Shown: positions 1-64,000 of the stretch, piece by piece | Layout: each line of letters opens with the position of its first letter | How positions within the stretch are numbered: position 1 is the first letter of the stretch | Assembly (NCBI GenBank): GCA_022829145.1 | Contig: CM040765.1 | Coordinates: 17,389,792 to 17,453,791 of the forward strand | Length of the DNA stretch: 64,000 nucleotides | Direction: 5' to 3' | From: Albula goreensis | Taxonomy: Eukaryota > Chordata > Actinopteri > Albuliformes > Albulidae | Made by a program: the position numbers and the translations under genes | Notes under the pieces: generated by a model | What the model was told of the DNA's origin: nothing | The model's database searches: none | What the model saw: the letters and a program-made list of their open reading frames with translations, nothing else

Positions 1-1489
1 TCTGGGGTCCCAAACTAGGGGACCCCTAGGATGTAGTCCCATGAGGTGCACTCTAAAGTCTCCTTTTTGTTTACCTTTTTCCCCCTGCTTTTCCCCACCG
101 AATTAAACTATGTTCTCTGAAGCTCGGTGGACCCCCCCCCACACACAGACTCAGGAGGAAGCTCCTCAGTTTCACGCAGTGGCTGCCCCCCCCCCCCTGT
201 CTCAGGTGTGCTGGTTTTTGTTGTTAATCATAGGCGCTGACACAGACTAGGGGGCAAACACATAGCGTGCTCACAGTTCATTTTATTTTGGGTCATGTGC
301 TCTTCCTTTCCCTTCCAGAAAGGTGGTGTAAGTTTGACCTCACCCGGAAGAGGAAGAGGAGGAGGAGTTGTGAGGAGTGGGAGTTGGGCAGTCACAGCTT
401 TAATGGTGTAAGTGGCTCACAATTTCTCTTTGGTTTTGGGAAAACCACCTTAAAGTACATGGAGGGCTTCACCATTGTGTTCATGTTTAATTTTTACACT
501 TGTCTGAATGCTGTAAAACCGCTTTAAAATGGACAAAAATAGAGCCGTGCTCATGGAAGACTCTGATATGGGCCTGAGTGATTCTGTACAGCTGGGGTGA
601 GTTCACTTTGTTCCCTGCATGGGTTTTGCAAGTAAGTGGACCCTGTTCTTGTTTTTGTTTCTTTTGCACATACTCCACAAACATCAGCCCTGTGTCCTTT
701 GGTAGAAAGTCCAATAGCGTACACACTTAGGGGTCTAAAGGATTAGGTCTTCACAGTTCATGCAGTCAGGCTGTGACCCCAGGCCTGGGTCTGCAGGAGA
801 GAGCCGGAGGTTGCAGAGGCTCTTTTGGATATGTGGAGGCGTCACAGTGGGCACACTGAAAGGCCAACCACAGCTAGAGTGCTGAAGTTTATATTTTGAA
901 GGGGTAACATGTATGCTTATGCACACATGCATGTAAAGGAACAAAATACAATAAAGAGAACAGACAGTTCAGCCAAACTAGATTGATCGTTTGTGTACAG
1001 TCTACAGAATACCCAGCAATGCATCGAGCCTGCAGCTGAACACTCCATGTGTTTCTTGCTCTAATACTTGACCAAGCAAACAGTCGTATTGACAGGTCTT
1101 TGTGTTTCATTTTACCTCATGGTACAGTATGTGTTAGGTTAGATCTTACATCATGGTATCAGTTTCTTTAACTAATAGGCATGCATGCAGAGCTTGTTCT
1201 GTTCCTAACATGGTGTTTCTGATGGTCCCTAATGCTGAGTGTCTCCCCCAGGTTGAGCTGTATGACGGCAGTTGGAATGCTGCCCCCCCACACCCCCGCC
1301 CCCCCCGTGGGGTCACAGTGCAGCTGAGTCATCTGGGGTCACATGTCGGGGTCACTGGCGCCCCCTTCGGACTTGTTTACATCTGCAAACCCCCTCAGAG
1401 TCTTGTTGCGCTCCCTGCTCTCCAGGACACAGACCGTGGACCTGGCTTCACTACATGAGCGCTAATCTAAGCGCTTACAGTGTAGTGCA

Positions 1490-1625
1490 GGGGTACTCAC
1501 TACTGATCCTGGACTGCCAAAGTGTATGCCCTTAACCCCACATTGCTCCTGGGGGCGGATTGGCCCTTGGATAGCCTAATCAACTGTAAGTCGCTTTGGA
1601 TAAAAGCATCAGCTAAATGATGGCA
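1490..1625 (-). repeat. tRNA-like SINE fragment (reverse orientation)
   Basis: The stretch contains 'CCCCACATTGCTCCTGGG', 'CAACTGTAAGTCGCTTTGG' and 'ATAAAAGCATCAGCTAAATG'. It matches, in opposite orientation, the element at 40,425-40,625, which has the same order of blocks. The 'GTCGCTTTGGATAAAAGC' tail is a familiar end of fish SINE/short repeats. The exact family cannot be named without a repeat library. Confidence 0.55.
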
Positions 1626-1659
1626 TTGTAATGAAGTAAGGTGTGCAGAACAAGTCTGA

Positions 1660-1684
1660 GAGAGAGAGAGAGAGAGAGAGAGAG
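1660..1684. repeat. (AG)n microsatellite
   Basis: About 12 uninterrupted AG units, directly visible. Confidence 0.9.
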
Positions 1685-4600
1685 TGATGATGACTGTGAT
1701 CATAGCTCTGTTAAGTGCCCTTCTCGCAGGTGCATTGAGCCTGTGGAGAGAGACCAAACGAGAGACCATTCAAATTCAAACACAAACAAAATAAAAAGGA
1801 GAAAGATGACAAAGATGGTCTAATGGTAAATTTGTGGGAAAAGAGAGCTGATCAGGGCGAGGTGTGCCCAGTTTGCGTCTGGTCCCGGCTGTGTGCGGGA
1901 GATGACCAAATGTCTGTCCCCGGCGGAGCATGTGTTAATTAAACTGCCCACAGCGTCTGTCTGGGGGCCGGGTGGGGGGGGGGTCGTGAGGGGGGCTGAG
2001 CTGTGGGGCAGCTGTGTGTGACAGGGGGCTTGAAGGCCCTACTAGGCTCAGGGCTGTGGGAGATAAACCCCCCTCCCCTCCCTACACTCACAAAGAATCC
2101 TGCTGCCTGTGAAGCTCAGAGCTTCACAAAACCAGGACTGGAGCACTGCAGCCCAGGAACGGCTTCCCTGTATCCCTAACTGGGTGACAGACTGTAAGGT
2201 GGAAACAAAACCCAGCAAACTTGGCGGTTCTCCAGTTTTGCTTTGATAAATGTAAGTATGCAATGTGATAATGTTAAGTACAAAATAGTAGTATGTGTGT
2301 ATTCTCATGGCTGTACCTCTAATTTCCACATGATTAATGCCAAAGAGTTTCTTATTTTCCATAACAAGCTTAAATACCCACCTTTCAGTTCATGCCTCAA
2401 TTACCTGTATATTTTTTTAAAAACCAATCCTCTTGTCCTTTCTTTTACATGTCTTTGGCCATGCAGCAGTACGATAGGTCTGATTTGATCGTAGGTTTAC
2501 AGATCTCTGCACAGAATGGTTTTCTGCACATTTATTTGTCTTCCTGCAATTATCTTTGCCGAAAAAGTGGTAGTTAAAGGCTTTTATACTAAACCGTAAC
2601 TATAACCTGCTGTTCTGCTGTCACGGTACCTGAAAAGTTGCAACATTAAAACATAAAGTCATCTTTGACATGTCACGTTGCACCTCATGTAGGGGGATTG
2701 ACCTTCAAGGTCACTTGCAGAAGTGATTAGAATTGCTGGCCCTGTTTTGCAGGGGGGTGCAGGAGGAGTCCCCATCCAGACTCCGGTCCAGGTTTTCACA
2801 CCCTCCCTCAGGGTGATTACACTGCTTTAGCTGGGCCAGGCTAACTCTGTCCAAAGAGGCTAATATCGCTCACACGCTGGTGACAAAGCATGGGGACACC
2901 TGTAGCATTGCTCTAGTGGAGTGGGCTGGAGACAAGAGGCTGTGGAATCCAGGATGCAAAGTGGGAAACTTCAGAAGTGACAGAAACTTCTTTTTTTTTT
3001 CTTTCTTTTTCATGCAAACTTTTTGTTGGTGCTGTGAGTAACTGGCTGACTTTTTAATCATGGAGATTGGCAGAATCCATTCAAAGTGCCATAAGACCCT
3101 CCTCCTTACCATGATGATGTTCAAATGGGGTGAGTCTCCTTTTACCATTGATCATTTCATTTATTCAAACTTTGTTTGTTTTCTGGAGGGTGCATGGCGA
3201 AGCCGAACCCGAACGGCCCTCATGTTGCTGTTCCTGCAAGCGCAAGGGGACAGCGGAGTTGGTAGTGTACGTGCTGAAATGATCACAGCAGTCAGTAGGG
3301 CTCTCCATGCGACTCGGGGAATAAGCCAGTTTTGTAGGGGCGAGCAGTGCAGCCCTGTTGGCTGCTTGTGGATGGGAGGTAATCCCTCCTTAGCCGTAGG
3401 CAGTGACAGGTTGCCGCAGCAGCCTTGCTGGACCTCCAGTCTGCACGCCAGTCTGTGTTCATTCATTACTGCCATACTCGGAACACATGTTCAAATTGGC
3501 CCTTAAAAGGTGCAGTAGTTATTTTCCTCATAGACCTTTCCTGTACCCTTTCCATGAGTTATGAGTCTATGAAGAAACTATGACTAACGTTACAACTGGC
3601 ATACCTTGCTGGGATCTACCCCTGTGACGAGTGTCGTCCTTTAGGTTTGATATGCTACCTTTTTCATGACTGCAGGAATCTTAGTGAGAACATTTTTTGG
3701 TTTATGTTTATGGCATCTTTTTCCTGAATGTACAGATAAAGGTCTTGGAAGTAAAAGGTGGCATTAAGGTTGTTTACCCAACAAGGTTGTGTGCCATAGT
3801 GAATTTTAAGATATTTTAAATACTTTTGAAAGTCCCTTCTTTTTAACAATATCAGAATAATTTTTGTTTGAAACATTTTTAAGAAATTTAAGGTATTTGT
3901 CAGAAACCATGTGCATTACCATTTAATGCATGTCACCAGATTTAGCCAAAGATCGTTTTCTTCTCCATTTGAAAACATAATATTTATTCAGATAAAACAT
4001 TTGTGTCTATGAATTTTTTTATTTTTAAAATGACATTTTTGCCACCCAGTTCAGATTTTTAATAATATCTCTAATTCAAGCTCTGCGATACTTGAGGACA
4101 AGTGGCTCAGTTGTTTATTTACGGGGAGACCATGTGCTGCACGGGACTGGCAAAATTATTACTGTTTAACGCCAGTTTCTCTCCCCCTGGTCTTCCACCT
4201 TACAGCTGCGTAAGCGCATTGTATTTACTGGCTTCCTTTCATGCTGATAGTATTGTACAGCAGTCAGTGCGTGAATGGAAAGCATCCGAGCTTTCCCTCA
4301 ATCTCTCCTCCCCCTCCACCCGATCTGAACAGAGAGAGAGATGCTGTTTGGGTCGATGGGTCCTCTAAAGTTTTTTTGTTTGTTTTTTTTTTCTTTCTTT
4401 TGGGGGTGAGTGGGTGGGATCTTCTACCCTGACCTAATTTCCCCCAGATCCCCCCCCCCATTCTGAGCTATGTCTCATGGATGGCACCCAGGATGGGGGC
4501 TGATTGCGTTCTGCCGTTGCCATGGCGATAAGCTTCAAAATATGGGTTGGCGATGACACCCGCTCACTGAATGCGTTGTTGTGGGACTCCAGACAACTGA

Positions 4601-6015
4601 ATGGGGTTCCCCCTCGTCCCTGAACAAAGATAAGTTAGCAATGTAACTTTCAGCTGCCGTGACACTGGCGTAGCTTACGCAGACACGATTTGCCATTGCT
4701 TTATCGATTTTAATAAGGGTGTTGTTGTAGTAACTTTTTATTGTTCTTGCTTCCAAATTAAAATATTCTAGCATGGTTCATCCAGCATTGCTATGGGCGG
4801 AAGCATTTTGGTAATACAAAAAATCCCATCTGGAGATTGTAACAATTAAATATGCATTAATTAGTTATGCTGGTAGTGACTCTTGAAAATATATACGGTC
4901 ACGTGTTTGGACAGTTTAATCTACCGTGGTTTAATTTATGGGTGGTTTAAATACGTACTTGGGTCATGCCGCTGAAGTTCTACACTCGGGCTTATCAATG
5001 AATGCCATAATGCAATTCTTAACTATAGCGTATTGACGATCAGAGACTTGCACAGCTGTCAGGCGACTACACTTAGGCCTACTGTCTGTTTCCTAGTACT
5101 GGTATGTATTTTTCTAATGTTTGACTTATAATATCCTGAACTAGACAAGCGATTCTAGATTTGTTGCTCCGTCAGCTGGTTATTTTCACGTAGAAGGGGG
5201 TCGAAATGTTAAGAATGAACTCCGTGAGATAAATTCAAACTCACACGGGGTGGGGAAACACGTTTCTCTCTCCGTGCTCTCGGGTTTTGAGACGGATTTC
5301 ATAAAATATACTCTGCTCTCCGGTCGTGAAAGCCGATTGACCTGTCAGAAGGTGCCCCTGGCCCTGACAGTTAACGACGCAGGATTTACGGATGGACTTG
5401 GCATCTGACCTAAGCCAAGTCCTGAGTGGAGCGCAGTGGAAAAAAAAAAAAACAGAAATTCCTCAAACGACCGGGTGGTACCGGTCTTTCGGCAGACAGA
5501 TGCGTCCAGCGCAGGGGTACGAGCTGTCTGGAGTTCACTCAAAAGATAGCAGAAAATAGGTTACCTCTGAAAAATGTTAACGTGCAGGCAAGGTTTACGT
5601 TATCAGGAGATTGGGAAAGGTCAAAGGATAGTAGACACGAAAGCTGATGGCCGTTTTTTTTTTTTTTTTTTTTTTTGCTAAATGCCAGGTCCGCTCCCCG
5701 GTTGTCATCCGGAGCAATTATTCTTATTGCAGGACAGAGTATTGCATGAAACCACCTGTTGTTGCCTAGCTACAACGTCGAAAGTTGTGGATTCTGCATA
5801 AAGCGCCAAATATAGTTAGCTTCTCTTATTATTGTTCGGAAATGACCCTTGCACAGTGTGCGCTCACCTTTTCATAACTCCTGTTCTTCTGTTTATTTAT
5901 TTCTCTTCTTTTTTTTGATGTACGTTGTGGGCCCCCCTAATCAGAAACTTACAAGAAGCCAGTAAACCACTGGTTTGAAATACTTGCTTGTATACAGTTG
6001 CAGTCTTATGTTACT

Positions 6016-6018
<3 letters not shown>

Positions 6019-6084
<66 letters not shown>

Positions 6085-6096
6085 CGTGCGTGTGTG
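6019..6096. repeat. (TG)n microsatellite
   Basis: About 30 TG units followed by a few CGTG units. It explains the long His/Thr open frames on the minus strand here, which are not genes. Confidence 0.95.
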
Positions 6097-6519
6097 CACT
6101 GTACAAAAAGGATATGGTGACATCACCAGAGAAGAATGTCCCCTGAAGTTGTGAGCTCCGATTGTGGTTGGGGTCAGTAGACAAGGCACAGAGCAGCACC
6201 TGCAGATAACACAGGTGTGAGTGATGCCTGTAATGTACAGCTTGACTGTATATGTTAGCTCTGCACGTGGATCGAACCGTAGCCATCTCCACATTGCAGT
6301 GCACCGGAATGTGGCTCTCTCTCTTAACGTGTGTGCTTTTTTTTTTGTCTCTCCCTCTGATAATCTCCAGTGATTCTACATTTATGCTCCAGCACTGTGC
6401 AGTTCTGGGTGTGCGTGAACTTAGATTAAGTACCTGATTTAGCGGCAGAGCTGGGAAAGGTAACTCTGACTGTTCACCTGAGTGTAGGGCTTTGAGCATC
6501 CACCACATTGCACTTTATC

Positions 6520-6815
6520 GGTGAGTGTGTGAGTGAGTGAGTGCATACCTTTTGTTTGTATGTTTGAGTGAGAGTATGTGTGTGTGTCTGTGTCTGTGAG
6601 AGAGAGAGTGAGTGCATAACTTGCATGTTTGGGTGTATACGTGTGTTTGTTTGTGTGTGTGTGTGTGTGTGTGTACAATTTGTGAGTGAATATGACTGTG
6701 TGTTTGTGTGTGTGTGTCCATTGGAGTAGGATTATCCATGTGAGCAAGAGAGTGTTTGATTGGGAGTGTGTGTGTGTGTGTGTGCGTGCGTGCGTGCATG
6801 CGTGTGTTTACGCGT
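6520..6815. repeat. Imperfect TG/GAGTG-rich low-complexity tract
   Basis: Interrupted runs of TGTG, GAGTG and GTTTG over about 300 bp. The open frames across it encode His/Thr or Cys/Val repeats and are artefacts. Confidence 0.85.
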
Positions 6816-8124
6816 GTGTTTTAGGGTGCCAGGTTGTCGTGCAGGCAGACCCCTGTTTCCAGTGGAGCGTTTGAGGTAAAGCACCTTTAGTTGAGTTAGC
6901 AGAGCGCTAGCCTGCTGGTGTTTAATCCCCAGGTATCAGGCGCTTAGCCGTGGCGCACAGATCGCGCTCCCCCAGCAGATTACTGTGGGGGGGACAGCTC
7001 TCCCAGCTCACTGGGTCCCCTACTGCGGGTCACCACTACAACTATGGGTTTTCGCAGGGTGGTCTGGGTCCAGATTCAAGAGGCATAATCCAGTCCTGAC
7101 AGCATCACTGTTAGTGTTCGTGGGAGACGCTGGTGCTGTGTAGTTAACTTGAATGCTACTGCCTTATTCATTTATTCATTTATTTTTACTTTGGAATTCT
7201 TTTATTCTTTTTCCTTTCCTCCATGTGGAAACAGTCGTATCTCTGAAGTTACCGTGTCATTTATTTGCAGATTTATTTATTAATTTTACTTGTTGTTGTA
7301 ATTATAACAGAGATTATGCACATTTTAGCTGGTGACAGTCCTAGTGTGATGTACTGGTCAGAGTGCTGGGCTGTAAGTTGGTGATCTGTGTTGGTCAGAG
7401 CTCTGAACTGTAGGATAGTTGTCAGAAAGGTCCGTGTGGGTCTCAGCTGGCGGTGTGCGGTATTATAGAGTTGGGTATTTAACCTCAACTGCCCTGGTTA
7501 ATGTCCAGAGTAGCAAAGGTTTCAGGAAGGGGCACAAGTGTAAGTTGTCCAATAAGCTATCTGGCCATCTGTTGACCCAAAGAATACATCTACTGCTATA
7601 GCTACCATTAATACTTCTACCAATACTAATACTACTTGTATAGTATAAGATTAATAGTTCTAAAACAATTTCTATTACTGCTGTGACTCATTGTGATGTG
7701 AAATACCCTTGTGTTTCCCCCCCCCTCCACCCCCCCACATAGTAACCCCTCCTTATCATTAGCAGGGGATCCCTCACTGAGAAGAGAGGGGTCAAAGGTC
7801 AGGTATCAGGGTGGGGGTGTTTGTGACAGGTCCTAACTAATCGTGGCTCAGTGGCCCAGAGGCTGCCATGGTAACAGAATCAGGAGTTGGTTGGGTGGTG
7901 CTTTGACTCGGCCCTGAGCCCCTCCCCCCCGTCGGGAATGTTTGGGCCTGCCGTCTCTCGCGTGTGGGGGGTGCAGGCTGCGGGGGGGGCGATGGGGTTT
8001 ATTGGGGTACGGTGGGCTGGTGACGCACAATAGGGGAAGTTTTCCACCCACACGTAGGTGAAAGGCTGAATAGAAAGCACTGCCAGCAAAAGGAGCTGTC
8101 ATTAAGATCAGGGCACTTTCCTAC

Positions 8125-8265
<141 letters not shown>

Positions 8266-8835
8266 AGACCAAACCTAGTACAACTGGACCCCTCTTTCTC
8301 GTAAAATGGAAGCAGCGAGTGATGACTGAGTTCACAGAACTAGTTGGGAAAAGTAATGCACCCTTGTGTGCTTAGTAACTTCACAAACTGGGTAGCAATG
8401 TTATGCCTGTAATATACACAAGAACATGATGCAGCACATGGGAAATTTTTATTTGAGGAAGTCAGAAAATTGACATTTCCAACCAAAATACTCTCCCTTT
8501 CACTGATGTCAACCTTCAGGCTTGGATCATTTTCAAACCACAGGGTGTGATATACAGCTAAAAAAACACAAGGATGAGTCAGGTTGGCCCAAAACAGGCT
8601 GGGGTTTGATGGCTGGAATCTGCCGGAATATGTCGGAGGCTGACGCAGGTAGTAGTGAGTGAGGGAATGTTTGTCATGGTGACCTGCACCAGTGAAAGAG
8701 CGTTAACTAAGCAGTAGCTTTTCCTCATGACTGTTTTCCAGAGCTGTGAGATGTTGGCCACCCGTGAGAGGAGCTTAGCACCTCCGTCTCAGACCAAAGG
8801 GGTTTATGTTCTACAGAGCTGATGGACAGCTGCAC

Positions 8836-8837
<2 letters not shown>

Positions 8838-8868
<31 letters not shown>
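8838..8868. repeat. (TG)n microsatellite
   Basis: About 15 TG units, directly visible. Confidence 0.9.
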
Positions 8869-8869
<1 letters not shown>

Positions 8870-9236
8870 CATGCATGTATGCACAGGTCTTGGCATAGTG
8901 GTTCTCACTGATGCATTGTGGGTGTTGTTGTCAGAATATTGCCAGTCCTGCCACAGGGTAGTCACCATGGTTACAGTGCAAAGTGGGGTGAAAGTGGGAT
9001 TCCAGTGTGCCCAAGGTGGCGGTGGTGCAGTTAACTTGCCGCACGTGATCCAGGATCCATTTTCCATGAGCCACGGCGAAAGCCTCTGACCAGGACCTTT
9101 ACTTTTAACTCCCATGCTGCTTCCATTGACTCTCTTAACTCAGGTCAGGTGACAGCCACAGTGTCAGGAGCTTACACCCCAAAGCCATCTGTCAGATGGA
9201 CCTGTGGAGGGGCAACTCAAGAGCTGTGAGGGATGA

Positions 9237-9510
9237 CAGTGTAGTATAATGGTTAGGGAGCTGGGCTTGTAGCTCAGAGGTTACAGTGTAGTATAATGGT
9301 TAGGGAGCTGGGCTTGTAGCTCAGAGGTTACAGTGTAGTATAATGGTTAGGGAGCTGGGCTTATAGCTCAGAGGTTACAGTGTAGTGTAATGGTTAGGGA
9401 GCTGGGCTTGTAGCTCAGAGGTTACAGTGTAGTATAATGGTTAGGGAGCTGGGCTTATAGCTCAGAGGTTACAATGTAGTGTAATAGTTAGGGAGCTGGG
9501 CTTGAAAAGT
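9237..9510 (+). repeat. Tandem array of a 47-bp SINE head (A-box) unit
   Basis: Copies begin at 9237, 9284, 9331, 9378, 9425 and 9472, an exact 47-bp period. Each has the core 'TAATGGTTAGGGAGCTGGGC' followed by 'TTGTAGCTCAGAGGTTA'. The core is the A-box half of the tRNA-like head also seen in the element at 38,193. The last copy is degraded and runs into a SINE body. Copies differ by only one or two bases, so the expansion is fairly recent. Confidence 0.85.
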
Positions 9511-9700
9511 TGCAGGATTAATGCACCGGTTAGGGCACTACCATTTTACCCTTGAGTAAAGGGTACAGAACAGTGTCAGAGAATTAGTTGACACCCAAAA
9601 TACTTTAGCAAATATCCAGCTGTATTAATGGATAGATCGTAAACGTAAGCAGTGCAGCTTGCACTGGATAACAGCATCTGCTAAAGGCCCATGTGAGTGC
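9510..9700 (+). repeat. SINE body and tail following the expanded head
   Basis: The sequence carries 'GCAGGATTAATGCACCGG' (decayed B-box area), 'AAATATCCAGCTGTATTAAT' and 'TGGATAACAGCATCTGCTAAAGG', the typical order of the tRNA-derived SINE family seen at 35,240 and 38,193. Confidence 0.6.
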
Positions 9701-11520
9701 CAGGGCTCTGCAGCCTCAGTGCTGGGCACGGCCCTCTGCTCTCGCACTGCCGTCCATGGGCCCCACATTCCTCCCTGTCTTCATTAATATCTTCTGCCTG
9801 ACTGGGAAACTCAGAACAGAACGCTGATCAAAGTGTGGGGACTGGGAGCAGGGGGGTTTGGGGGGGTGTGGAATGCAGAATGACTCCATGCCAAGTCACA
9901 TGATTGGTTGATTCAGCGAGATAACGGATGGGTGAAAGGGAAGAAAAAAAAAACGCAAAAAAAAAGAAAGAAATCCCCATCAAACTGTTCACCCCTGTCC
10001 GCCACAGAAACGTTCCCTGAAAAGTGCTAGGGCCCCATTGGATTATGGGTCATATGCAGCCCAGTCACTTAAGCCGTCAAACAGCCATAAAGGAACAGGA
10101 GTCACACAGCCGTTAGCTCTTCTAGTTAGGCTTCCTTTGTATGTTATATTGTTCTTTAGTTAGGTTGCATTTGTCCGTTGCTTTGAATTAAATGAGTCTG
10201 TTCATTTAATCACTAAAATGTATTTGTGAGAAACTTTTTAGTCTGACCTGGTGAGTACAGAAGACTTGCACGCAAAGTCAAGAGGTCATGTTGATATCTT
10301 TTCTGTGCCAGCCAGGCCAGATTAAATCACAAGGATTGGGAGCAGGGCAGCTGGTCACACAGCCCAGCAGGGGGCGCTGTGAAGTAGAGGCCAAACAGCT
10401 CTCAGCTGAACAACAGGAAGGCAGGGGGAAGGTCGGGGGGGACCACTGGGTTTGACAAAAAAAGGGCTGTCAAATTCAGGTTCTCATGACTGTGAGCCTG
10501 TAAAACAGTAAAAATGTTTGCAAAGGGTCTGTAAAGACACAGCTTCATAAAGTGTCTAAGGTGAAGTTACAGTCGTGTAGCGTAATAGTGTAAACCTCAC
10601 CTGTTTCAGTCGCATGAAACGTCTTGTGTTTGTGAGTTTTTACATTGAAGTTAAATAATGACCATTGATGAAATTCGAAAGCATCATAGCTGTAAAGTAA
10701 TAATTATTAAAGAGGCACCATCACTGCTAAGTGGTTTTTAGCCATACCAGGGCCACAGTGTTGTACAGCCGTGCTTCACGTTTACTGCCAAAATTGGGAG
10801 CAGGGAATTGGCTCGCGGTGTAACTCGAGCGATTAGAGCAATGAGCCCCACTGATCCCTTCCTGCTAACCACGTCGTTCACGAGAGCAAGTCCTACCATT
10901 TAAAAAGCACTGTAGTAGGGACAACCTTTGTGACGCCAAGGTCCAGAACTGAGATCACCGGTTTAACCCGAAGATGCACCTCCTTCGTCGCTCTCTCTCA
11001 CCTTTTGACTTAAATCAGAGTGATGTCAGTCTCTATGGTGCTGTACATCCTGACGGTTATGCGAGGCCGTAAGTGACGTGTCCTCTCCCTGTCGTTGAAT
11101 CGTGTTAGGCAGAGATCGGAAAATCTGATCCTGTAGAGCCGTTGTGTATGCGTGTTTTTGTTTCCACCAATTGCGCTGAGAAAATAAGCTAATTAGCTGC
11201 ATATACTCCAGCCCTGGGTCACTTGGGGACACAAAAAAACCCCACATTAGTTGTAATTCATATGGTTACTGATACATTCAGCTAAATGTCATGTGACATA
11301 GATTGAGAGTGGCAAATCTTTCCTGAGAATGGCTTTTGTTCGTCCAGCTCTTGTTTTTGCTCAGCAGTATGTGCTCATAGACTTTAAATAAAGGCTCACT
11401 TGTGCCCTGTGTGTGACAGAGTACGAGTGTGCATTTGTGTATGAGGTGCTGTGTGTTTAACAAATGAAATATGAGGTGTGTTCCTAAAATTATATAAGAT
11501 AATTGTATGTTTCTCTGCAG

Positions 11521-12004
11521 GGATATTCTGCTCCGAGTCATCAGATAGGTGTCTGTCGGAGCCGTGCCAGAACGGGGCGACATGCGTGGACACGATGGAT
11601 GACTACGTCTGCATCTGTCCACGGGGGGCGGAGCCTCCACTCTACATGGGGAAGGACTGCGACCAGCCGTATGACGGCTGCGTGTTCGCAGACTGCCCAG
11701 AATGCACCAGCACGCCGGGGACCCGCCAGTACCACTGCGCCTGCCCTCGCGGCTTCGCCGGCCCCAACTGCACGCTCAACATCGACGACTGCGAGAGCGC
11801 GCCCTGCGAGGGGGCGGGGCCCCAGACCATCTGCGTGGATGGGATCGACGCCCACTTCTGTATCTGCCCACCGGGATTGACTGGTGACGACTGCGAGGCG
11901 GAAGTGCAGGACTGCTCGGCGGAGCCATGCCTGAATAATGGCACATGCATCGCCCGGCCTGATGGGTTCGGGTGTGACTGCCCTCCAGGTTTCCGTGGAG
12001 ACAG
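11521..12004 (+). CDS. crb2: crb2 coding exon: EGF repeats 1-4
   Basis: Acceptor TTCTCTGCAG ends at 11520; donor GTGATG starts at 12005. The exon starts with two bases completing a codon and ends 'GAC AG', joined to 'G TGT GAA' of the next exon. It encodes four EGF-like modules with six-cysteine spacing (starting [14 protein letters not shown], then [19 protein letters not shown] and VQDCSAEPC). Module 2 is short and atypical, with CPEC between the first cysteines. Confidence 0.93.
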
Positions 12005-15000
12005 GTGATGACATGTTTTGTGGCTAGCTACAGAAACAGCATTAACAAAGTACCTGTTAATTAGTTTTCTAACCAAAATGCAACTGTAAAATGGTCGCAT
12101 TTGAAACATTCTGAAAGTGCCAACTACTAATTGTTTGTTCAAGTCACCTGGAAATAAGAGAATTAACTCATTAGGCTGTTAAATTAGGCTCTGCACTGTG
12201 GACAGTGGTGCTTTCTTTTCATCACATGACAATGATTTTCTGTTTGATTTTACAGGTGTGAAGAGGACGTGGACGAGTGCCTCTCACGGCCGTGCCGGAA
12301 CGGCGCCATCTGCCTGGACGGGCCAGGCCGGTACCGCTGCTTCTGTGTGCCGGGGTTCCAGGGCTACAACTGTGAGATCGACATCAATGAATGCGCCTCG
12401 CACCCCTGTGAAAACAATGCCACCTGTGTCAACGAGAAGGACCGCTACATCTGCGAATGCCTGCTGGGGTATTCCGGTAAGCGTGCGCTGGTGTGGCGTC
12501 GGTTTACACCTTCCTGAGTCAGGCAGTGCGACTGTCATTGTAACGTTGACCCCAAGGAAAAATTCTTTAGGGGCTGTACCTAGTGCTTGTCTATAATCGG
12601 GGCTCCCTGGTGGTGGAATGAGCTTACTGCAGTAGCTAGTGTAGCAGAATCATTAGCTAGACAGAAAAAGAACCTCCACTTTTACTAAATTGAGCTTAAT
12701 ACATGAATAGAACGCTTGTACTGCCAAACGCTGTGTCAAGTGAAACGTATTCAAAACATCATGTGACAAAAATGCGTCCAGCATAATTTTCATCCATCAA
12801 TTCAGCTTATTTCCTGAAAATATGCATTTGCTGGACTGTAAAACCTTTCGTGAGACTGACACTATGCAAGCCTGCTTTTTATCTTCATTATTTTGCTGTA
12901 CTCCCTTGGTAAGGTAATATACAGCAGAGTGAGTGCCGGTCGGGGCGTGGAAAAGTATCCCTGGTATTTGGAGTGGCTTATTAGTCATTAAAAGGTGAAT
13001 AGTGTTGAACGACTAGCATTCTTCAGTGACTATACCTCAAGTGCCAAGCAAGACAAAACCAGAAGCTGGAAGATAAGAGTTTGTTAGCCCTCAAGAGCTC
13101 ACACGGAGACACACAAACAGCTGCGGTGTTTATTTTCAGGTTAACACCAGAAGCTTACTGAGAGCAGGATCCAGAGATGGAAAAGGTTTTAACTGAGGCC
13201 ACTGAACCTGGCACTGACTGCCGCTGTATTTTCTGTGTTACCCGTTGCAACCTGACTCTTAGCTGTCTTAAGCCCCTACGCTTACCTGGCGGAGCATGTT
13301 GTCACCTTGCCAACGAGGACGTCTGGTTATGGCTAATGGATGTCTGTGTGTGGGACTCACATCTGTGACATTGTCTATTCAATTTTATCCCAAAAAAATC
13401 TTGAACAAATATTCCATGTGGGAAACCTACTGCAATTCATGGAAACATTATTTGCAGTATAAATAATGAAATAACACATAGGTTTGAAGTCAAGCCATAT
13501 TACTTTGATAAGGTTTTTATGCTCTCACAGCAGAAAAATGGTCATCACCCTTAGTTTTTATTCACTTCAAACAAATATGAGGGAAAATTTATATGGTTTG
13601 CTTGAAACGGGCTTGACCAGTGGAAGGAAACCGCCAGTGTTGGAATGCAAGTTGAAGCTAGCTGCCCGGCTGTGCTCTCTGGCCAAGTGTTTCTCACAGA
13701 GCCGAAGTTTAAAGTGAGATGACGCTGTTATTTATGGGCTGTGGCTGAACTGGCAGCCAGGCCTGGGGCGAACCAGGGCCAAAGGGATCGGAGCGCTAAT
13801 CTCACGGGTCGTTTCTCCCTGGACACGGGCAGACTGTCAAACTCTGCGCAGACAGGGTCTGCTGATAACACAATCAGGTAACAGAAAGCAGACGGCCCCT
13901 CTCCCATCTGTCTGACAGCTACAGAGATAAGGCAGGTCAGGGTGGGGACTCACAGGGCATGATTGAGTTTGTGAGGTGATCAAGTCAAGTGTGTGTGCCT
14001 GTTCAACACAAGTTAAACCTGCAGACACTGTGGCCCTCCAGGACTGGAGTTAAACCCCTGAGGCCCCAGGACTGGGAGTTAAACCTAGACATGGCCCTCC
14101 AGGACTCTTGAGGCCCTCCAGGACTGGAGTTTACACTGTGGCCCTCCAATGTTAAACCTGCAGACACTTGGCCCTCCAGGAATAGTTTGCCAGGTCAGGA
14201 CTGTTAAACCTGCAGACACTGTGGCCCTCCAGGGCGGGAGTTTAATCCAGACACTGTGCCCTCAAGTTTAACAGGACTCTTTGGCTGTTTAAAATGGCAT
14301 TGGGAATGCTTTGCAAATTCATGTTCTAGAGGCAGAGTTCCACAATTCAAGTCCAGGACTGATGCATTACTGGATACTCTGCAGGTCTTAGGTAATGGCT
14401 AGCTTTAGTTTAGTGGCCTGTTCTCATCTTTATATACTCTTAGCATTTCTATGAACAAGTGAAGAGTATGTTCATCCTTTCATACATACAACTCCGTTTC
14501 CCCCTGCGTGACAGAGTGAAGAGTGTGTTCATCCTTTCACTTTTTCACCCCTCTGTCCTCCCCCCGTTCTGTGTGTGAAGGGGTGAACTGCGAGGTGGAG
14601 ATAGATGAGTGTGATTCGGGTCCATGCCAGAATGGAGCCACCTGCCATGACTGGGTTGGGCAGTACACCTGTGAGTGTCCACCTGGGTTCGAGGGCATGG
14701 ACTGCGAGATCAACATTGATGAGTGCGCCAGCGGCCCCTGCCTGAATGAGGGCACCTGTGTCGACCTGGTGGATGGGTACGGAACCTCACCTGTGCATAT
14801 GTACACCTGTGCACCTGTAGCTACCTAGTGAACTGGTACAAAACCTCACTGATACACGTATAAGCATGTACACCTGTCATGACTGAATGGACAGGTACAG
14901 AACATCACCTATGTACACATGTCTACCTAGTTGAACACATGAACACCTGTACATCTGTAAAGCAGAGTATTCATTCATTTTGTTTAATCATTAATTTCAG

Positions 15001-15641
15001 TATTCATTCATTTATGTGATACACACACAAATTTTGCCACTGAACTCTGACTGTTGTTTGATCTCCACTATATTATTGCCTACCTTTAAACACCAGGAGA
15101 GGGCACTGTTGTATGACTGGCCTTAAAGCAGTCTCAAACATTTATTGTAGACATACAGAGGATAAAGTGGAGTATTGAGGTATCATATTTGATTAATTGT
15201 GAGCTACATGATAAATTTGTGTTATATTGGGTTAATAATGCATCTATCTATATCCTAAATCACTTATGTAAAAGTCCAAAAATGATGATATAAGAATAAA
15301 TTGTATACATGTTTTTCTGAAAGCCCATCCATCTTCCCTTTCATTCTAGTAGAGTTAGCCCTTCTGCCCTTATGTAATCTCACTGCGCGTGAATCATGCT
15401 GCAGGTACGAGTGTGACTGCAGCGATACGGGGTTCACTGGGGAGCACTGCGAGGAGGACATCCCTGAGTGCGCCTCGAACCCCTGCCTCAACGGCGCCAC
15501 CTGTGTGGAGGGAGTGAAACTGTACACCTGCGTCTGCTGGCCAGGTAGCTGCACATTGCCACTCTCAACACCACTGAGCTGGATATAGATGAGTGTGTGT
15601 GTGTGTGTGTGTGTGTGATTGTGTGTGTGGTGGATATAGAT

Positions 15642-15684
<43 letters not shown>

Positions 15685-18600
15685 TGTGTGTGTGTTGTTT
15701 GTGTGTGTGTGTGAGGTGGATATAGATGTGTGTGTGTGTGTGTGTGTGTGTGATTTGTGTGTGTGTGTGTGTGTGTGGTGTATGTGTGTGATTTATGTGT
15801 ATGTATGTATTCTCCAGGGTACGAGGGGATGCACTGTGAGGTGGACATAGATGAGTGTATGGACGGGCCCTGTGAGAATGGAGGGCTCTGCATCCAGCGC
15901 TCTGATAAGCAGCACTACGGCGAGATGCCCAAGCGAGAGTGGGAGTTCTACGCCTACGCCGCAGGGTACCTGTGCCAGTGCCAGCCAGGGTATACAGGTG
16001 AGTCAGTGTACCTGTGCCAGTGCCAGCCAGGGTATACAGGTGAGTCAGTGTACCTGTGCTAGTGCCAGCCAGGGTATACAGGTGAGTCAGTGTACCTCTT
16101 TAAGTGCCAGTATGAGTACACAGTTGAGTGTTTTTACCACTGCTAACTTAACTGTGAAATCCTGGGTATACAGGTGAGTCTGCGCACATGTGCCAGTGCT
16201 CTTACTTGCCTTTTTGATCACGACAGGGGAAAACTGTTCTATGGACATCGACGAGTGTGGCTCCGCCCCCTGCCAAAATGGAGGCAGCTGTGAGGACCAG
16301 ATCAATGCCTACACTTGCACCTGCATGCCTGGATTCACAGGTGAGAGGAGCCCTCTCTTAAACAGTGCTGATACCCTACAGTGGTGGTGGGAGGATGAGG
16401 TTTCATATATACTGGCCTCAAAATCTTCTAGCATGGGTTGCTAGTGGGTAATGCTAGGTAGCTTAGTTTAGTGCAGGATGGGAAGAAGTGAGTCATGGAA
16501 TTATATGGTAGCCCACAATGATGGATAAAACTTAGGTTATGGGAATGACAATGCAAATTTTAGAAAATTTTACCTTGGTTTGTTGCCACACCTTTGTGTC
16601 TCTTTGCAGGTGCTGACTGTGAGGTGAATGTGGATGAGTGTGAGAGCGCCCCCTGTCAGAATGGAGGGCTTTGTGAGGACAACGTGGCTGGCTACACCTG
16701 TGTGTGCCCCGATCCTGAGTCCCAGGGGGAGATTCTGCCCTGGGGGGGACGGCACTGTGAGGTTCGGCTTACGGGCTGCCTGGGGCATGCCTGCCAAAAC
16801 GGCGCCACCTGCAGGCCATGGGTGGGAGAGGATGGTCGCCACGGCAGCAACTGCCTCTGCCCGCCGGGGTTCTATGGCGAGTTCTGTGGAACACCCACTA
16901 CCTTCTCCTTCTCTGTGCCGGGATTCGTCCTGCTGGAGCTCCCACCGGCCAATCGCAGCCGCCGGTCGGTGGAGTCAGGCGATGTCAGCGTGAGCCTCAG
17001 GCTTCGCACCACACTGCCAGACATGTTGGTGTTCTTCCGTGGTGACGCCAACAACTTCCTGTCACTGGAGGTGGTGGGTGGTGGCCTATTAGCTAGAGCA
17101 GTGTGGGAAGGTGGAGCTGTAGAGGCGCGGTTCACGGAATTGGTCAGCGATGGGACCTGGCTAGACGTGAGCATGATCACAGCTGAGGGGGCGGGGCTAG
17201 CTCTGGTTCTGAAGGGCGGTGCAGGGTGTGACAGTGATGGTTGCCGTGTGGAGGAGGGTGTGGGAATCATGACCTTTGACCCAGCACCAGGCTCAATGGC
17301 ACGGATGTTTGTGGGCGGGGTGCCAGAGGATTACTTTGACGTCACAGAATCCAAGAGCGGATTTATCGGCTGCATGGAGGATCTGCTGGTGGACGGGCGA
17401 CCCGTTCTGCCCCAGGACCTGCCCCCGGACCAAACCCAGGATGTGCAGATGGGCTGCAGCAAGACTGAGTGGTGCCACCCAGACCCCTGCTCCGGCCAAG
17501 GTCGCTGCGTTGACCTGTGGACCCACTACAGATGCGACTGCCACCGACCGTTTCATGGAGACAGCTGCGCACAGGGTTGGTTTAGTTCCCTTGGTTTGGT
17601 TTGTTCGGTTCAGTTTGTTTTCTTGAATTTGTTTGTTCAGTTTGGTTTGTTTGCCTCGTTTTAAAATTTTTGTTCTTTTTTATTTTAGTTTGATTTGTTA
17701 AGTTTGATCTGGTTGGTTTGGTTTCTTTGTTTTTTTGTTCATCTTTAGGGTTTTATCTGTTTGGTTTATTTTGTTGGTTTTGCTTGACGCCTCTGTCTCT
17801 TGGTCGTTGTTCTCCCCAGAGTACCCTTCCTGGACGTATGGCCACGAAGGGGCGGAGAGCTTCTCTGCATTCGACGTTCCCGCATACCACGGCTCCAACT
17901 TCAGCGTGTCGCTCTTCCTGCGCACGCTGCAGCAGGACGGGCTGCTGTTCCAGCTCCGCCGCCAGGGGGCGCCGTACCTCAGCCTGTTCCTGCGCATGGG
18001 CCGCGTGCTGGCCGCGGTCGACCCGGAAACTCCCCCGGCAACCGCGCCCGTGTTTGTGGCGGACGGGGAGAAGAGGCTGGTGGAGGTGGAGTTCCAGCAC
18101 GGCCAGGTGTTCTTCCGCCACGATGGGATGAGATACCCGCTGGGTGCGCTGTCTGAGGTGGGGGTGGAGCCAGGGGACCTGGTGTTCCTTGGGGGCTCCC
18201 GGAGGCCGACGACGCTGACCTCCAGGCCTGGGGGGGCCGTTTTAAAGGCTGCCTGCAGGATGTGAGGCTGGCGGGGGCACGGCTGGACCTCGATTCCTGG
18301 AACAGCAGTCTGGAGGAGGCAGAGGAGGAGGGATACCTCCCCAGTGATGCCCAAAATGTGGAGCTCGGCTGCCTGAGTGACGATACCTGCCAGGTAGGGA
18401 GCCCCGCCTCCTCACAGAGCCTGGGCTGACTGTCCAATCAAATGCAATGATCTCTGAACCCTCATTAATAATGTAGGATTCAAAAGGACCAAATCAAATG
18501 CCTTTAAATTCTGGTCCTAAGGGGACAGGGTGTATGCTGGTTCTGTTTTCTCCTAAACTGCAAGAGTTAGACTGGAATTTACCTGTGTGTAAAACTCACC

Positions 18601-21600
18601 TGTGCGTGCCCTGCAGGTGGAGCCGTGTCAGAACGGGGGAGAGTGCACAGTCACCTGGAATGACTTTGTGTGCTCGTGCCCGGTGCAGTTCACGGGCCGC
18701 ACCTGCGAGACCCGAGTGTGGTGCTTCAGCGACCCCTGCGTCATGGGTGGCCGCTGCCGGGACCTGCCGGACGGATACGAGTGTGAGTCCCTCCTGGGGA
18801 TCCGACCCCACAACCTTCTGTGTGCTTATTAGGCCCCTGACCCCATCTCCATCAGCACGATCCCAAATCCTGACCCAATCACCTTCCACACACCTCAACA
18901 GGCCCTGAATCCATGACCTCATACACACTAACCCCTTAACCTGGATACTATGGGCTTTGACCCTGTCACCTTCCTCACACACCCATGGACACTGACCCCA
19001 TAGCCTCCTGAATACTTATGGTCTTTCACTCCATCACGCACACTGATATACACTGACCTTATAACCTTCTGGATACCTACAGGCCCTGATCCTATTGCCA
19101 AATACACACTGACTGGCCCATGAAATAAAACAGAATTATATTAAAAATAAATTAAAAATATTGACAGTGCTGCTTCCCCCCCCTACTTGTCACCCCTCCC
19201 CTCTCCAGGCCTCAGCAACGCTACCTTTGAAAGTGATGCCCTACAGTTCAAAGCAGAGGGTCGTTGGTTGCCCCAGTGACCAGCGTTTCCATGGAGCTGC
19301 GCACACGCACGGCGGAAGGCGTGGTGCTTCGGGCAGAGCTGGGGGCGGAGCTCTTCAGCGTGGGGCTGCAAAACTCCTCCCTGCTGGTGCGTGTCCGCCA
19401 GGCCAACAGCGTGGAGGCGCTGTCTTTGCCAGCCGACGCCCCGTCGCCGATGGCAACTGGCACCGTGTGCGTGTCTCCATGGTGGATGCGCCCCATCAGG
19501 GGGCTGGCTCGACCCCCTCGTCATTTTCATCACCCTGGGTGATTACTGTGGATGGTTGGAGCGAAGGCACTAGCCACGCCCCCTTCAGTAGCCTAGACTT
19601 CCTGGGGTCAGCACCAGTTTTGGTTGCTGAAGAGTTTGTGGGTTGCCTAGGCAATGTGCGGGTAGGAGGGATCTACCTGCCATTCGTGGATGATGGACAG
19701 CCCCCTCAGCCATTCAGATTCATCCGTGTGGACGAGGGAAAGGAGGTGCAGCTGGGGTGCATGGGACATCCCGTTTGCCTGTCCCAGCCCTGCCAGAACG
19801 AGGGCACCTGCCTGGACCTCTTCAACCAGCTGAGCTGCTCGTGTGCTCCTGGCTGGGAGGGGCCTTTCTGCGAGCATGACACAGACGACTGCGCAGCCCA
19901 GCCCTGCCTGCGTGGGGTCTGCGCAGACCTGCTGGCCGGCTTCCGCTGCGACTGCCCGAAGGGTTACGTGGGCGACCGCTGTGAGGTGGACGTGGACGAC
20001 TGCGAGGGACACGCATGCCAAAACGGCGCCAGCTGCCTGGATGGGGTGGATCTGTACACCTGTGTCTGCCCACCTGACTTCACCGGACCACTCTGCCAGT
20101 GAGTGTAACTGAAGCAGGGGTGTCTGTAAATTAATGAATTGCATCGACAGCAGGGCTTCACCCCAGTCCAGAGGGCCACAGTGTCTGCAGTGTCTGCCCC
20201 ATCCACACTTCTGATTTCACTGACTATATCGCCTCCTGGACCAAGGAGGTGAATTAATATGTGAAATCAGAAGCTGGTAGTGTGTTGTCAGGGTGAATGC
20301 CTACAGAAACTGCAGCCCTTAGGTATGCTTTGTAAGCAATAAACCCCAGTGGTCTGTGCGGTTATATGAAAATGAATCCTGACAGTTCAAAGCTGAGCTT
20401 TTTTTCAAACAGCAGAACTTCCTGGCATAGTTTTCTCCTTATAAATTGGCTAGCTGCCACAGAAATAATTCAACACTCAAATGCAAATGACAACATACAA
20501 TGCTCAAAGCAAAATTATTGTAACATTGTACTGTTGTTGTTATATTTTTTGCCATTATTTCCAGCTGTAAGGAAAGTGTTCAGCTGAAACAGAATGAGAA
20601 TTTACTTGGAGAGGTGGGTTTGACGCATTCTGACAGCAACGTTGGGGAGAGTGTCATTCTCTGTCTGTCCACCAGGTGGCCATACCCACCCCTGAGGTGT
20701 GAGGAGGACGTTCAGTGCGAAAATGGTGGCATCTGTAGGGATGAGCTCTGGGGGGCAAACTGCACCTGTCGGCCCGGATACGCAGGTGACAGGTGAGCTA
20801 ACCGATAAATTCTGGATCCAGTCATGTAGTCACTGACTGAAAGTCACTAAAATATTTGTGTGCGTCCATGTCTCCCAGGTGTGAGGTAGAGGCAGACGAG
20901 TGTGCGTCGAATCCGTGTCGAAATGGAGGGACCTGCCTGGATCGGTTTAACAGGTTCCAGTGTGTGTGTTCCCCTGGATTCATCGGCCGCCAGTGCGAGA
21001 ACAGCGTAAGGCACAACCTGCACAGCACACTCCTCCATTCACTGCTCTAATCTTCCTCTCCCTCCCATCTTACCTCTTTTCCTCCTTCTCTGTTTCTTTC
21101 CCTTCTTCTCTGTTCTGCTTTCAGCTGTCTTCTCCTCTCCACTTTGCCCCCTCTCTCTCTCCTCTCTTTTTCTTTATGGTTCAGTTGTTCGGGTTTTGTA
21201 ATGAATAATCAATTAGTATTTAGCTGAATGAGTAAATCATTTTGGGAATTGTTGCAGTGGGGTGTGTCATCAATTCTAGCATGTTGCTCTTGTAGTGTGA
21301 ATTGACATGGTAGCACAGGTTCACAGGTTAGCCTTATTTGGCCCTCATGGTGATATTTTGGTGGTTTGTGCCTTGCAGAAATGGGAGCAGAGGGATCGTA
21401 TCCCCTGGCTGGTGGTGGCGGTGCCGCTCGGCTGCTGCTGCGTGCTGCTGGCGGTCATCGGCCTGATCGTCATGGTGATGACGGCGCGAAAGAAGCGGCA
21501 GTCTGAGGGCACGTACAGCCCCAGCCAGCAGGAGGTGGCCGGAGCGCGGTTAGAGATGGACAGCATGCTCAAGGTCCCCCCGGAGGAGCGGCTTATCTGA
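11521..21600 (+). CDS. crb2: Crumbs homolog 2 (apical polarity protein), 13 exons, 5' end missing
   Basis: Type I membrane protein of the apical Crumbs complex, which sets epithelial and photoreceptor polarity with Pals1 and Patj. Coding exons: 11521-12004, 12256-12476, 14581-14776, 15405-15544, 15818-15997, 16227-16340, 16610-17575, 17820-18393, 18617-18782, 19209-20098, 20676-20792, 20879-21005, 21379-21600. All junctions are GT/AG and phases agree. About 1465 residues are visible (human CRB2 has about 1285). Order: thirteen EGF modules, many with Ca-binding (I/V)DEC starts; laminin G 1; EGF; laminin G 2; two EGF; laminin G 3; about five EGF; transmembrane helix (about 1402-1428); 37-residue tail. 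The tail has the FERM-binding GTYSPS and ends in the PDZ ligand ERLI, nearly identical to mammalian CRB2. The signal-peptide exon is absent. Three one-base losses break laminin G 2 and 3 (18,230; 19,258; 19,439), probably consensus errors. Paralogue a or b is not resolved. Confidence 0.96.
12256..12476 (+). CDS. crb2: crb2 coding exon: EGF repeats 5-6
   Basis: Acceptor GATTTTACAG; donor GTAAGC at 12477. It encodes [15 protein letters not shown] and [15 protein letters not shown], both with the D/N-x-D/N-E start of calcium-binding EGF modules. Confidence 0.94.
14018..14285 (-). repeat. Irregular array of the 37-bp 'CCTCCAGGACTGGAGT' unit
   Basis: Within the large crb2 intron. Repeated blocks 'GGCCCTCCAGGACTGGAGTT' and 'TTAAACCTGCAGACACTG' recur at roughly 37-bp spacing with gaps. 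The unit is the reverse complement of that in the array at 59,546. It is likely derived from a non-autonomous transposon common in fish; the class cannot be fixed from sequence alone. Confidence 0.7.
14581..14776 (+). CDS. crb2: crb2 coding exon: EGF repeat 7 and start of 8
   Basis: Acceptor GTGTGTGAAG; donor GTACGG at 14777. It encodes [19 protein letters not shown] and the following [15 protein letters not shown]. Split codons at both ends agree with neighbours (TCC G|GG, GAT GG|G). Confidence 0.93.
15405..15544 (+). CDS. crb2: crb2 coding exon: end of EGF 8 and most of EGF 9
   Basis: Acceptor CATGCTGCAG; donor GTAGCT at 15545. It encodes [20 protein letters not shown] and [16 protein letters not shown], ending CVCWPG. 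The CWPG end is also present in mammalian CRB2. Confidence 0.94.
15576..15800 (+). repeat. TG-rich tract containing EGF-like relic starts, abutting an acceptor
   Basis: Interrupted (TG)n over about 200 bp ends 18-40 bases before the acceptor at 15,817. Three times the run is preceded by 'TGGATATAGATG(AG)TGTG' (near 15,580, 15,630 and 15,717), which resembles the coding start GTGGACATAGATGAGTGT of the next exon. Confidence 0.85.
15818..15997 (+). CDS. crb2: crb2 coding exon: EGF repeat 10 with long loop
   Basis: Acceptor TATTCTCCAG; donor TATACAG|GTGAGT at 15998. It encodes [18 protein letters not shown] and a module with an enlarged loop ([20 protein letters not shown]), as in mammalian CRB2, ending CQCQPGYTG. 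The donor region is repeated in tandem downstream (see the 42-bp repeat). I chose the first donor because it joins directly to 'GG GAA AAC TGT' of the next exon with a normal EGF length. Confidence 0.9.
15966..16110 (+). repeat. 42-bp tandem repeat carrying copies of an exon end and its splice donor
   Basis: Copies start at 15966, 16008 and 16050 with a degraded fourth at 16092. The unit contains the coding end CCAGCCAGGGTATACAG and the donor GTGAGTCAGTG. The period equals 14 codons. Copies 1 and 2 are nearly identical; copy 3 has an in-frame TAG (CTGTGCTAG). Confidence 0.95.
16227..16340 (+). CDS. crb2: crb2 coding exon: EGF repeat 11
   Basis: Acceptor ATCACGACAG; donor GTGAGA at 16341. It encodes [20 protein letters not shown] through CTCMPGFTG, a single calcium-binding-type EGF module with symmetrical phase-1 ends. 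Confidence 0.95.
16610..17575 (+). CDS. crb2: crb2 coding exon: EGF 12-13, laminin G 1, EGF 14
   Basis: Acceptor TCTCTTTGCAG; donor GTTGGT at 17576, a weak GT donor, required because the next exon restores CAQ-EYPSW in frame. The exon encodes [30 protein letters not shown], a laminin G domain from about [10 protein letters not shown] to QMGCSK, then [20 protein letters not shown], a segment strongly conserved with mammalian CRB2. Confidence 0.93.
17820..18393 (+). CDS. crb2: crb2 coding exon: laminin G 2, with one-base loss
   Basis: Acceptor TTCTCCCCAG; donor GTAGGG at 18394. It encodes [18 protein letters not shown] and a laminin G fold. The frame breaks at the run of seven G at 18230-18236. 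Downstream frame +1 resumes [20 protein letters not shown] and ends CLSDDTCQ, in phase with the next exon only if one base is added. Likely consensus error. Confidence 0.9.
18617..18782 (+). CDS. crb2: crb2 coding exon: EGF pair between laminin G 2 and 3
   Basis: Acceptor TGCCCTGCAG; donor GTGAGT at 18783. It encodes [19 protein letters not shown], close to the mammalian TWNDFHC segment, then [20 protein letters not shown], ending in a split Cys codon. Confidence 0.94.
19209..20098 (+). CDS. crb2: crb2 coding exon: laminin G 3 and EGF repeats, with two one-base losses
   Basis: Acceptor CCTCTCCAG; donor GTGAGT at 20099. The frame starts [17 protein letters not shown], breaks at GGG 19258-19260, continues in another frame as [20 protein letters not shown], breaks again at CCCC 19439-19442 and resumes [16 protein letters not shown]. 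One added base at each place gives a complete laminin G domain followed by three EGF modules ([40 protein letters not shown]). Confidence 0.9.
20676..20792 (+). CDS. crb2: crb2 coding exon: WPYPPLRC linker and EGF
   Basis: Acceptor TGTCCACCAG; donor GTGAGC at 20793. Joined to the previous exon it reads [20 protein letters not shown] and ends [10 protein letters not shown]. Confidence 0.92.
20879..21005 (+). CDS. crb2: crb2 coding exon: last EGF repeat
   Basis: Acceptor CATGTCTCCCAG; donor GTAAGG at 21006. It encodes [20 protein letters not shown] and ends [10 protein letters not shown], in phase 0. Confidence 0.94.
21379..21600 (+). CDS. crb2: crb2 last coding exon: transmembrane helix and cytoplasmic tail
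   Basis: Acceptor TGCCTTGCAG. It encodes KWEQRDRIP, a hydrophobic helix starting WLVVAVPLG, then [20 protein letters not shown] and the end VPPEERLI followed by TGA (21598-21600). The juxtamembrane FERM-binding motif and the C-terminal PDZ ligand ERLI are the hallmarks of Crumbs proteins and bind Epb41l5/moesin and Pals1. Confidence 0.98.
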
Positions 21601-22526
21601 GACACCACACCCCGACACCCACCCTCGGCCCTGCCCCTGACCGCTCAGAAAAAACGACACTGATTACTGCTCTTCTACTGCACCTAAACCTTGTGGCTGT
21701 GTGGGGATGCATGAGTTTGAGTTGTGTTAAAACTCAAGACTTCTTCAAGGTGAGTTTTGGCTCATTTGAGGGTCAAATCCCCATGGGGTGTGGCCTATGT
21801 GCTTTTACACTCTGATTACACTGGACAGGCCCCGCCTTCATGACTGTGCTGTGGGAGGGGCCAAGAGACTGACTCATTTCCTGACCAGTGAGGTCAGACC
21901 AAATAATCACCCATCAAACTTGGTATGTGGGCGTGGCTAAGAGAGTGACAGATGTGGTGACCAATGAGCCCAGTTGATGGGAATACATTACAACATCAAG
22001 GTACCCAGGCAGGGATAGGACTCTGACTTTAAATGATGAATCAAGGGGACCGGCTGCTAAGGTCACAACTGAATTTTTCCCTTGGACTTGAGCACAAAAT
22101 TCTGACCTGTATGAAGGGGCGGGGCCTCATCATCAGGTGGGAGGAGCAAGGGCGGGGCTCATTGCCTTGGGCATTGGAGATTGGACATGCACTCTGGGGT
22201 GGCTGGACAAATGAACACTGTCCTGCCCTGACACCCAAATCTTTCAGCCAGTGTTTATGAGCCTGGAGCTGGTGTTTCATTTTCCTTTGTGAGGTAAGCA
22301 TGTGGGGGCGGGGCAGTGATAATCCTTGGCTGGCCAGCAGGGAGCCCCACCCACCCCTTCCTGGCAGAGTCCAGCTCCAGTGCTCGAAACGGAGTCTGAA
22401 GCTGAAGACTGCCTCTTATGCAGCCTGTCTGACAATCTCTCTTTTTCTCTATTTGTTTTTCCACTTGGTTTTTTTTTGCTTTGGTTTGTAATATTGTACA
22501 GTATCTGTATATCATGTTCATGTGTA

Positions 22527-22527
<1 letters not shown>

Positions 22528-22561
<34 letters not shown>
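22528..22561. repeat. (TG)n microsatellite
   Basis: About 15 TG units in probable crb2 3'UTR. Confidence 0.9.
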
Positions 22562-22562
<1 letters not shown>

Positions 22563-23738
22563 CCTAATACGTAGTGTTCTAACGTGTGTTTAGTCATGAA
22601 AGGAAATGACAAGTCAGTAGAACTGCAGAAGTAAACCTCCATGAAGGGAGGAGCACGTGCCGGGTCTCACCTCGGGCTGCCGCTGTCTGTGCAGGTAAAT
22701 CAGTGTTTAGATTTCTGTTCACAGCTTTACAGTAAAACAGAAAAGCAACGAACTGACACCTTCACGTAGACTGTGAGGCACAAGGTCACACCCCCTTCTT
22801 CCCTCAAACTGACTGTGTATAGGAGCATTTAAAACTGTAATGGGTTTCCTGTTAAAATGTAGCCAAAATGTGATTGTAAATGGTAGCTTGGGGTCACTAG
22901 GCTCATATGGACCTATTCTAAAATATGAATCTTCTTGTACCCATGTGGGCACATGACCGAGTTTCTTCAATTAACAGTCAGGGGCACATATTAACTTTGG
23001 TAAAGATAAACTGTGTTCACACATTACTTTTGATAAAGGCTTATGGTGGAAACTTTATGTGCTGAGTGCTGGCTATAAGAGTTTAAAAAAAATGTAGTTC
23101 CCTTTTGGATATCTGATAACTATCTGTCCTGTCTACCTCAGCTCATGCTTCTATGGTTACTGTATCTATGGTTACTTCAGAGTGATAGCTATGTCGATGT
23201 CACGTTTCACTTAAGGTTTGAAAAGTAGAACAGCACTGGAACTATGTGAGATACTGTATTTTTACCTATTTTATTTTTATCTAGTTCATGAGGAAGTGTT
23301 TTTATTTTTTCTTGTTATTGTCAACTTTTCGTCATAAATGTTGAGTAAATTGTTACAATACCGTGGGAGCTGTCAACCGTCTGTGTAACTGTAGCTCAGC
23401 TGAAAAACAAGAGTGGTATGATGTTAAAGCTACTGAAGCAGGGCGGGCGTTCATTAAAACTTCTTTAACGACCAGCAAACAAAGGAGGTTCCTCGAAAAC
23501 TGGAAGAGATTTAACTTGAGATTTGGTTCTGAGAACCACATAATGAGAGCATTTCCCAGAGAGTGTTTGGACAATTCAGTACTTCTTGGCCAGAGAAAAT
23601 GTACACAAACTAACGTTAAAAAAAGACAAGGTGTTTAATGCGTGGAAAGTGCTTGTTTGGTAAAATGCAGGAAGCCTTCCTGACCAAGATCCTATCACAC
23701 AACAGCATGTTCTGGATTGTTTTCACACTTTTCAGTTA

Positions 23739-23744
23739 AATAAA
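23739..23744 (+). terminator. Candidate polyadenylation signal of crb2
   Basis: AATAAA in TTAAATAAAAGAC, about 2.1 kb after the crb2 stop. Position is plausible for a long 3'UTR, but nothing else proves its use. Confidence 0.35.
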
Positions 23745-24229
23745 AGACAAAGGTAAATTTACACGCCTGCCGTTGCCTCAAAAGAAGTGATATGAGCACT
23801 TGTAAATGCAATGCTTATGTTTTCCTGGATGGGATTTTCTCCCCGATAGTCCGGGTGGAATTAAGATGGAGGATAATCTTCTTAAAGACATGCTTCAACA
23901 TATTGGCAATTAAGCCCTTTTGTCCCTGACCAAGAACAGAGTAACAGAGTCTACATTTATTCATGTTGCACATCTTTTAGAAAGTCTTTGACAGATGTGG
24001 GTTTTATAAGAAACAGAAAAACTCCATACATTCAATTTACATGCAGGGAACCTGAAAAATGTACATTTAAACAATGTTTATCCAAACCTTCAGGAAGTGT
24101 GCTGGGAACCAAAAATGTTTGTTGGACAGTTTATAGCACAACAGTGCAGCCACTCTGATCTAATTGTAAACAGAGTTTTGGTAGCAGGTGGAGGGACACT
24201 AAGCGTGAACACACTTCTGAAAGTTCACA

Positions 24230-24235
24230 TTTATT
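24230..24235 (-). terminator. Candidate polyadenylation signal of dennd1a
   Basis: TTTATT on the plus strand, AATAAA on the minus strand, about 1.08 kb after the dennd1a stop. Tentative. Confidence 0.25.
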
Positions 24236-24506
24236 GGACATATTCTGGTGGAGAGGTAAACATTGCTGATGAACAATACTACAAACATATATTTGAGATA
24301 TTAAGAAACACTTCAAGTCTTTGGCAGCTTATAGATGTGGAAAAAACTGCAGATTCCATTCTTGCAATACATATGAGTCCATCACACTTCATGCAATTTG
24401 TTTCCAAAACACACATACTGTAATAGTGGTGGGTTATTGTGGTGTATTTTCAGTCAGCAACTACTGTAGGCCTTGGAAGTAAGATGTGTGGAGTGTTTTG
24501 CCAATC

Positions 24507-24576
24507 AATTACCAGGACTGGAGTTTAAACCTACAGACATTATAGTCCTCCAGGACTGGAGTTTAACCTGTGGTTC
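24507..24576 (-). repeat. Two copies of the 37-bp 'CTCCAGGACTGGAGTTTAA' unit
   Basis: 'ACCAGGACTGGAGTTTAAAC' and 'TCCAGGACTGGAGTTTAACC' about 37 bases apart, the same family and orientation as the array at 14.0 kb. Confidence 0.7.
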
Positions 24577-25309
24577 TAAAGGCAAGTGTCTGAAATAAAG
24601 GCTGAGCCTCTTCTGCCCTCTGCTGGTGCCAGGACAAACTGCAGCTCACATAAATACAAACCAATCCACAGCACTGATCTGAGATCTTTTTTTTCCTGGG
24701 AGAAGACTGTAGTTCCAGGCAGTTGGGAATAGAACACTGTAGTGAGGTTTGAAATTCAAATTCAAATTCTAATATGAAGACTGTTATGGCAGTGCTGATG
24801 CAGCAAACCCATATCCTTAACAAACTAAATGCATTCACTCATAAAACCAGCATTTTCAGTTTTTTGGCAATTAGTTTTACAAAGCAAAATTCCCTGTGAT
24901 CTTCAAGTTTGGCAAAATAAACTTTTTGACAGGTTTTTCATTCATAGAATGGATCACAGAATTGACTTGTCGATATGAGCTGAAGAAACCTGATCCTAGA
25001 ACATCACTCCTACTTATGTTTTATCACCGTTTATGAATACAATCCCTGGAGTGACTTCTGATTGCCTAAGCATGGTATCTACCATATTGCTTTGCACTGT
25101 GCTTGCCGTCCATGGTCCATAGACCAGATGACAGAAGGATGAATGGCAGTGATTTTAAACATTTTTGGGTGCAAATTCTTGCAACCTACTGGAACAAAAG
25201 CAGGGAGGATAAACAGTGTGTTTGAGTCTGTAATAAAGCTTGGCTCACTGACTTTTCCCAGAATGCCCCGGGCTGGTGTTTGTGACCCCCCATCCATGCA
25301 GGGCATGGG

Positions 25310-25840
25310 TCAGTCAAAAGTCTCCCATTGCCTGGTTTTGGGCGGAGCCGCCAGCTTGCTCAGGTCCAGCAGGTCCCCAAACGGGTCCCGGGTCTCTGGG
25401 GGTGCCCTGCTCTGGGGCGCCTTCGCCCGGATCAGCCCAGGGAAGGCGGAGCTCTGCAGGGGGAGGCCACTGTGTTTGAGAGGGGCTGAAGGTAAGCAGG
25501 GTTGGTGATTGTGGTTCAATGGTGCGAATGCGGCGGCGGCGGGGGTGAAAAGTCTCTGGGGCGGGCCAGGAGGGGTGTAGTTTCCATGGGGCCGTCCCAC
25601 TGGGATGTGGTTAGAGCTCTGAGCAAATGGAGGGACAGGAATGCGGGTGACTGTGAGAGGGCCCAGGGGTCTCGGGCACAAAGCAGGAGCAGTGGGCGCT
25701 GGGGGCGGAGCTTCTGTACCGGGTGCTCCACTTAGGGGGTCCAGCAAACTGAGCAGATCCGTGCTCCCGTTGCTAACGGCAACAGGATCGGTGATGTCAG
25801 CATTGGTGGGGAGTGGGAGCAAGTTGGGCCCCCCAGAAAC
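25310..25840 (-). CDS. dennd1a: dennd1a last coding exon: proline-rich adaptor-binding tail
   Basis: Acceptor CCTACCACAG (minus strand) and stop TGA at 25312-25310. The exon encodes [18 protein letters not shown], the clathrin-box-like LLSLLDPL, a Pro/Ala-rich spacer, then [10 protein letters not shown] and the final RQWETFD, aligning with the mammalian ARDPFEDLL and KQWETFE ends. Confidence 0.95.
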   Translation of the reverse strand, partial: VSGGPNLLPLPTNADITDPVAVSNGSTDLLSLLDPLSGAPGTEAPPPAPTAPALCPRPLGPLTVTRIPVPPFAQSSNHIPVGRPHGNYTPPGPPQRLFTPAAAAFAPLNHNHQPCLPSAPLKHSGLPLQSSAFPGLIRAKAPQSRAPPETRDPFGDLLDLSKLAAPPKTRQWETFD

Positions 25841-28800
25841 CTGTGGTAGGGACAGAGTCAAGAAAAGCCAACAAAATACAAGCAAATGTTTTTTCAAAAA
25901 CTTAAAACATTTTACCAGGCAGCTTAACATTTCATTGTCCTATTTCCTACCCTTTCATTTTCTAAACACAAGCAGGAATCAATTCAGTAAATGACCTGAA
26001 ATTCAGCTAATGAATGTAAAAATAGATTTTTAAATCAATTAATTGGTTTGGCATGCAGATAACCCCAGTCCTTTTTAAAATATTACAACCAATTAAATTG
26101 TTACTATACTGTATGTGCGAACAGTGACAACTCTGACCTGGTGTGTGGAGTTGGCCTGTGCCTCCACACTGCCCCCCACTGGCTGGATGTCCACCAGGCT
26201 CTTGGGCAGCAAGTTGACAGATGGGCTCTCTGGCTCCCCCTGCAGGCTCCAGAAGATATCACCTAGAAGGTCCACTCTCTGTGCCCTTTCCGTCATGTCG
26301 CTAGGTGGTGTCCTGGGGCTAGACTTCGCACCCTCATCCTCCTGGAGGTTCCTCACCCTGTACAAGCTCCGCCTCCTTCTGTGACCTGGAGGACACACAC
26401 ATGCCAGTTATTCTCTCTGTGATTGGATGAGTATGAATGGAGGGATGAGGGGGAGAGAGAGAAAGAGCCAGAGAGAGGGATGAGGGAAGAAAAACAGTGA
26501 GAGGGAGATGGAAACTTTGGGTAGGCGGAGAGAAGGAGATCAGGGTTCTTACTGCTCTGGGCCATTGCTCTCCTGCTCCATGTTTCTCTGGGGATTCTGC
26601 ACCAGCAGCTGAGGAGGGAGGGGGCGCTGGAGACCACAACACAACCCAGTCACACACACAACGTTCATCTACAAGCTCACTATTTCTTAGTATTTTTCAT
26701 AGTACAGGCTCCTAATTTAAAGCATCTGAATAATTCAAATGCTGTTTCAATGAAAATTGTCACTCTCACCAGAGTGGTGCACAGACACACTCATATCCTG
26801 CTCATCCCCTAAACTCAAACCCACCTGCCGAAACTGCTCTCTCATTGGCTGCTGCTGGTCACATGACTGTGAGTCCTTCCTGCTCTGTTGTTGGCTGTCT
26901 TTTGTTGTGGAGTAACCATTCTCCTGCAAGTCCTGATTGGATATAAAAGGTAATTCACTTTATTGCAAGCATGGCTTAGTGGAAGGTATGTGACAGGGTT
27001 AATTACATATTAACAGGGAACTGCAAAGGAAAGACTATACAAATCTGAGTGACCTTTTGTTTCAGTCGATTCTTCACTTCTTTGATCCCCATTCTTGCGT
27101 GATCCTTTGCCTGTGAAAAGAGTGCACAGGTGAGGTCATGCTTCCCTGCGACCAACCAAAGAGAAGCTGCTGGCATCAAATGATCATTAAAACACTGGAA
27201 ATCATGAACACATACAGCCACATAACATACATATGTCTCTGACAGGGTCAAAACAGAACTGGAGCTAAAATGATGACACTGCACACATATGTTACACAGT
27301 AGAAACAGGAAGTGGATGCAGTATGAGTGCAAAAACTGTTTATACCCCTTTTTCTTAACTTATTTTTGAAATCACTCCCTAAATGATCCACAACATGAGC
27401 CCCAGAATCCCCGCACTCACAAACTTGTAGACATTCTTCATGGCTGGGTTGGCCCTGGTTTTCACCGTGTTAAATATTGCACCTCCACCTTTCTGTGGGA
27501 CACAGAGGGAGGTTAGGGAAGTCAGAACAGGGAGGCGTGTCTGAAACACACCCTTCATTTGATTGGGCCCCTGAGCCAATGTGCCTGTGGGCGTTACCTT
27601 GACTGTGGAGAGCCATTGGTGGTAGCTTTTATCACTTCCTGTAGAGGGACAAATAACAGCATTTGTCATGAAATCATGTGACATGCATGTTCATTGAAGA
27701 CCAACTGGCACTCTTCAAAAGAGGAGGAAAAACACGGGACTCACCTGCGTACTCGCCAGCGTTTATCTCCTCCTCGAAGGCGTCACTGAAGCCTTTCCCA
27801 GAATTCAGCAGGTCCAAGCGGCCGTCTATGAACTGCAGGAACGCAGAGGTACAGAACAGCCATCCTCACCACTGATCACATGACCACACACTGGAGCGTC
27901 ATGCCATCTCCTGCTGAACTAAAAGTCCTGTGCAAGTGTGTGTGTGAGTGTCTGTGTTTGTGTGTGTGAGTGTGTGTGTGTGAATGTGTGTGTGAGTGCG
28001 TGTGTGTGAATGTGTGTGTGAGTGTCTGTGTTCGTGTGTGTGCATGTGTGTGCGAGTGTCTGTGTGTGTGTGTTTTGTGTTGTGTGCGAGTGTGAATGCG
28101 TGTGTGTTTGCGTGTGTGTGCATGTGTGTGCGTGTCTGTGTGAATGCGTGTGTTCGTAGTGTGTGTTTGTGTGTGTGCGTGTGCATGTGCGACTGTGAAT
28201 GCGTGTGTTCGTGTGTGTCTGTTCGTGTGTGAGTGTCTGTGCGTTTGTGTTTGTGTGTGTCGTATCGTACCTGTTTAAAAGCTGCAGCTGAATGGCGTTC
28301 TGCAGGAAGTGTCTCATGGTGCTGGAACGATGCGACACAAAGACCTCCTTGTCGAACGTGATCAGCTCCCCCTAAATAATGTATCCAGAAACACAGACAG
28401 GTCACAGACTGCCTGGCATGGGATCTCTCCAAAACCTGCAGGTGAGGCGTTTTAGAAAGCTTTGGCTGTGATGAGCAGAGAACATAAGAGCTCTCATCCC
28501 TCTTGCCACACAAAGGTAAGCTGGGTGTGTATTTGTGAGTTTGTATAACATTGGGGCTTGTGTGCTTCTTGTGTTTTGTGGATGCATTATTACACTTTAC
28601 AGAACCTTATTTATGGGATTTATTTTACATTTCATTGGTGATAAATAAGGATTTTATTTCTGAAACTGTGAACTTTCAAAATGTATGACAATTAAATTTT
28701 CAATGCTGTTGTCAAAAGAGCAGCCAGTGAAATCTATGATAGGATGATGAGAAGAACAAGCACTACCCTGTCAAACCACTAGGTGGCTCTGTTTTGCCAG

Positions 28801-30012
28801 GAACATGACAGCGTCTGAACACATTGGTTTATCTTGGACCTAAAGCTACTGCATCAGTTCTGCTATGGGCTTTGAGCAGCTGAGAACAATAGAGTACAAC
28901 TATAATATATGAATATAATATATGACTAGATGTATGAAAAAACGATTTATTTCTATTCTGCGTGGATTATGTATGCACAGCTTATTCAAGTCTCAGCCAA
29001 ACACTTAATAACAAACAGAAACTTTACTAGTACTACTACTACTACTAACAATAATAATAATAATTGAATAAAGTAGCAGCGGTATTAGTATTTATTATCA
29101 TCACTGTAATAGTACAGTAGTAACGGTAGTAGTGGTGATAACACTGAACAAAAGTAAATGCATACTGCTCAGAGTAAGCCTAATTTCCGGGATTCCCTCC
29201 TCTAAGTTTCATTTTTAAGAGAGAAACACACAAGTACGTGTTATTTTAAAGAGCAGCGCAGTCTGGCTACTCCAGACTCTTGAATGTGCTGTTTGTTTAG
29301 ATGTTGTAACGCACCGCTGACCCGGCTGACGTGTGGTCTAATCTGTCTGATCATGCCTAAAAAGGGCTAAAATCATTTTGCCGCAGAGTGGCGAGGTTTC
29401 AAAATCTGCCAGTAAAGTTGATCATTTAAGGGTGCACAGAGTAATGGCCGCTGACAGGCTGCGATGCGGTATGTCCTCAGGGCGACGCGGCTTAGGCATT
29501 TGGGGAACATTTCGGAATCTTGTGCCGGCGGGGAGATGTTTCTGTATTTCCAAACATAATTGTCAGTTCAAATACACATCTTTCTTTAGGTGGGATGGTT
29601 AAGAGGCTATTATCTCTCTCGGACAGAGTCGCACCTCGTCGTCTGTCGTTGCTGGCTGTCAGCGAGCCGGTTTTATTTGCGTAATTGGCTGTCAAACCCG
29701 GGGCTCACAGCAGCTTAGCGCTGTCGGCTTAAATCGCGTTAACGATGAAATGCTATCCACTCAAACGTCGATGTGCATGTGAAATCGTGATGCGTGGATA
29801 CACGGGCACGGCCGAGCGAGCGTTGCCGTTTCCTCATTCAAGTCCATTAACCCCGTAATGCTGCAGCGTTTGACGGCCAATTAATACAAGAGACTGGGGG
29901 GATGGGGTTACTCGTCATATAGCTGGGGATGGTGGGGTGCAGCTTCTACAGGAAAGACAACAGCAGGATCAGGCTCCTTTAGTACAGATTCACCTGTGTG
30001 TCTCTGCAGACT

Positions 30013-30056
<44 letters not shown>

Positions 30057-31624
30057 CCTTTGTTATTCTCTTCTGATATGATGCATTTTAAGTTTGTGTT
30101 CACATCATAGAGAGAAAAAAAATATCGTGAGAGCTCAAAAGATCAAGACAGACAGGGCACTATCGATCAAGGAAGAGAGTTTATAGACCAAGGGAGCGAT
30201 GAAGAGGGAGAGATGAAGAGAAAGCAGATTAAGCACCATCTGACAGCCTTTACTATCCATTATGAGTGAACAGGCAAAACAGATCCCAGATCAGTGCCGA
30301 CTCACTGGCTCCATGCGCAGGGCGCTCCTGTAGCTTCCGAAGAGTGCCGCCTGCGCTCCCAGGAAAGCCCGCGCCACGCCATCCCCCGTTGCCATGGATA
30401 CCTTCTTCAGTCTGCTCTTCAGGGATGACACCTGCATGTGACACCCCCAGGTCATTACATCATGCACACACAGGAAATGACATCATAAACAGACCACTGC
30501 ATCACAGACTAAATTTAACCTCTCCCTCTCTCCTTCCTCATTGTCTCTTTTCCTCCCTCTCTCTCTTGCTGCTCCCTGCTCCATTTCTTTACCACATCCC
30601 TCGCTTCCTGCCTTCTCCCTCCGCCACCTTTCTCTACTGTGTTGCTACAGCCAGACAGGGGCAGAAACCCATGCACTCATTACCTTAATTATTAAATATT
30701 AAACATTAAGCTTTACTCCGACTGAGAGTCCTTCTTCAATTTTTGTGTAATCAACTTGCAGAATTCAGCTTCCTTATTCATGATGTGTATACAAATAAAT
30801 TACTTAAGAAAGCCGACTCAAAAAACGTAAACGCTGACATTCAAGCAAATTTTTCTGCTGCAGGGGTCTGTATTAATATGGTGTTAACTACTGCTCTTAT
30901 TCTGCTGTCTTTGGGTTCATTACATCTTTATACATCCATTTTTGAGTCGCGCTAGTTTATCACACTCTCACATGCAGGATGTAAATATTGATGAGGGGCT
31001 GTTTAGGCAGCCAGGTGCCCCCTACCCCTCCTGCGTTTGATCTGCTGCTGTAGAGGATGGTCCTGCAGCAGCTGCTCTGGGGCAGGTCTGTGTGAACCCC
31101 CCCTCTCTCAGGCTCACCTCATTTGGCTCCATATGAACACTGTCAATCAGCCTCACCATGCTGTCACAGGGTGCTGGACTTTCAGGATGGTCGGTGCATT
31201 TAAATACGGTGTGAGTATACTGCTCTTATTTCCCTCTCTTTAGGCACAATGTTTTCACTGTTAGGTTTTCAGCTTTCGCACACTGTGTTCCAGATCTGGC
31301 TGGTTTCTCTCTGATCATGCCGATCGCTCTACGCACCGCGTCGTTGGGCAGACTCTGCAGATCGTCGTACGGCGTCTCCAGCGTGTTTGTGTCCACGTCG
31401 AAGATGACCACATCGTCCAGGACCATCTTCCTCACCTTCTGCACAGGTGTGACAATACCATTTTTATTCATCTCTATACACACTTCTGTACACTGTTTAA
31501 TGCCTCCTTCATCATGGTTTCATGGTTCGGCTCCTACCTCCATCAGGCTGGAGTGTACTCCAATGAGGTAAGGCATCGGTGCACTGTAACAGAGTGGCAC
31601 GATGTTAGCTGACAGCTCGTGGAT

Positions 31625-31685
<61 letters not shown>

Positions 31686-34600
31686 CACACACACACACAC
31701 ACGTACACACACACACACACATACACATAAACACGTACACACACTCTCACACACACACTCACACACTCACTCACACACACACACACACACGTCACACACA
31801 CTCTCACACACACACACACACACATAAACACGTACACACACACACACACACATACACACACACACACACAATGAAAAAGGCCATGGGGACTCATGCTCCA
31901 CTGCCCTGGGAGTCTGAACACAAAGCAGCAAAAGCAATCAAGCTTCTACTTCTCCAAGCTCTAAAACTATTATTACCAATGCAAAAGCCCAAACAATATC
32001 ACTTCCCATTTACAAAACACCTCCGAAAAACAGACGAAGGGGCATGCTGAAGCACGGTTGCTAAGAAACACAAACTCTGTCTAATATGATCACAGAGGGA
32101 ACGTTACTAATTCAAAAGACGCATAAGCTAACGGTACACCAGAAAGGCGGATCATTTGAAAAAACGATATGGAAATACTTATAACAATATAAAAAGAGAG
32201 GTGGAGTGAGAATATAATAATTAGCTTTGTGGCTCCACCCCTTTGCCTTAAACATCTAATTAACACAGAGGCAGTCGCTCTGCTGGGGGTGACAGCCACA
32301 ACCGATCGTCTGGTTTTTATTTAAACGTATGCAAACACATGCAAATGAGGGCCCGGTGGCTCCGTCAGGACAGGCTCAAACTGTCTGAGAATCACTCATT
32401 CATAAAAACAGCAGCGCGCGGACCGCTTCCGTTTCCACCCACTTGTTCCTCCCTGCCCCTCTCTGTGATTAATTAGCATAGCTGTGCTAATTCCAGGTTT
32501 CAGGGACTCTGGGGTTTTGTGAAAAGCTTGAGCAAAAAAAAATTCAAGATTAAAAAAGATTTGGGTAGTCTCTGGGGAGAATGAAGCCAAGACTTGCAAT
32601 GCAGTTATGAGTAATTTGAGAGCCATACGTAAATAAAAATTAAATCTTCATCTCTCTTTTTTAAAAAATAAAAAATAAAAAGCAATATCTGGCTCTGCTG
32701 GGACGCTGGTAGTTTTTTGTCAGGCAACAGGGCCATACATGCATGCGCTCTCGCTTTGGGCCATGAAACATTTTAAACTGAACCAGAAAAAAACTGAAGT
32801 AATACTGCCCACTCCAAGTGGCGGCAGAACAGGTGGGGTCCAATCAAAGTACAGGTGATGCAGACACCTGCCCATTGAAACAGGGCAGATGCTGTCCAAT
32901 CACAGTGGAGATACATTAGAGAACAGCCAATTACAGTATTCCATACTCACCAGCAGTAGTCAATGAGGTATTGAGGCAGGACTGGGATATAAACATGCTG
33001 CCAGTACATGGGATACAACATGGCCGCTGACCCATGGATGCAGGAGGTTAACTGAAAACCACACACACAAACACACACACAACCAAAAAAATCTTAGAAC
33101 ACATGAGTTGAATATCTGGTGTAAATATGGACTGTTTGGCAAAACATTTGGGGCCAGCTGACTCACTCCTACTGGAAAATTCATGTGCAACAATGGCTCA
33201 GAAGTTTAAAACTGACCCCCATCACATGACAGGGGTGCAGAAGAGAGAGTGGAGCTAACCGTCCATCACATGACAGGGGTGAGGCTTTACTCACAGTGCT
33301 GAGCCTGGAACAGCAGATGAGGATTCGGCGTTCAAACAGCATGCTGGCATACAGGTGGAGGATGTTATTGATATCACTGCTACGAAATACTCTTTCAGGC
33401 TCCTCTGTGAAAGACAGACAGACAGACAGACAGACAGACACACAGACAGAGAGAGAGAGATTTGCAGGTAAGAAAGGTGTCAGTGATAGGAAAGTTAAGC
33501 TTTAGATCCTTGACGAGACAGGAAAATGGGGGTACTCACGTTTTCAGGAATGCTCGGGAGTTTTTTGATGTCCGGCACAATGAAGTGGGAATGCTTAAAG
33601 GCAGAGGAGGCAGAGAGGAGAAGGTGTTGGTATTAACTGATTTGCATTCACTTTGGTGCAATAAAGTTTTAAATTTAACAACAACAACAATGATACTTTA
33701 GAGGCAACACACTGCTGAAAGTTACATGTTAAAGTCAGATAAATCCTCCCACAACCAAATAAGCAGGAGTGAGGGAGAGGAGGGGTAAAAAGAAAGGGAG
33801 GAAGAGAGATGGAGGGATGCAAAGAGGGAAGATGTATACAGGACTGAAAAATGGAAAACATGAAAAAGATGGAGGGATGGAGAGAGGGGAGGAGGGTGCG
33901 TGGGGACAGACTCACCACGCTGAGATGAACGGGCACCCTGGCTCAGGGATCGAGAGAGTGTACAACGTCTCCAACAGCTCCCTCTGCTGGTGAACCTGAC
34001 AGCACAAGCAAGCACACACATACAAACATGACTCAAACTAGTGACAACAAAATATGGGACGACAGGAATTCAGTTTCAATACAGTGTCACATATTCACTC
34101 ACATGTGCTAACAGTAGCTTACCTGTTCACTCACCTGGGCTAACAAGAGCACACCTGTTCACTCACCTGGGCTAACAGCAGCACACCTGTTCACTCACCT
34201 GGCTTTTGATGGAGTAATCTGAGAGGACATGGAGGAGCTTGTAGAACACTTCAAACCAGGGGAGGTAGCTGAGCAGGAGAGAAATGACATTCACTTTACA
34301 TGCTACAGCAGTCAGGACCAGGGGTGAGACACTATGTAAATAACACCGGTACAGTACAGGGTGATTCAATGATACAACTGACTGTATGAAGCAAAGACAG
34401 GGTAGAGAGAGAGGGAAAGAGGTATAGGAGGAGGGAAAGAAAAAAGAGGAGAGAGAGGAAGAGCGAGACAGAGGGGTGGAGAGTATGAGAAGAAAATCAT
34501 AAACAATTCATTCATTATGTACAGATTACTGAATCAATTGCTGCATTTGGTAAGGTAATGCCATTTGTTTTACAAAATAATCAAATCACAAGTTCAGTAT

Positions 34601-37600
34601 GTAAAATAAGATCATGAATAGGTTATGATAGAAATTGGTGTGGAGAGCTGTGCCATTTATCCATTAACATCACACTATAAAATGTCATAAGTATTTGTAA
34701 AGCAATAAAAATATACATTATAGTGAGACCAGAGCCCTGGAGTCACACAAATGTGAACTTATGAGGTGTTTATAAGTCAGCTCTGGGACTGTAAACCTCA
34801 TTGTACAAAGGCTTTCATATTGAGGCCAAATCTGGAAAACTTCTAATTTTTTTTGTTTTTTTAGAATTTTGCATCTGTTTGTAATATTTTATATTGGCGG
34901 ATATTCACGTGAATATTTTTATTAACATTACAGAATGTAGGACAGAAATGCCTCTGAAACTTACTGGTTGTTATTTTTTCAATAAAAACTATTAGTCATT
35001 TGTCTGCCATGTTACCTGCCCAAACCCCATCTGAATTCCATTAGTACAATACCACAGGCAGTGAGTCAACCTCTGAGAAAATACCTTAACTTAGTCTGTA
35101 AAAAAAGCTTTTCATACATGGTGCTAAACGTTCTTCCCTATGAAATAAACAAACTAATCGAACAGATCAAATTAAAAAGGAATTTGCAATAACAATAACA
35201 ACGCGGACGTTTGATTATAATAAATGTTGTGGTGTGGGCAGGGGGTCAGGCTTGTTAATCGGAGGTTGCAGGTTTGAATACCGGGTAGGACTGCTGTAGC
35301 ACTGTTAAAAGATGAGTCACTACTTTGTAATTGCCTCAGTACATACGCAGCTGTATTAAAGGAGAGTGTGTAAAACTGTAAACTGTGTAAGTCACTCTGT
35401 GTAAGACTTCCTGCTTAATGCTTGTAACGTGATGTAATAATTATTAGTATAAAACCAGACACCCCCCCCCAATCCCAGTTGGTGGCATGCAGTCAGTGCC
35501 CTGTGGGGGCTACAGGCCCTGTTAAGGGGTGTGGGGGGTAAAGTCTTTTTCATCTGTATTGCCCAGCTCCCTCTTACCTCCCCTCAGAGCCACTGGCACC
35601 CCCCTAGGTCAAAGGTCAAAGGAGGGTGGAGCTCTGGGGCAAACAAGCTTAACAGGACAGACAGAACTACTGTCCTCCAAAGTCACCCCAAATTCTGCCC
35701 TTTATTCACAATTCACTCACAGATTACATCTAAGTAAAACTGTAAGGACACAGCCACAGGTCTTAGCCGTCATCTGTGAGTTTTCCCAATACATTTATCT
35801 AAAATGTGAGAGCAGGTAAACGCCTGGTTTAATTTAATAACTAAGAGCAGAAGTTGCATGGAATACAGAAACAGATACAGATCTCCAGGAACCCTGTTTT
35901 CCAATAAATAAATACAGATTAATTGATTTGCAATATTCTTAGGTGCTGCTGATCTCTGGTTGGATGTACTGCTGTGTGGTTATGCGGTTCTGAAAGTGTC
36001 CTCTCTGTGGTGCTGCTGGCCTAATCCTGCTCTGGACATGTGCCTACTGACTCCTGATAATGCAAAGCACCAGTTAACCAGTCTCTTCAGAGGGTCACTG
36101 TGTGGAAGGACTAAGACACAGCCAGGAGTGTGCTATCCGAGGGTAACACACAGGACTGTTCTGTCTAGTATAAGTGTGAGCTGATGTTGGTGTAAACAGC
36201 TCATTAGCTAATTGAGCTTGGTAGGTCGCAGAAACAAAAACCTGCATACACATGGATATTCAGGCACAAAGACACAGACTGAGAGTCTTGTCCAGAGTGA
36301 TGTAGACTGCTCATATTTTTACACCGTTGATGTTTGCAGTTTGATATTTTACTGAAACAAGTCAGTCTTGTTCAAGGGTAAAATGTTGCGTCCTAAATGG
36401 GAATCAAACCTGCAACCTCAGCAAGCCCAGCAACTCCCTAACCAATACCCTATACTGTATAAAAAACATGACAACAGAGGATGCAAAAGATAAAAAAACA
36501 ATTGTTCCAAAAGAAAAGAACAGTAGGCAGTAAATAAACAAAAACGGCTGGGAAAGGTGTGTGAATGATTAGAAACAGAAACACTGTGGTGAGTGTGCCA
36601 CTGCTCTAGTACTTCCAGATGCTTCCATCCGCCCTGCCTCTGACTTTACTGCTCCTACAGACTTCCTCCCAGAGAGAAGAAAGGACAGGCTGCTGGGATA
36701 GCGATTCAGCCAGGGGGCCTTTTCCTGGGGCCAGGTAGGGCTGGAAATATTTTTACTGCCTAACATTATATCGTTAAAGAAAAATGACAAAGCAGCACAC
36801 ACACTCCCGTACCTCAGCAGACAGAAGCAGCGCTGGGCTCCCGAGGACAGGCGGCAGAAGCCAAAACGCTGTTTGCTCTGGACGTCCGTCAGCACAAAGG
36901 TGAAGTTCTGCCCCAAACCCACTGATAGCCTGAGAGAGGGAGCGAGAGGGAGAGGGGGAGGGAGGGAGAGAGGGAGAGAGGGAGAGAGGATGCTAATGAG
37001 CAAGAAAAAATAAAAACTGTATGCTCTGGAAGAAAAATAGGGGTACAACACATGAACAAAGTAAAGGGGAGAGGGTGAACCCCAAGAACCCACCTGTCTG
37101 TGCTGAAGGGGAAACAGAACCTGGACACGGCCCTCAGAGTCTCCTACAGAGAGAGACAGAGAGGAGCCAGTCAGTAACACTGTTTACCCAATCAGAGTGC
37201 AGCCCTGATAAAGGGGGGAAGAGGAAGGAAGGGGGAGGAGAGAGGGAGGGGAATGGAAAAAGGAAAGAGGAGTCCCTGGTGTTAATAGCCCTCAGGGAAC
37301 CAGCCTAAATGTAGGGGGAACAGAGCGATAGACCTGCCCCAGATTATACGTCCTATAGCTAAGCTGCTGCAGCCTCAGGTACATCAGCAGTGATGACTAC
37401 AGTGCACCAAAGCACCCTGGGAAATGGAGTCCTGGAGAGACCTCCTCAGAAGGGGATACATTGGCTGTTGCCACAGTAGCACACACGCATACATGCGTAC
37501 GCATAATATCTAAGGCATGTAATAAGCTGTAGAAGGTGCTCAGGCTAAGTTTTGGATCAGATCTTAGGTCTGGTGACTAATATGCTGAGGGGAAAAGCAG

Positions 37601-38914
37601 TTTATTTTAACTCGCCCTCCATGAATCTATGATTCCTGGCAAGACTGAGTCAGTTCAGAGTCTGGAGAGTGCATTTACAGGAACCTCTACTCTGGATCAC
37701 AGAGACAGTGTGTGTGGGTAAGTGTGTGTTTATGCATACACACAAAAGCACAAACCAATACAAGCACAGATACACACACACACACACATGCAAACTTCAT
37801 AATTCACATATTTCACAAGTGAATATGACACTTTCTGGGACAACAATAAAAACAGCAGGGAGCAAAACTAAATCAAAATATTCCCCACCTGCTGCAATCT
37901 ATCTACCAGCTCCAATGTGACCCAGTGGAATGTGAAACTGAAAAAAGGCCATCAATACTTCTGTAGAACAAAGACATGCCATTGTCACTGTCTGTGCAGC
38001 AGAAGGACAGTATGGCAGACCTAGCTGCTGTTGGCTGGACCCTGCACTCCCTGTACCAATGATACACAATTATCTGGTGAGTGACACATGCGCTTGAAGC
38101 TGCACCGCATCGATATTTACAGGATTCATTTCCTAAGCTGACGCAATGAGTGACTTACTCATTCACATCATATCCTTCTAAAGCTACAGGAGGTGAGAGT
38201 GTGGTGTAATGGTTAGAGAGCTGGACTTTTTCTCAGAGGCTGCAGGTTTGATTCCCTGATGAGGTACTGCCATTGCAGCCTCACATTCTATGCTCCACCT
38301 AAATTACTTAAGTCAATATCCAGCCATACAAATGAACAGTGTGTTATAATGTTAGCTGTGTACGTCGAGCTGGACACAAGCTGCTCAGGTTAATTGCTTT
38401 GCTCAAGAGTACAAGAGGAGTGGCTCTCAAAACACAACTTTGCCAAACGCTCTTTGTTCTCTCTGCGCCAGAACACAGCCAAGCCGAGGCAGTGAGTCAC
38501 GTTTCATTAAAAAAAAAAAAAAATCTACTTAAACTTTCTAAACTGTTCTTTTTAACTGTTGTACATGAAGCCACAACAAAAGGGGAGTGCAGGGGCCTAG
38601 CTGCTTTAGTAATTACACAGGAAGCTTTGCGGACCTCACACAGACACACACACATCTGAAGGACCTCTAATTTATACCCAAGCAATGAAGAAATGCTGGA
38701 TAGGAGTGCCAGTAAAATTAACAGTCGTCTATAAGGGGCACCCAGAGCTAATTAACGCTAATGGGAGGGTGTGTGTGCGTCTACGTGCAGACATGACTGT
38801 GATGGGTTTCATATCGGTGTGCATGTATCTCCAAACATAAATGCAGTCTCTGCCAGGCCCAAATGCACTGAGAAAACATCCTCAGAGCTGCACAACAAAC
38901 ACAGAGGCTGGAAA

Positions 38915-39003
<89 letters not shown>

Positions 39004-42000
39004 ACACCTAGGTATATACACTTTGTCACACCAGTCAGAATGGAGCTGAAGCCTGCAGTTGAGGCACTTGAAGAAGCTTAGGGTACAACTGTTTTTCATC
39101 TGATGCTGTTTTTATTTAGTTAATTTGTTTATTAGCAATCGAGTGTGGAGCACTGCTGATGTGATTTAGTGTATGATAATTAGTGAAAAGTAATTGACTG
39201 AAGAGACTCATTTGTAAACAATCAGATGGATCCTTCAGACAGGAGCTTAAATGTTTCCCTGGGGACCCATTTTGCCAGTGCACAGGTCAGTCCTCTGTAT
39301 TAAAGATTGAATAGCAACCCAGAACCAGTCTGAAACCTTTCAATTCAATTTCTTGAGCTTTGACCATTGAGCTCAGTGTCTTGAGAGGATGGGAGTTAAC
39401 CCTTTGGTCTTGTTAAATTTTTCATCAAGTGAAACAAAAATAAAATAGCGAGCAGCACAAGGGAAACAGAGAGGCAAGCAAGGAGAGCCCTGGGGTCTTT
39501 AATTCAGCAGTGTCAGGGACAGCATAGTTTCACTGGGGTGTCCATGTTTCCATGGCTACTGGAAAAGACTGTAATGTCCATTAGTGGACATATCTATGCT
39601 CTAGATCAGAGTCTGTTCTTCAGTGTATGTCCTTTAACATGCTACAACATTATCTTGAAAAATCTAGGGTTAACTGCCCAGGATGAATCAAACTATGTGC
39701 TCATACTGCTACAGAGCAATGCACACAACTTTATTATGCCAAGAGCTCAGATACTTGTTTGGACACAAAACACAAGACAGTAAGCCGTGTGTCTGCTGTG
39801 TGTCTGGATAATAAAACAAAGAGCGGGAAAAAAACCCAGCAGCAAAGGGCTCTGTTGGTTCTGTAATGGTGCGGGACACTGGCTTGGTTTAGGGTTCTGT
39901 AATGGTGCGGGACACTGGCTTGGTTTAGGGTTCTGTAATGGTGCAGGACACTGGCTTGTTTTGGGGTTCTGTAATGGTGCGGGACGCTGGCTTGGTTCAG
40001 GTGAACTCACACTCTCAGGTGGATGCCAAACCTCTGTTATTGCTACTGAGTGACTGTCACCACATGTTAACGTACTTCTTTCCTGCAGGGAGGAGCGCCT
40101 TTCTAGATGACAATGCCTCCATCCACGGAGCATGTGCATCTACCAAGTGGAAGAGCATGACACTGATGACATCACTGTGTCACAGACTCCTCTGTCCTCC
40201 AGCTGGAATCCAGTCCGGCATTCCTGGGATACTCCATCAACTAACAGTGAGTTGACTGACTCTCTTGCGGATAAGGGATGATTCTATAGCACGGGAAAAC
40301 AGACTGTGCTGGTGGTGGCTGTATTTCGCATCGGTGGTAAATTTAGTTTTTTTGTCCCAACACCCACAGGTCAGAACACCGTTGCTGCATAATGCTCTGT
40401 ACTGTTTGCTTATCAAGTTCATTACCATTACTGACACTTTTATCCAAGGTGACTTTCAGTTGATTAGGCTAACCAAGGGCCAATCCTCCCAGGGAGCAAT
40501 GTGGGGTGAAGGGTCTTGCTCAAGGGCCCAACAGCAGTGGTGTACTTGCTGTGGCTGGACTGGGGCTTGAACCAACAACCTCAAGGGTCCCAGTCATGTA
40601 CCTTAGCCACTAGACTACAGGCTGCCCCAAATTAAACTTCACAGTAAGCGCCTAGAAGCTCATCTGCATAGCAGAGTGTTGTGTTGGAAATGTTTACAGG
40701 AAATATCAATCTTCCCAGAAAAAGATAACACTGTCTTGTAAATGATTTATATATTGTGCACATTCCCATCTCATCTGTGAGCACTGTAACCTACCAAATT
40801 ATGTCAACAACATTTTCTGTAATGATTAATTAAAAAGTTATTAAAGCTTTACTAATCATCTACTACCTGAGAGTATTGTTTAGAATTAGTAACGAAAAAC
40901 CAAAAGAACAAAGTGGATTACAGGGGAATAAGGTCACCGGGAAGTTCTGCTTTTCATTTTAAAATATCTTTTCTTCCCTCTCTTCCCCCTCCTCCACAAC
41001 AAGTTTTACTGTGACAGACCTTGCTGTGTGGTTCTGAAACCAGCCTGGCCATAGTTACCCCCTTCCCTGATCAAAAGACAACCATGCAGGGCTGGGAGAG
41101 GAGAGGGGAGGGAAGGAGAGGAGAGGAGAGGAGGTGGAGGAGGTGGAGGAGGAGGTGGTGAGATGAACGGTACCCAAAGGGAAATCTGAGGCTTCTTTCT
41201 ACTCTAAACACTGATATGCAAAAACAGACCTTCAGAAAATCATAAAATCTGAACCAACACTTAAAGGTTAACTTACAGGTACTGCTCATCCTAGAGAGAG
41301 AGGGGGTAGAGGGAAAGAGAGGGAAAGCAGGATGGAGAGAAAGTGTGGCAGAAGGGAAGAGAGGAGAGGTAATTGCACATTCCTCACCTGGTCAGAGAAA
41401 TCCTCTGGGAACTGTCTCTCCAGCTGCGGCTCTGTAAATAATTGACAGATGATATTATATTAATATTAATTGGTTTTGGATTGGTGAGTACAGTGCTTTA
41501 ATATTTAATAGCGGAGGTGAGAGGGACTCTGAGCATTGGGGGTGAGGGGAGGTTGGTTAGGAGCGCTGGTCTGTCCTTTCAGCCAGTGAGAGGTTCCCCG
41601 GCAGTGAGATCCAGAGTGTAATCTCAGCACACTCTCACGCCTCGGGGAAATGTTTGCTGTCGTGCTGGCTGCAGGATGCAGTAGCTGGTTCCTCCTCGGC
41701 TTTCCCCTGCAGAGGTCCATTCTCCCAGCCTCTCAGGGCTGTGTCAGAGCCGCTCTTATTTTGGATTTTTTTGTGTTACTGAGGTCATGTGAGGCACAGC
41801 AACCAATCAGAGATGTTTCCTTACCAGCGTCTGTGGCCACAGGACGTGTGACCTCCACAAACACCTCAAACGTCGACTCTGGGTTCTCCCTGGAACACAC
41901 AGGGGTCAGAGTGCAAAGGTCAACAGGGTTCACTGAACAGAGCAGCAGTGGGTCCCTGAGTCAAAGCTACAGCCATTAAAGACCCTCCAGCCAGTTTTAC

Positions 42001-43516
42001 TTCCTGGTTTTCTTCCGCTTTTTTCAGTAACTTTATGAACATTATAGCTATGTCACATCTGTAATAAGTACAAGAACGTATGTAATGGCACATGAAAAAT
42101 AATTTTGGGGGGAGTAAGAACATTGTAAAATCCTTGTGCAACACCATTTAATAAAGACTGAAGGGTGTGTGACCATACACTTATGCTACACTCGTGTAAT
42201 AATATGAAATTCAATCATGTTCACTAGTATACAGTCTGTTCCTCTAAATTAAGGCAAGGGCTGTGGGCGCTTCTCGCTAAGATGCTATTAATAGAACCGC
42301 AGGCCAGGGAATACTGACAGCTGCAATGAACCCTCATATGACTGGTTAAAATTAATATTGAACCAGTAACTGCTGACCTGATTAGTTAAAGTAACAGTCA
42401 ATGGACTTTTTAACGCCAAAACGTTATGATTTTATTATAACTCACTTTAAAGACACTGGTTATTTCCACGATTATATTTGACTTCTACAGATATACAGTT
42501 GAACAGTCACTATAAGCAGGCTCTGAACCCTGACCACAGTAAAAAATCCATCTTATAAACATTTTTATGGAGTCAGCATAGTACATACTATTACAGTAAA
42601 AGGTAATCTCAGATCAGTAAACCAATTGCAAAACACTTTGCCCTTGCATAAGGGGGAAAAAGCTAGACATAAATTAATTTGCCTTGATTGCTTATTTTTT
42701 GACAAATTCATTTAGGACCATACGCTCTTCAGAAAACTTCAACACATATTTTAAAACGCAAGAGCTCTAGATTTCAGAAGTTCAATGTCACGCAAGTAAT
42801 CAGCAGCAAGTCATTCGGTCGAGTCTGTTATTCTGCAAGAAGTTATTTACAAGAGTCATGATGACCTCGGATCTTCAACCGCTTTGCTTTGAAAGCCAGA
42901 AATACGAAACCCACAGCGTTGTGTGCGACGCCTACAAAACAAGCAAATGTAGCAATGACAATAGCCACACTGTTTCCCTCGTCCAGTCAGTCCGGAAGCA
43001 AACTTTACACATTGTATTTCTGAAGATATTCTGGGGCCAACTAATTTGTCGCAAACTGAGATGTTCAATAGACATATTTCGACAGATGACCCACACAAGC
43101 ATTATGCTTTGCCACCACCAAAAAATAAATAACAAGTGTAAATCTCCTAGCGGTTGAGTATGTGAAACCAGTTAAGGAGACAGTCCCCTCGGTGGTGATC
43201 AAAGTTTCGCAGGTGTCAGTGAACTGAATTTTGATTATCTAGAACCGAAACAAGTGTGCCTACACTCCAAAAAGTCGGGGAATTTTAAAGTTACGAATGC
43301 AACGGACCACTCAAATGCATCGTAAACGCCCCAAACTCATGTCCAAACTAATGGTCTTTAAATATGCATTAACCGTCCATTAGAAAAGTTCCGCCTGGTT
43401 CGCAACAAGTAGCCTATCCTTTCGGTACTATTCCACAACTTCCTAGATATTGTGAAACAAATTTTGTGAAACAAAAATAGAGAATACAAAGACCCTTACT
43501 TGATCCGAGACCCCAT
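25310..43516 (-). CDS. dennd1a: DENN domain-containing protein 1A (connecdenn 1), 22 coding exons
   Basis: Guanine nucleotide exchange factor for Rab35 on clathrin-coated and recycling membranes. Coding exons in transcript order: 43516-43500, 41889-41825, 41431-41388, 37143-37094, 36929-36813, 34268-34199, 33995-33916, 33593-33540, 33404-33295, 33051-32951, 31583-31538, 31438-31337, 30431-30306, 28371-28271, 27832-27745, 27638-27598, 27492-27421, 27110-27054, 26932-26825, 26608-26553, 26378-26138, 25840-25310. Phases agree when one base is restored in three exons; 759 residues result (human about 1009), the shortfall being in the tail. The uDENN-DENN-dDENN module fills about residues 10-390, with [61 protein letters not shown] and [16 protein letters not shown]. 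The tail has [15 protein letters not shown] (clathrin-box-like), DPF (AP-2-type) and ends RQWETFD. Oddities: three one-base losses and a tandem-copied donor after exon 6. Confidence 0.97.
26138..26378 (-). CDS. dennd1a: dennd1a coding exon 21: DLLGDIF region
   Basis: Donor CACCAG|GTCAGAG. I chose acceptor GGTCACAG ending at 26379, seven bases inside another AG, because only this one continues the frame as [19 protein letters not shown]. It encodes [17 protein letters not shown], matching DLLEDVFSNL of mammals. Confidence 0.85.
26553..26608 (-). CDS. dennd1a: dennd1a coding exon 20 (56 bp)
   Basis: Minus-strand acceptor CTCCCTCCTCAG and donor GTAAGAAC. It encodes [18 protein letters not shown]. 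Little family conservation is seen, but the phases fit both neighbours. Confidence 0.7.
26825..26932 (-). CDS. dennd1a: dennd1a coding exon 19 (108 bp)
   Basis: Acceptor CCAATCAG, donor GTGGGT. It encodes [16 protein letters not shown] and continues to EQFRQ, aligning with the mammalian DIAENG segment after the KNRLKQK helix. Confidence 0.85.
27054..27110 (-). CDS. dennd1a: dennd1a coding exon 18: basic helix
   Basis: Acceptor CTTTTCACAG, donor GTCACT. It encodes [19 protein letters not shown], almost identical to the mammalian protein. Confidence 0.95.
27421..27492 (-). CDS. dennd1a: dennd1a coding exon 17
   Basis: Acceptor GTCCCACAG, donor GTGAGT. It encodes [18 protein letters not shown] and continues KNVYKF, highly conserved. 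Confidence 0.95.
27598..27638 (-). CDS. dennd1a: dennd1a coding exon 16 (41 bp)
   Basis: Acceptor CCCTCTACAG, donor GTAACG. It encodes [13 protein letters not shown] after a split Gly codon, matching [13 protein letters not shown]. Confidence 0.94.
27745..27832 (-). CDS. dennd1a: dennd1a coding exon 15: dDENN end
   Basis: Acceptor TTCCTGCAG, donor GTGAGT. It encodes [19 protein letters not shown] and [10 protein letters not shown], very close to mammals. Confidence 0.95.
27936..28260. repeat. Imperfect (TG)n tract, (CA)n on the dennd1a sense strand
   Basis: About 325 bp of interrupted TG/GAGTG repeats, beginning ten bases after the exon 14 donor in transcript sense. Confidence 0.92.
28271..28371 (-). 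CDS. dennd1a: dennd1a coding exon 14: dDENN, with one-base loss
   Basis: Acceptor CATTATTTAG, donor GTACGA. It encodes [18 protein letters not shown] and [13 protein letters not shown]. The expected FKQ end needs five T in transcript sense, but only four are present (A run at 28277-28280), so the exon is 101 instead of 102 bases and frameshifts. Confidence 0.92.
30018..30053. repeat. (TG)n microsatellite
   Basis: About 17 TG units in a dennd1a intron. Confidence 0.9.
30306..30431 (-). CDS. dennd1a: dennd1a coding exon 13: DENN core end
   Basis: Acceptor CACATGCAG, donor GTGAGT. It encodes [20 protein letters not shown] and [20 protein letters not shown], nearly identical to mammals. Confidence 0.96.
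31337..31438 (-). CDS. dennd1a: dennd1a coding exon 12: DENN core
   Basis: Acceptor CCTGTGCAG, donor GTGCGT. It encodes [20 protein letters not shown] and [14 protein letters not shown]. This part of the DENN fold takes part in Rab35 binding in the family. Confidence 0.96.
31538..31583 (-). CDS. dennd1a: dennd1a coding exon 11 (46 bp)
   Basis: Acceptor TCTGTTACAG, donor GTAGGA. It encodes [15 protein letters not shown] after a split Cys codon. Confidence 0.95.
31622..31871. repeat. (CA)n/(TG)n compound tract near the exon 11 acceptor
   Basis: About 250 bp of CA repeats with small interruptions. On the dennd1a sense strand this is (TG)n ending about 40 bases before the acceptor at 31584. Confidence 0.95.
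32951..33051 (-). CDS. dennd1a: dennd1a coding exon 10: DENN core
   Basis: Acceptor GTTTTCAG, donor GTGAGT. It encodes [20 protein letters not shown] and [13 protein letters not shown], diagnostic of the connecdenn family. Confidence 0.97.
33295..33404 (-). CDS. dennd1a: dennd1a coding exon 9: DENN core, with one-base loss
   Basis: Acceptor CTTTCACAG, donor GTGAGT. It begins [10 protein letters not shown], then loses one base (plus strand C at 33375 where CC is expected) before [20 protein letters not shown] and ends SRLST. With one base restored the exon is 37 codons and matches mammals throughout. Confidence 0.93.
33413..33460. repeat. (GACA)n and (GA)n microsatellite
   Basis: About seven GACA/CAGA units then GA repeats, directly upstream of exon 9 in transcript sense. 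Confidence 0.9.
33540..33593 (-). CDS. dennd1a: dennd1a coding exon 8 (54 bp)
   Basis: Acceptor GCCTTTAAG, donor GTGAGT. It encodes [18 protein letters not shown], matching HSYFTVPDTRELPSIPEN. Confidence 0.94.
33916..33995 (-). CDS. dennd1a: dennd1a coding exon 7, with one-base loss
   Basis: Acceptor GTGCTGTCAG, donor GTGAGT. It encodes [20 protein letters not shown], then one base is missing (plus-strand CCC 33936-33938 where CCCC is expected) before VPVHLSV. Length is 80 instead of 81. Confidence 0.9.
34090..34205 (-). repeat. 32-bp tandem repeat carrying copies of the dennd1a exon 6 donor
   Basis: The plus-strand motif CACCTGG recurs at 34132, 34164 and 34196, with a diverged copy at 34100, an exact 32-bp period. 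In transcript sense each of three copies reads CCAG|GTGAGTGAACAGGT, a near-perfect splice donor. The copy nearest the exon is the one used in the reading frame. Confidence 0.93.
34199..34268 (-). CDS. dennd1a: dennd1a coding exon 6 (70 bp)
   Basis: Acceptor CTCCTGCTCAG, donor CCAG|GTGAGT. It encodes [20 protein letters not shown] and KSQ after a split Ser codon, matching [19 protein letters not shown]. Confidence 0.96.
35238..35410 (+). repeat. tRNA-derived SINE copy
   Basis: Contains 'GGAGGTTGCAGGTTTGAATA' (B box), 'CAGTACATACGCAGCTGTAT' and 'TGTGTAAGTCACTCTGTGTA' in the order seen in the other SINE copies. Confidence 0.6.
36346..36463 (-). repeat. tRNA-derived SINE head, reverse
   Basis: The plus-strand GGAATCAAACCTGCAACCTC (36400-36419) is the inverted B box and AACTCCCTAACCAATACCCT the inverted A-box half. 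The complement reads like the head at 38,193. Confidence 0.65.
36813..36929 (-). CDS. dennd1a: dennd1a coding exon 5: uDENN
   Basis: Acceptor CTCTCTCAG behind a strong polypyrimidine tract (plus-strand GGGAGA repeats at 36,931-36,990), donor GTACGG. It encodes [20 protein letters not shown] and [18 protein letters not shown], nearly identical to mammals. Confidence 0.96.
37094..37143 (-). CDS. dennd1a: dennd1a coding exon 4 (50 bp)
   Basis: Acceptor CTCTCTGTAG, donor GTGGGT. It encodes [16 protein letters not shown], aligning residue for residue with EVLQTLTKFCFPFYVD. Confidence 0.94.
38193..38345 (+). repeat. tRNA-derived SINE
   Basis: The A-box-like TGGTGTAATGGTTAGAGAG and B box GGTTTGATTCC (38245-38255, close to GGTTCGANTCC) are spaced as in a tRNA promoter, followed by CAATATCCAGCCATACAAAT. 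Confidence 0.75.
38916..39001. repeat. (CA)n microsatellite
   Basis: About 42 uninterrupted CA units. Confidence 0.95.
39857..40000 (+). repeat. 36-bp minisatellite, four copies
   Basis: The unit GGTTCTGTAATGGTGCGGGA... starts at 39857, 39893, 39929 and 39965. The 36-bp period keeps a frame open, which explains the repeated [12 protein letters not shown]-like open frame; it is not a gene. Confidence 0.93.
40425..40625 (+). repeat. Short fish repeat element (tRNA-like)
   Basis: Contains TTTTATCCAAGGTGACTTTC, GGGAGCAATGTGGGGTGAAG, GTCTTGCTCAAGGGCCCAAC and GGGGCTTGAACCAACAACCT, a common dispersed teleost element. A fragment of it lies reversed at 1,490-1,625. Confidence 0.75.
41388..41431 (-). 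CDS. dennd1a: dennd1a coding exon 3 (44 bp)
   Basis: Acceptor ATTATTTACAG, donor GTGAGG. It encodes [15 protein letters not shown], matching DPEVQRQFPEDYSDQ. Confidence 0.94.
41825..41889 (-). CDS. dennd1a: dennd1a coding exon 2 (65 bp)
   Basis: Acceptor GTGTGTTCCAG, donor GTAAGG. It encodes [20 protein letters not shown], matching NPETTFEVYVEV of mammals. Confidence 0.95.
43500..43516 (-). CDS. dennd1a: dennd1a first coding exon (17 bp)
   Basis: ATG at 43516-43514, then MGSRI and a split Lys codon before donor GTAAGG. MGSRIK is the exact mammalian N-terminus, so the start is secure. Confidence 0.95.
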
Positions 43517-43589
43517 TTTCAGGTTCGACAAAATCCAAGTTAGTCTCACACCGGACAGCCGGGTGTGAACCCGTGATTATAGCGGTTTT

Positions 43590-43680
43590 AAAACTATTAA
43601 TTGGTCAGAGTCCCAAATAGCGCCATAGCAAATCACAGCGCTACCACTTTTGTGAATTGTGGGAATTGTAGTTTTCCAGT
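43590..43680 (-). promoter_or_regulatory. Probable dennd1a core promoter
   Basis: In dennd1a sense there is ACTACAATTCCCACA (43672-43658), the ZNF143/THAP11-type motif frequent in constitutive vertebrate promoters, followed by a CCAAT box (plus-strand ATTGG near 43,601). Both lie within 160 bases of the start codon. Confidence 0.6.
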
Positions 43681-44492
43681 AGAATGCACTGTTCAAGTGC
43701 ATGGAGAGTTAACATGGAAATAACTACATGTACCACAAAGCCAATCATCGCCGTCGTGTAAAATGTCCCGTGATACAGATGGGGGTGAACGCTCGCTGGT
43801 TGCGAAAACAAAACTTCTGCTGGAATGTAGAAGATACAGAGAAAAAATGCAATGAACCACAGAGCGATTGGGAAGTGGTTGAACTCCAGGGTTAACGGTT
43901 ATCACACTGTAGGACGTGCTGAGACGCGTGTAGAGCGGATTGTGACAGGTTTCTCTTTTTCCCTTGCACCCTTGACTCTCATGAGACTAGTTTTATAGTT
44001 TCATTTCATGAGAAGCAAGCAAATGTAGTGACATGCTAATAATCATGTAAGCTGCCTCAAACGACGATCGAGAAAAGTCGAGTATTTGCAAACAGGAGTT
44101 TTTTTGTCTCATGGTTGTGACACCGCCCTTCACTCTTCATGGGGAATATTACTAAACTGGAATATTAGATTATATCATGTTTTACACATCATCACGGGTC
44201 TGAGGCTCACTGAAGTGAGAGCTCTGCACAAAAATAGTACAGAAAAGATATTCTGCTGAAAATCATTACTTTGTGCCACCAGTAATACTGGCAAAACAGT
44301 GCTGTTTTTGAAGTCACATTCGGTTTCCAACAGGATGGTATCCAAACTCTATGTTTTGAAGGTAAAAAGACTATTCTCTTTTTCTCTCATGTTTTTTTCA
44401 ATTCAATTACAGTGCTTTATTGGCATAGCCTATATTCAAATACATTTTGCCATAGCATACAATATAATTATAAAACAACTGTCAACAATACA

Positions 44493-44550
44493 CTCTCTCT
44501 CTCTGTGTCTCTCTCTCTCTCTCCCTCTCTCTCTCTCTTGCTCTCTTGCT
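44493..44550. repeat. (CT)n tract
   Basis: Imperfect CTCTCTCT run of about 55 bp. Confidence 0.85.
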
Positions 44551-46626
44551 CTCTTTCAACACACACAGGAGTGTGTAGGGGTCATCATGGGTCTTGGTAG
44601 GTATGTAGACAAAACATGCCGGAGGCGTGTTCACGTTGTTACTTCCGGTCTTGCCCGGTGTCGGGGTGTCGGAAGGGTTTAATAACCCAGACTTTCAGAG
44701 ATGAAGGCAGACAGCAAGCCTTGAACTAATTAGTGGCTTAAAGACTCCTCTCTCTCCTCCACAGTCCCCACCCCCAACCACAAAGGTATGCAAGGAGCCA
44801 GTGACTGGCCTGTATAATTTTTGTAGGCCAAATGCAAGGTTACAGTGTATCAACAGCTGATCAGTTCATGCTCTGAACATCAAAGGAACGTTTGAAAATT
44901 AAGCATAAAATGTTCCGGGCACGTAGATTTTTTCCTAGAATGTCATCATTATTCCCAAGGAACATTGGAGGAACAGCCTCAGAACGCTATTTGGGGTTTT
45001 TTTTATGCCAGTTGAAATAGTGTAGAAGTGAATAAGGGTTGGCCATTCATGCTAATTTTATTACCAATGTTGAACAAACCTGCCATTCCAATACCTTCAT
45101 TAGGTACATTCTTAAAATGGACTTGACAGTGTTGGTCATGTAGCTCTAGCAGTGACTATGCACTAAGTAGATTCAATTCTGCAGTTTTCGGTTATGATGC
45201 TTTTTCATGGCCGGCAGTTGATGTGGCTTTATATAAAAAATGTGCCTTTTACAACTCTGAATACATCACATCAGAGTGAGCTTTGAAAGTTTTTATTTAC
45301 AGAGCAGGAAACATGAAAAGCATGCTGGGATACATGTATGCTATAATACATCTCACTAATATATTTGTTTTCCCATTTCAACATGTTTCTGTTTCTCTTG
45401 TTAATGACAAAAAACAAAAGATGTATTAGTTAAACAATAAATTCTTAGAACTGCATTGAATGGACGCCTTCATGTGAATGGCATAACATGTCAATAAATA
45501 ATAATAACATACAAAAGACTGACACCTGTGGTCACCAGTTATTGACAGACAACAGCAAATGTGTTAAACGTGAGACTAGCCTTTCTAAAGTCCACACAAT
45601 ATCGCATTTCATATTTCATACACATCTGTGCATGCCCGACAATGCAATGCATAACTCATAAACCTACTTAGTAGCTATTCCAGACAGAGGACGGAGATAA
45701 TAAATATGCATATATTCAATTAAGGGAATTACACAGGATTCCATTTGCATATGGATTTAAGGTATAATTAAGCCACTGTTTGGTGTATTATGTGCATGTT
45801 CTGTGCAATATGCAATATTCCATATGCACCTTGACAAACCAAACAATAAAGGTTAAACACAAAGAGTACACAGAATGCAATTCATTCAATTTTCATACAG
45901 CAAGTTTTAGGCCAAGGTGGAGGAGTTCACATATTTCAGTCTCGGGTTATTGAAGGCTGAGGAAGGAGTGGCACATATTTTAAATAGCCTTCTTCTTGGT
46001 CTCCCTTTTTTATTTTTGATTGAGCTATACTACTTGTTTTTTACAGGCTGTGTTGGAATATCATTCAAAAATGTTTTAATGTTTTTGACATGGTTTTAAA
46101 ATGTTTCTGGAACTTTTAGTCAGTTTCTTACAAGAAAAATCTCATAGTTTGTTGAAGTTGATTGAAGGTAGGCCTACCCAACACGTTTGTATCCTTTAAC
46201 TTCTTGGTGAGATCAGCGAGCCAATTAAGGGTGGTTTACAGCGCGAGGCATGACAAACGCCGACAGGTGCAGTAAAGAATGTTCTATCCAACAAGAAGCT
46301 GGATGAAATTAAGTGGGGAAAAAACATTCTGGAGAACATTGTAATGTTCAGCGATTTTCGTGTTTTTCATGTGATTTTCGCATGTAAGTTAAAGATTACT
46401 ATGAAAGACTGTGGAAAATATGTAAAGCAGAATGTAAAAAAATGTTATTAAAAAATCATAACAATACCTCACTTTAACATATTGTAGATGTGAAATATAA
46501 ATGCGTTTACCCGGAGGCACTAGGTTTAATTCTGCTCAGATCATTTGTAAAACTCAATTTGATAATTAAACCCTTTATTGTCCATAAGGGCTGTGCGACT
46601 GAAATCATGATGATCGAGTGTATGTG

Positions 46627-46652
46627 CGCGCGCGCGCGCGTGTGTGTGCGTG
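46627..46652. repeat. (GC)n(TG)n alternating purine-pyrimidine tract
   Basis: GCGCGCGCGCGCGC followed by TGTGTGTG, a short but strong Z-DNA-prone run. Confidence 0.85.
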
Positions 46653-47824
46653 CAATTGACTGCGCGTGCTCTTGTGACTGCGCGACCCAGGCTAGCTATT
46701 GTCCGCTTTGTTATAATTGGGTAACTTCCTGGCTGTTGCAAAAATGGGCTTCCCAAGAGTCATTGCGTGATAATAATTTCAAACAAGGAAATCAGTTTTT
46801 ACTACAGGACTACAGTGCTTCTCAATATATATTTATTTTACCTTTTTTATTTTAGTTTGTCTAGCCCTCCATTTACCAGTCATAGCCTACTCAAGCAAGT
46901 TCAAAATCTTTGACCCAAAGGGGACTTACATTCAATGCAAAATTTCAAAGACACTCAGTAATCAAAATGGCATAAAATTAAAATAAGAAGAGAGACTGTA
47001 TGCATGAATTAAAGCAGGGCTTAAAAACAGGAGCATGGGAATAAATTGTGCGTTTATGTGTAACAGAGAAGTCATATTGTTTTTGCCAACAATGCATCAA
47101 CTGTCTTACGACATTCAAATGCACTCTTGTCTCTTATGGTTACTTTAAAAATGTTAGTGTATGCAGAATGTTATTTTATGGAATAATTATTAATTATCTG
47201 CCCGGCTATAGCCACTCCGGAAAATTCACTGGGAATCTATAGGGAGCGCCTGAATCGTGGGTCCACTTAAATGCTTCCGCTCTGTTTGTTGAACAGCAAA
47301 CTTAAGCCTAATCAGTTTTGTATACATAAGTTTGAGTTAAGACACATAAAAACATAAAACATATGCCTTACAATTCCATCAGCCGGGTTTAATGCAGCTT
47401 TGTTGTAGATACGTTTTCTTTCAATTTTACAGTCTTAAAGCTGTTCAGGTTTTTAAGGGCGGTGAAGTTGTTTCAACTTTTATTTGAAGATAACCTAATG
47501 ATTCTGTTTTTAGATGATTAAAAAAATTATATAATTTACATCAGTTATATCAATAGGCTATTGACTTCTTGTTTATTTGTTATTTTTTGTGTTCAGTCCT
47601 GGATTTTACAATGGTGCTTCAAGAATTTTCCCACGGGGATAAAAAGCAAAAAAGATTAATACAATCCAAAATGCAGTTCCCAACAACATTTGGGTATGAA
47701 TTGTGATTGCAGTTTTTAAAAAATACCTTAAAATTTAAACAATGATTTAAAAACAATGATTCATAAATGTATTTTAAAGAATATCACATGCGAAAGGGTA
47801 AGGTGCCTCAATCGCGCAGCCAGT

Positions 47825-47897
47825 CCCGCCCCCAGACAGCGCAGTCATACTTGATTGGTTGAGGTACCAGTGACGCAGGAACCCATCTTACTTTAAA
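47825..47897 (+). promoter_or_regulatory. Promoter-like cluster upstream of lhx2
   Basis: In order on the plus strand: GC box CCCGCCCCC (47825-47833), inverted CCAAT box ATTGG (47854-47858), CRE-like TGACGCA (47871-47877), TATA-like TTTAAA (47892-47897). Spacing suits a promoter firing towards lhx2, 1.6 kb from its start codon. No transcript evidence. Confidence 0.4.
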
Positions 47898-48347
47898 ACT
47901 CAGACTTCATTACAAACCATGAAGCGCTTGTTGATAGAGTAGCTGTGTCTTTCCCTACACGGCATTTTTGCCACGATTGCACAAGGTCTTTGAAGTACGA
48001 TCTTAGTTACAGTTTATTGCTACTTACTATGGGCGTGGGAAGCATGTATTTTTAATACATGCAATACAATCAATACACTGGAAATTGTAACACAGCAACA
48101 ACGCGAAAACAAACATGCTACTATAAAGGACTGGAAAATACTATACTACTGCATTGTTTAATAATTATATATAATATAATACAAAACAACAACAACAATG
48201 CTTCTGTTTCTGCTTAATACAATTATAACAATGTATTAATAAATTCAAAAATACTCATAAAAACCATATAAAGCAATATTGAAAGAAATAGGTAATAACA
48301 ATTACTGTTTGACCTACATCTGGGCGACTGCTACTGCTACTACTCCC

Positions 48348-48390
48348 AATAATAATAATAATAATAATAATAATCATCATCATCATAGTT
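48348..48390. repeat. (AAT)n(ATC)n trinucleotide repeat
   Basis: About nine AAT units then four ATC units. Confidence 0.9.
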
Positions 48391-49527
48391 TGATTCTATT
48401 AATAATAATGAATTAATCATTAATAATGAAAATAAATGGGGAGGACTGTAAAATTAACCCCACTAAAGAACCAGCACCACGAGGTAAAAACAAAACTGTC
48501 TTCAAGAAAAGTCCCGCTTCAGGCTCAGATATGAACCCCCCCTCCACCTTAGAAATGATTTTTATTTTGTGACGCTGCTCACATAGCGGACTGGGCTGAG
48601 GGCGGTGAGACTTCTTCCCTGCAGTAGAAAAAAGCGCGGCGTGTTTCATTTGTGGTGGAAACGCCATGGGCTTTGACAAGGGATTCACAGCTATCGCATC
48701 CTCTTGCCTCTGACAAACTTATCCTCCTCTGCTTGCAGAAAGAAAGACTTTGTTAAACACCATACATCCTCAAGAGGTAAAGCCAGACAGTATACGTGTA
48801 TTATATATTTTAGGTACAATATATATTTTTCCAACTTTTTTCAGCGAAGAAATGTTATTGGCACATGCAGTACTGTATTTCTGAAAAGACGGCCAACATT
48901 TCTTGCAGGTATACAAAGTTGTATTTTTTTTTTATTGGGTACGGCCATAGGGTCGCAGTATTGGCCGATCCCGTTTTACGACATTCATGTCTTGTTTGAT
49001 AAACCAAATGTTTAACAAAACGGCTTATGGTAGATCCTAAATCTAGGCGATCTCTTTGGGAATGAGACCAGATTTCCCCGTTCGGATTCTGAACTGATGT
49101 CGGGGTTTTTCTTCTCTCGAGGAATGCGTGTGCGCACATTTTGTATTTTTCTTGTGAACGAGGAGAGACAGGAACTTTGGGCTGGTGCACAGAGATCTAG
49201 TAGGATCATATTTGGAATATACACTGTAACAAAGGCGGTGGGCAAGAAATACTATAAGAGAATGTGCCTGGTTGGTGATTACTAATAACACTGTCTTTTT
49301 AAAAAATAATTAATGTTGAAAGACAACTGCAGGTTTTCCTCATGTTATATTTGAAGTCAGCTCTTGTTTAATTCTGTCTCGGAGTGGATCTCTATTTGGC
49401 AGAGGCAGGAGGGAAACGCTCGACCTCAATGCACGGGCTAGGTTTGCGCCTCGTGGAAGTTGCATCTTTGGGTTACACCAGATCTGAAGAAAACACTTGC
49501 AGTTTCCACCCGTTCTACGTCGAAACG

Positions 49528-49647
49528 ATGCTTTTCCACGGCCTCTCCGGAGCCGAGGCGCATGGAGTAGTTGGAGGAATAGACCAGATGGGAAAAGGCG
49601 AATCGGCCGCTATCACATCTATCATAGACATGGGAGAAAAGGACACG
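49528..49647 (+). CDS. lhx2: lhx2 coding exon 1
   Basis: ATG at 49528 opens MLFHGLSGAEAHGVV, matching MLFHSLSG of Lhx2. Donor ACG|GTAAGC. Forty codons, phase 0. An in-frame ATG at 49429 would add 33 residues. Confidence 0.9.
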
Positions 49648-52600
49648 GTAAGCGAGAGCTCCAACTTGCAGGCGCGTGGGAGACCGTACACGCTTTGACT
49701 GCAACGTCTGTTAAGGAAAAACAACTCAAACATATATTCTGCATAATTAAATTTATCATACATAATAGCTTTCACTGTAAAATGTCCAATGTTAATTTAA
49801 CACTATCAGTGTCTATATTGCTCTGTTATGGAAGCGTTGTTAATATTAAATTAACATGCAGTATTTCATGATATGTTGTTACATTTATTTATTCGGAGAA
49901 AACTGTTTCATGCACTCAGCTGGCTTAACTGAAAAGTACAGATTCACATGTCAGCAATGTTAGTTTACAAAAACTCTATCATCAAAGTTCCATTCCAGCA
50001 ACCTCAATCCTCAATTTACAAAAAAGCTTTTGAATGCAGACTTATTCCAAAATGGACGATGGATGCATCATTTTCAAGTTTTACAACTACACGAGCTATT
50101 TTTTTTTCAGTCTCTGCAGCCAAATTCGCACTACAATCCTGTTCAGAGAAGATTTAGTTTGATAGGTTATAGATAAAAATACTACATAGAAAATAATTGG
50201 TTTTGAAAGCTTTGTTTTTGTGTTTTTATTGAATACCTTTTTTATTTGAGGTCGATTACCTAATCATTGCGCCCGTTTTACTGCTAAAGTTTTATCATCC
50301 TGGCCTAAATTATATGTTGAGTAATCGTATATTAACAGGCCCCGTGTTTCATGGCAACATTATTGAAAAATAAATTTAGGTTGTTCATTTCGCCTAATGC
50401 AGAGGTCAGTCTGAAAACACAAAATCTCTAAGCTACAGAATAGGCAAACGTGGCTACGGTTTGATTTATCACTGATCAAGCAAACAAATTGTTATTTGTT
50501 TCAATCTTCTGAAAAATAATGGGGCCACGTTTAACCTTTTTCAGACATGACCTTGCTCTTGATTGTTATTTGTGCTTGGGCTAGTTACAGGAATGATTTA
50601 GTCTTACTTACTTTTTACAAGGTATTTATTGTCTTATTAATAGTTCCATGGATGGCTAGTTACTGTAATAAATAACAGTTTTGTTTTATTTCGTATTCAG
50701 ATCATTGCACATTGTTTTATAAAATGTTTCACATTGTTTTATTTTTATATAATTCTTTGGAAAACTTCTAAAACTTTTCAACCTCGTCTCTGTTCGGTAA
50801 ATCATCTCACGCCATGTGAGGCTCTCGCCATGTGAGTGCTTACCATGTCCCACTGTTTTACTTCATTTGGAGGTAATCAAACTGTTGGAATTTAATTCAG
50901 AACGCCAGTACTTTGGTTTATTCTCATGTGAACCTGATTTTTTTCCTTTGCATTAATTGTGTTTTATACTCGCAATAGGTTTGTGTCAATATAAATACTG
51001 TGTCAGTATAAATATAACCTACATTAGGCTATATGATCTCTTGGAGACCACAGTAAAGACAACAGCTCGTCTATAATCGATATCTACTTTTTGGTTTAGC
51101 CTTATGTGTTTATTTAACTTGCTCTATCATTTGCCTTTTTCATTTGGGAGTGTACATATAATTTTATATGACCTCTCGCTTTCACCAACAAATAAAAACA
51201 TTTCCGTATATTATCGCCTGAAATTTGTTTATCATTTTATGTATCTCTTAATTATTGCATAGAATGAATTTCAGACTGACAGATAGTTCGCTGTTGCCTG
51301 CCTTTTCAGAACACAGCCACATTCGGCAGCGACAGCGAAGCTCTGTGCGCCGGCTGCGGTGGAAGGATTGCCGACCGTTACTACCTGCTCGCGGTGGACA
51401 AACAGTGGCACATGCGCTGTCTGAGATGCAGCGAATGCAAACACAACCTGGAGTCCGAGCTCACCTGCTTCAGTAAAGACGGAGGCATTTACTGCAAGGA
51501 AGACTACTACAGGTAAACACGTCCCGCAGCTGTAATGATAATTGTATATTTGAATTGCCTGTAAATGATAATTGTATGTATGAATTGCCCATACTGGAAT
51601 TGTTATTATGCCTGCTACATGCATTTACTGATGACAACTTAAATGGCAGGTACGTTTTCAAAGGTTTCTGAATGTCCCAAACGTCCACCATGTTGAGAAG
51701 TTACCAGAATGCAGTAAACATCTTGGCTTGTGTTATGTGTTCACTGTCCTCTCTCTTGCCCAGGCGTTTCTCAGTGCAGAGATGCGCCCGGTGTCATCTC
51801 GGCATTTCGGCCTCGGAGATGGTGATGCGAGCGCGGGATTTGGTGTACCACCTTGGCTGCTTCACCTGCACGGCCTGCAACAAACTGCTGAACACCGGAG
51901 ACCACTTTGGCATGAAGGACGGGCTGGTCTACTGCCGGCTTCACTTCGAAACCCTGCTGGAGGGGGAGTATCAGACGCACTTTAGTCACGCAGATATAGG
52001 GACGGGCAAAGCTGGGGTACTCAGCTCAGTGGCGGCCGGCTCAGTGGGACTGAACCACTGCAGCGGTGCAGGCAGCGTACAGAAGGGGAGGCCGAGGAAG
52101 AGAAAAGGGCCTGGAGCCGCAGCAGACCTGGTGGCTTACAACACAGGTAGGACCCCATCTCAGCCATTCTCTGAGGTGCACTAGGCAGCAGTTAGGCAAC
52201 TCTACCTCTGCAAGTTGGATTCCTACTTGCTCCACTGCTGTTGTTCCACTCAGGCAGTCAATTAACCTGAATTGCTTCAATATATATCCATCTGTAAAAT
52301 TATTATGTGTATAAAAAGTTACAGTCTGGATAACTGTATCTGCTAGATGTCAATTGAGAGGAATACACCCGGGGAAATACAGATATCACTCAAAGAAATG
52401 TAATATGTTACACACGTTCTAAGAAATGGAGGGGGAACACAGCACAACACTTCCTTCCATGTGCTGGTAAGAGTTAAGGCTAAACTGTGAAGACGAAGGA
52501 GAGGTTGAGTTCCGTGCCTGCGTTCCCATTCTCACAGTCTGCCCGCAGTGGCAGATGGGAACGCCCACGGAGGAGGTGACAGCTCAGGAGCCTCGATTTT

Positions 52601-55600
52601 GTGCGAAGACCAGTTTCACAGCAGAGTCTGTACTACAGCAGAGGTGGAAAGAAAACCCACAATGACAGCAAATGGGCTTTGTGAGATCCTACAGATCTCT
52701 CTGACTATAGCAAGACTGACGAAAATGTTTTTTCTGGCTTTTGAATGGAAGAGTAGAAGTTGTATGTTGTGTTGAACATGTTGAGGGCTATATAGATTCC
52801 AGTTTTTGTTGTTCAGATCAATCCAATACTAGGCTTGCGAGAAGTTTAATATATAAAATAAAATGGAAATGGGACTCCAAACATTTCAAACTGCATTTTA
52901 TTATTATTTATTCTGTAACAGAAGCTGTCCACAGAATTACTAGGCTATGGTTAGCCTTATAATAAAATGTAACCTATAACCTATAATCCTCAATAAAATA
53001 TGTAAAATATTGAGTGTGAGTGAGTGCATTACACCACTGATCTCTGTACTTTACACGTGCTGTTTGGGTTTTTATGCCATTTACTCATTCTATCACAGCT
53101 TCATTTTCACAATACACCGTAGACTCATTTATGGTGTGTGTTTATTTGAAAAGAAAACACTGGATGCACTTCCTGTGGCTCTAGACTTTATTACATGAGA
53201 TGAGGTATGTGTTCTTATGTGACTGTACAGCTGCAACGAGACAGATTCAGACTGATTTTAGACTTGCTCTTGGGTATGTCTTGCGGCTCAGTTACTTAGA
53301 ACAGTCACTGTTAAATACAGTGGCACTACAAATCAACAAAAGAACCGGCAACACTGTAAAACGTCAGGTAGCTAAACTTTGGGTGTACAGCGGAATTGTA
53401 TTCATTGCTCATACTACATTAAATTGAGCCTTTGGAGTGAAAAGCTGTCAGTTATGGCCCGAGAGTTAGGCTCATGTGGAAGACAGAAGGGTAATAAAAC
53501 AAACACATAGTCCCGCAGCATATGTCTTAAGATAAAATGTAGACCCTTAAATTAAGCTATTTATATTTGAAGGTTCACAGCTGGGCATTTCAGCATTGTT
53601 ATTGTCATTCCTGAAGCATAGTATGATAGTCAGGGCCAACAGAGGTCATAGGTGCAAATATCTGGCTAAATTGCTCTGGTTAAGGACATCTGCTAAGTGC
53701 CTAATGTACTGTATTTCATGGATATTGTAAAGCAGTGCCACAAAGTTCCATGAGGGCCATGCTGGTTATGGTGCAGGTCTGTGACATGCATGTGTGGAAT
53801 GGAATGAATGTTGACTATAGCCCCTTCTGTAACCCCAGTTTGTCCCCCTTCCTACTGGACAGGACTTACCAGGAACAGAGGGAAGAAATGGAGGGGTCTA
53901 GATGACGATAGAGGCTGACAAGTGGAAAATAGCTCAGAAGGAGGCCGGAACTTCAAAAAGACTTAAATGGAAGGGAGAGAGAGTGAGAGAGAGAGAAAGA
54001 GAAAAGTGAGAGAGACAGAGAGAGCTTGTTCCCCTTCTACGCTTCCACTTGTTGAATAGTGGTCTGATGGAGATCTTAAGGTCCCCAAATCAGTGTCAGA
54101 AGTCCAGAGCAAAAACACACCTGAATAAAATCTTCCCAGGTGAGATTTTCAACTGAAAACTTCCCGTCATTTTAAGGGCAAACTCTTTTTTTTTTTCAGA
54201 TTTTGCAGCACAACGGAACACCGCTGTGTGGACTAATTGCAAATGGCAGCTCTTGAGTTCCGGCTCTCCCTCTCTAGCCAGCCTCATTTTTTTTTAATGT
54301 ACCCTTTATTTTATATGGTTTGGAAACCCCACTGAGATTGCACCTCCTTTTCAAAGGGAACCTGACATACACACATAGTATCAAGCATAATGACAGTTCT
54401 GGACCTCTTCTGCTTCCTGTGGGGAGTGTTAATATGAGACATTACATTTCATCACTGTGCATATGCAGTATATCATAGTCATCATAGTCTGTACATATTA
54501 ATCACTGTTGTGACAAATTATGGAGTCATACAACATGTTGTGTTTATTTCTTATTTAATGATCGTCATGTACAGCAGAAGACATATAGACCCTCCTTTAC
54601 CTTTGGACCAGTAAAACTTGATAAAAACGTATTTTTATTTACCTGTTGAGTGTCTGTAGTTCCCTGACTGTGTGGTTCAGTGTTCTGCAGAGAGTTCTGA
54701 AAGCTTCCGACGGCATTTTAAAGATGATCATTGAAAGTGTTATTCTGTATATTCTGAATCAGTAATATTTGAGGTTGTCGTGGAAAATATTTTTTGAAAG
54801 CAGTTATGCCTCCAGCAACACTTCCCGCGCTGCCAAGGAAACGGCGGGGCGAGCTCTCTCTCAGGCCTGGCAGCGAGTGTGTATCTCTGCAGCCGGCACC
54901 ATTACAAACCGCGCAGATGTTTTCATTAGCATTAGTCCTAGTGTCCCGTTTCAATCACGCAACAGTCGGTGCCCACGGCACAGCACATATTGTCTTGGAA
55001 ATAACTCCACCACAAATCACACATCAACATATGCTTCAAATTTCTTAAACATACGCAGTAAGGAACACATGATGACACAAATTGATACAATTATGAAGTC
55101 AGTAGAACAACCGGTTCTAATCACCAACTATTATGCCTTTAGTATAGTCTCCTACTACAGTATACTGTACCAGTATACTATACAAGTGGTATATCGTACA
55201 GCTGATGGTCTCACTGTCTTGTATAATGGCAGCTGTTCATCACTTTGTAAGAACAAACAGTGTTATTTTTGAGTAAATCTGACTCAATCTGTAAGTCTGA
55301 CTCAAATCAGTAAATCTGATTTAGACATAGTGATGGGATGCTAATCACCCTAATTGTAGGCTGAACATTTTTTGTTGTTTGAGAAGATGAATTACATGAA
55401 AGAGTGAAACTGAGTCACAGCAAACGTGCGTTGTTTATTCAGTGTGTCTTTGTGATGTCGGGAGAGGCAAAACGCAATGCCTGGGACCCAATCGAACACA
55501 GTTAGTCTCTGTAAGGGTGTACACATTTCACTTAAAACTGGCTTTAGTCTTAAAGGGCATATGTTACTCTATTTTTAAAATGAAACTTTTAAAATTCACT

Positions 55601-56736
55601 CCAAAACATGTTTGCTTTTCTAAATGGAACATAATCAAATAAAAAATTCTGTTTTAATGTGAATTCTCAATCAAACTCAGTGAAATCGATTTAGCCTCGG
55701 CCAGAGCTTAGGCAACTTGATAAAAACAGGCTTTACATCACAACATAGGTTTCTTTGAGTACTTTCACGCTCAACATATTTGGAGATTATTGTATGTGTA
55801 ATTGTATGTATTTACAGTTTACATTTCAGAATACTTGTATGGTAGACGCTATATTGACCATTCTTGCTGTGGCAAGTTAAGTTCCCCTTACTCTGTTCCC
55901 TCCCCAGCTATCAGCTGCAGTGATAATGACGGGGACCTCGTGGACAGAGGCGCCCCCTACCCCGCTGGGCACAAGTCTAAGCGAATGAGGACGTCCTTCA
56001 AGCACCACCAGCTGAGGACCATGAAGTCCTACTTCGCCATCAACCACAACCCTGATGCCAAGGACCTCAAGCAGCTGTCCCAGAAGACAGGCCTGACTAA
56101 ACGAGTGCTGCAGGTGAGAACCCACCGCCCTCAGGTTAGGAACATTGACTGGGAATTCTTACTCAGTAAAGCTGAGATGGACAGGCCACTCAGCTGAACT
56201 AGGTTAGTCATTTGCCTACAATCTACAGAATATCCAGCGCTGTGTCAAGCCTGAACTTCAACAAGGATCTCTGCCTCTACTCCATTAACTGATATGAACT
56301 GGCAACCTCTAAAATACAGTGAGCAAAGGTCTTTAACCAGTGTACTGCGCTGCCACCTTACAAATGTTTTATTTACTTTTCGCTCCAGGTTTGGTTTCAG
56401 AATGCCAGAGCCAAATTTCGTAGGAACCTCGGGCATCAGGGAAGCCCTGGGAGGGACAAGGCATCGGATGGGTCCACACAACAGGGGGGGTCACCCTCCG
56501 GCCCCTCCTCCGAAATCTCTAATGCTTCCCTTAGCCCTTGTGGCACTCCTCCCAGCCTCATGGACCATACCAACTCCACAATACCCCTGGGAGGTATGGA
56601 CCCAACCAACTCCGCAATGTCCTTGGGGGGAATGGACAGTACCAACACTACAGTGTCCCCAGGGATGCAGCTGGACCATGCCAGCCCTCATGATTCAGGG
56701 AGCCCCCCTCATGCAAATCTGACAAGCCTCTTTTGA
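49528..56736 (+). CDS. lhx2: LIM/homeobox protein Lhx2, five coding exons
   Basis: LIM-homeodomain transcription factor; in vertebrates it directs eye field, forebrain and limb development with LIM cofactor Ldb1. Coding exons: 49528-49647, 51310-51512, 51764-52146, 55908-56113, 56389-56736, all GT/AG and in phase; 419 residues (human 406). Domains: LIM 1 from about C53 (ALCAGCGGRIADRYYLLAVD), LIM 2 from about C115 (RCARCHLGISASEMVMRARD), nuclear basic VQKGRPRKRK, homeodomain about 258-317 with VWFQNARAKF, then a Ser/Pro-rich tail ending LTSLF (LTNLF in mammals). Start MLFHGLSG matches Lhx2/Lhx9; tail text (GGSPSGPSSEISNASLSP) and synteny decide for lhx2. The N-terminal linker, the stretch between LIM 2 and homeodomain, and the tail are clearly diverged, suggesting a secondary duplicate (possibly lhx2a), but this is inference. 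Confidence 0.95.
49648..51309. other. lhx2 intron 1
   Basis: AT-rich, with no repeat family or coding exon recognised. Confidence 0.75.
51310..51512 (+). CDS. lhx2: lhx2 coding exon 2: LIM domain 1
   Basis: Acceptor GCCTTTTCAG, donor GTAAAC. It encodes ALCAGCGGRIADRYYLLAVD, KQWHMRCLRCSECK and SKDGGIYCKEDYYR, with all zinc-binding Cys/His residues present. Confidence 0.97.
51764..52146 (+). CDS. lhx2: lhx2 coding exon 3: LIM domain 2 and basic linker
   Basis: Acceptor TTGCCCAG, donor GTAGGA. It encodes RFSVQRCARCHLGISASEMV through HFGMKDGLVYCRLHFETLL, then a non-conserved linker and VQKGRPRKRKGPGAAADL. Confidence 0.96.
52147..55907. other. lhx2 intron 3
   Basis: No coding exon supported. 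It holds short SINE-tail traces (near 52.3 and 53.7 kb), a GA tract near 54.0 kb and a GC-richer unique block at 54.79-54.96 kb that could be regulatory. Confidence 0.75.
55908..56113 (+). CDS. lhx2: lhx2 coding exon 4: first part of homeodomain
   Basis: Acceptor TCCCTCCCCAG, donor GTGAGA. It encodes AISCSDNDGDLVDRG, then KRMRTSFKHHQLRTMKSYFA and NHNPDAKDLKQLSQKTGLTK, ending VLQ. Only one change (KQLS for KQLA) from the vertebrate consensus is seen. Confidence 0.97.
56389..56736 (+). CDS. lhx2: lhx2 coding exon 5: recognition helix and Ser/Pro tail
   Basis: Acceptor TTTCGCTCCAG. It encodes VWFQNARAKFRRN, SGPSSEISNASLSPCGTPP, a three-unit repeat and the end HANLTSLF before TGA. The tail lacks the long TLTDLTSPT segment of mammals. 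Confidence 0.95.
   Translation, partial: VWFQNARAKFRRNLGHQGSPGRDKASDGSTQQGGSPSGPSSEISNASLSPCGTPPSLMDHTNSTIPLGGMDPTNSAMSLGGMDSTNTTVSPGMQLDHASPHDSGSPPHANLTSLF
56560..56664 (+). repeat. 36-bp coding tandem repeat in the lhx2 tail
   Basis: Three units begin ATGGAC at 56560, 56596 and 56632. They encode MDHTNSTIPLGG, MDPTNSAMSLGG and MDSTNTTVSPG. Confidence 0.93.
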
Positions 56737-56870
56737 ACCTTCCCACCATTCCTTTCGCCCCCACCCAATCACAGGCATCCTCGCTCCCTTGTTTCGTGTT
56801 GATTCAAAGCATTAGGTCCACGCAGGACAATTTAAGTGACAACAGAGATGGAAAGCAGTTTGAAAGTATA

Positions 56871-56884
56871 AATAAACAAAATAA
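56871..56884 (+). terminator. Polyadenylation signals of lhx2
   Basis: Two overlapping-range AATAAA signals (56871-56876 and 56879-56884) lie about 135-145 bases after the stop. A longer 3'UTR is also possible. Confidence 0.55.
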
Positions 56885-59545
56885 AACCGTTCCTTAGTGG
56901 TGTTCCTTCAAAATCTTTGTAGGAGTGGCAGCTAAGCCTGTTTTATGGGTTGTTGCTGCGATAGCTGTTACTGGCTCACATAACTTGGCCACACCCACAC
57001 ATGGATTCTAAATCCCGCCCACCTCCACTGGTGTGTGGTTAGCGCTGTGCCTCACTCTGGCAGGGATTAAGCATTGGTAGTGGTTAACCTGATTTTAACA
57101 TTTTCCTTTTTCACTGCGAAGTGGTTTGGGTATCAAGAAGAGTGCTATAGATCTATAGAGCATTTGAGTATCTTATAGAGAGTTGAGTATCTGCTAGCTC
57201 TATAGAATCTGTAACTGCCCCTGTCACAGGGGGGCTGGTCTCCTTTTAATCTTTCACAGGAAATTGGGCTTTGCTGGCAGGTATCGGCACGAAAACACCA
57301 ATGGCCTGCGTGATCAGAAACAGAACTCTGTTCCCCAAAGAGGAGATTTTACTGCATAAACAGTGTGAGTGTAATCACAAAGTCTGATTTTCACAAGGGA
57401 CCGTTAAGCAATATCCGTCCAATTTCAGTGCCACAGAATGCAAGCCTCATCTGAATTTGATTATGGGGGTCTGAGGAATGTGCTCTTAAAGTCTAAATGT
57501 GTGTTCTAAATATATACATATATATTCACTTCGATTTACTTTAGTTTTCTGTTTTTGTCCTGAACTGCCACCGTGTCATATTCAGTCTAATCACACGTTG
57601 ACTCAGACAAAAATATGATCGACCTCAACTGGGGAGATAAAAACAAAGTAAGACAAATTTTAAAAAAAAAAGTTACGATCAAAACGAGCCAAGGGCTGTA
57701 CTTTATAATCCAGCAGCTTGATCCTCAGGGATTAGATCCAGCCCGAGCACCGAGGAGTCCCAGATAATGTGCTGATAAAGGATAATAGATTTAAAATAAA
57801 GAAATAAAGTAATGTAACGACCTCACTGGATAACTCCTCAGATGTATTCAATTATACGTTATGAATAAATGGCTTTTGACGCTGAGTTGTCTTACGGTAG
57901 TGAGCCTGATAGTGACTCTTATGCTCCACCCCATTAAAAAAAACAATGATCTGCTAATGATCTTAGAGCAAACTGTCATATCTCATCCAACTTATCATAT
58001 TAATTAAACAAACATTCATCAAAACCAAAGATTTTGGATAAGAGACGTCTGTTAAATGACAACTAGTAGATGTAAACAGACAGCCATGGTTATTAAAATA
58101 TGATATTCCCCCTTTTTGCTTCTGGTCAGTGCACACAATTAAGTAACTGCCTGGGTGCATGTGAGCTCTGCTAATGAACAGTATAGGGTAACAACAGAAG
58201 CCAAACAGGAGCTTTCAAAACTTGAACATGGCACACTCACATTAAAGACTGGGAAAAAAAAACTGCAGGCAGAAGAAAGCATGCGCATATAAATTCTCAT
58301 GAGTTTTAATATGGCAACATAATAGCAGCGTTGTAAAAAATTTTAAAGCTTATTTAAGCAGCCACAATGTATAGCCCACTGCCACTTGTTTTTTGCATTG
58401 TTGAGAAACATGAATAATAAAATGTTCCCGTTCTTTGCTGGCACAAAAGAATACAGCACTCTGTAACTCACCATGTTATTATCAGTAAGGGATCAATAAC
58501 TCTACCCCCACTGATCCACTTAGCTTGTCATTTTCTGGTAATGGCAAAAGAGTCTGAGACAAAATGACACTCCTGCCTACGACGTTAGCTAAACTATGAA
58601 TACGAGCGTTGTGATCAGGATTTTGGGTCTCCGTCCCAATGTCCACCAGGTAAATAAAAAAAAAAAAATCAACAGGCAAATATTTGTCTCCATTTATTAC
58701 AGGAAAATAATAAATAATAAATCGAAGGAATGTTCAGTGGAGGATGCAATTGCAAATGTTGGTGAAAATGCAAGCCGGGGGATGGAGAAATCCCTACTCA
58801 CATCAACTCTGAGCAAAATGTTTTCATTGTCTCTAAGAAGTAGAGTATAAGAAACGATAATGATCTATTATTTTTAAATAACTAGTAATTTTGTCCCACT
58901 CCACTCTACCGGGGGAAAGGATCTGGCTGTGGAGGACGGCAGAGTGAATTTCAGCTCTCATTCTGGTTCTAAGAATCACGCTGCTGTCACCACAGATCCT
59001 GTAAGTAAAGCCCCCGTACCCCACCCCCGCCCCCACCTCCCCATGCCTTGTTCAACATTCTATTACCTGCCCTGTCAACCCCCGCTTGTCATTGTATTGC
59101 CCCCCGCCCATCTCTCCCCCAGACTGTGTCGTTTCCTTCTCCTGGGGCTCGGTATGAAGCTGGTGTATTATATCTCTACAGGCACAAATTTCACAATACA
59201 TTTGCCTCTGGACAGTGTGAGCTTAACACCACGCCTCAGGCTGCCTATCAGTCTAAGGAGTACAGGCACGCGATTGGCCCATGCCGGTATCGCCGATTAC
59301 ACAGATCTGTGTCACGGAGAGATGCGCGTGGGGCCGTCATCGTTCTCCATCGTCCCGTCGCTAAGGATCAGCACTCCGGAGACCCTGTCCAAAGTATAGA
59401 GAATTCCAGGCACACCCCCTGCCCCCCACCCCTGGACCCTACCCACACCCCACTTTCTTCCGATAGACTCACAAGAATTTGCTTTTTCTTTTTTTACATG
59501 AATGTCTACCCTTGTTTTAAAATGTAATGTTTGGACTAGGCTAGA

Positions 59546-59685
59546 GTCCTGAAGGGTTGCAGTGGCTGCAGGTTTAACTCCAGTCCTGAAGGGTTGCAGT
59601 GGCTGCAGGTTTAACTCCAGTCCTGGAGGGCCATAGTGTCTGCAGGTTTAACTCCAGTCCTGGAGGGCCACGGGGTCTGCATCTA
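59546..59685 (+). repeat. 37-bp tandem array, four copies
   Basis: GTCCTG(A/G)AGGG... units start at 59546, 59583, 59620 and 59657, exact 37-bp period, each followed by CTGCAGGTTTAACTCCA. Confidence 0.93.
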
Positions 59686-62155
59686 TTTAGAAAAATGTCC
59701 TAATATTTTGGACACAAGTCTGGCATTGTGTAAGAGATCAGAGTGAGAGATTGTTGATCAAAAAGCATCTGAAGTCATTGAAGCCAACATTACAGGCTCA
59801 TTAATTCACTTCCACCTCAGCTGATCCATGGTCAGAAGAGGAAATATGTTTCGGCAGGGATGTTCACCATGAACAGAAAACAAAAATAGTTCCTCAGTCA
59901 GCAGTCTTTATAGCGTGCTAATGGAAACTGACTGCTGGTTCAAAGAATGCTCTCTTTTACAATGAGCAATTCCCACGGCCCATATAATTAAGTGTTAAAT
60001 GTTGATTTTACATCCCATTTCTGAGTTTGATTGTAAGTTTATGACACTCAGGAACAATTTGAGTCACAACAGCAAGGGGATTTGGCCAACTGCAAGACTC
60101 CCTCGTGTGTTACATTCTGCTTTTGCTCAATTTTCCTTTGGGCTACCATCCTCAAAGTGCAATTGTGTGTGGATTCCCACGATACCGAAGAACAAACAAA
60201 ATGCCCATGGTACATTAAAAACAGCCAATTTGGTGGAAATTTCTCCGAGAAGGTCAAAGTTCAAAAATTCAGCAAGCTCAAGGACAGAACTGCATGTTTC
60301 CCATCTGGGTGTAGGAGGCTGTATTTTTGTATTTCAGAACAGCTGATTTGTACATACTTATGACTCTTGTGGTCCGTTTTTAAGGCAGCCCAAAGGTTTC
60401 CTGGATGAGTTTTCTGATGGGGAAGAAGGGGGGGGGAAACTGGATCTCAGTGCTCTTCTCCGGCACAAACGGGGCTCTTAGGGGTTCCAGCCAGAGCCGT
60501 CTATAGCTGGCCACCACGAGGTGTCAAAGCCAGCCCCCGGGGAAGGGAAATCTGCCTGCCATATGCGGCCTTGATGTTCAAATAAAGACACATGATGAAG
60601 GCTTTACCAGCCCGGTCTCCAGCCTTAAACGACATGGCAGCCTGTATGGAAACATGCCTGTCAAATGGCGTGAGCGATCATTAGCTAATAACCTATATCC
60701 TCTATACTCATTTATGGGAGAATCTATCTAAATGTCATTATCATTTACATAACCAGTTAAGTTTTCTTTGATTATTATATATAGATTGGTGGCAGCTGGT
60801 GAGACCCCACAAAACTTGTTTCAATGAAATGAGAAATTAAATAAATAATTAACATTGAGGATAAATGGGAACACATTGAAAGTAATGATAGCTTTAGCAG
60901 TAAGGTTTCCTCCTGACCTTTCCCAGCTCACCAGTCACCGCTGACAGATATATTATTATTAATGAATGTGTAGCATAATAGTTACGGATATCAACTTTAA
61001 CTCTGAGGTAGCAGTCCTGAAAAGCAAAACTAATATCATTTTTTGTATAGTAAATACATGGAGCACATCACATCACGAATCCCAGCAGTGGGTAAAAACA
61101 TTTTTAATAATATATTCTTGATTTATTATTTATTTTGCAATGGAGATTTATTTTTCTTTTAACCAACCAGCTACACAGGAATAAACATCATGCTTCTAAT
61201 TACAGTGCAGACTTACTTCCTCCTTAATGATGTAAAGAATTATAATATATTATTATTCGTAACATACTATATACTTTTCAATTGTATATACTATACAATT
61301 TTTAAGGACATAACAATATCTGGACTTCGAAGGCACTGGAGTGCATGGCATGAAATCAAACCGAAAGAAAAGGGAGCAAAGGAGGAAACAAAATACCAAA
61401 CAACAAAAAAAACAAAAAAACAAATGGCAGCCTTTCTCCACAGACTGCATTATCAGATTAATCCTCTCCATCTGAAGAGACATTTTGTAATTCACCAGGT
61501 TAAATCCTTGACACCATTGATGAAGGTGAAAGGGTAAGCTCACCACCAGTGAAAGAATACCCCCACCATCCAACACTCAGTTTCTCAAAAGAGGGGGTGT
61601 CACCTCGAGGTATCTGCTGTCAGAAGACACAGATGTCATGCACAGAACCCCCCGGCATTGGAACCGCAAAGGGGGTTCCCACAGCAAGCACCCCCCGATG
61701 CAGCCTTAATTGCCCGCTGTGGCCTGACTGACTGAAGAGGGGGTGCTCAGGGGGAATAGAATGTGCGAGGGGGTGGAGCTGGCATCCGGATAAGCTCCTC
61801 TGCGGTCAGTATCTGACCAATTAGTGCGGATTAAGGATTCCTCTCCCCCCTCTCTCTCTGCCACAGTGGGGCTAATTAACACCAGGATCCCCAAAACTCA
61901 ACCTCCTCTACCCCCCTCCAGCTTTGTCTTGTCTAGCCATGGGGGGGGGAGGGGGGGCATATGAAGGCAGGGGGGTGTGGAGACTTCAGTACGGAAGTGG
62001 GACTGATATAGAAGCTTTGGTACCCTTGGGCAAAAGTGGCTTGGATTTGAACTGGCCATTGTTTAAGCGCCCCCTGCTGGTGCCAAAGAACTCTAGCTCA
62101 GAGTGCTATGGCTTTTACCTCAAAAGAATCTTCCCATCAGGAGTAATGTTATTTG

Positions 62156-62190
62156 TCTCTATATATATATATATAAATTCATATATCAAA
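62156..62190. repeat. (TA)n tract
   Basis: CTATATATATATATATAAAT, directly visible. Confidence 0.85.
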
Positions 62191-62689
62191 GCGGGGAGCT
62201 GTACGGTGCTCAGCAGCGCTCAGTGATATATCCCTACCCCCCATCTCTCTTTCCCCCCTCCCTCTTCTCTCAGTTCCATAGGGCTTTATTAGCCGTGCTA
62301 CTGGAGCAGTACTGCCAACGCACATCAAAACTATTCTAATAAAATTTATTTGAATAGGGTGTTTCAGGACAATAATTTCAGCAGTTATACGTTAGTAACG
62401 TGGCAGTAATGTTTCAGTAATACAGTAATGTTGCAGTAATGCTGCAGTTATGTTTCACTCATGTTGCAGCAATGCTATGCTAAAGCTCAATGCTTCTAAC
62501 TTTTACCAGAGAACACATTTTAAACTTAAAATATTATACTTCTTCACTTTATGTCTATTCATCATGTATTCCTGGCTGAAGAGCTGGACTTTCTATGACT
62601 GTCTGTAGAATTTGAGACACACTTGAAGCTCTTGTTCGATGTTCCAGACTTGTAATATATTTAATCTTAATATTTCAGCTTTTTACTGC

Positions 62690-62830
62690 AACTATGACTT
62701 TTTATACTGCCACTAGAACTACTGATATGACTTATACTACTTTTTATACTACAACTAGTACTACTAATTATTCTACTACTATGAGTACTATTACTACATC
62801 TGTTACTACAACTGATACTATTAATAAGGT
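62690..62830. repeat. Degenerate (ACT)n trinucleotide repeat
   Basis: Repeated ACTACT/ATACTA units over about 140 bp. They give a Thr-rich open frame on the plus strand that is an artefact. Confidence 0.85.
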
Positions 62831-64000
62831 ACTGTTGGCCAACTATTTCATGCCAGCTTCAAATTTCCTTACATTTCCTACAATTTTTCACATTTCCTTT
62901 TCCAGTTATATAAACAATATTTTATTAGTTACAATATAAATAGTTTATATAAAGAGGTTATAAATTCGTAAAATGTATACATTAATAATAAGAAAGGAAT
63001 CACTTACCGGACAAATAAACTATAAAAACAATGTGAAATTCATTTTGATAAATGATCATAGTGCTCTCTCAAAGCCGCAATGGACGATATGAATAACAGC
63101 GAATTGGTTGCAAATTTTTGTACAAAGTCTGTGAGGCGTCACAGTTCAAAACATAAATATACCGTTTGTTGGAAATTATTCCCCTATTACGCAACTCTGT
63201 GTTGGCTAGAAACATTTGCAAAAATTCCATTTGAGCGTGTTCTACATGACGGCTCTACTGTTGACCAATCAGCATGCAGGACCGAAACTGACCAAATTCT
63301 AAAACATACCCAGTAAAATGCTCGGTGCTAATTTTACCCTAAAACTTGTAAACAAGTAGGATTATACAAACTCTATCCAACGAAAATGTTTCTGATTCAG
63401 CAGTGAACATTTTATTATGTGAAGGAAATAAGTTAAAAATACATAAAATAGAAATTGCGCCGTTGTCAGTAAATGGAATAAACCTGTCTTTCCTCTTTTT
63501 TCTTAAGTTACATTTTGTCACCATCAGAGGGCGCACAGATCATGTAATATCGTTTATGCTCTTGTCACTCAACTTTTTTGTTGGGTTGAATGTTGAAAAT
63601 ATAATATTTTGGATGAACTTGGAACAGAAGTGCTATGATCAAAAAATCAGTACGGTCCTGGGAGTGTTCAGGATTATCTAAAAAGAAAACACCCGTTACA
63701 ACCTCTGAATTGTTCCAAGATGTCACTCTTAATCAAACACTTTTTTTCTTAATCTGTGAAGGATGAAGATACCCTGTGAATGCCGCATTATATTAGAAAC
63801 ACGACTTGTAATTTATTAATTTATTATTGTCTTTATGTATGGCAAGGAAAGTATGTGTACACTGTTCTTGTTTTGCATAATGTAATTGTTTTTAAAAGCT
63901 GAAAAAAATCACACTCTCTGACCCTCACCTCTCAGCTGATTGAAATATTGTATATGGCTGCATGCTATACTTCTCACTCTAGTATTGAAAAATCATTAAC

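Follow-up and report, generated by a model that had tools for sequence, protein, structure and literature searches.

Behind exon 6 of dennd1a in Albula goreensis, one 5′ splice site (donor) occurs three times in tandem, and the locus raises the question of how this repetition arose and which of the repeated donors the gene would use. The window analysed, meaning the whole stretch of DNA examined, is 64 kb long. Within it, dennd1a is encoded on the minus strand and lies between crb2 and lhx2, both of which are on the plus strand. Identification of dennd1a came from a phmmer match to the solved human DENND1A structure 6EKK, and the gene was also aligned as 17 blocks against the human DENND1A sequence. 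LIM and homeodomain matches identified lhx2, for which five blocks were aligned against the human LHX2 sequence. The crb2 candidate has EGF and laminin-G domain matches; these domains, together with gene order, give the name that we take it to have.

TRF placed an array at 34094–34202 with a period of 32, 3.4 copies, 89% matches and a score of 169. Read on the minus strand, the array has a 32-bp unit that begins CCAG/GTGAGTGAACAGGT (the slash marks the splice position) and occurs three times between 34202 and 34107, followed by a diverged, partial fourth copy (Table 1). Each unit reads CCAGGTGAGTGAACAGGT at its start and TTAGC at its end, and corresponds to the final 4 exon 6 bases followed by the first 28 of intron 6. 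The 18-mer CCAGGTGAGTGAACAGGT has exactly three exact matches in the window, spaced 32 bases apart; allowing up to three mismatches recovers only the same three, where 0.09 were expected and 0 of 100 shuffles gave at least three. The array described in the earlier note, three donors 32 bases apart with a decayed fourth, is confirmed. The three donors were called near-perfect in that note; the first 18 bases of the three copies are in fact identical. Pairwise identity among the copies is 28–30 of 32 bases, all differences being confined to unit columns 19, 20, 24 and 25. Copy 4 matches the unit at 18 of 32 bases overall and at 14 of 18 across its first part; only 4 of 127,964 window positions match the start of the unit that well, copies 1–3 being three of them. 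Because such matches are so rare in the window, we regard the partial copy as real; it could be the remains of an old copy or a similar stretch from which slippage began. The copies lie head to tail and the unit falls within roughly 10–100 bases, as in minisatellites. Local tandem duplication across the exon 6 donor, also proposed previously, is supported. Rfam, searched at curated cut-offs, gave no matches.

Table 1. Coordinates of the 32-bp array and the adjoining dennd1a exons within the window.
Feature	Positions	Strand	Remarks
dennd1a exon 6, aligned part (23 residues)	34199..34267	-	6EKK and 3TW8 matched by phmmer; aligned in blocks to human DENND1A
Copy 1 of 32-bp unit	34171..34202	-	donor 1 at 34198 (CAG/GTGAGT); weak in-frame CAG/GTGTGC at 34186; in-frame TAG in intronic part
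Copy 2	34139..34170	-	donor 2 at 34166 (CAG/GTGAGT); weak CAG/GTGTGC at 34154
Copy 3	34107..34138	-	donor 3 at 34134 (CAG/GTGAGT); strong CAG/GTAAGC at 34122
Partial diverged copy 4	34087..34106	-	weak CAT/GTGAGT at 34102; 14/18 bases of unit start; end of copy judged by eye
dennd1a exon 7, 80 bases	33916..33995	-	one base short of frame vs 6EKK

When donor 1, whose first intron base is 34198, is joined to 33995, the 43-residue product aligns without a gap to residues 101–144 of 6EKK. Because this product matches DENND1A without a gap, donor 1 is well supported as the ancestral junction, the one predicted to give the conserved protein. The exon 7 acceptor had been placed correctly, with 33996 as the last intron base, and the expectation of an in-frame stop for donors 2 and 3 also held: a TAG follows SEQVCCC in the read-through frame. 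We scored candidate donors with an approximate frequency table and with U1 pairing, and seven sites scored at least 3. The three repeated donors, at 34198, 34166 and 34134, reach the table maximum of 8.75 with a U1 pairing of −13.3 kcal/mol. Additionally, there are four further donor-like sites: a strong one at 34122, +76 (score 7.32, −11.5 kcal/mol), and weak ones at 34186 and 34154 (4.68, −7.2 kcal/mol) and at 34102 (4.91, −6.9 kcal/mol). The earlier note had overlooked the +76 site and the one at +12, 34186. All five listed sites from +32 onward run into the TAG after SEQVCCC, and only the +12 site at 34186 stays in frame, where it would add VSEQ. Depending on the candidate donor, intron 6 would measure from 203 down to 107 bases. 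A single exon is followed here by three CAG/GTGAGT and one CAG/GTAAGC consensus donors, the arrangement of a tandem donor.

Since donors 1–3 are equal in score and in U1 pairing, sequence alone gives donor 1 no advantage. Predicted folding of the RNA from exon 6 to exon 7 also lent donor 1 no support, donor 2 being the most open with a mean unpaired value of 0.49, against 0.19 for donor 1 and 0.20 for donor 3. Two published systems bear on the choice. In a designed reporter library, splicing went mostly to the first of two tandem 5′ sites when each matched the consensus (PMC6783452, section 7); in a human MSH6 allele in which 74 bp spanning a donor are duplicated, the transcripts reported either use the second donor or lack the exon (PMC9818763). 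We gave the reporter set, the larger of the two, and the conservation of the protein more weight than the MSH6 allele and the folding, and on that basis donor 1 is most likely the donor used, with the other copies probably remaining in the intron as near-neutral decoys. Because the unit is mostly intronic, the extra copies would be harmless if donor 1 wins.

The repeat itself is a matter of direct observation. To account for it, we think it likely that a short minisatellite formed over the exon 6 donor by local tandem duplication, with donor 1 ancestral and preferred and copies 2 and 3 spliced out with the intron. Slippage or unequal exchange would have duplicated the 32-bp segment. As the published reporter data suggest, donor 1 would then be preferred in the cell and copies 2 and 3 would leave with the intron, while any use of donors 2 and 3 would be expected to yield stop-containing, decay-prone transcripts. 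Such transcripts could instead be the point of the arrangement: under regulated unproductive splicing, a substantial share of transcripts would be spliced from donors 2 and 3 or from the strong +76 donor, the stop-containing products would set dennd1a output, and copy number would act as a dial. Three equal donors and a fourth strong one, every downstream one yielding a stop, are what this predicts, and the downstream donor used in MSH6 (PMC9818763) offers a precedent; the preference of reporters for the first site (PMC6783452) speaks against it, and we hold it to be quite improbable. A different function could be read into the plus-strand CACCTG words, as a cluster of transcription-factor (E-box) sites whose resemblance to donors is secondary. 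The three units do contain five CAGGTG/CACCTG words, but CAGGTG is simply the spelling of the exon end plus GTGAGT, and the conserved junction is the one in copy 1, which makes this reading hardly credible.

In line with a minisatellite origin, TRF listed seven further minisatellite-like arrays with comparable periods within the same 64 kb, and three of the eight (in dennd1a, crb2 and lhx2) touch coding sequence. The crb2 array (15962–16129, plus strand, period 42) lies at the end of an EGF exon, its unit comprising 36 bases of exon and 6 of intron. It contains three CAG/GTGAGT donors and a fourth copy without the donor GT; a further CAG/GTGAGT stands beyond it at 16174 (region 15962–16179). 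Copy 2 would lengthen the EGF repeat in frame by 14 residues, while copy 3 holds an in-frame TAG. The TAG in copy 3 and the loss of the GT in copy 4 would follow if the copies downstream were evolving as intron, which favours the minisatellite reading. The two genes had been said to share the same architecture. Both arrays do span a donor, but the likeness is only loose: 4 + 28 bases with period 32 in dennd1a against 36 + 6 bases with period 42 in crb2. In lhx2, the last coding exon contains an in-frame 36-bp tandem repeat at 56560–56646 (plus strand). The arrays at 17577–17652, 51530–51589 and 27935–28260 start 1, 16 and 10 bases, respectively, from a listed donor, the donor beside the first being assumed; on this partly approximate donor list, arrays cluster just past exon ends. 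Exact CAGGTGAGT occurs 10 times on both strands of the window against 0.68 expected, six of these falling within the donor arrays of dennd1a and crb2 and one more 42 bases beyond the crb2 array. We did not use this excess as evidence because GTGAGT is a common donor sequence in this window, found after 8 of the 17 dennd1a exon ends on our list.

Frame was flagged in two of the 17 dennd1a blocks, exon 7 and exon 9 (33295–33404, minus strand), each of which loses one base relative to human DENND1A. Exon 7 loses frame against 6EKK as well, and exon 14 (about 28271–28371, minus strand) seems, by reading, to be one base out of phase. In crb2, three-frame translations appear to switch frame in the laminin-G stretches at about 17700–18420 and 19100–19760 (plus strand). 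No frame break was found within the five aligned lhx2 blocks. These breaks would fit a dennd1a copy that is decaying, so that the array sits in a pseudogene where splicing is irrelevant. Apart from these breaks, however, the reading frame stays open and conservation is good across the 17 blocks, and the two apparent frame switches in crb2 point to sequence errors rather than to the loss of one gene; we judge decay quite unlikely. Residual assembly indels are the simplest and likely reading of the breaks in both genes, gene decay being the alternative. The same apparent single-base breaks could suggest that the copy number of the array, or the differences between its copies, are themselves assembly errors. 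Against this stand the substitutions at four columns and the diverged fourth copy, which simple stutter would not yield, and an assembly origin of the array appears very unlikely. The dennd1a array is real, most likely an ordinary minisatellite across a donor and a known kind of event.

Whether arrays in the window are biased toward donors was assessed with eight arrays chosen by eye from 79 TRF rows (period about 25–60, at least 2 copies, with overlapping rows joined). A GT-rich array at 27935–28260, which starts 10 bases from the donor of exon 14, was left out of the eight and added for nine-array tests. The donor list held 23 donors in the proximity test (17 in dennd1a, 2 in crb2 and 4 in lhx2) and 22 in the first covering test; the crb2 donor at 17576 (AGG/GTTGGT) is assumed, approximate coordinates were used for the lhx2 donors and for 41840, and 51514 is one base off. 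Remaining donors were taken as random positions in 11000–27000, and array placement as uniform. Two of the eight arrays cover a donor at least 4 bases inside, for which P(≥2) is 0.072, 0.097, 0.130 and 0.175 at 30, 37, 45 and 55 assumed donors; without the 4-base margin the count is again two of eight and P is 0.082–0.188. Covering by two of eight arrays is therefore unremarkable under random placement (P 0.07–0.19).

Closeness gave a different picture, at thresholds picked after the array–donor distances had been seen and on a donor list that is partly approximate. By these post hoc thresholds, three of the eight arrays lie within 5 bases of a donor (P 0.010–0.046), four within 20 bases (P 0.0016–0.010) and four within 50 bases (P 0.006–0.031). 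With the GT-rich array added, covering stands at 2/9 (P 0.12–0.28) and, again post hoc, the counts become 3/9 within 5 bases (P 0.022–0.087), 5/9 within 20 bases (P 0.0002–0.004) and 5/9 within 50 bases (P 0.0008–0.014). Because the thresholds are post hoc and self-chosen, one crb2 donor is assumed and some positions are approximate, we treat the 20-base closeness as a weak lead, and there may be some local bias. The proposal that exon–intron boundaries here have been specially caught in duplication is favoured by four of eight arrays within 20 bases (P 0.002–0.01) and not by two of eight covering a donor; it stays alive in a wider form, as closeness and not covering. The same closeness at 20 bases also counts against our preferred account of the exon 6 array, whose position may not be pure chance. 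A broader idea, which we regard as unlikely, is that this lineage gains its short tandem arrays preferentially at 5′ splice sites or immediately downstream of them, and that the number of donor-including copies tunes the share of stop-carrying transcripts, a variable repeat adjusting gene output.

As it stands, the locus is mainly an example of a minisatellite at an exon edge. It also carries a warning, in that a motif scan gives several perfect donors where probably one works. If the downstream donors were used, the array would be a natural test of which identical donor the splicing machinery picks, a choice on which the reporter library (PMC6783452) and the human disease allele (PMC9818763) disagree. 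Should arrays prove to lie close to donors throughout the genome, local duplication would favour exon edges.

Several known systems can be set beside the dennd1a array. Passages in PMC8724738, PMC2883569, PMC7730772 and PMC11718197 had no bearing on donor arrays. In GYNGYN tandem donors (PMC1779574), alternative donors likewise adjoin, although the motif is a few bases long compared with the 32-bp unit. Tandem duplications carrying AGGT have been linked with intron gain in fission yeasts, as multiple 24-bp duplications, and in ATP2A1 (as told in PMC4974935). Similar to these, each short tandem copy in dennd1a carries AGGT; in those cases, duplicated exonic sequence becomes a new intron, whereas in dennd1a an existing donor is repeated within a mostly intronic unit. 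Intron gain by AGGT duplication was rejected for dennd1a, where the unit has only 4 exonic bases and the exon 6/7 junction is gap-free against DENND1A. The designed tandem 5′ sites resemble the array in that donors of equal sequence compete on one transcript, and differ in being an engineered pair in a human cell line (PMC6783452). Like the array, the MSH6 allele c.3936_4001+8dup, a 74-bp tandem duplication across a donor (PMC9818763), has a second identical donor made by tandem duplication over an exon–intron edge; that allele has one extra copy, is mostly exonic and is a disease allele in a pedigree. Lastly, the period of 32, the 3.4 copies and the slight divergence are those of minisatellites generally, with the distinction that the dennd1a array starts 4 bases inside an exon.
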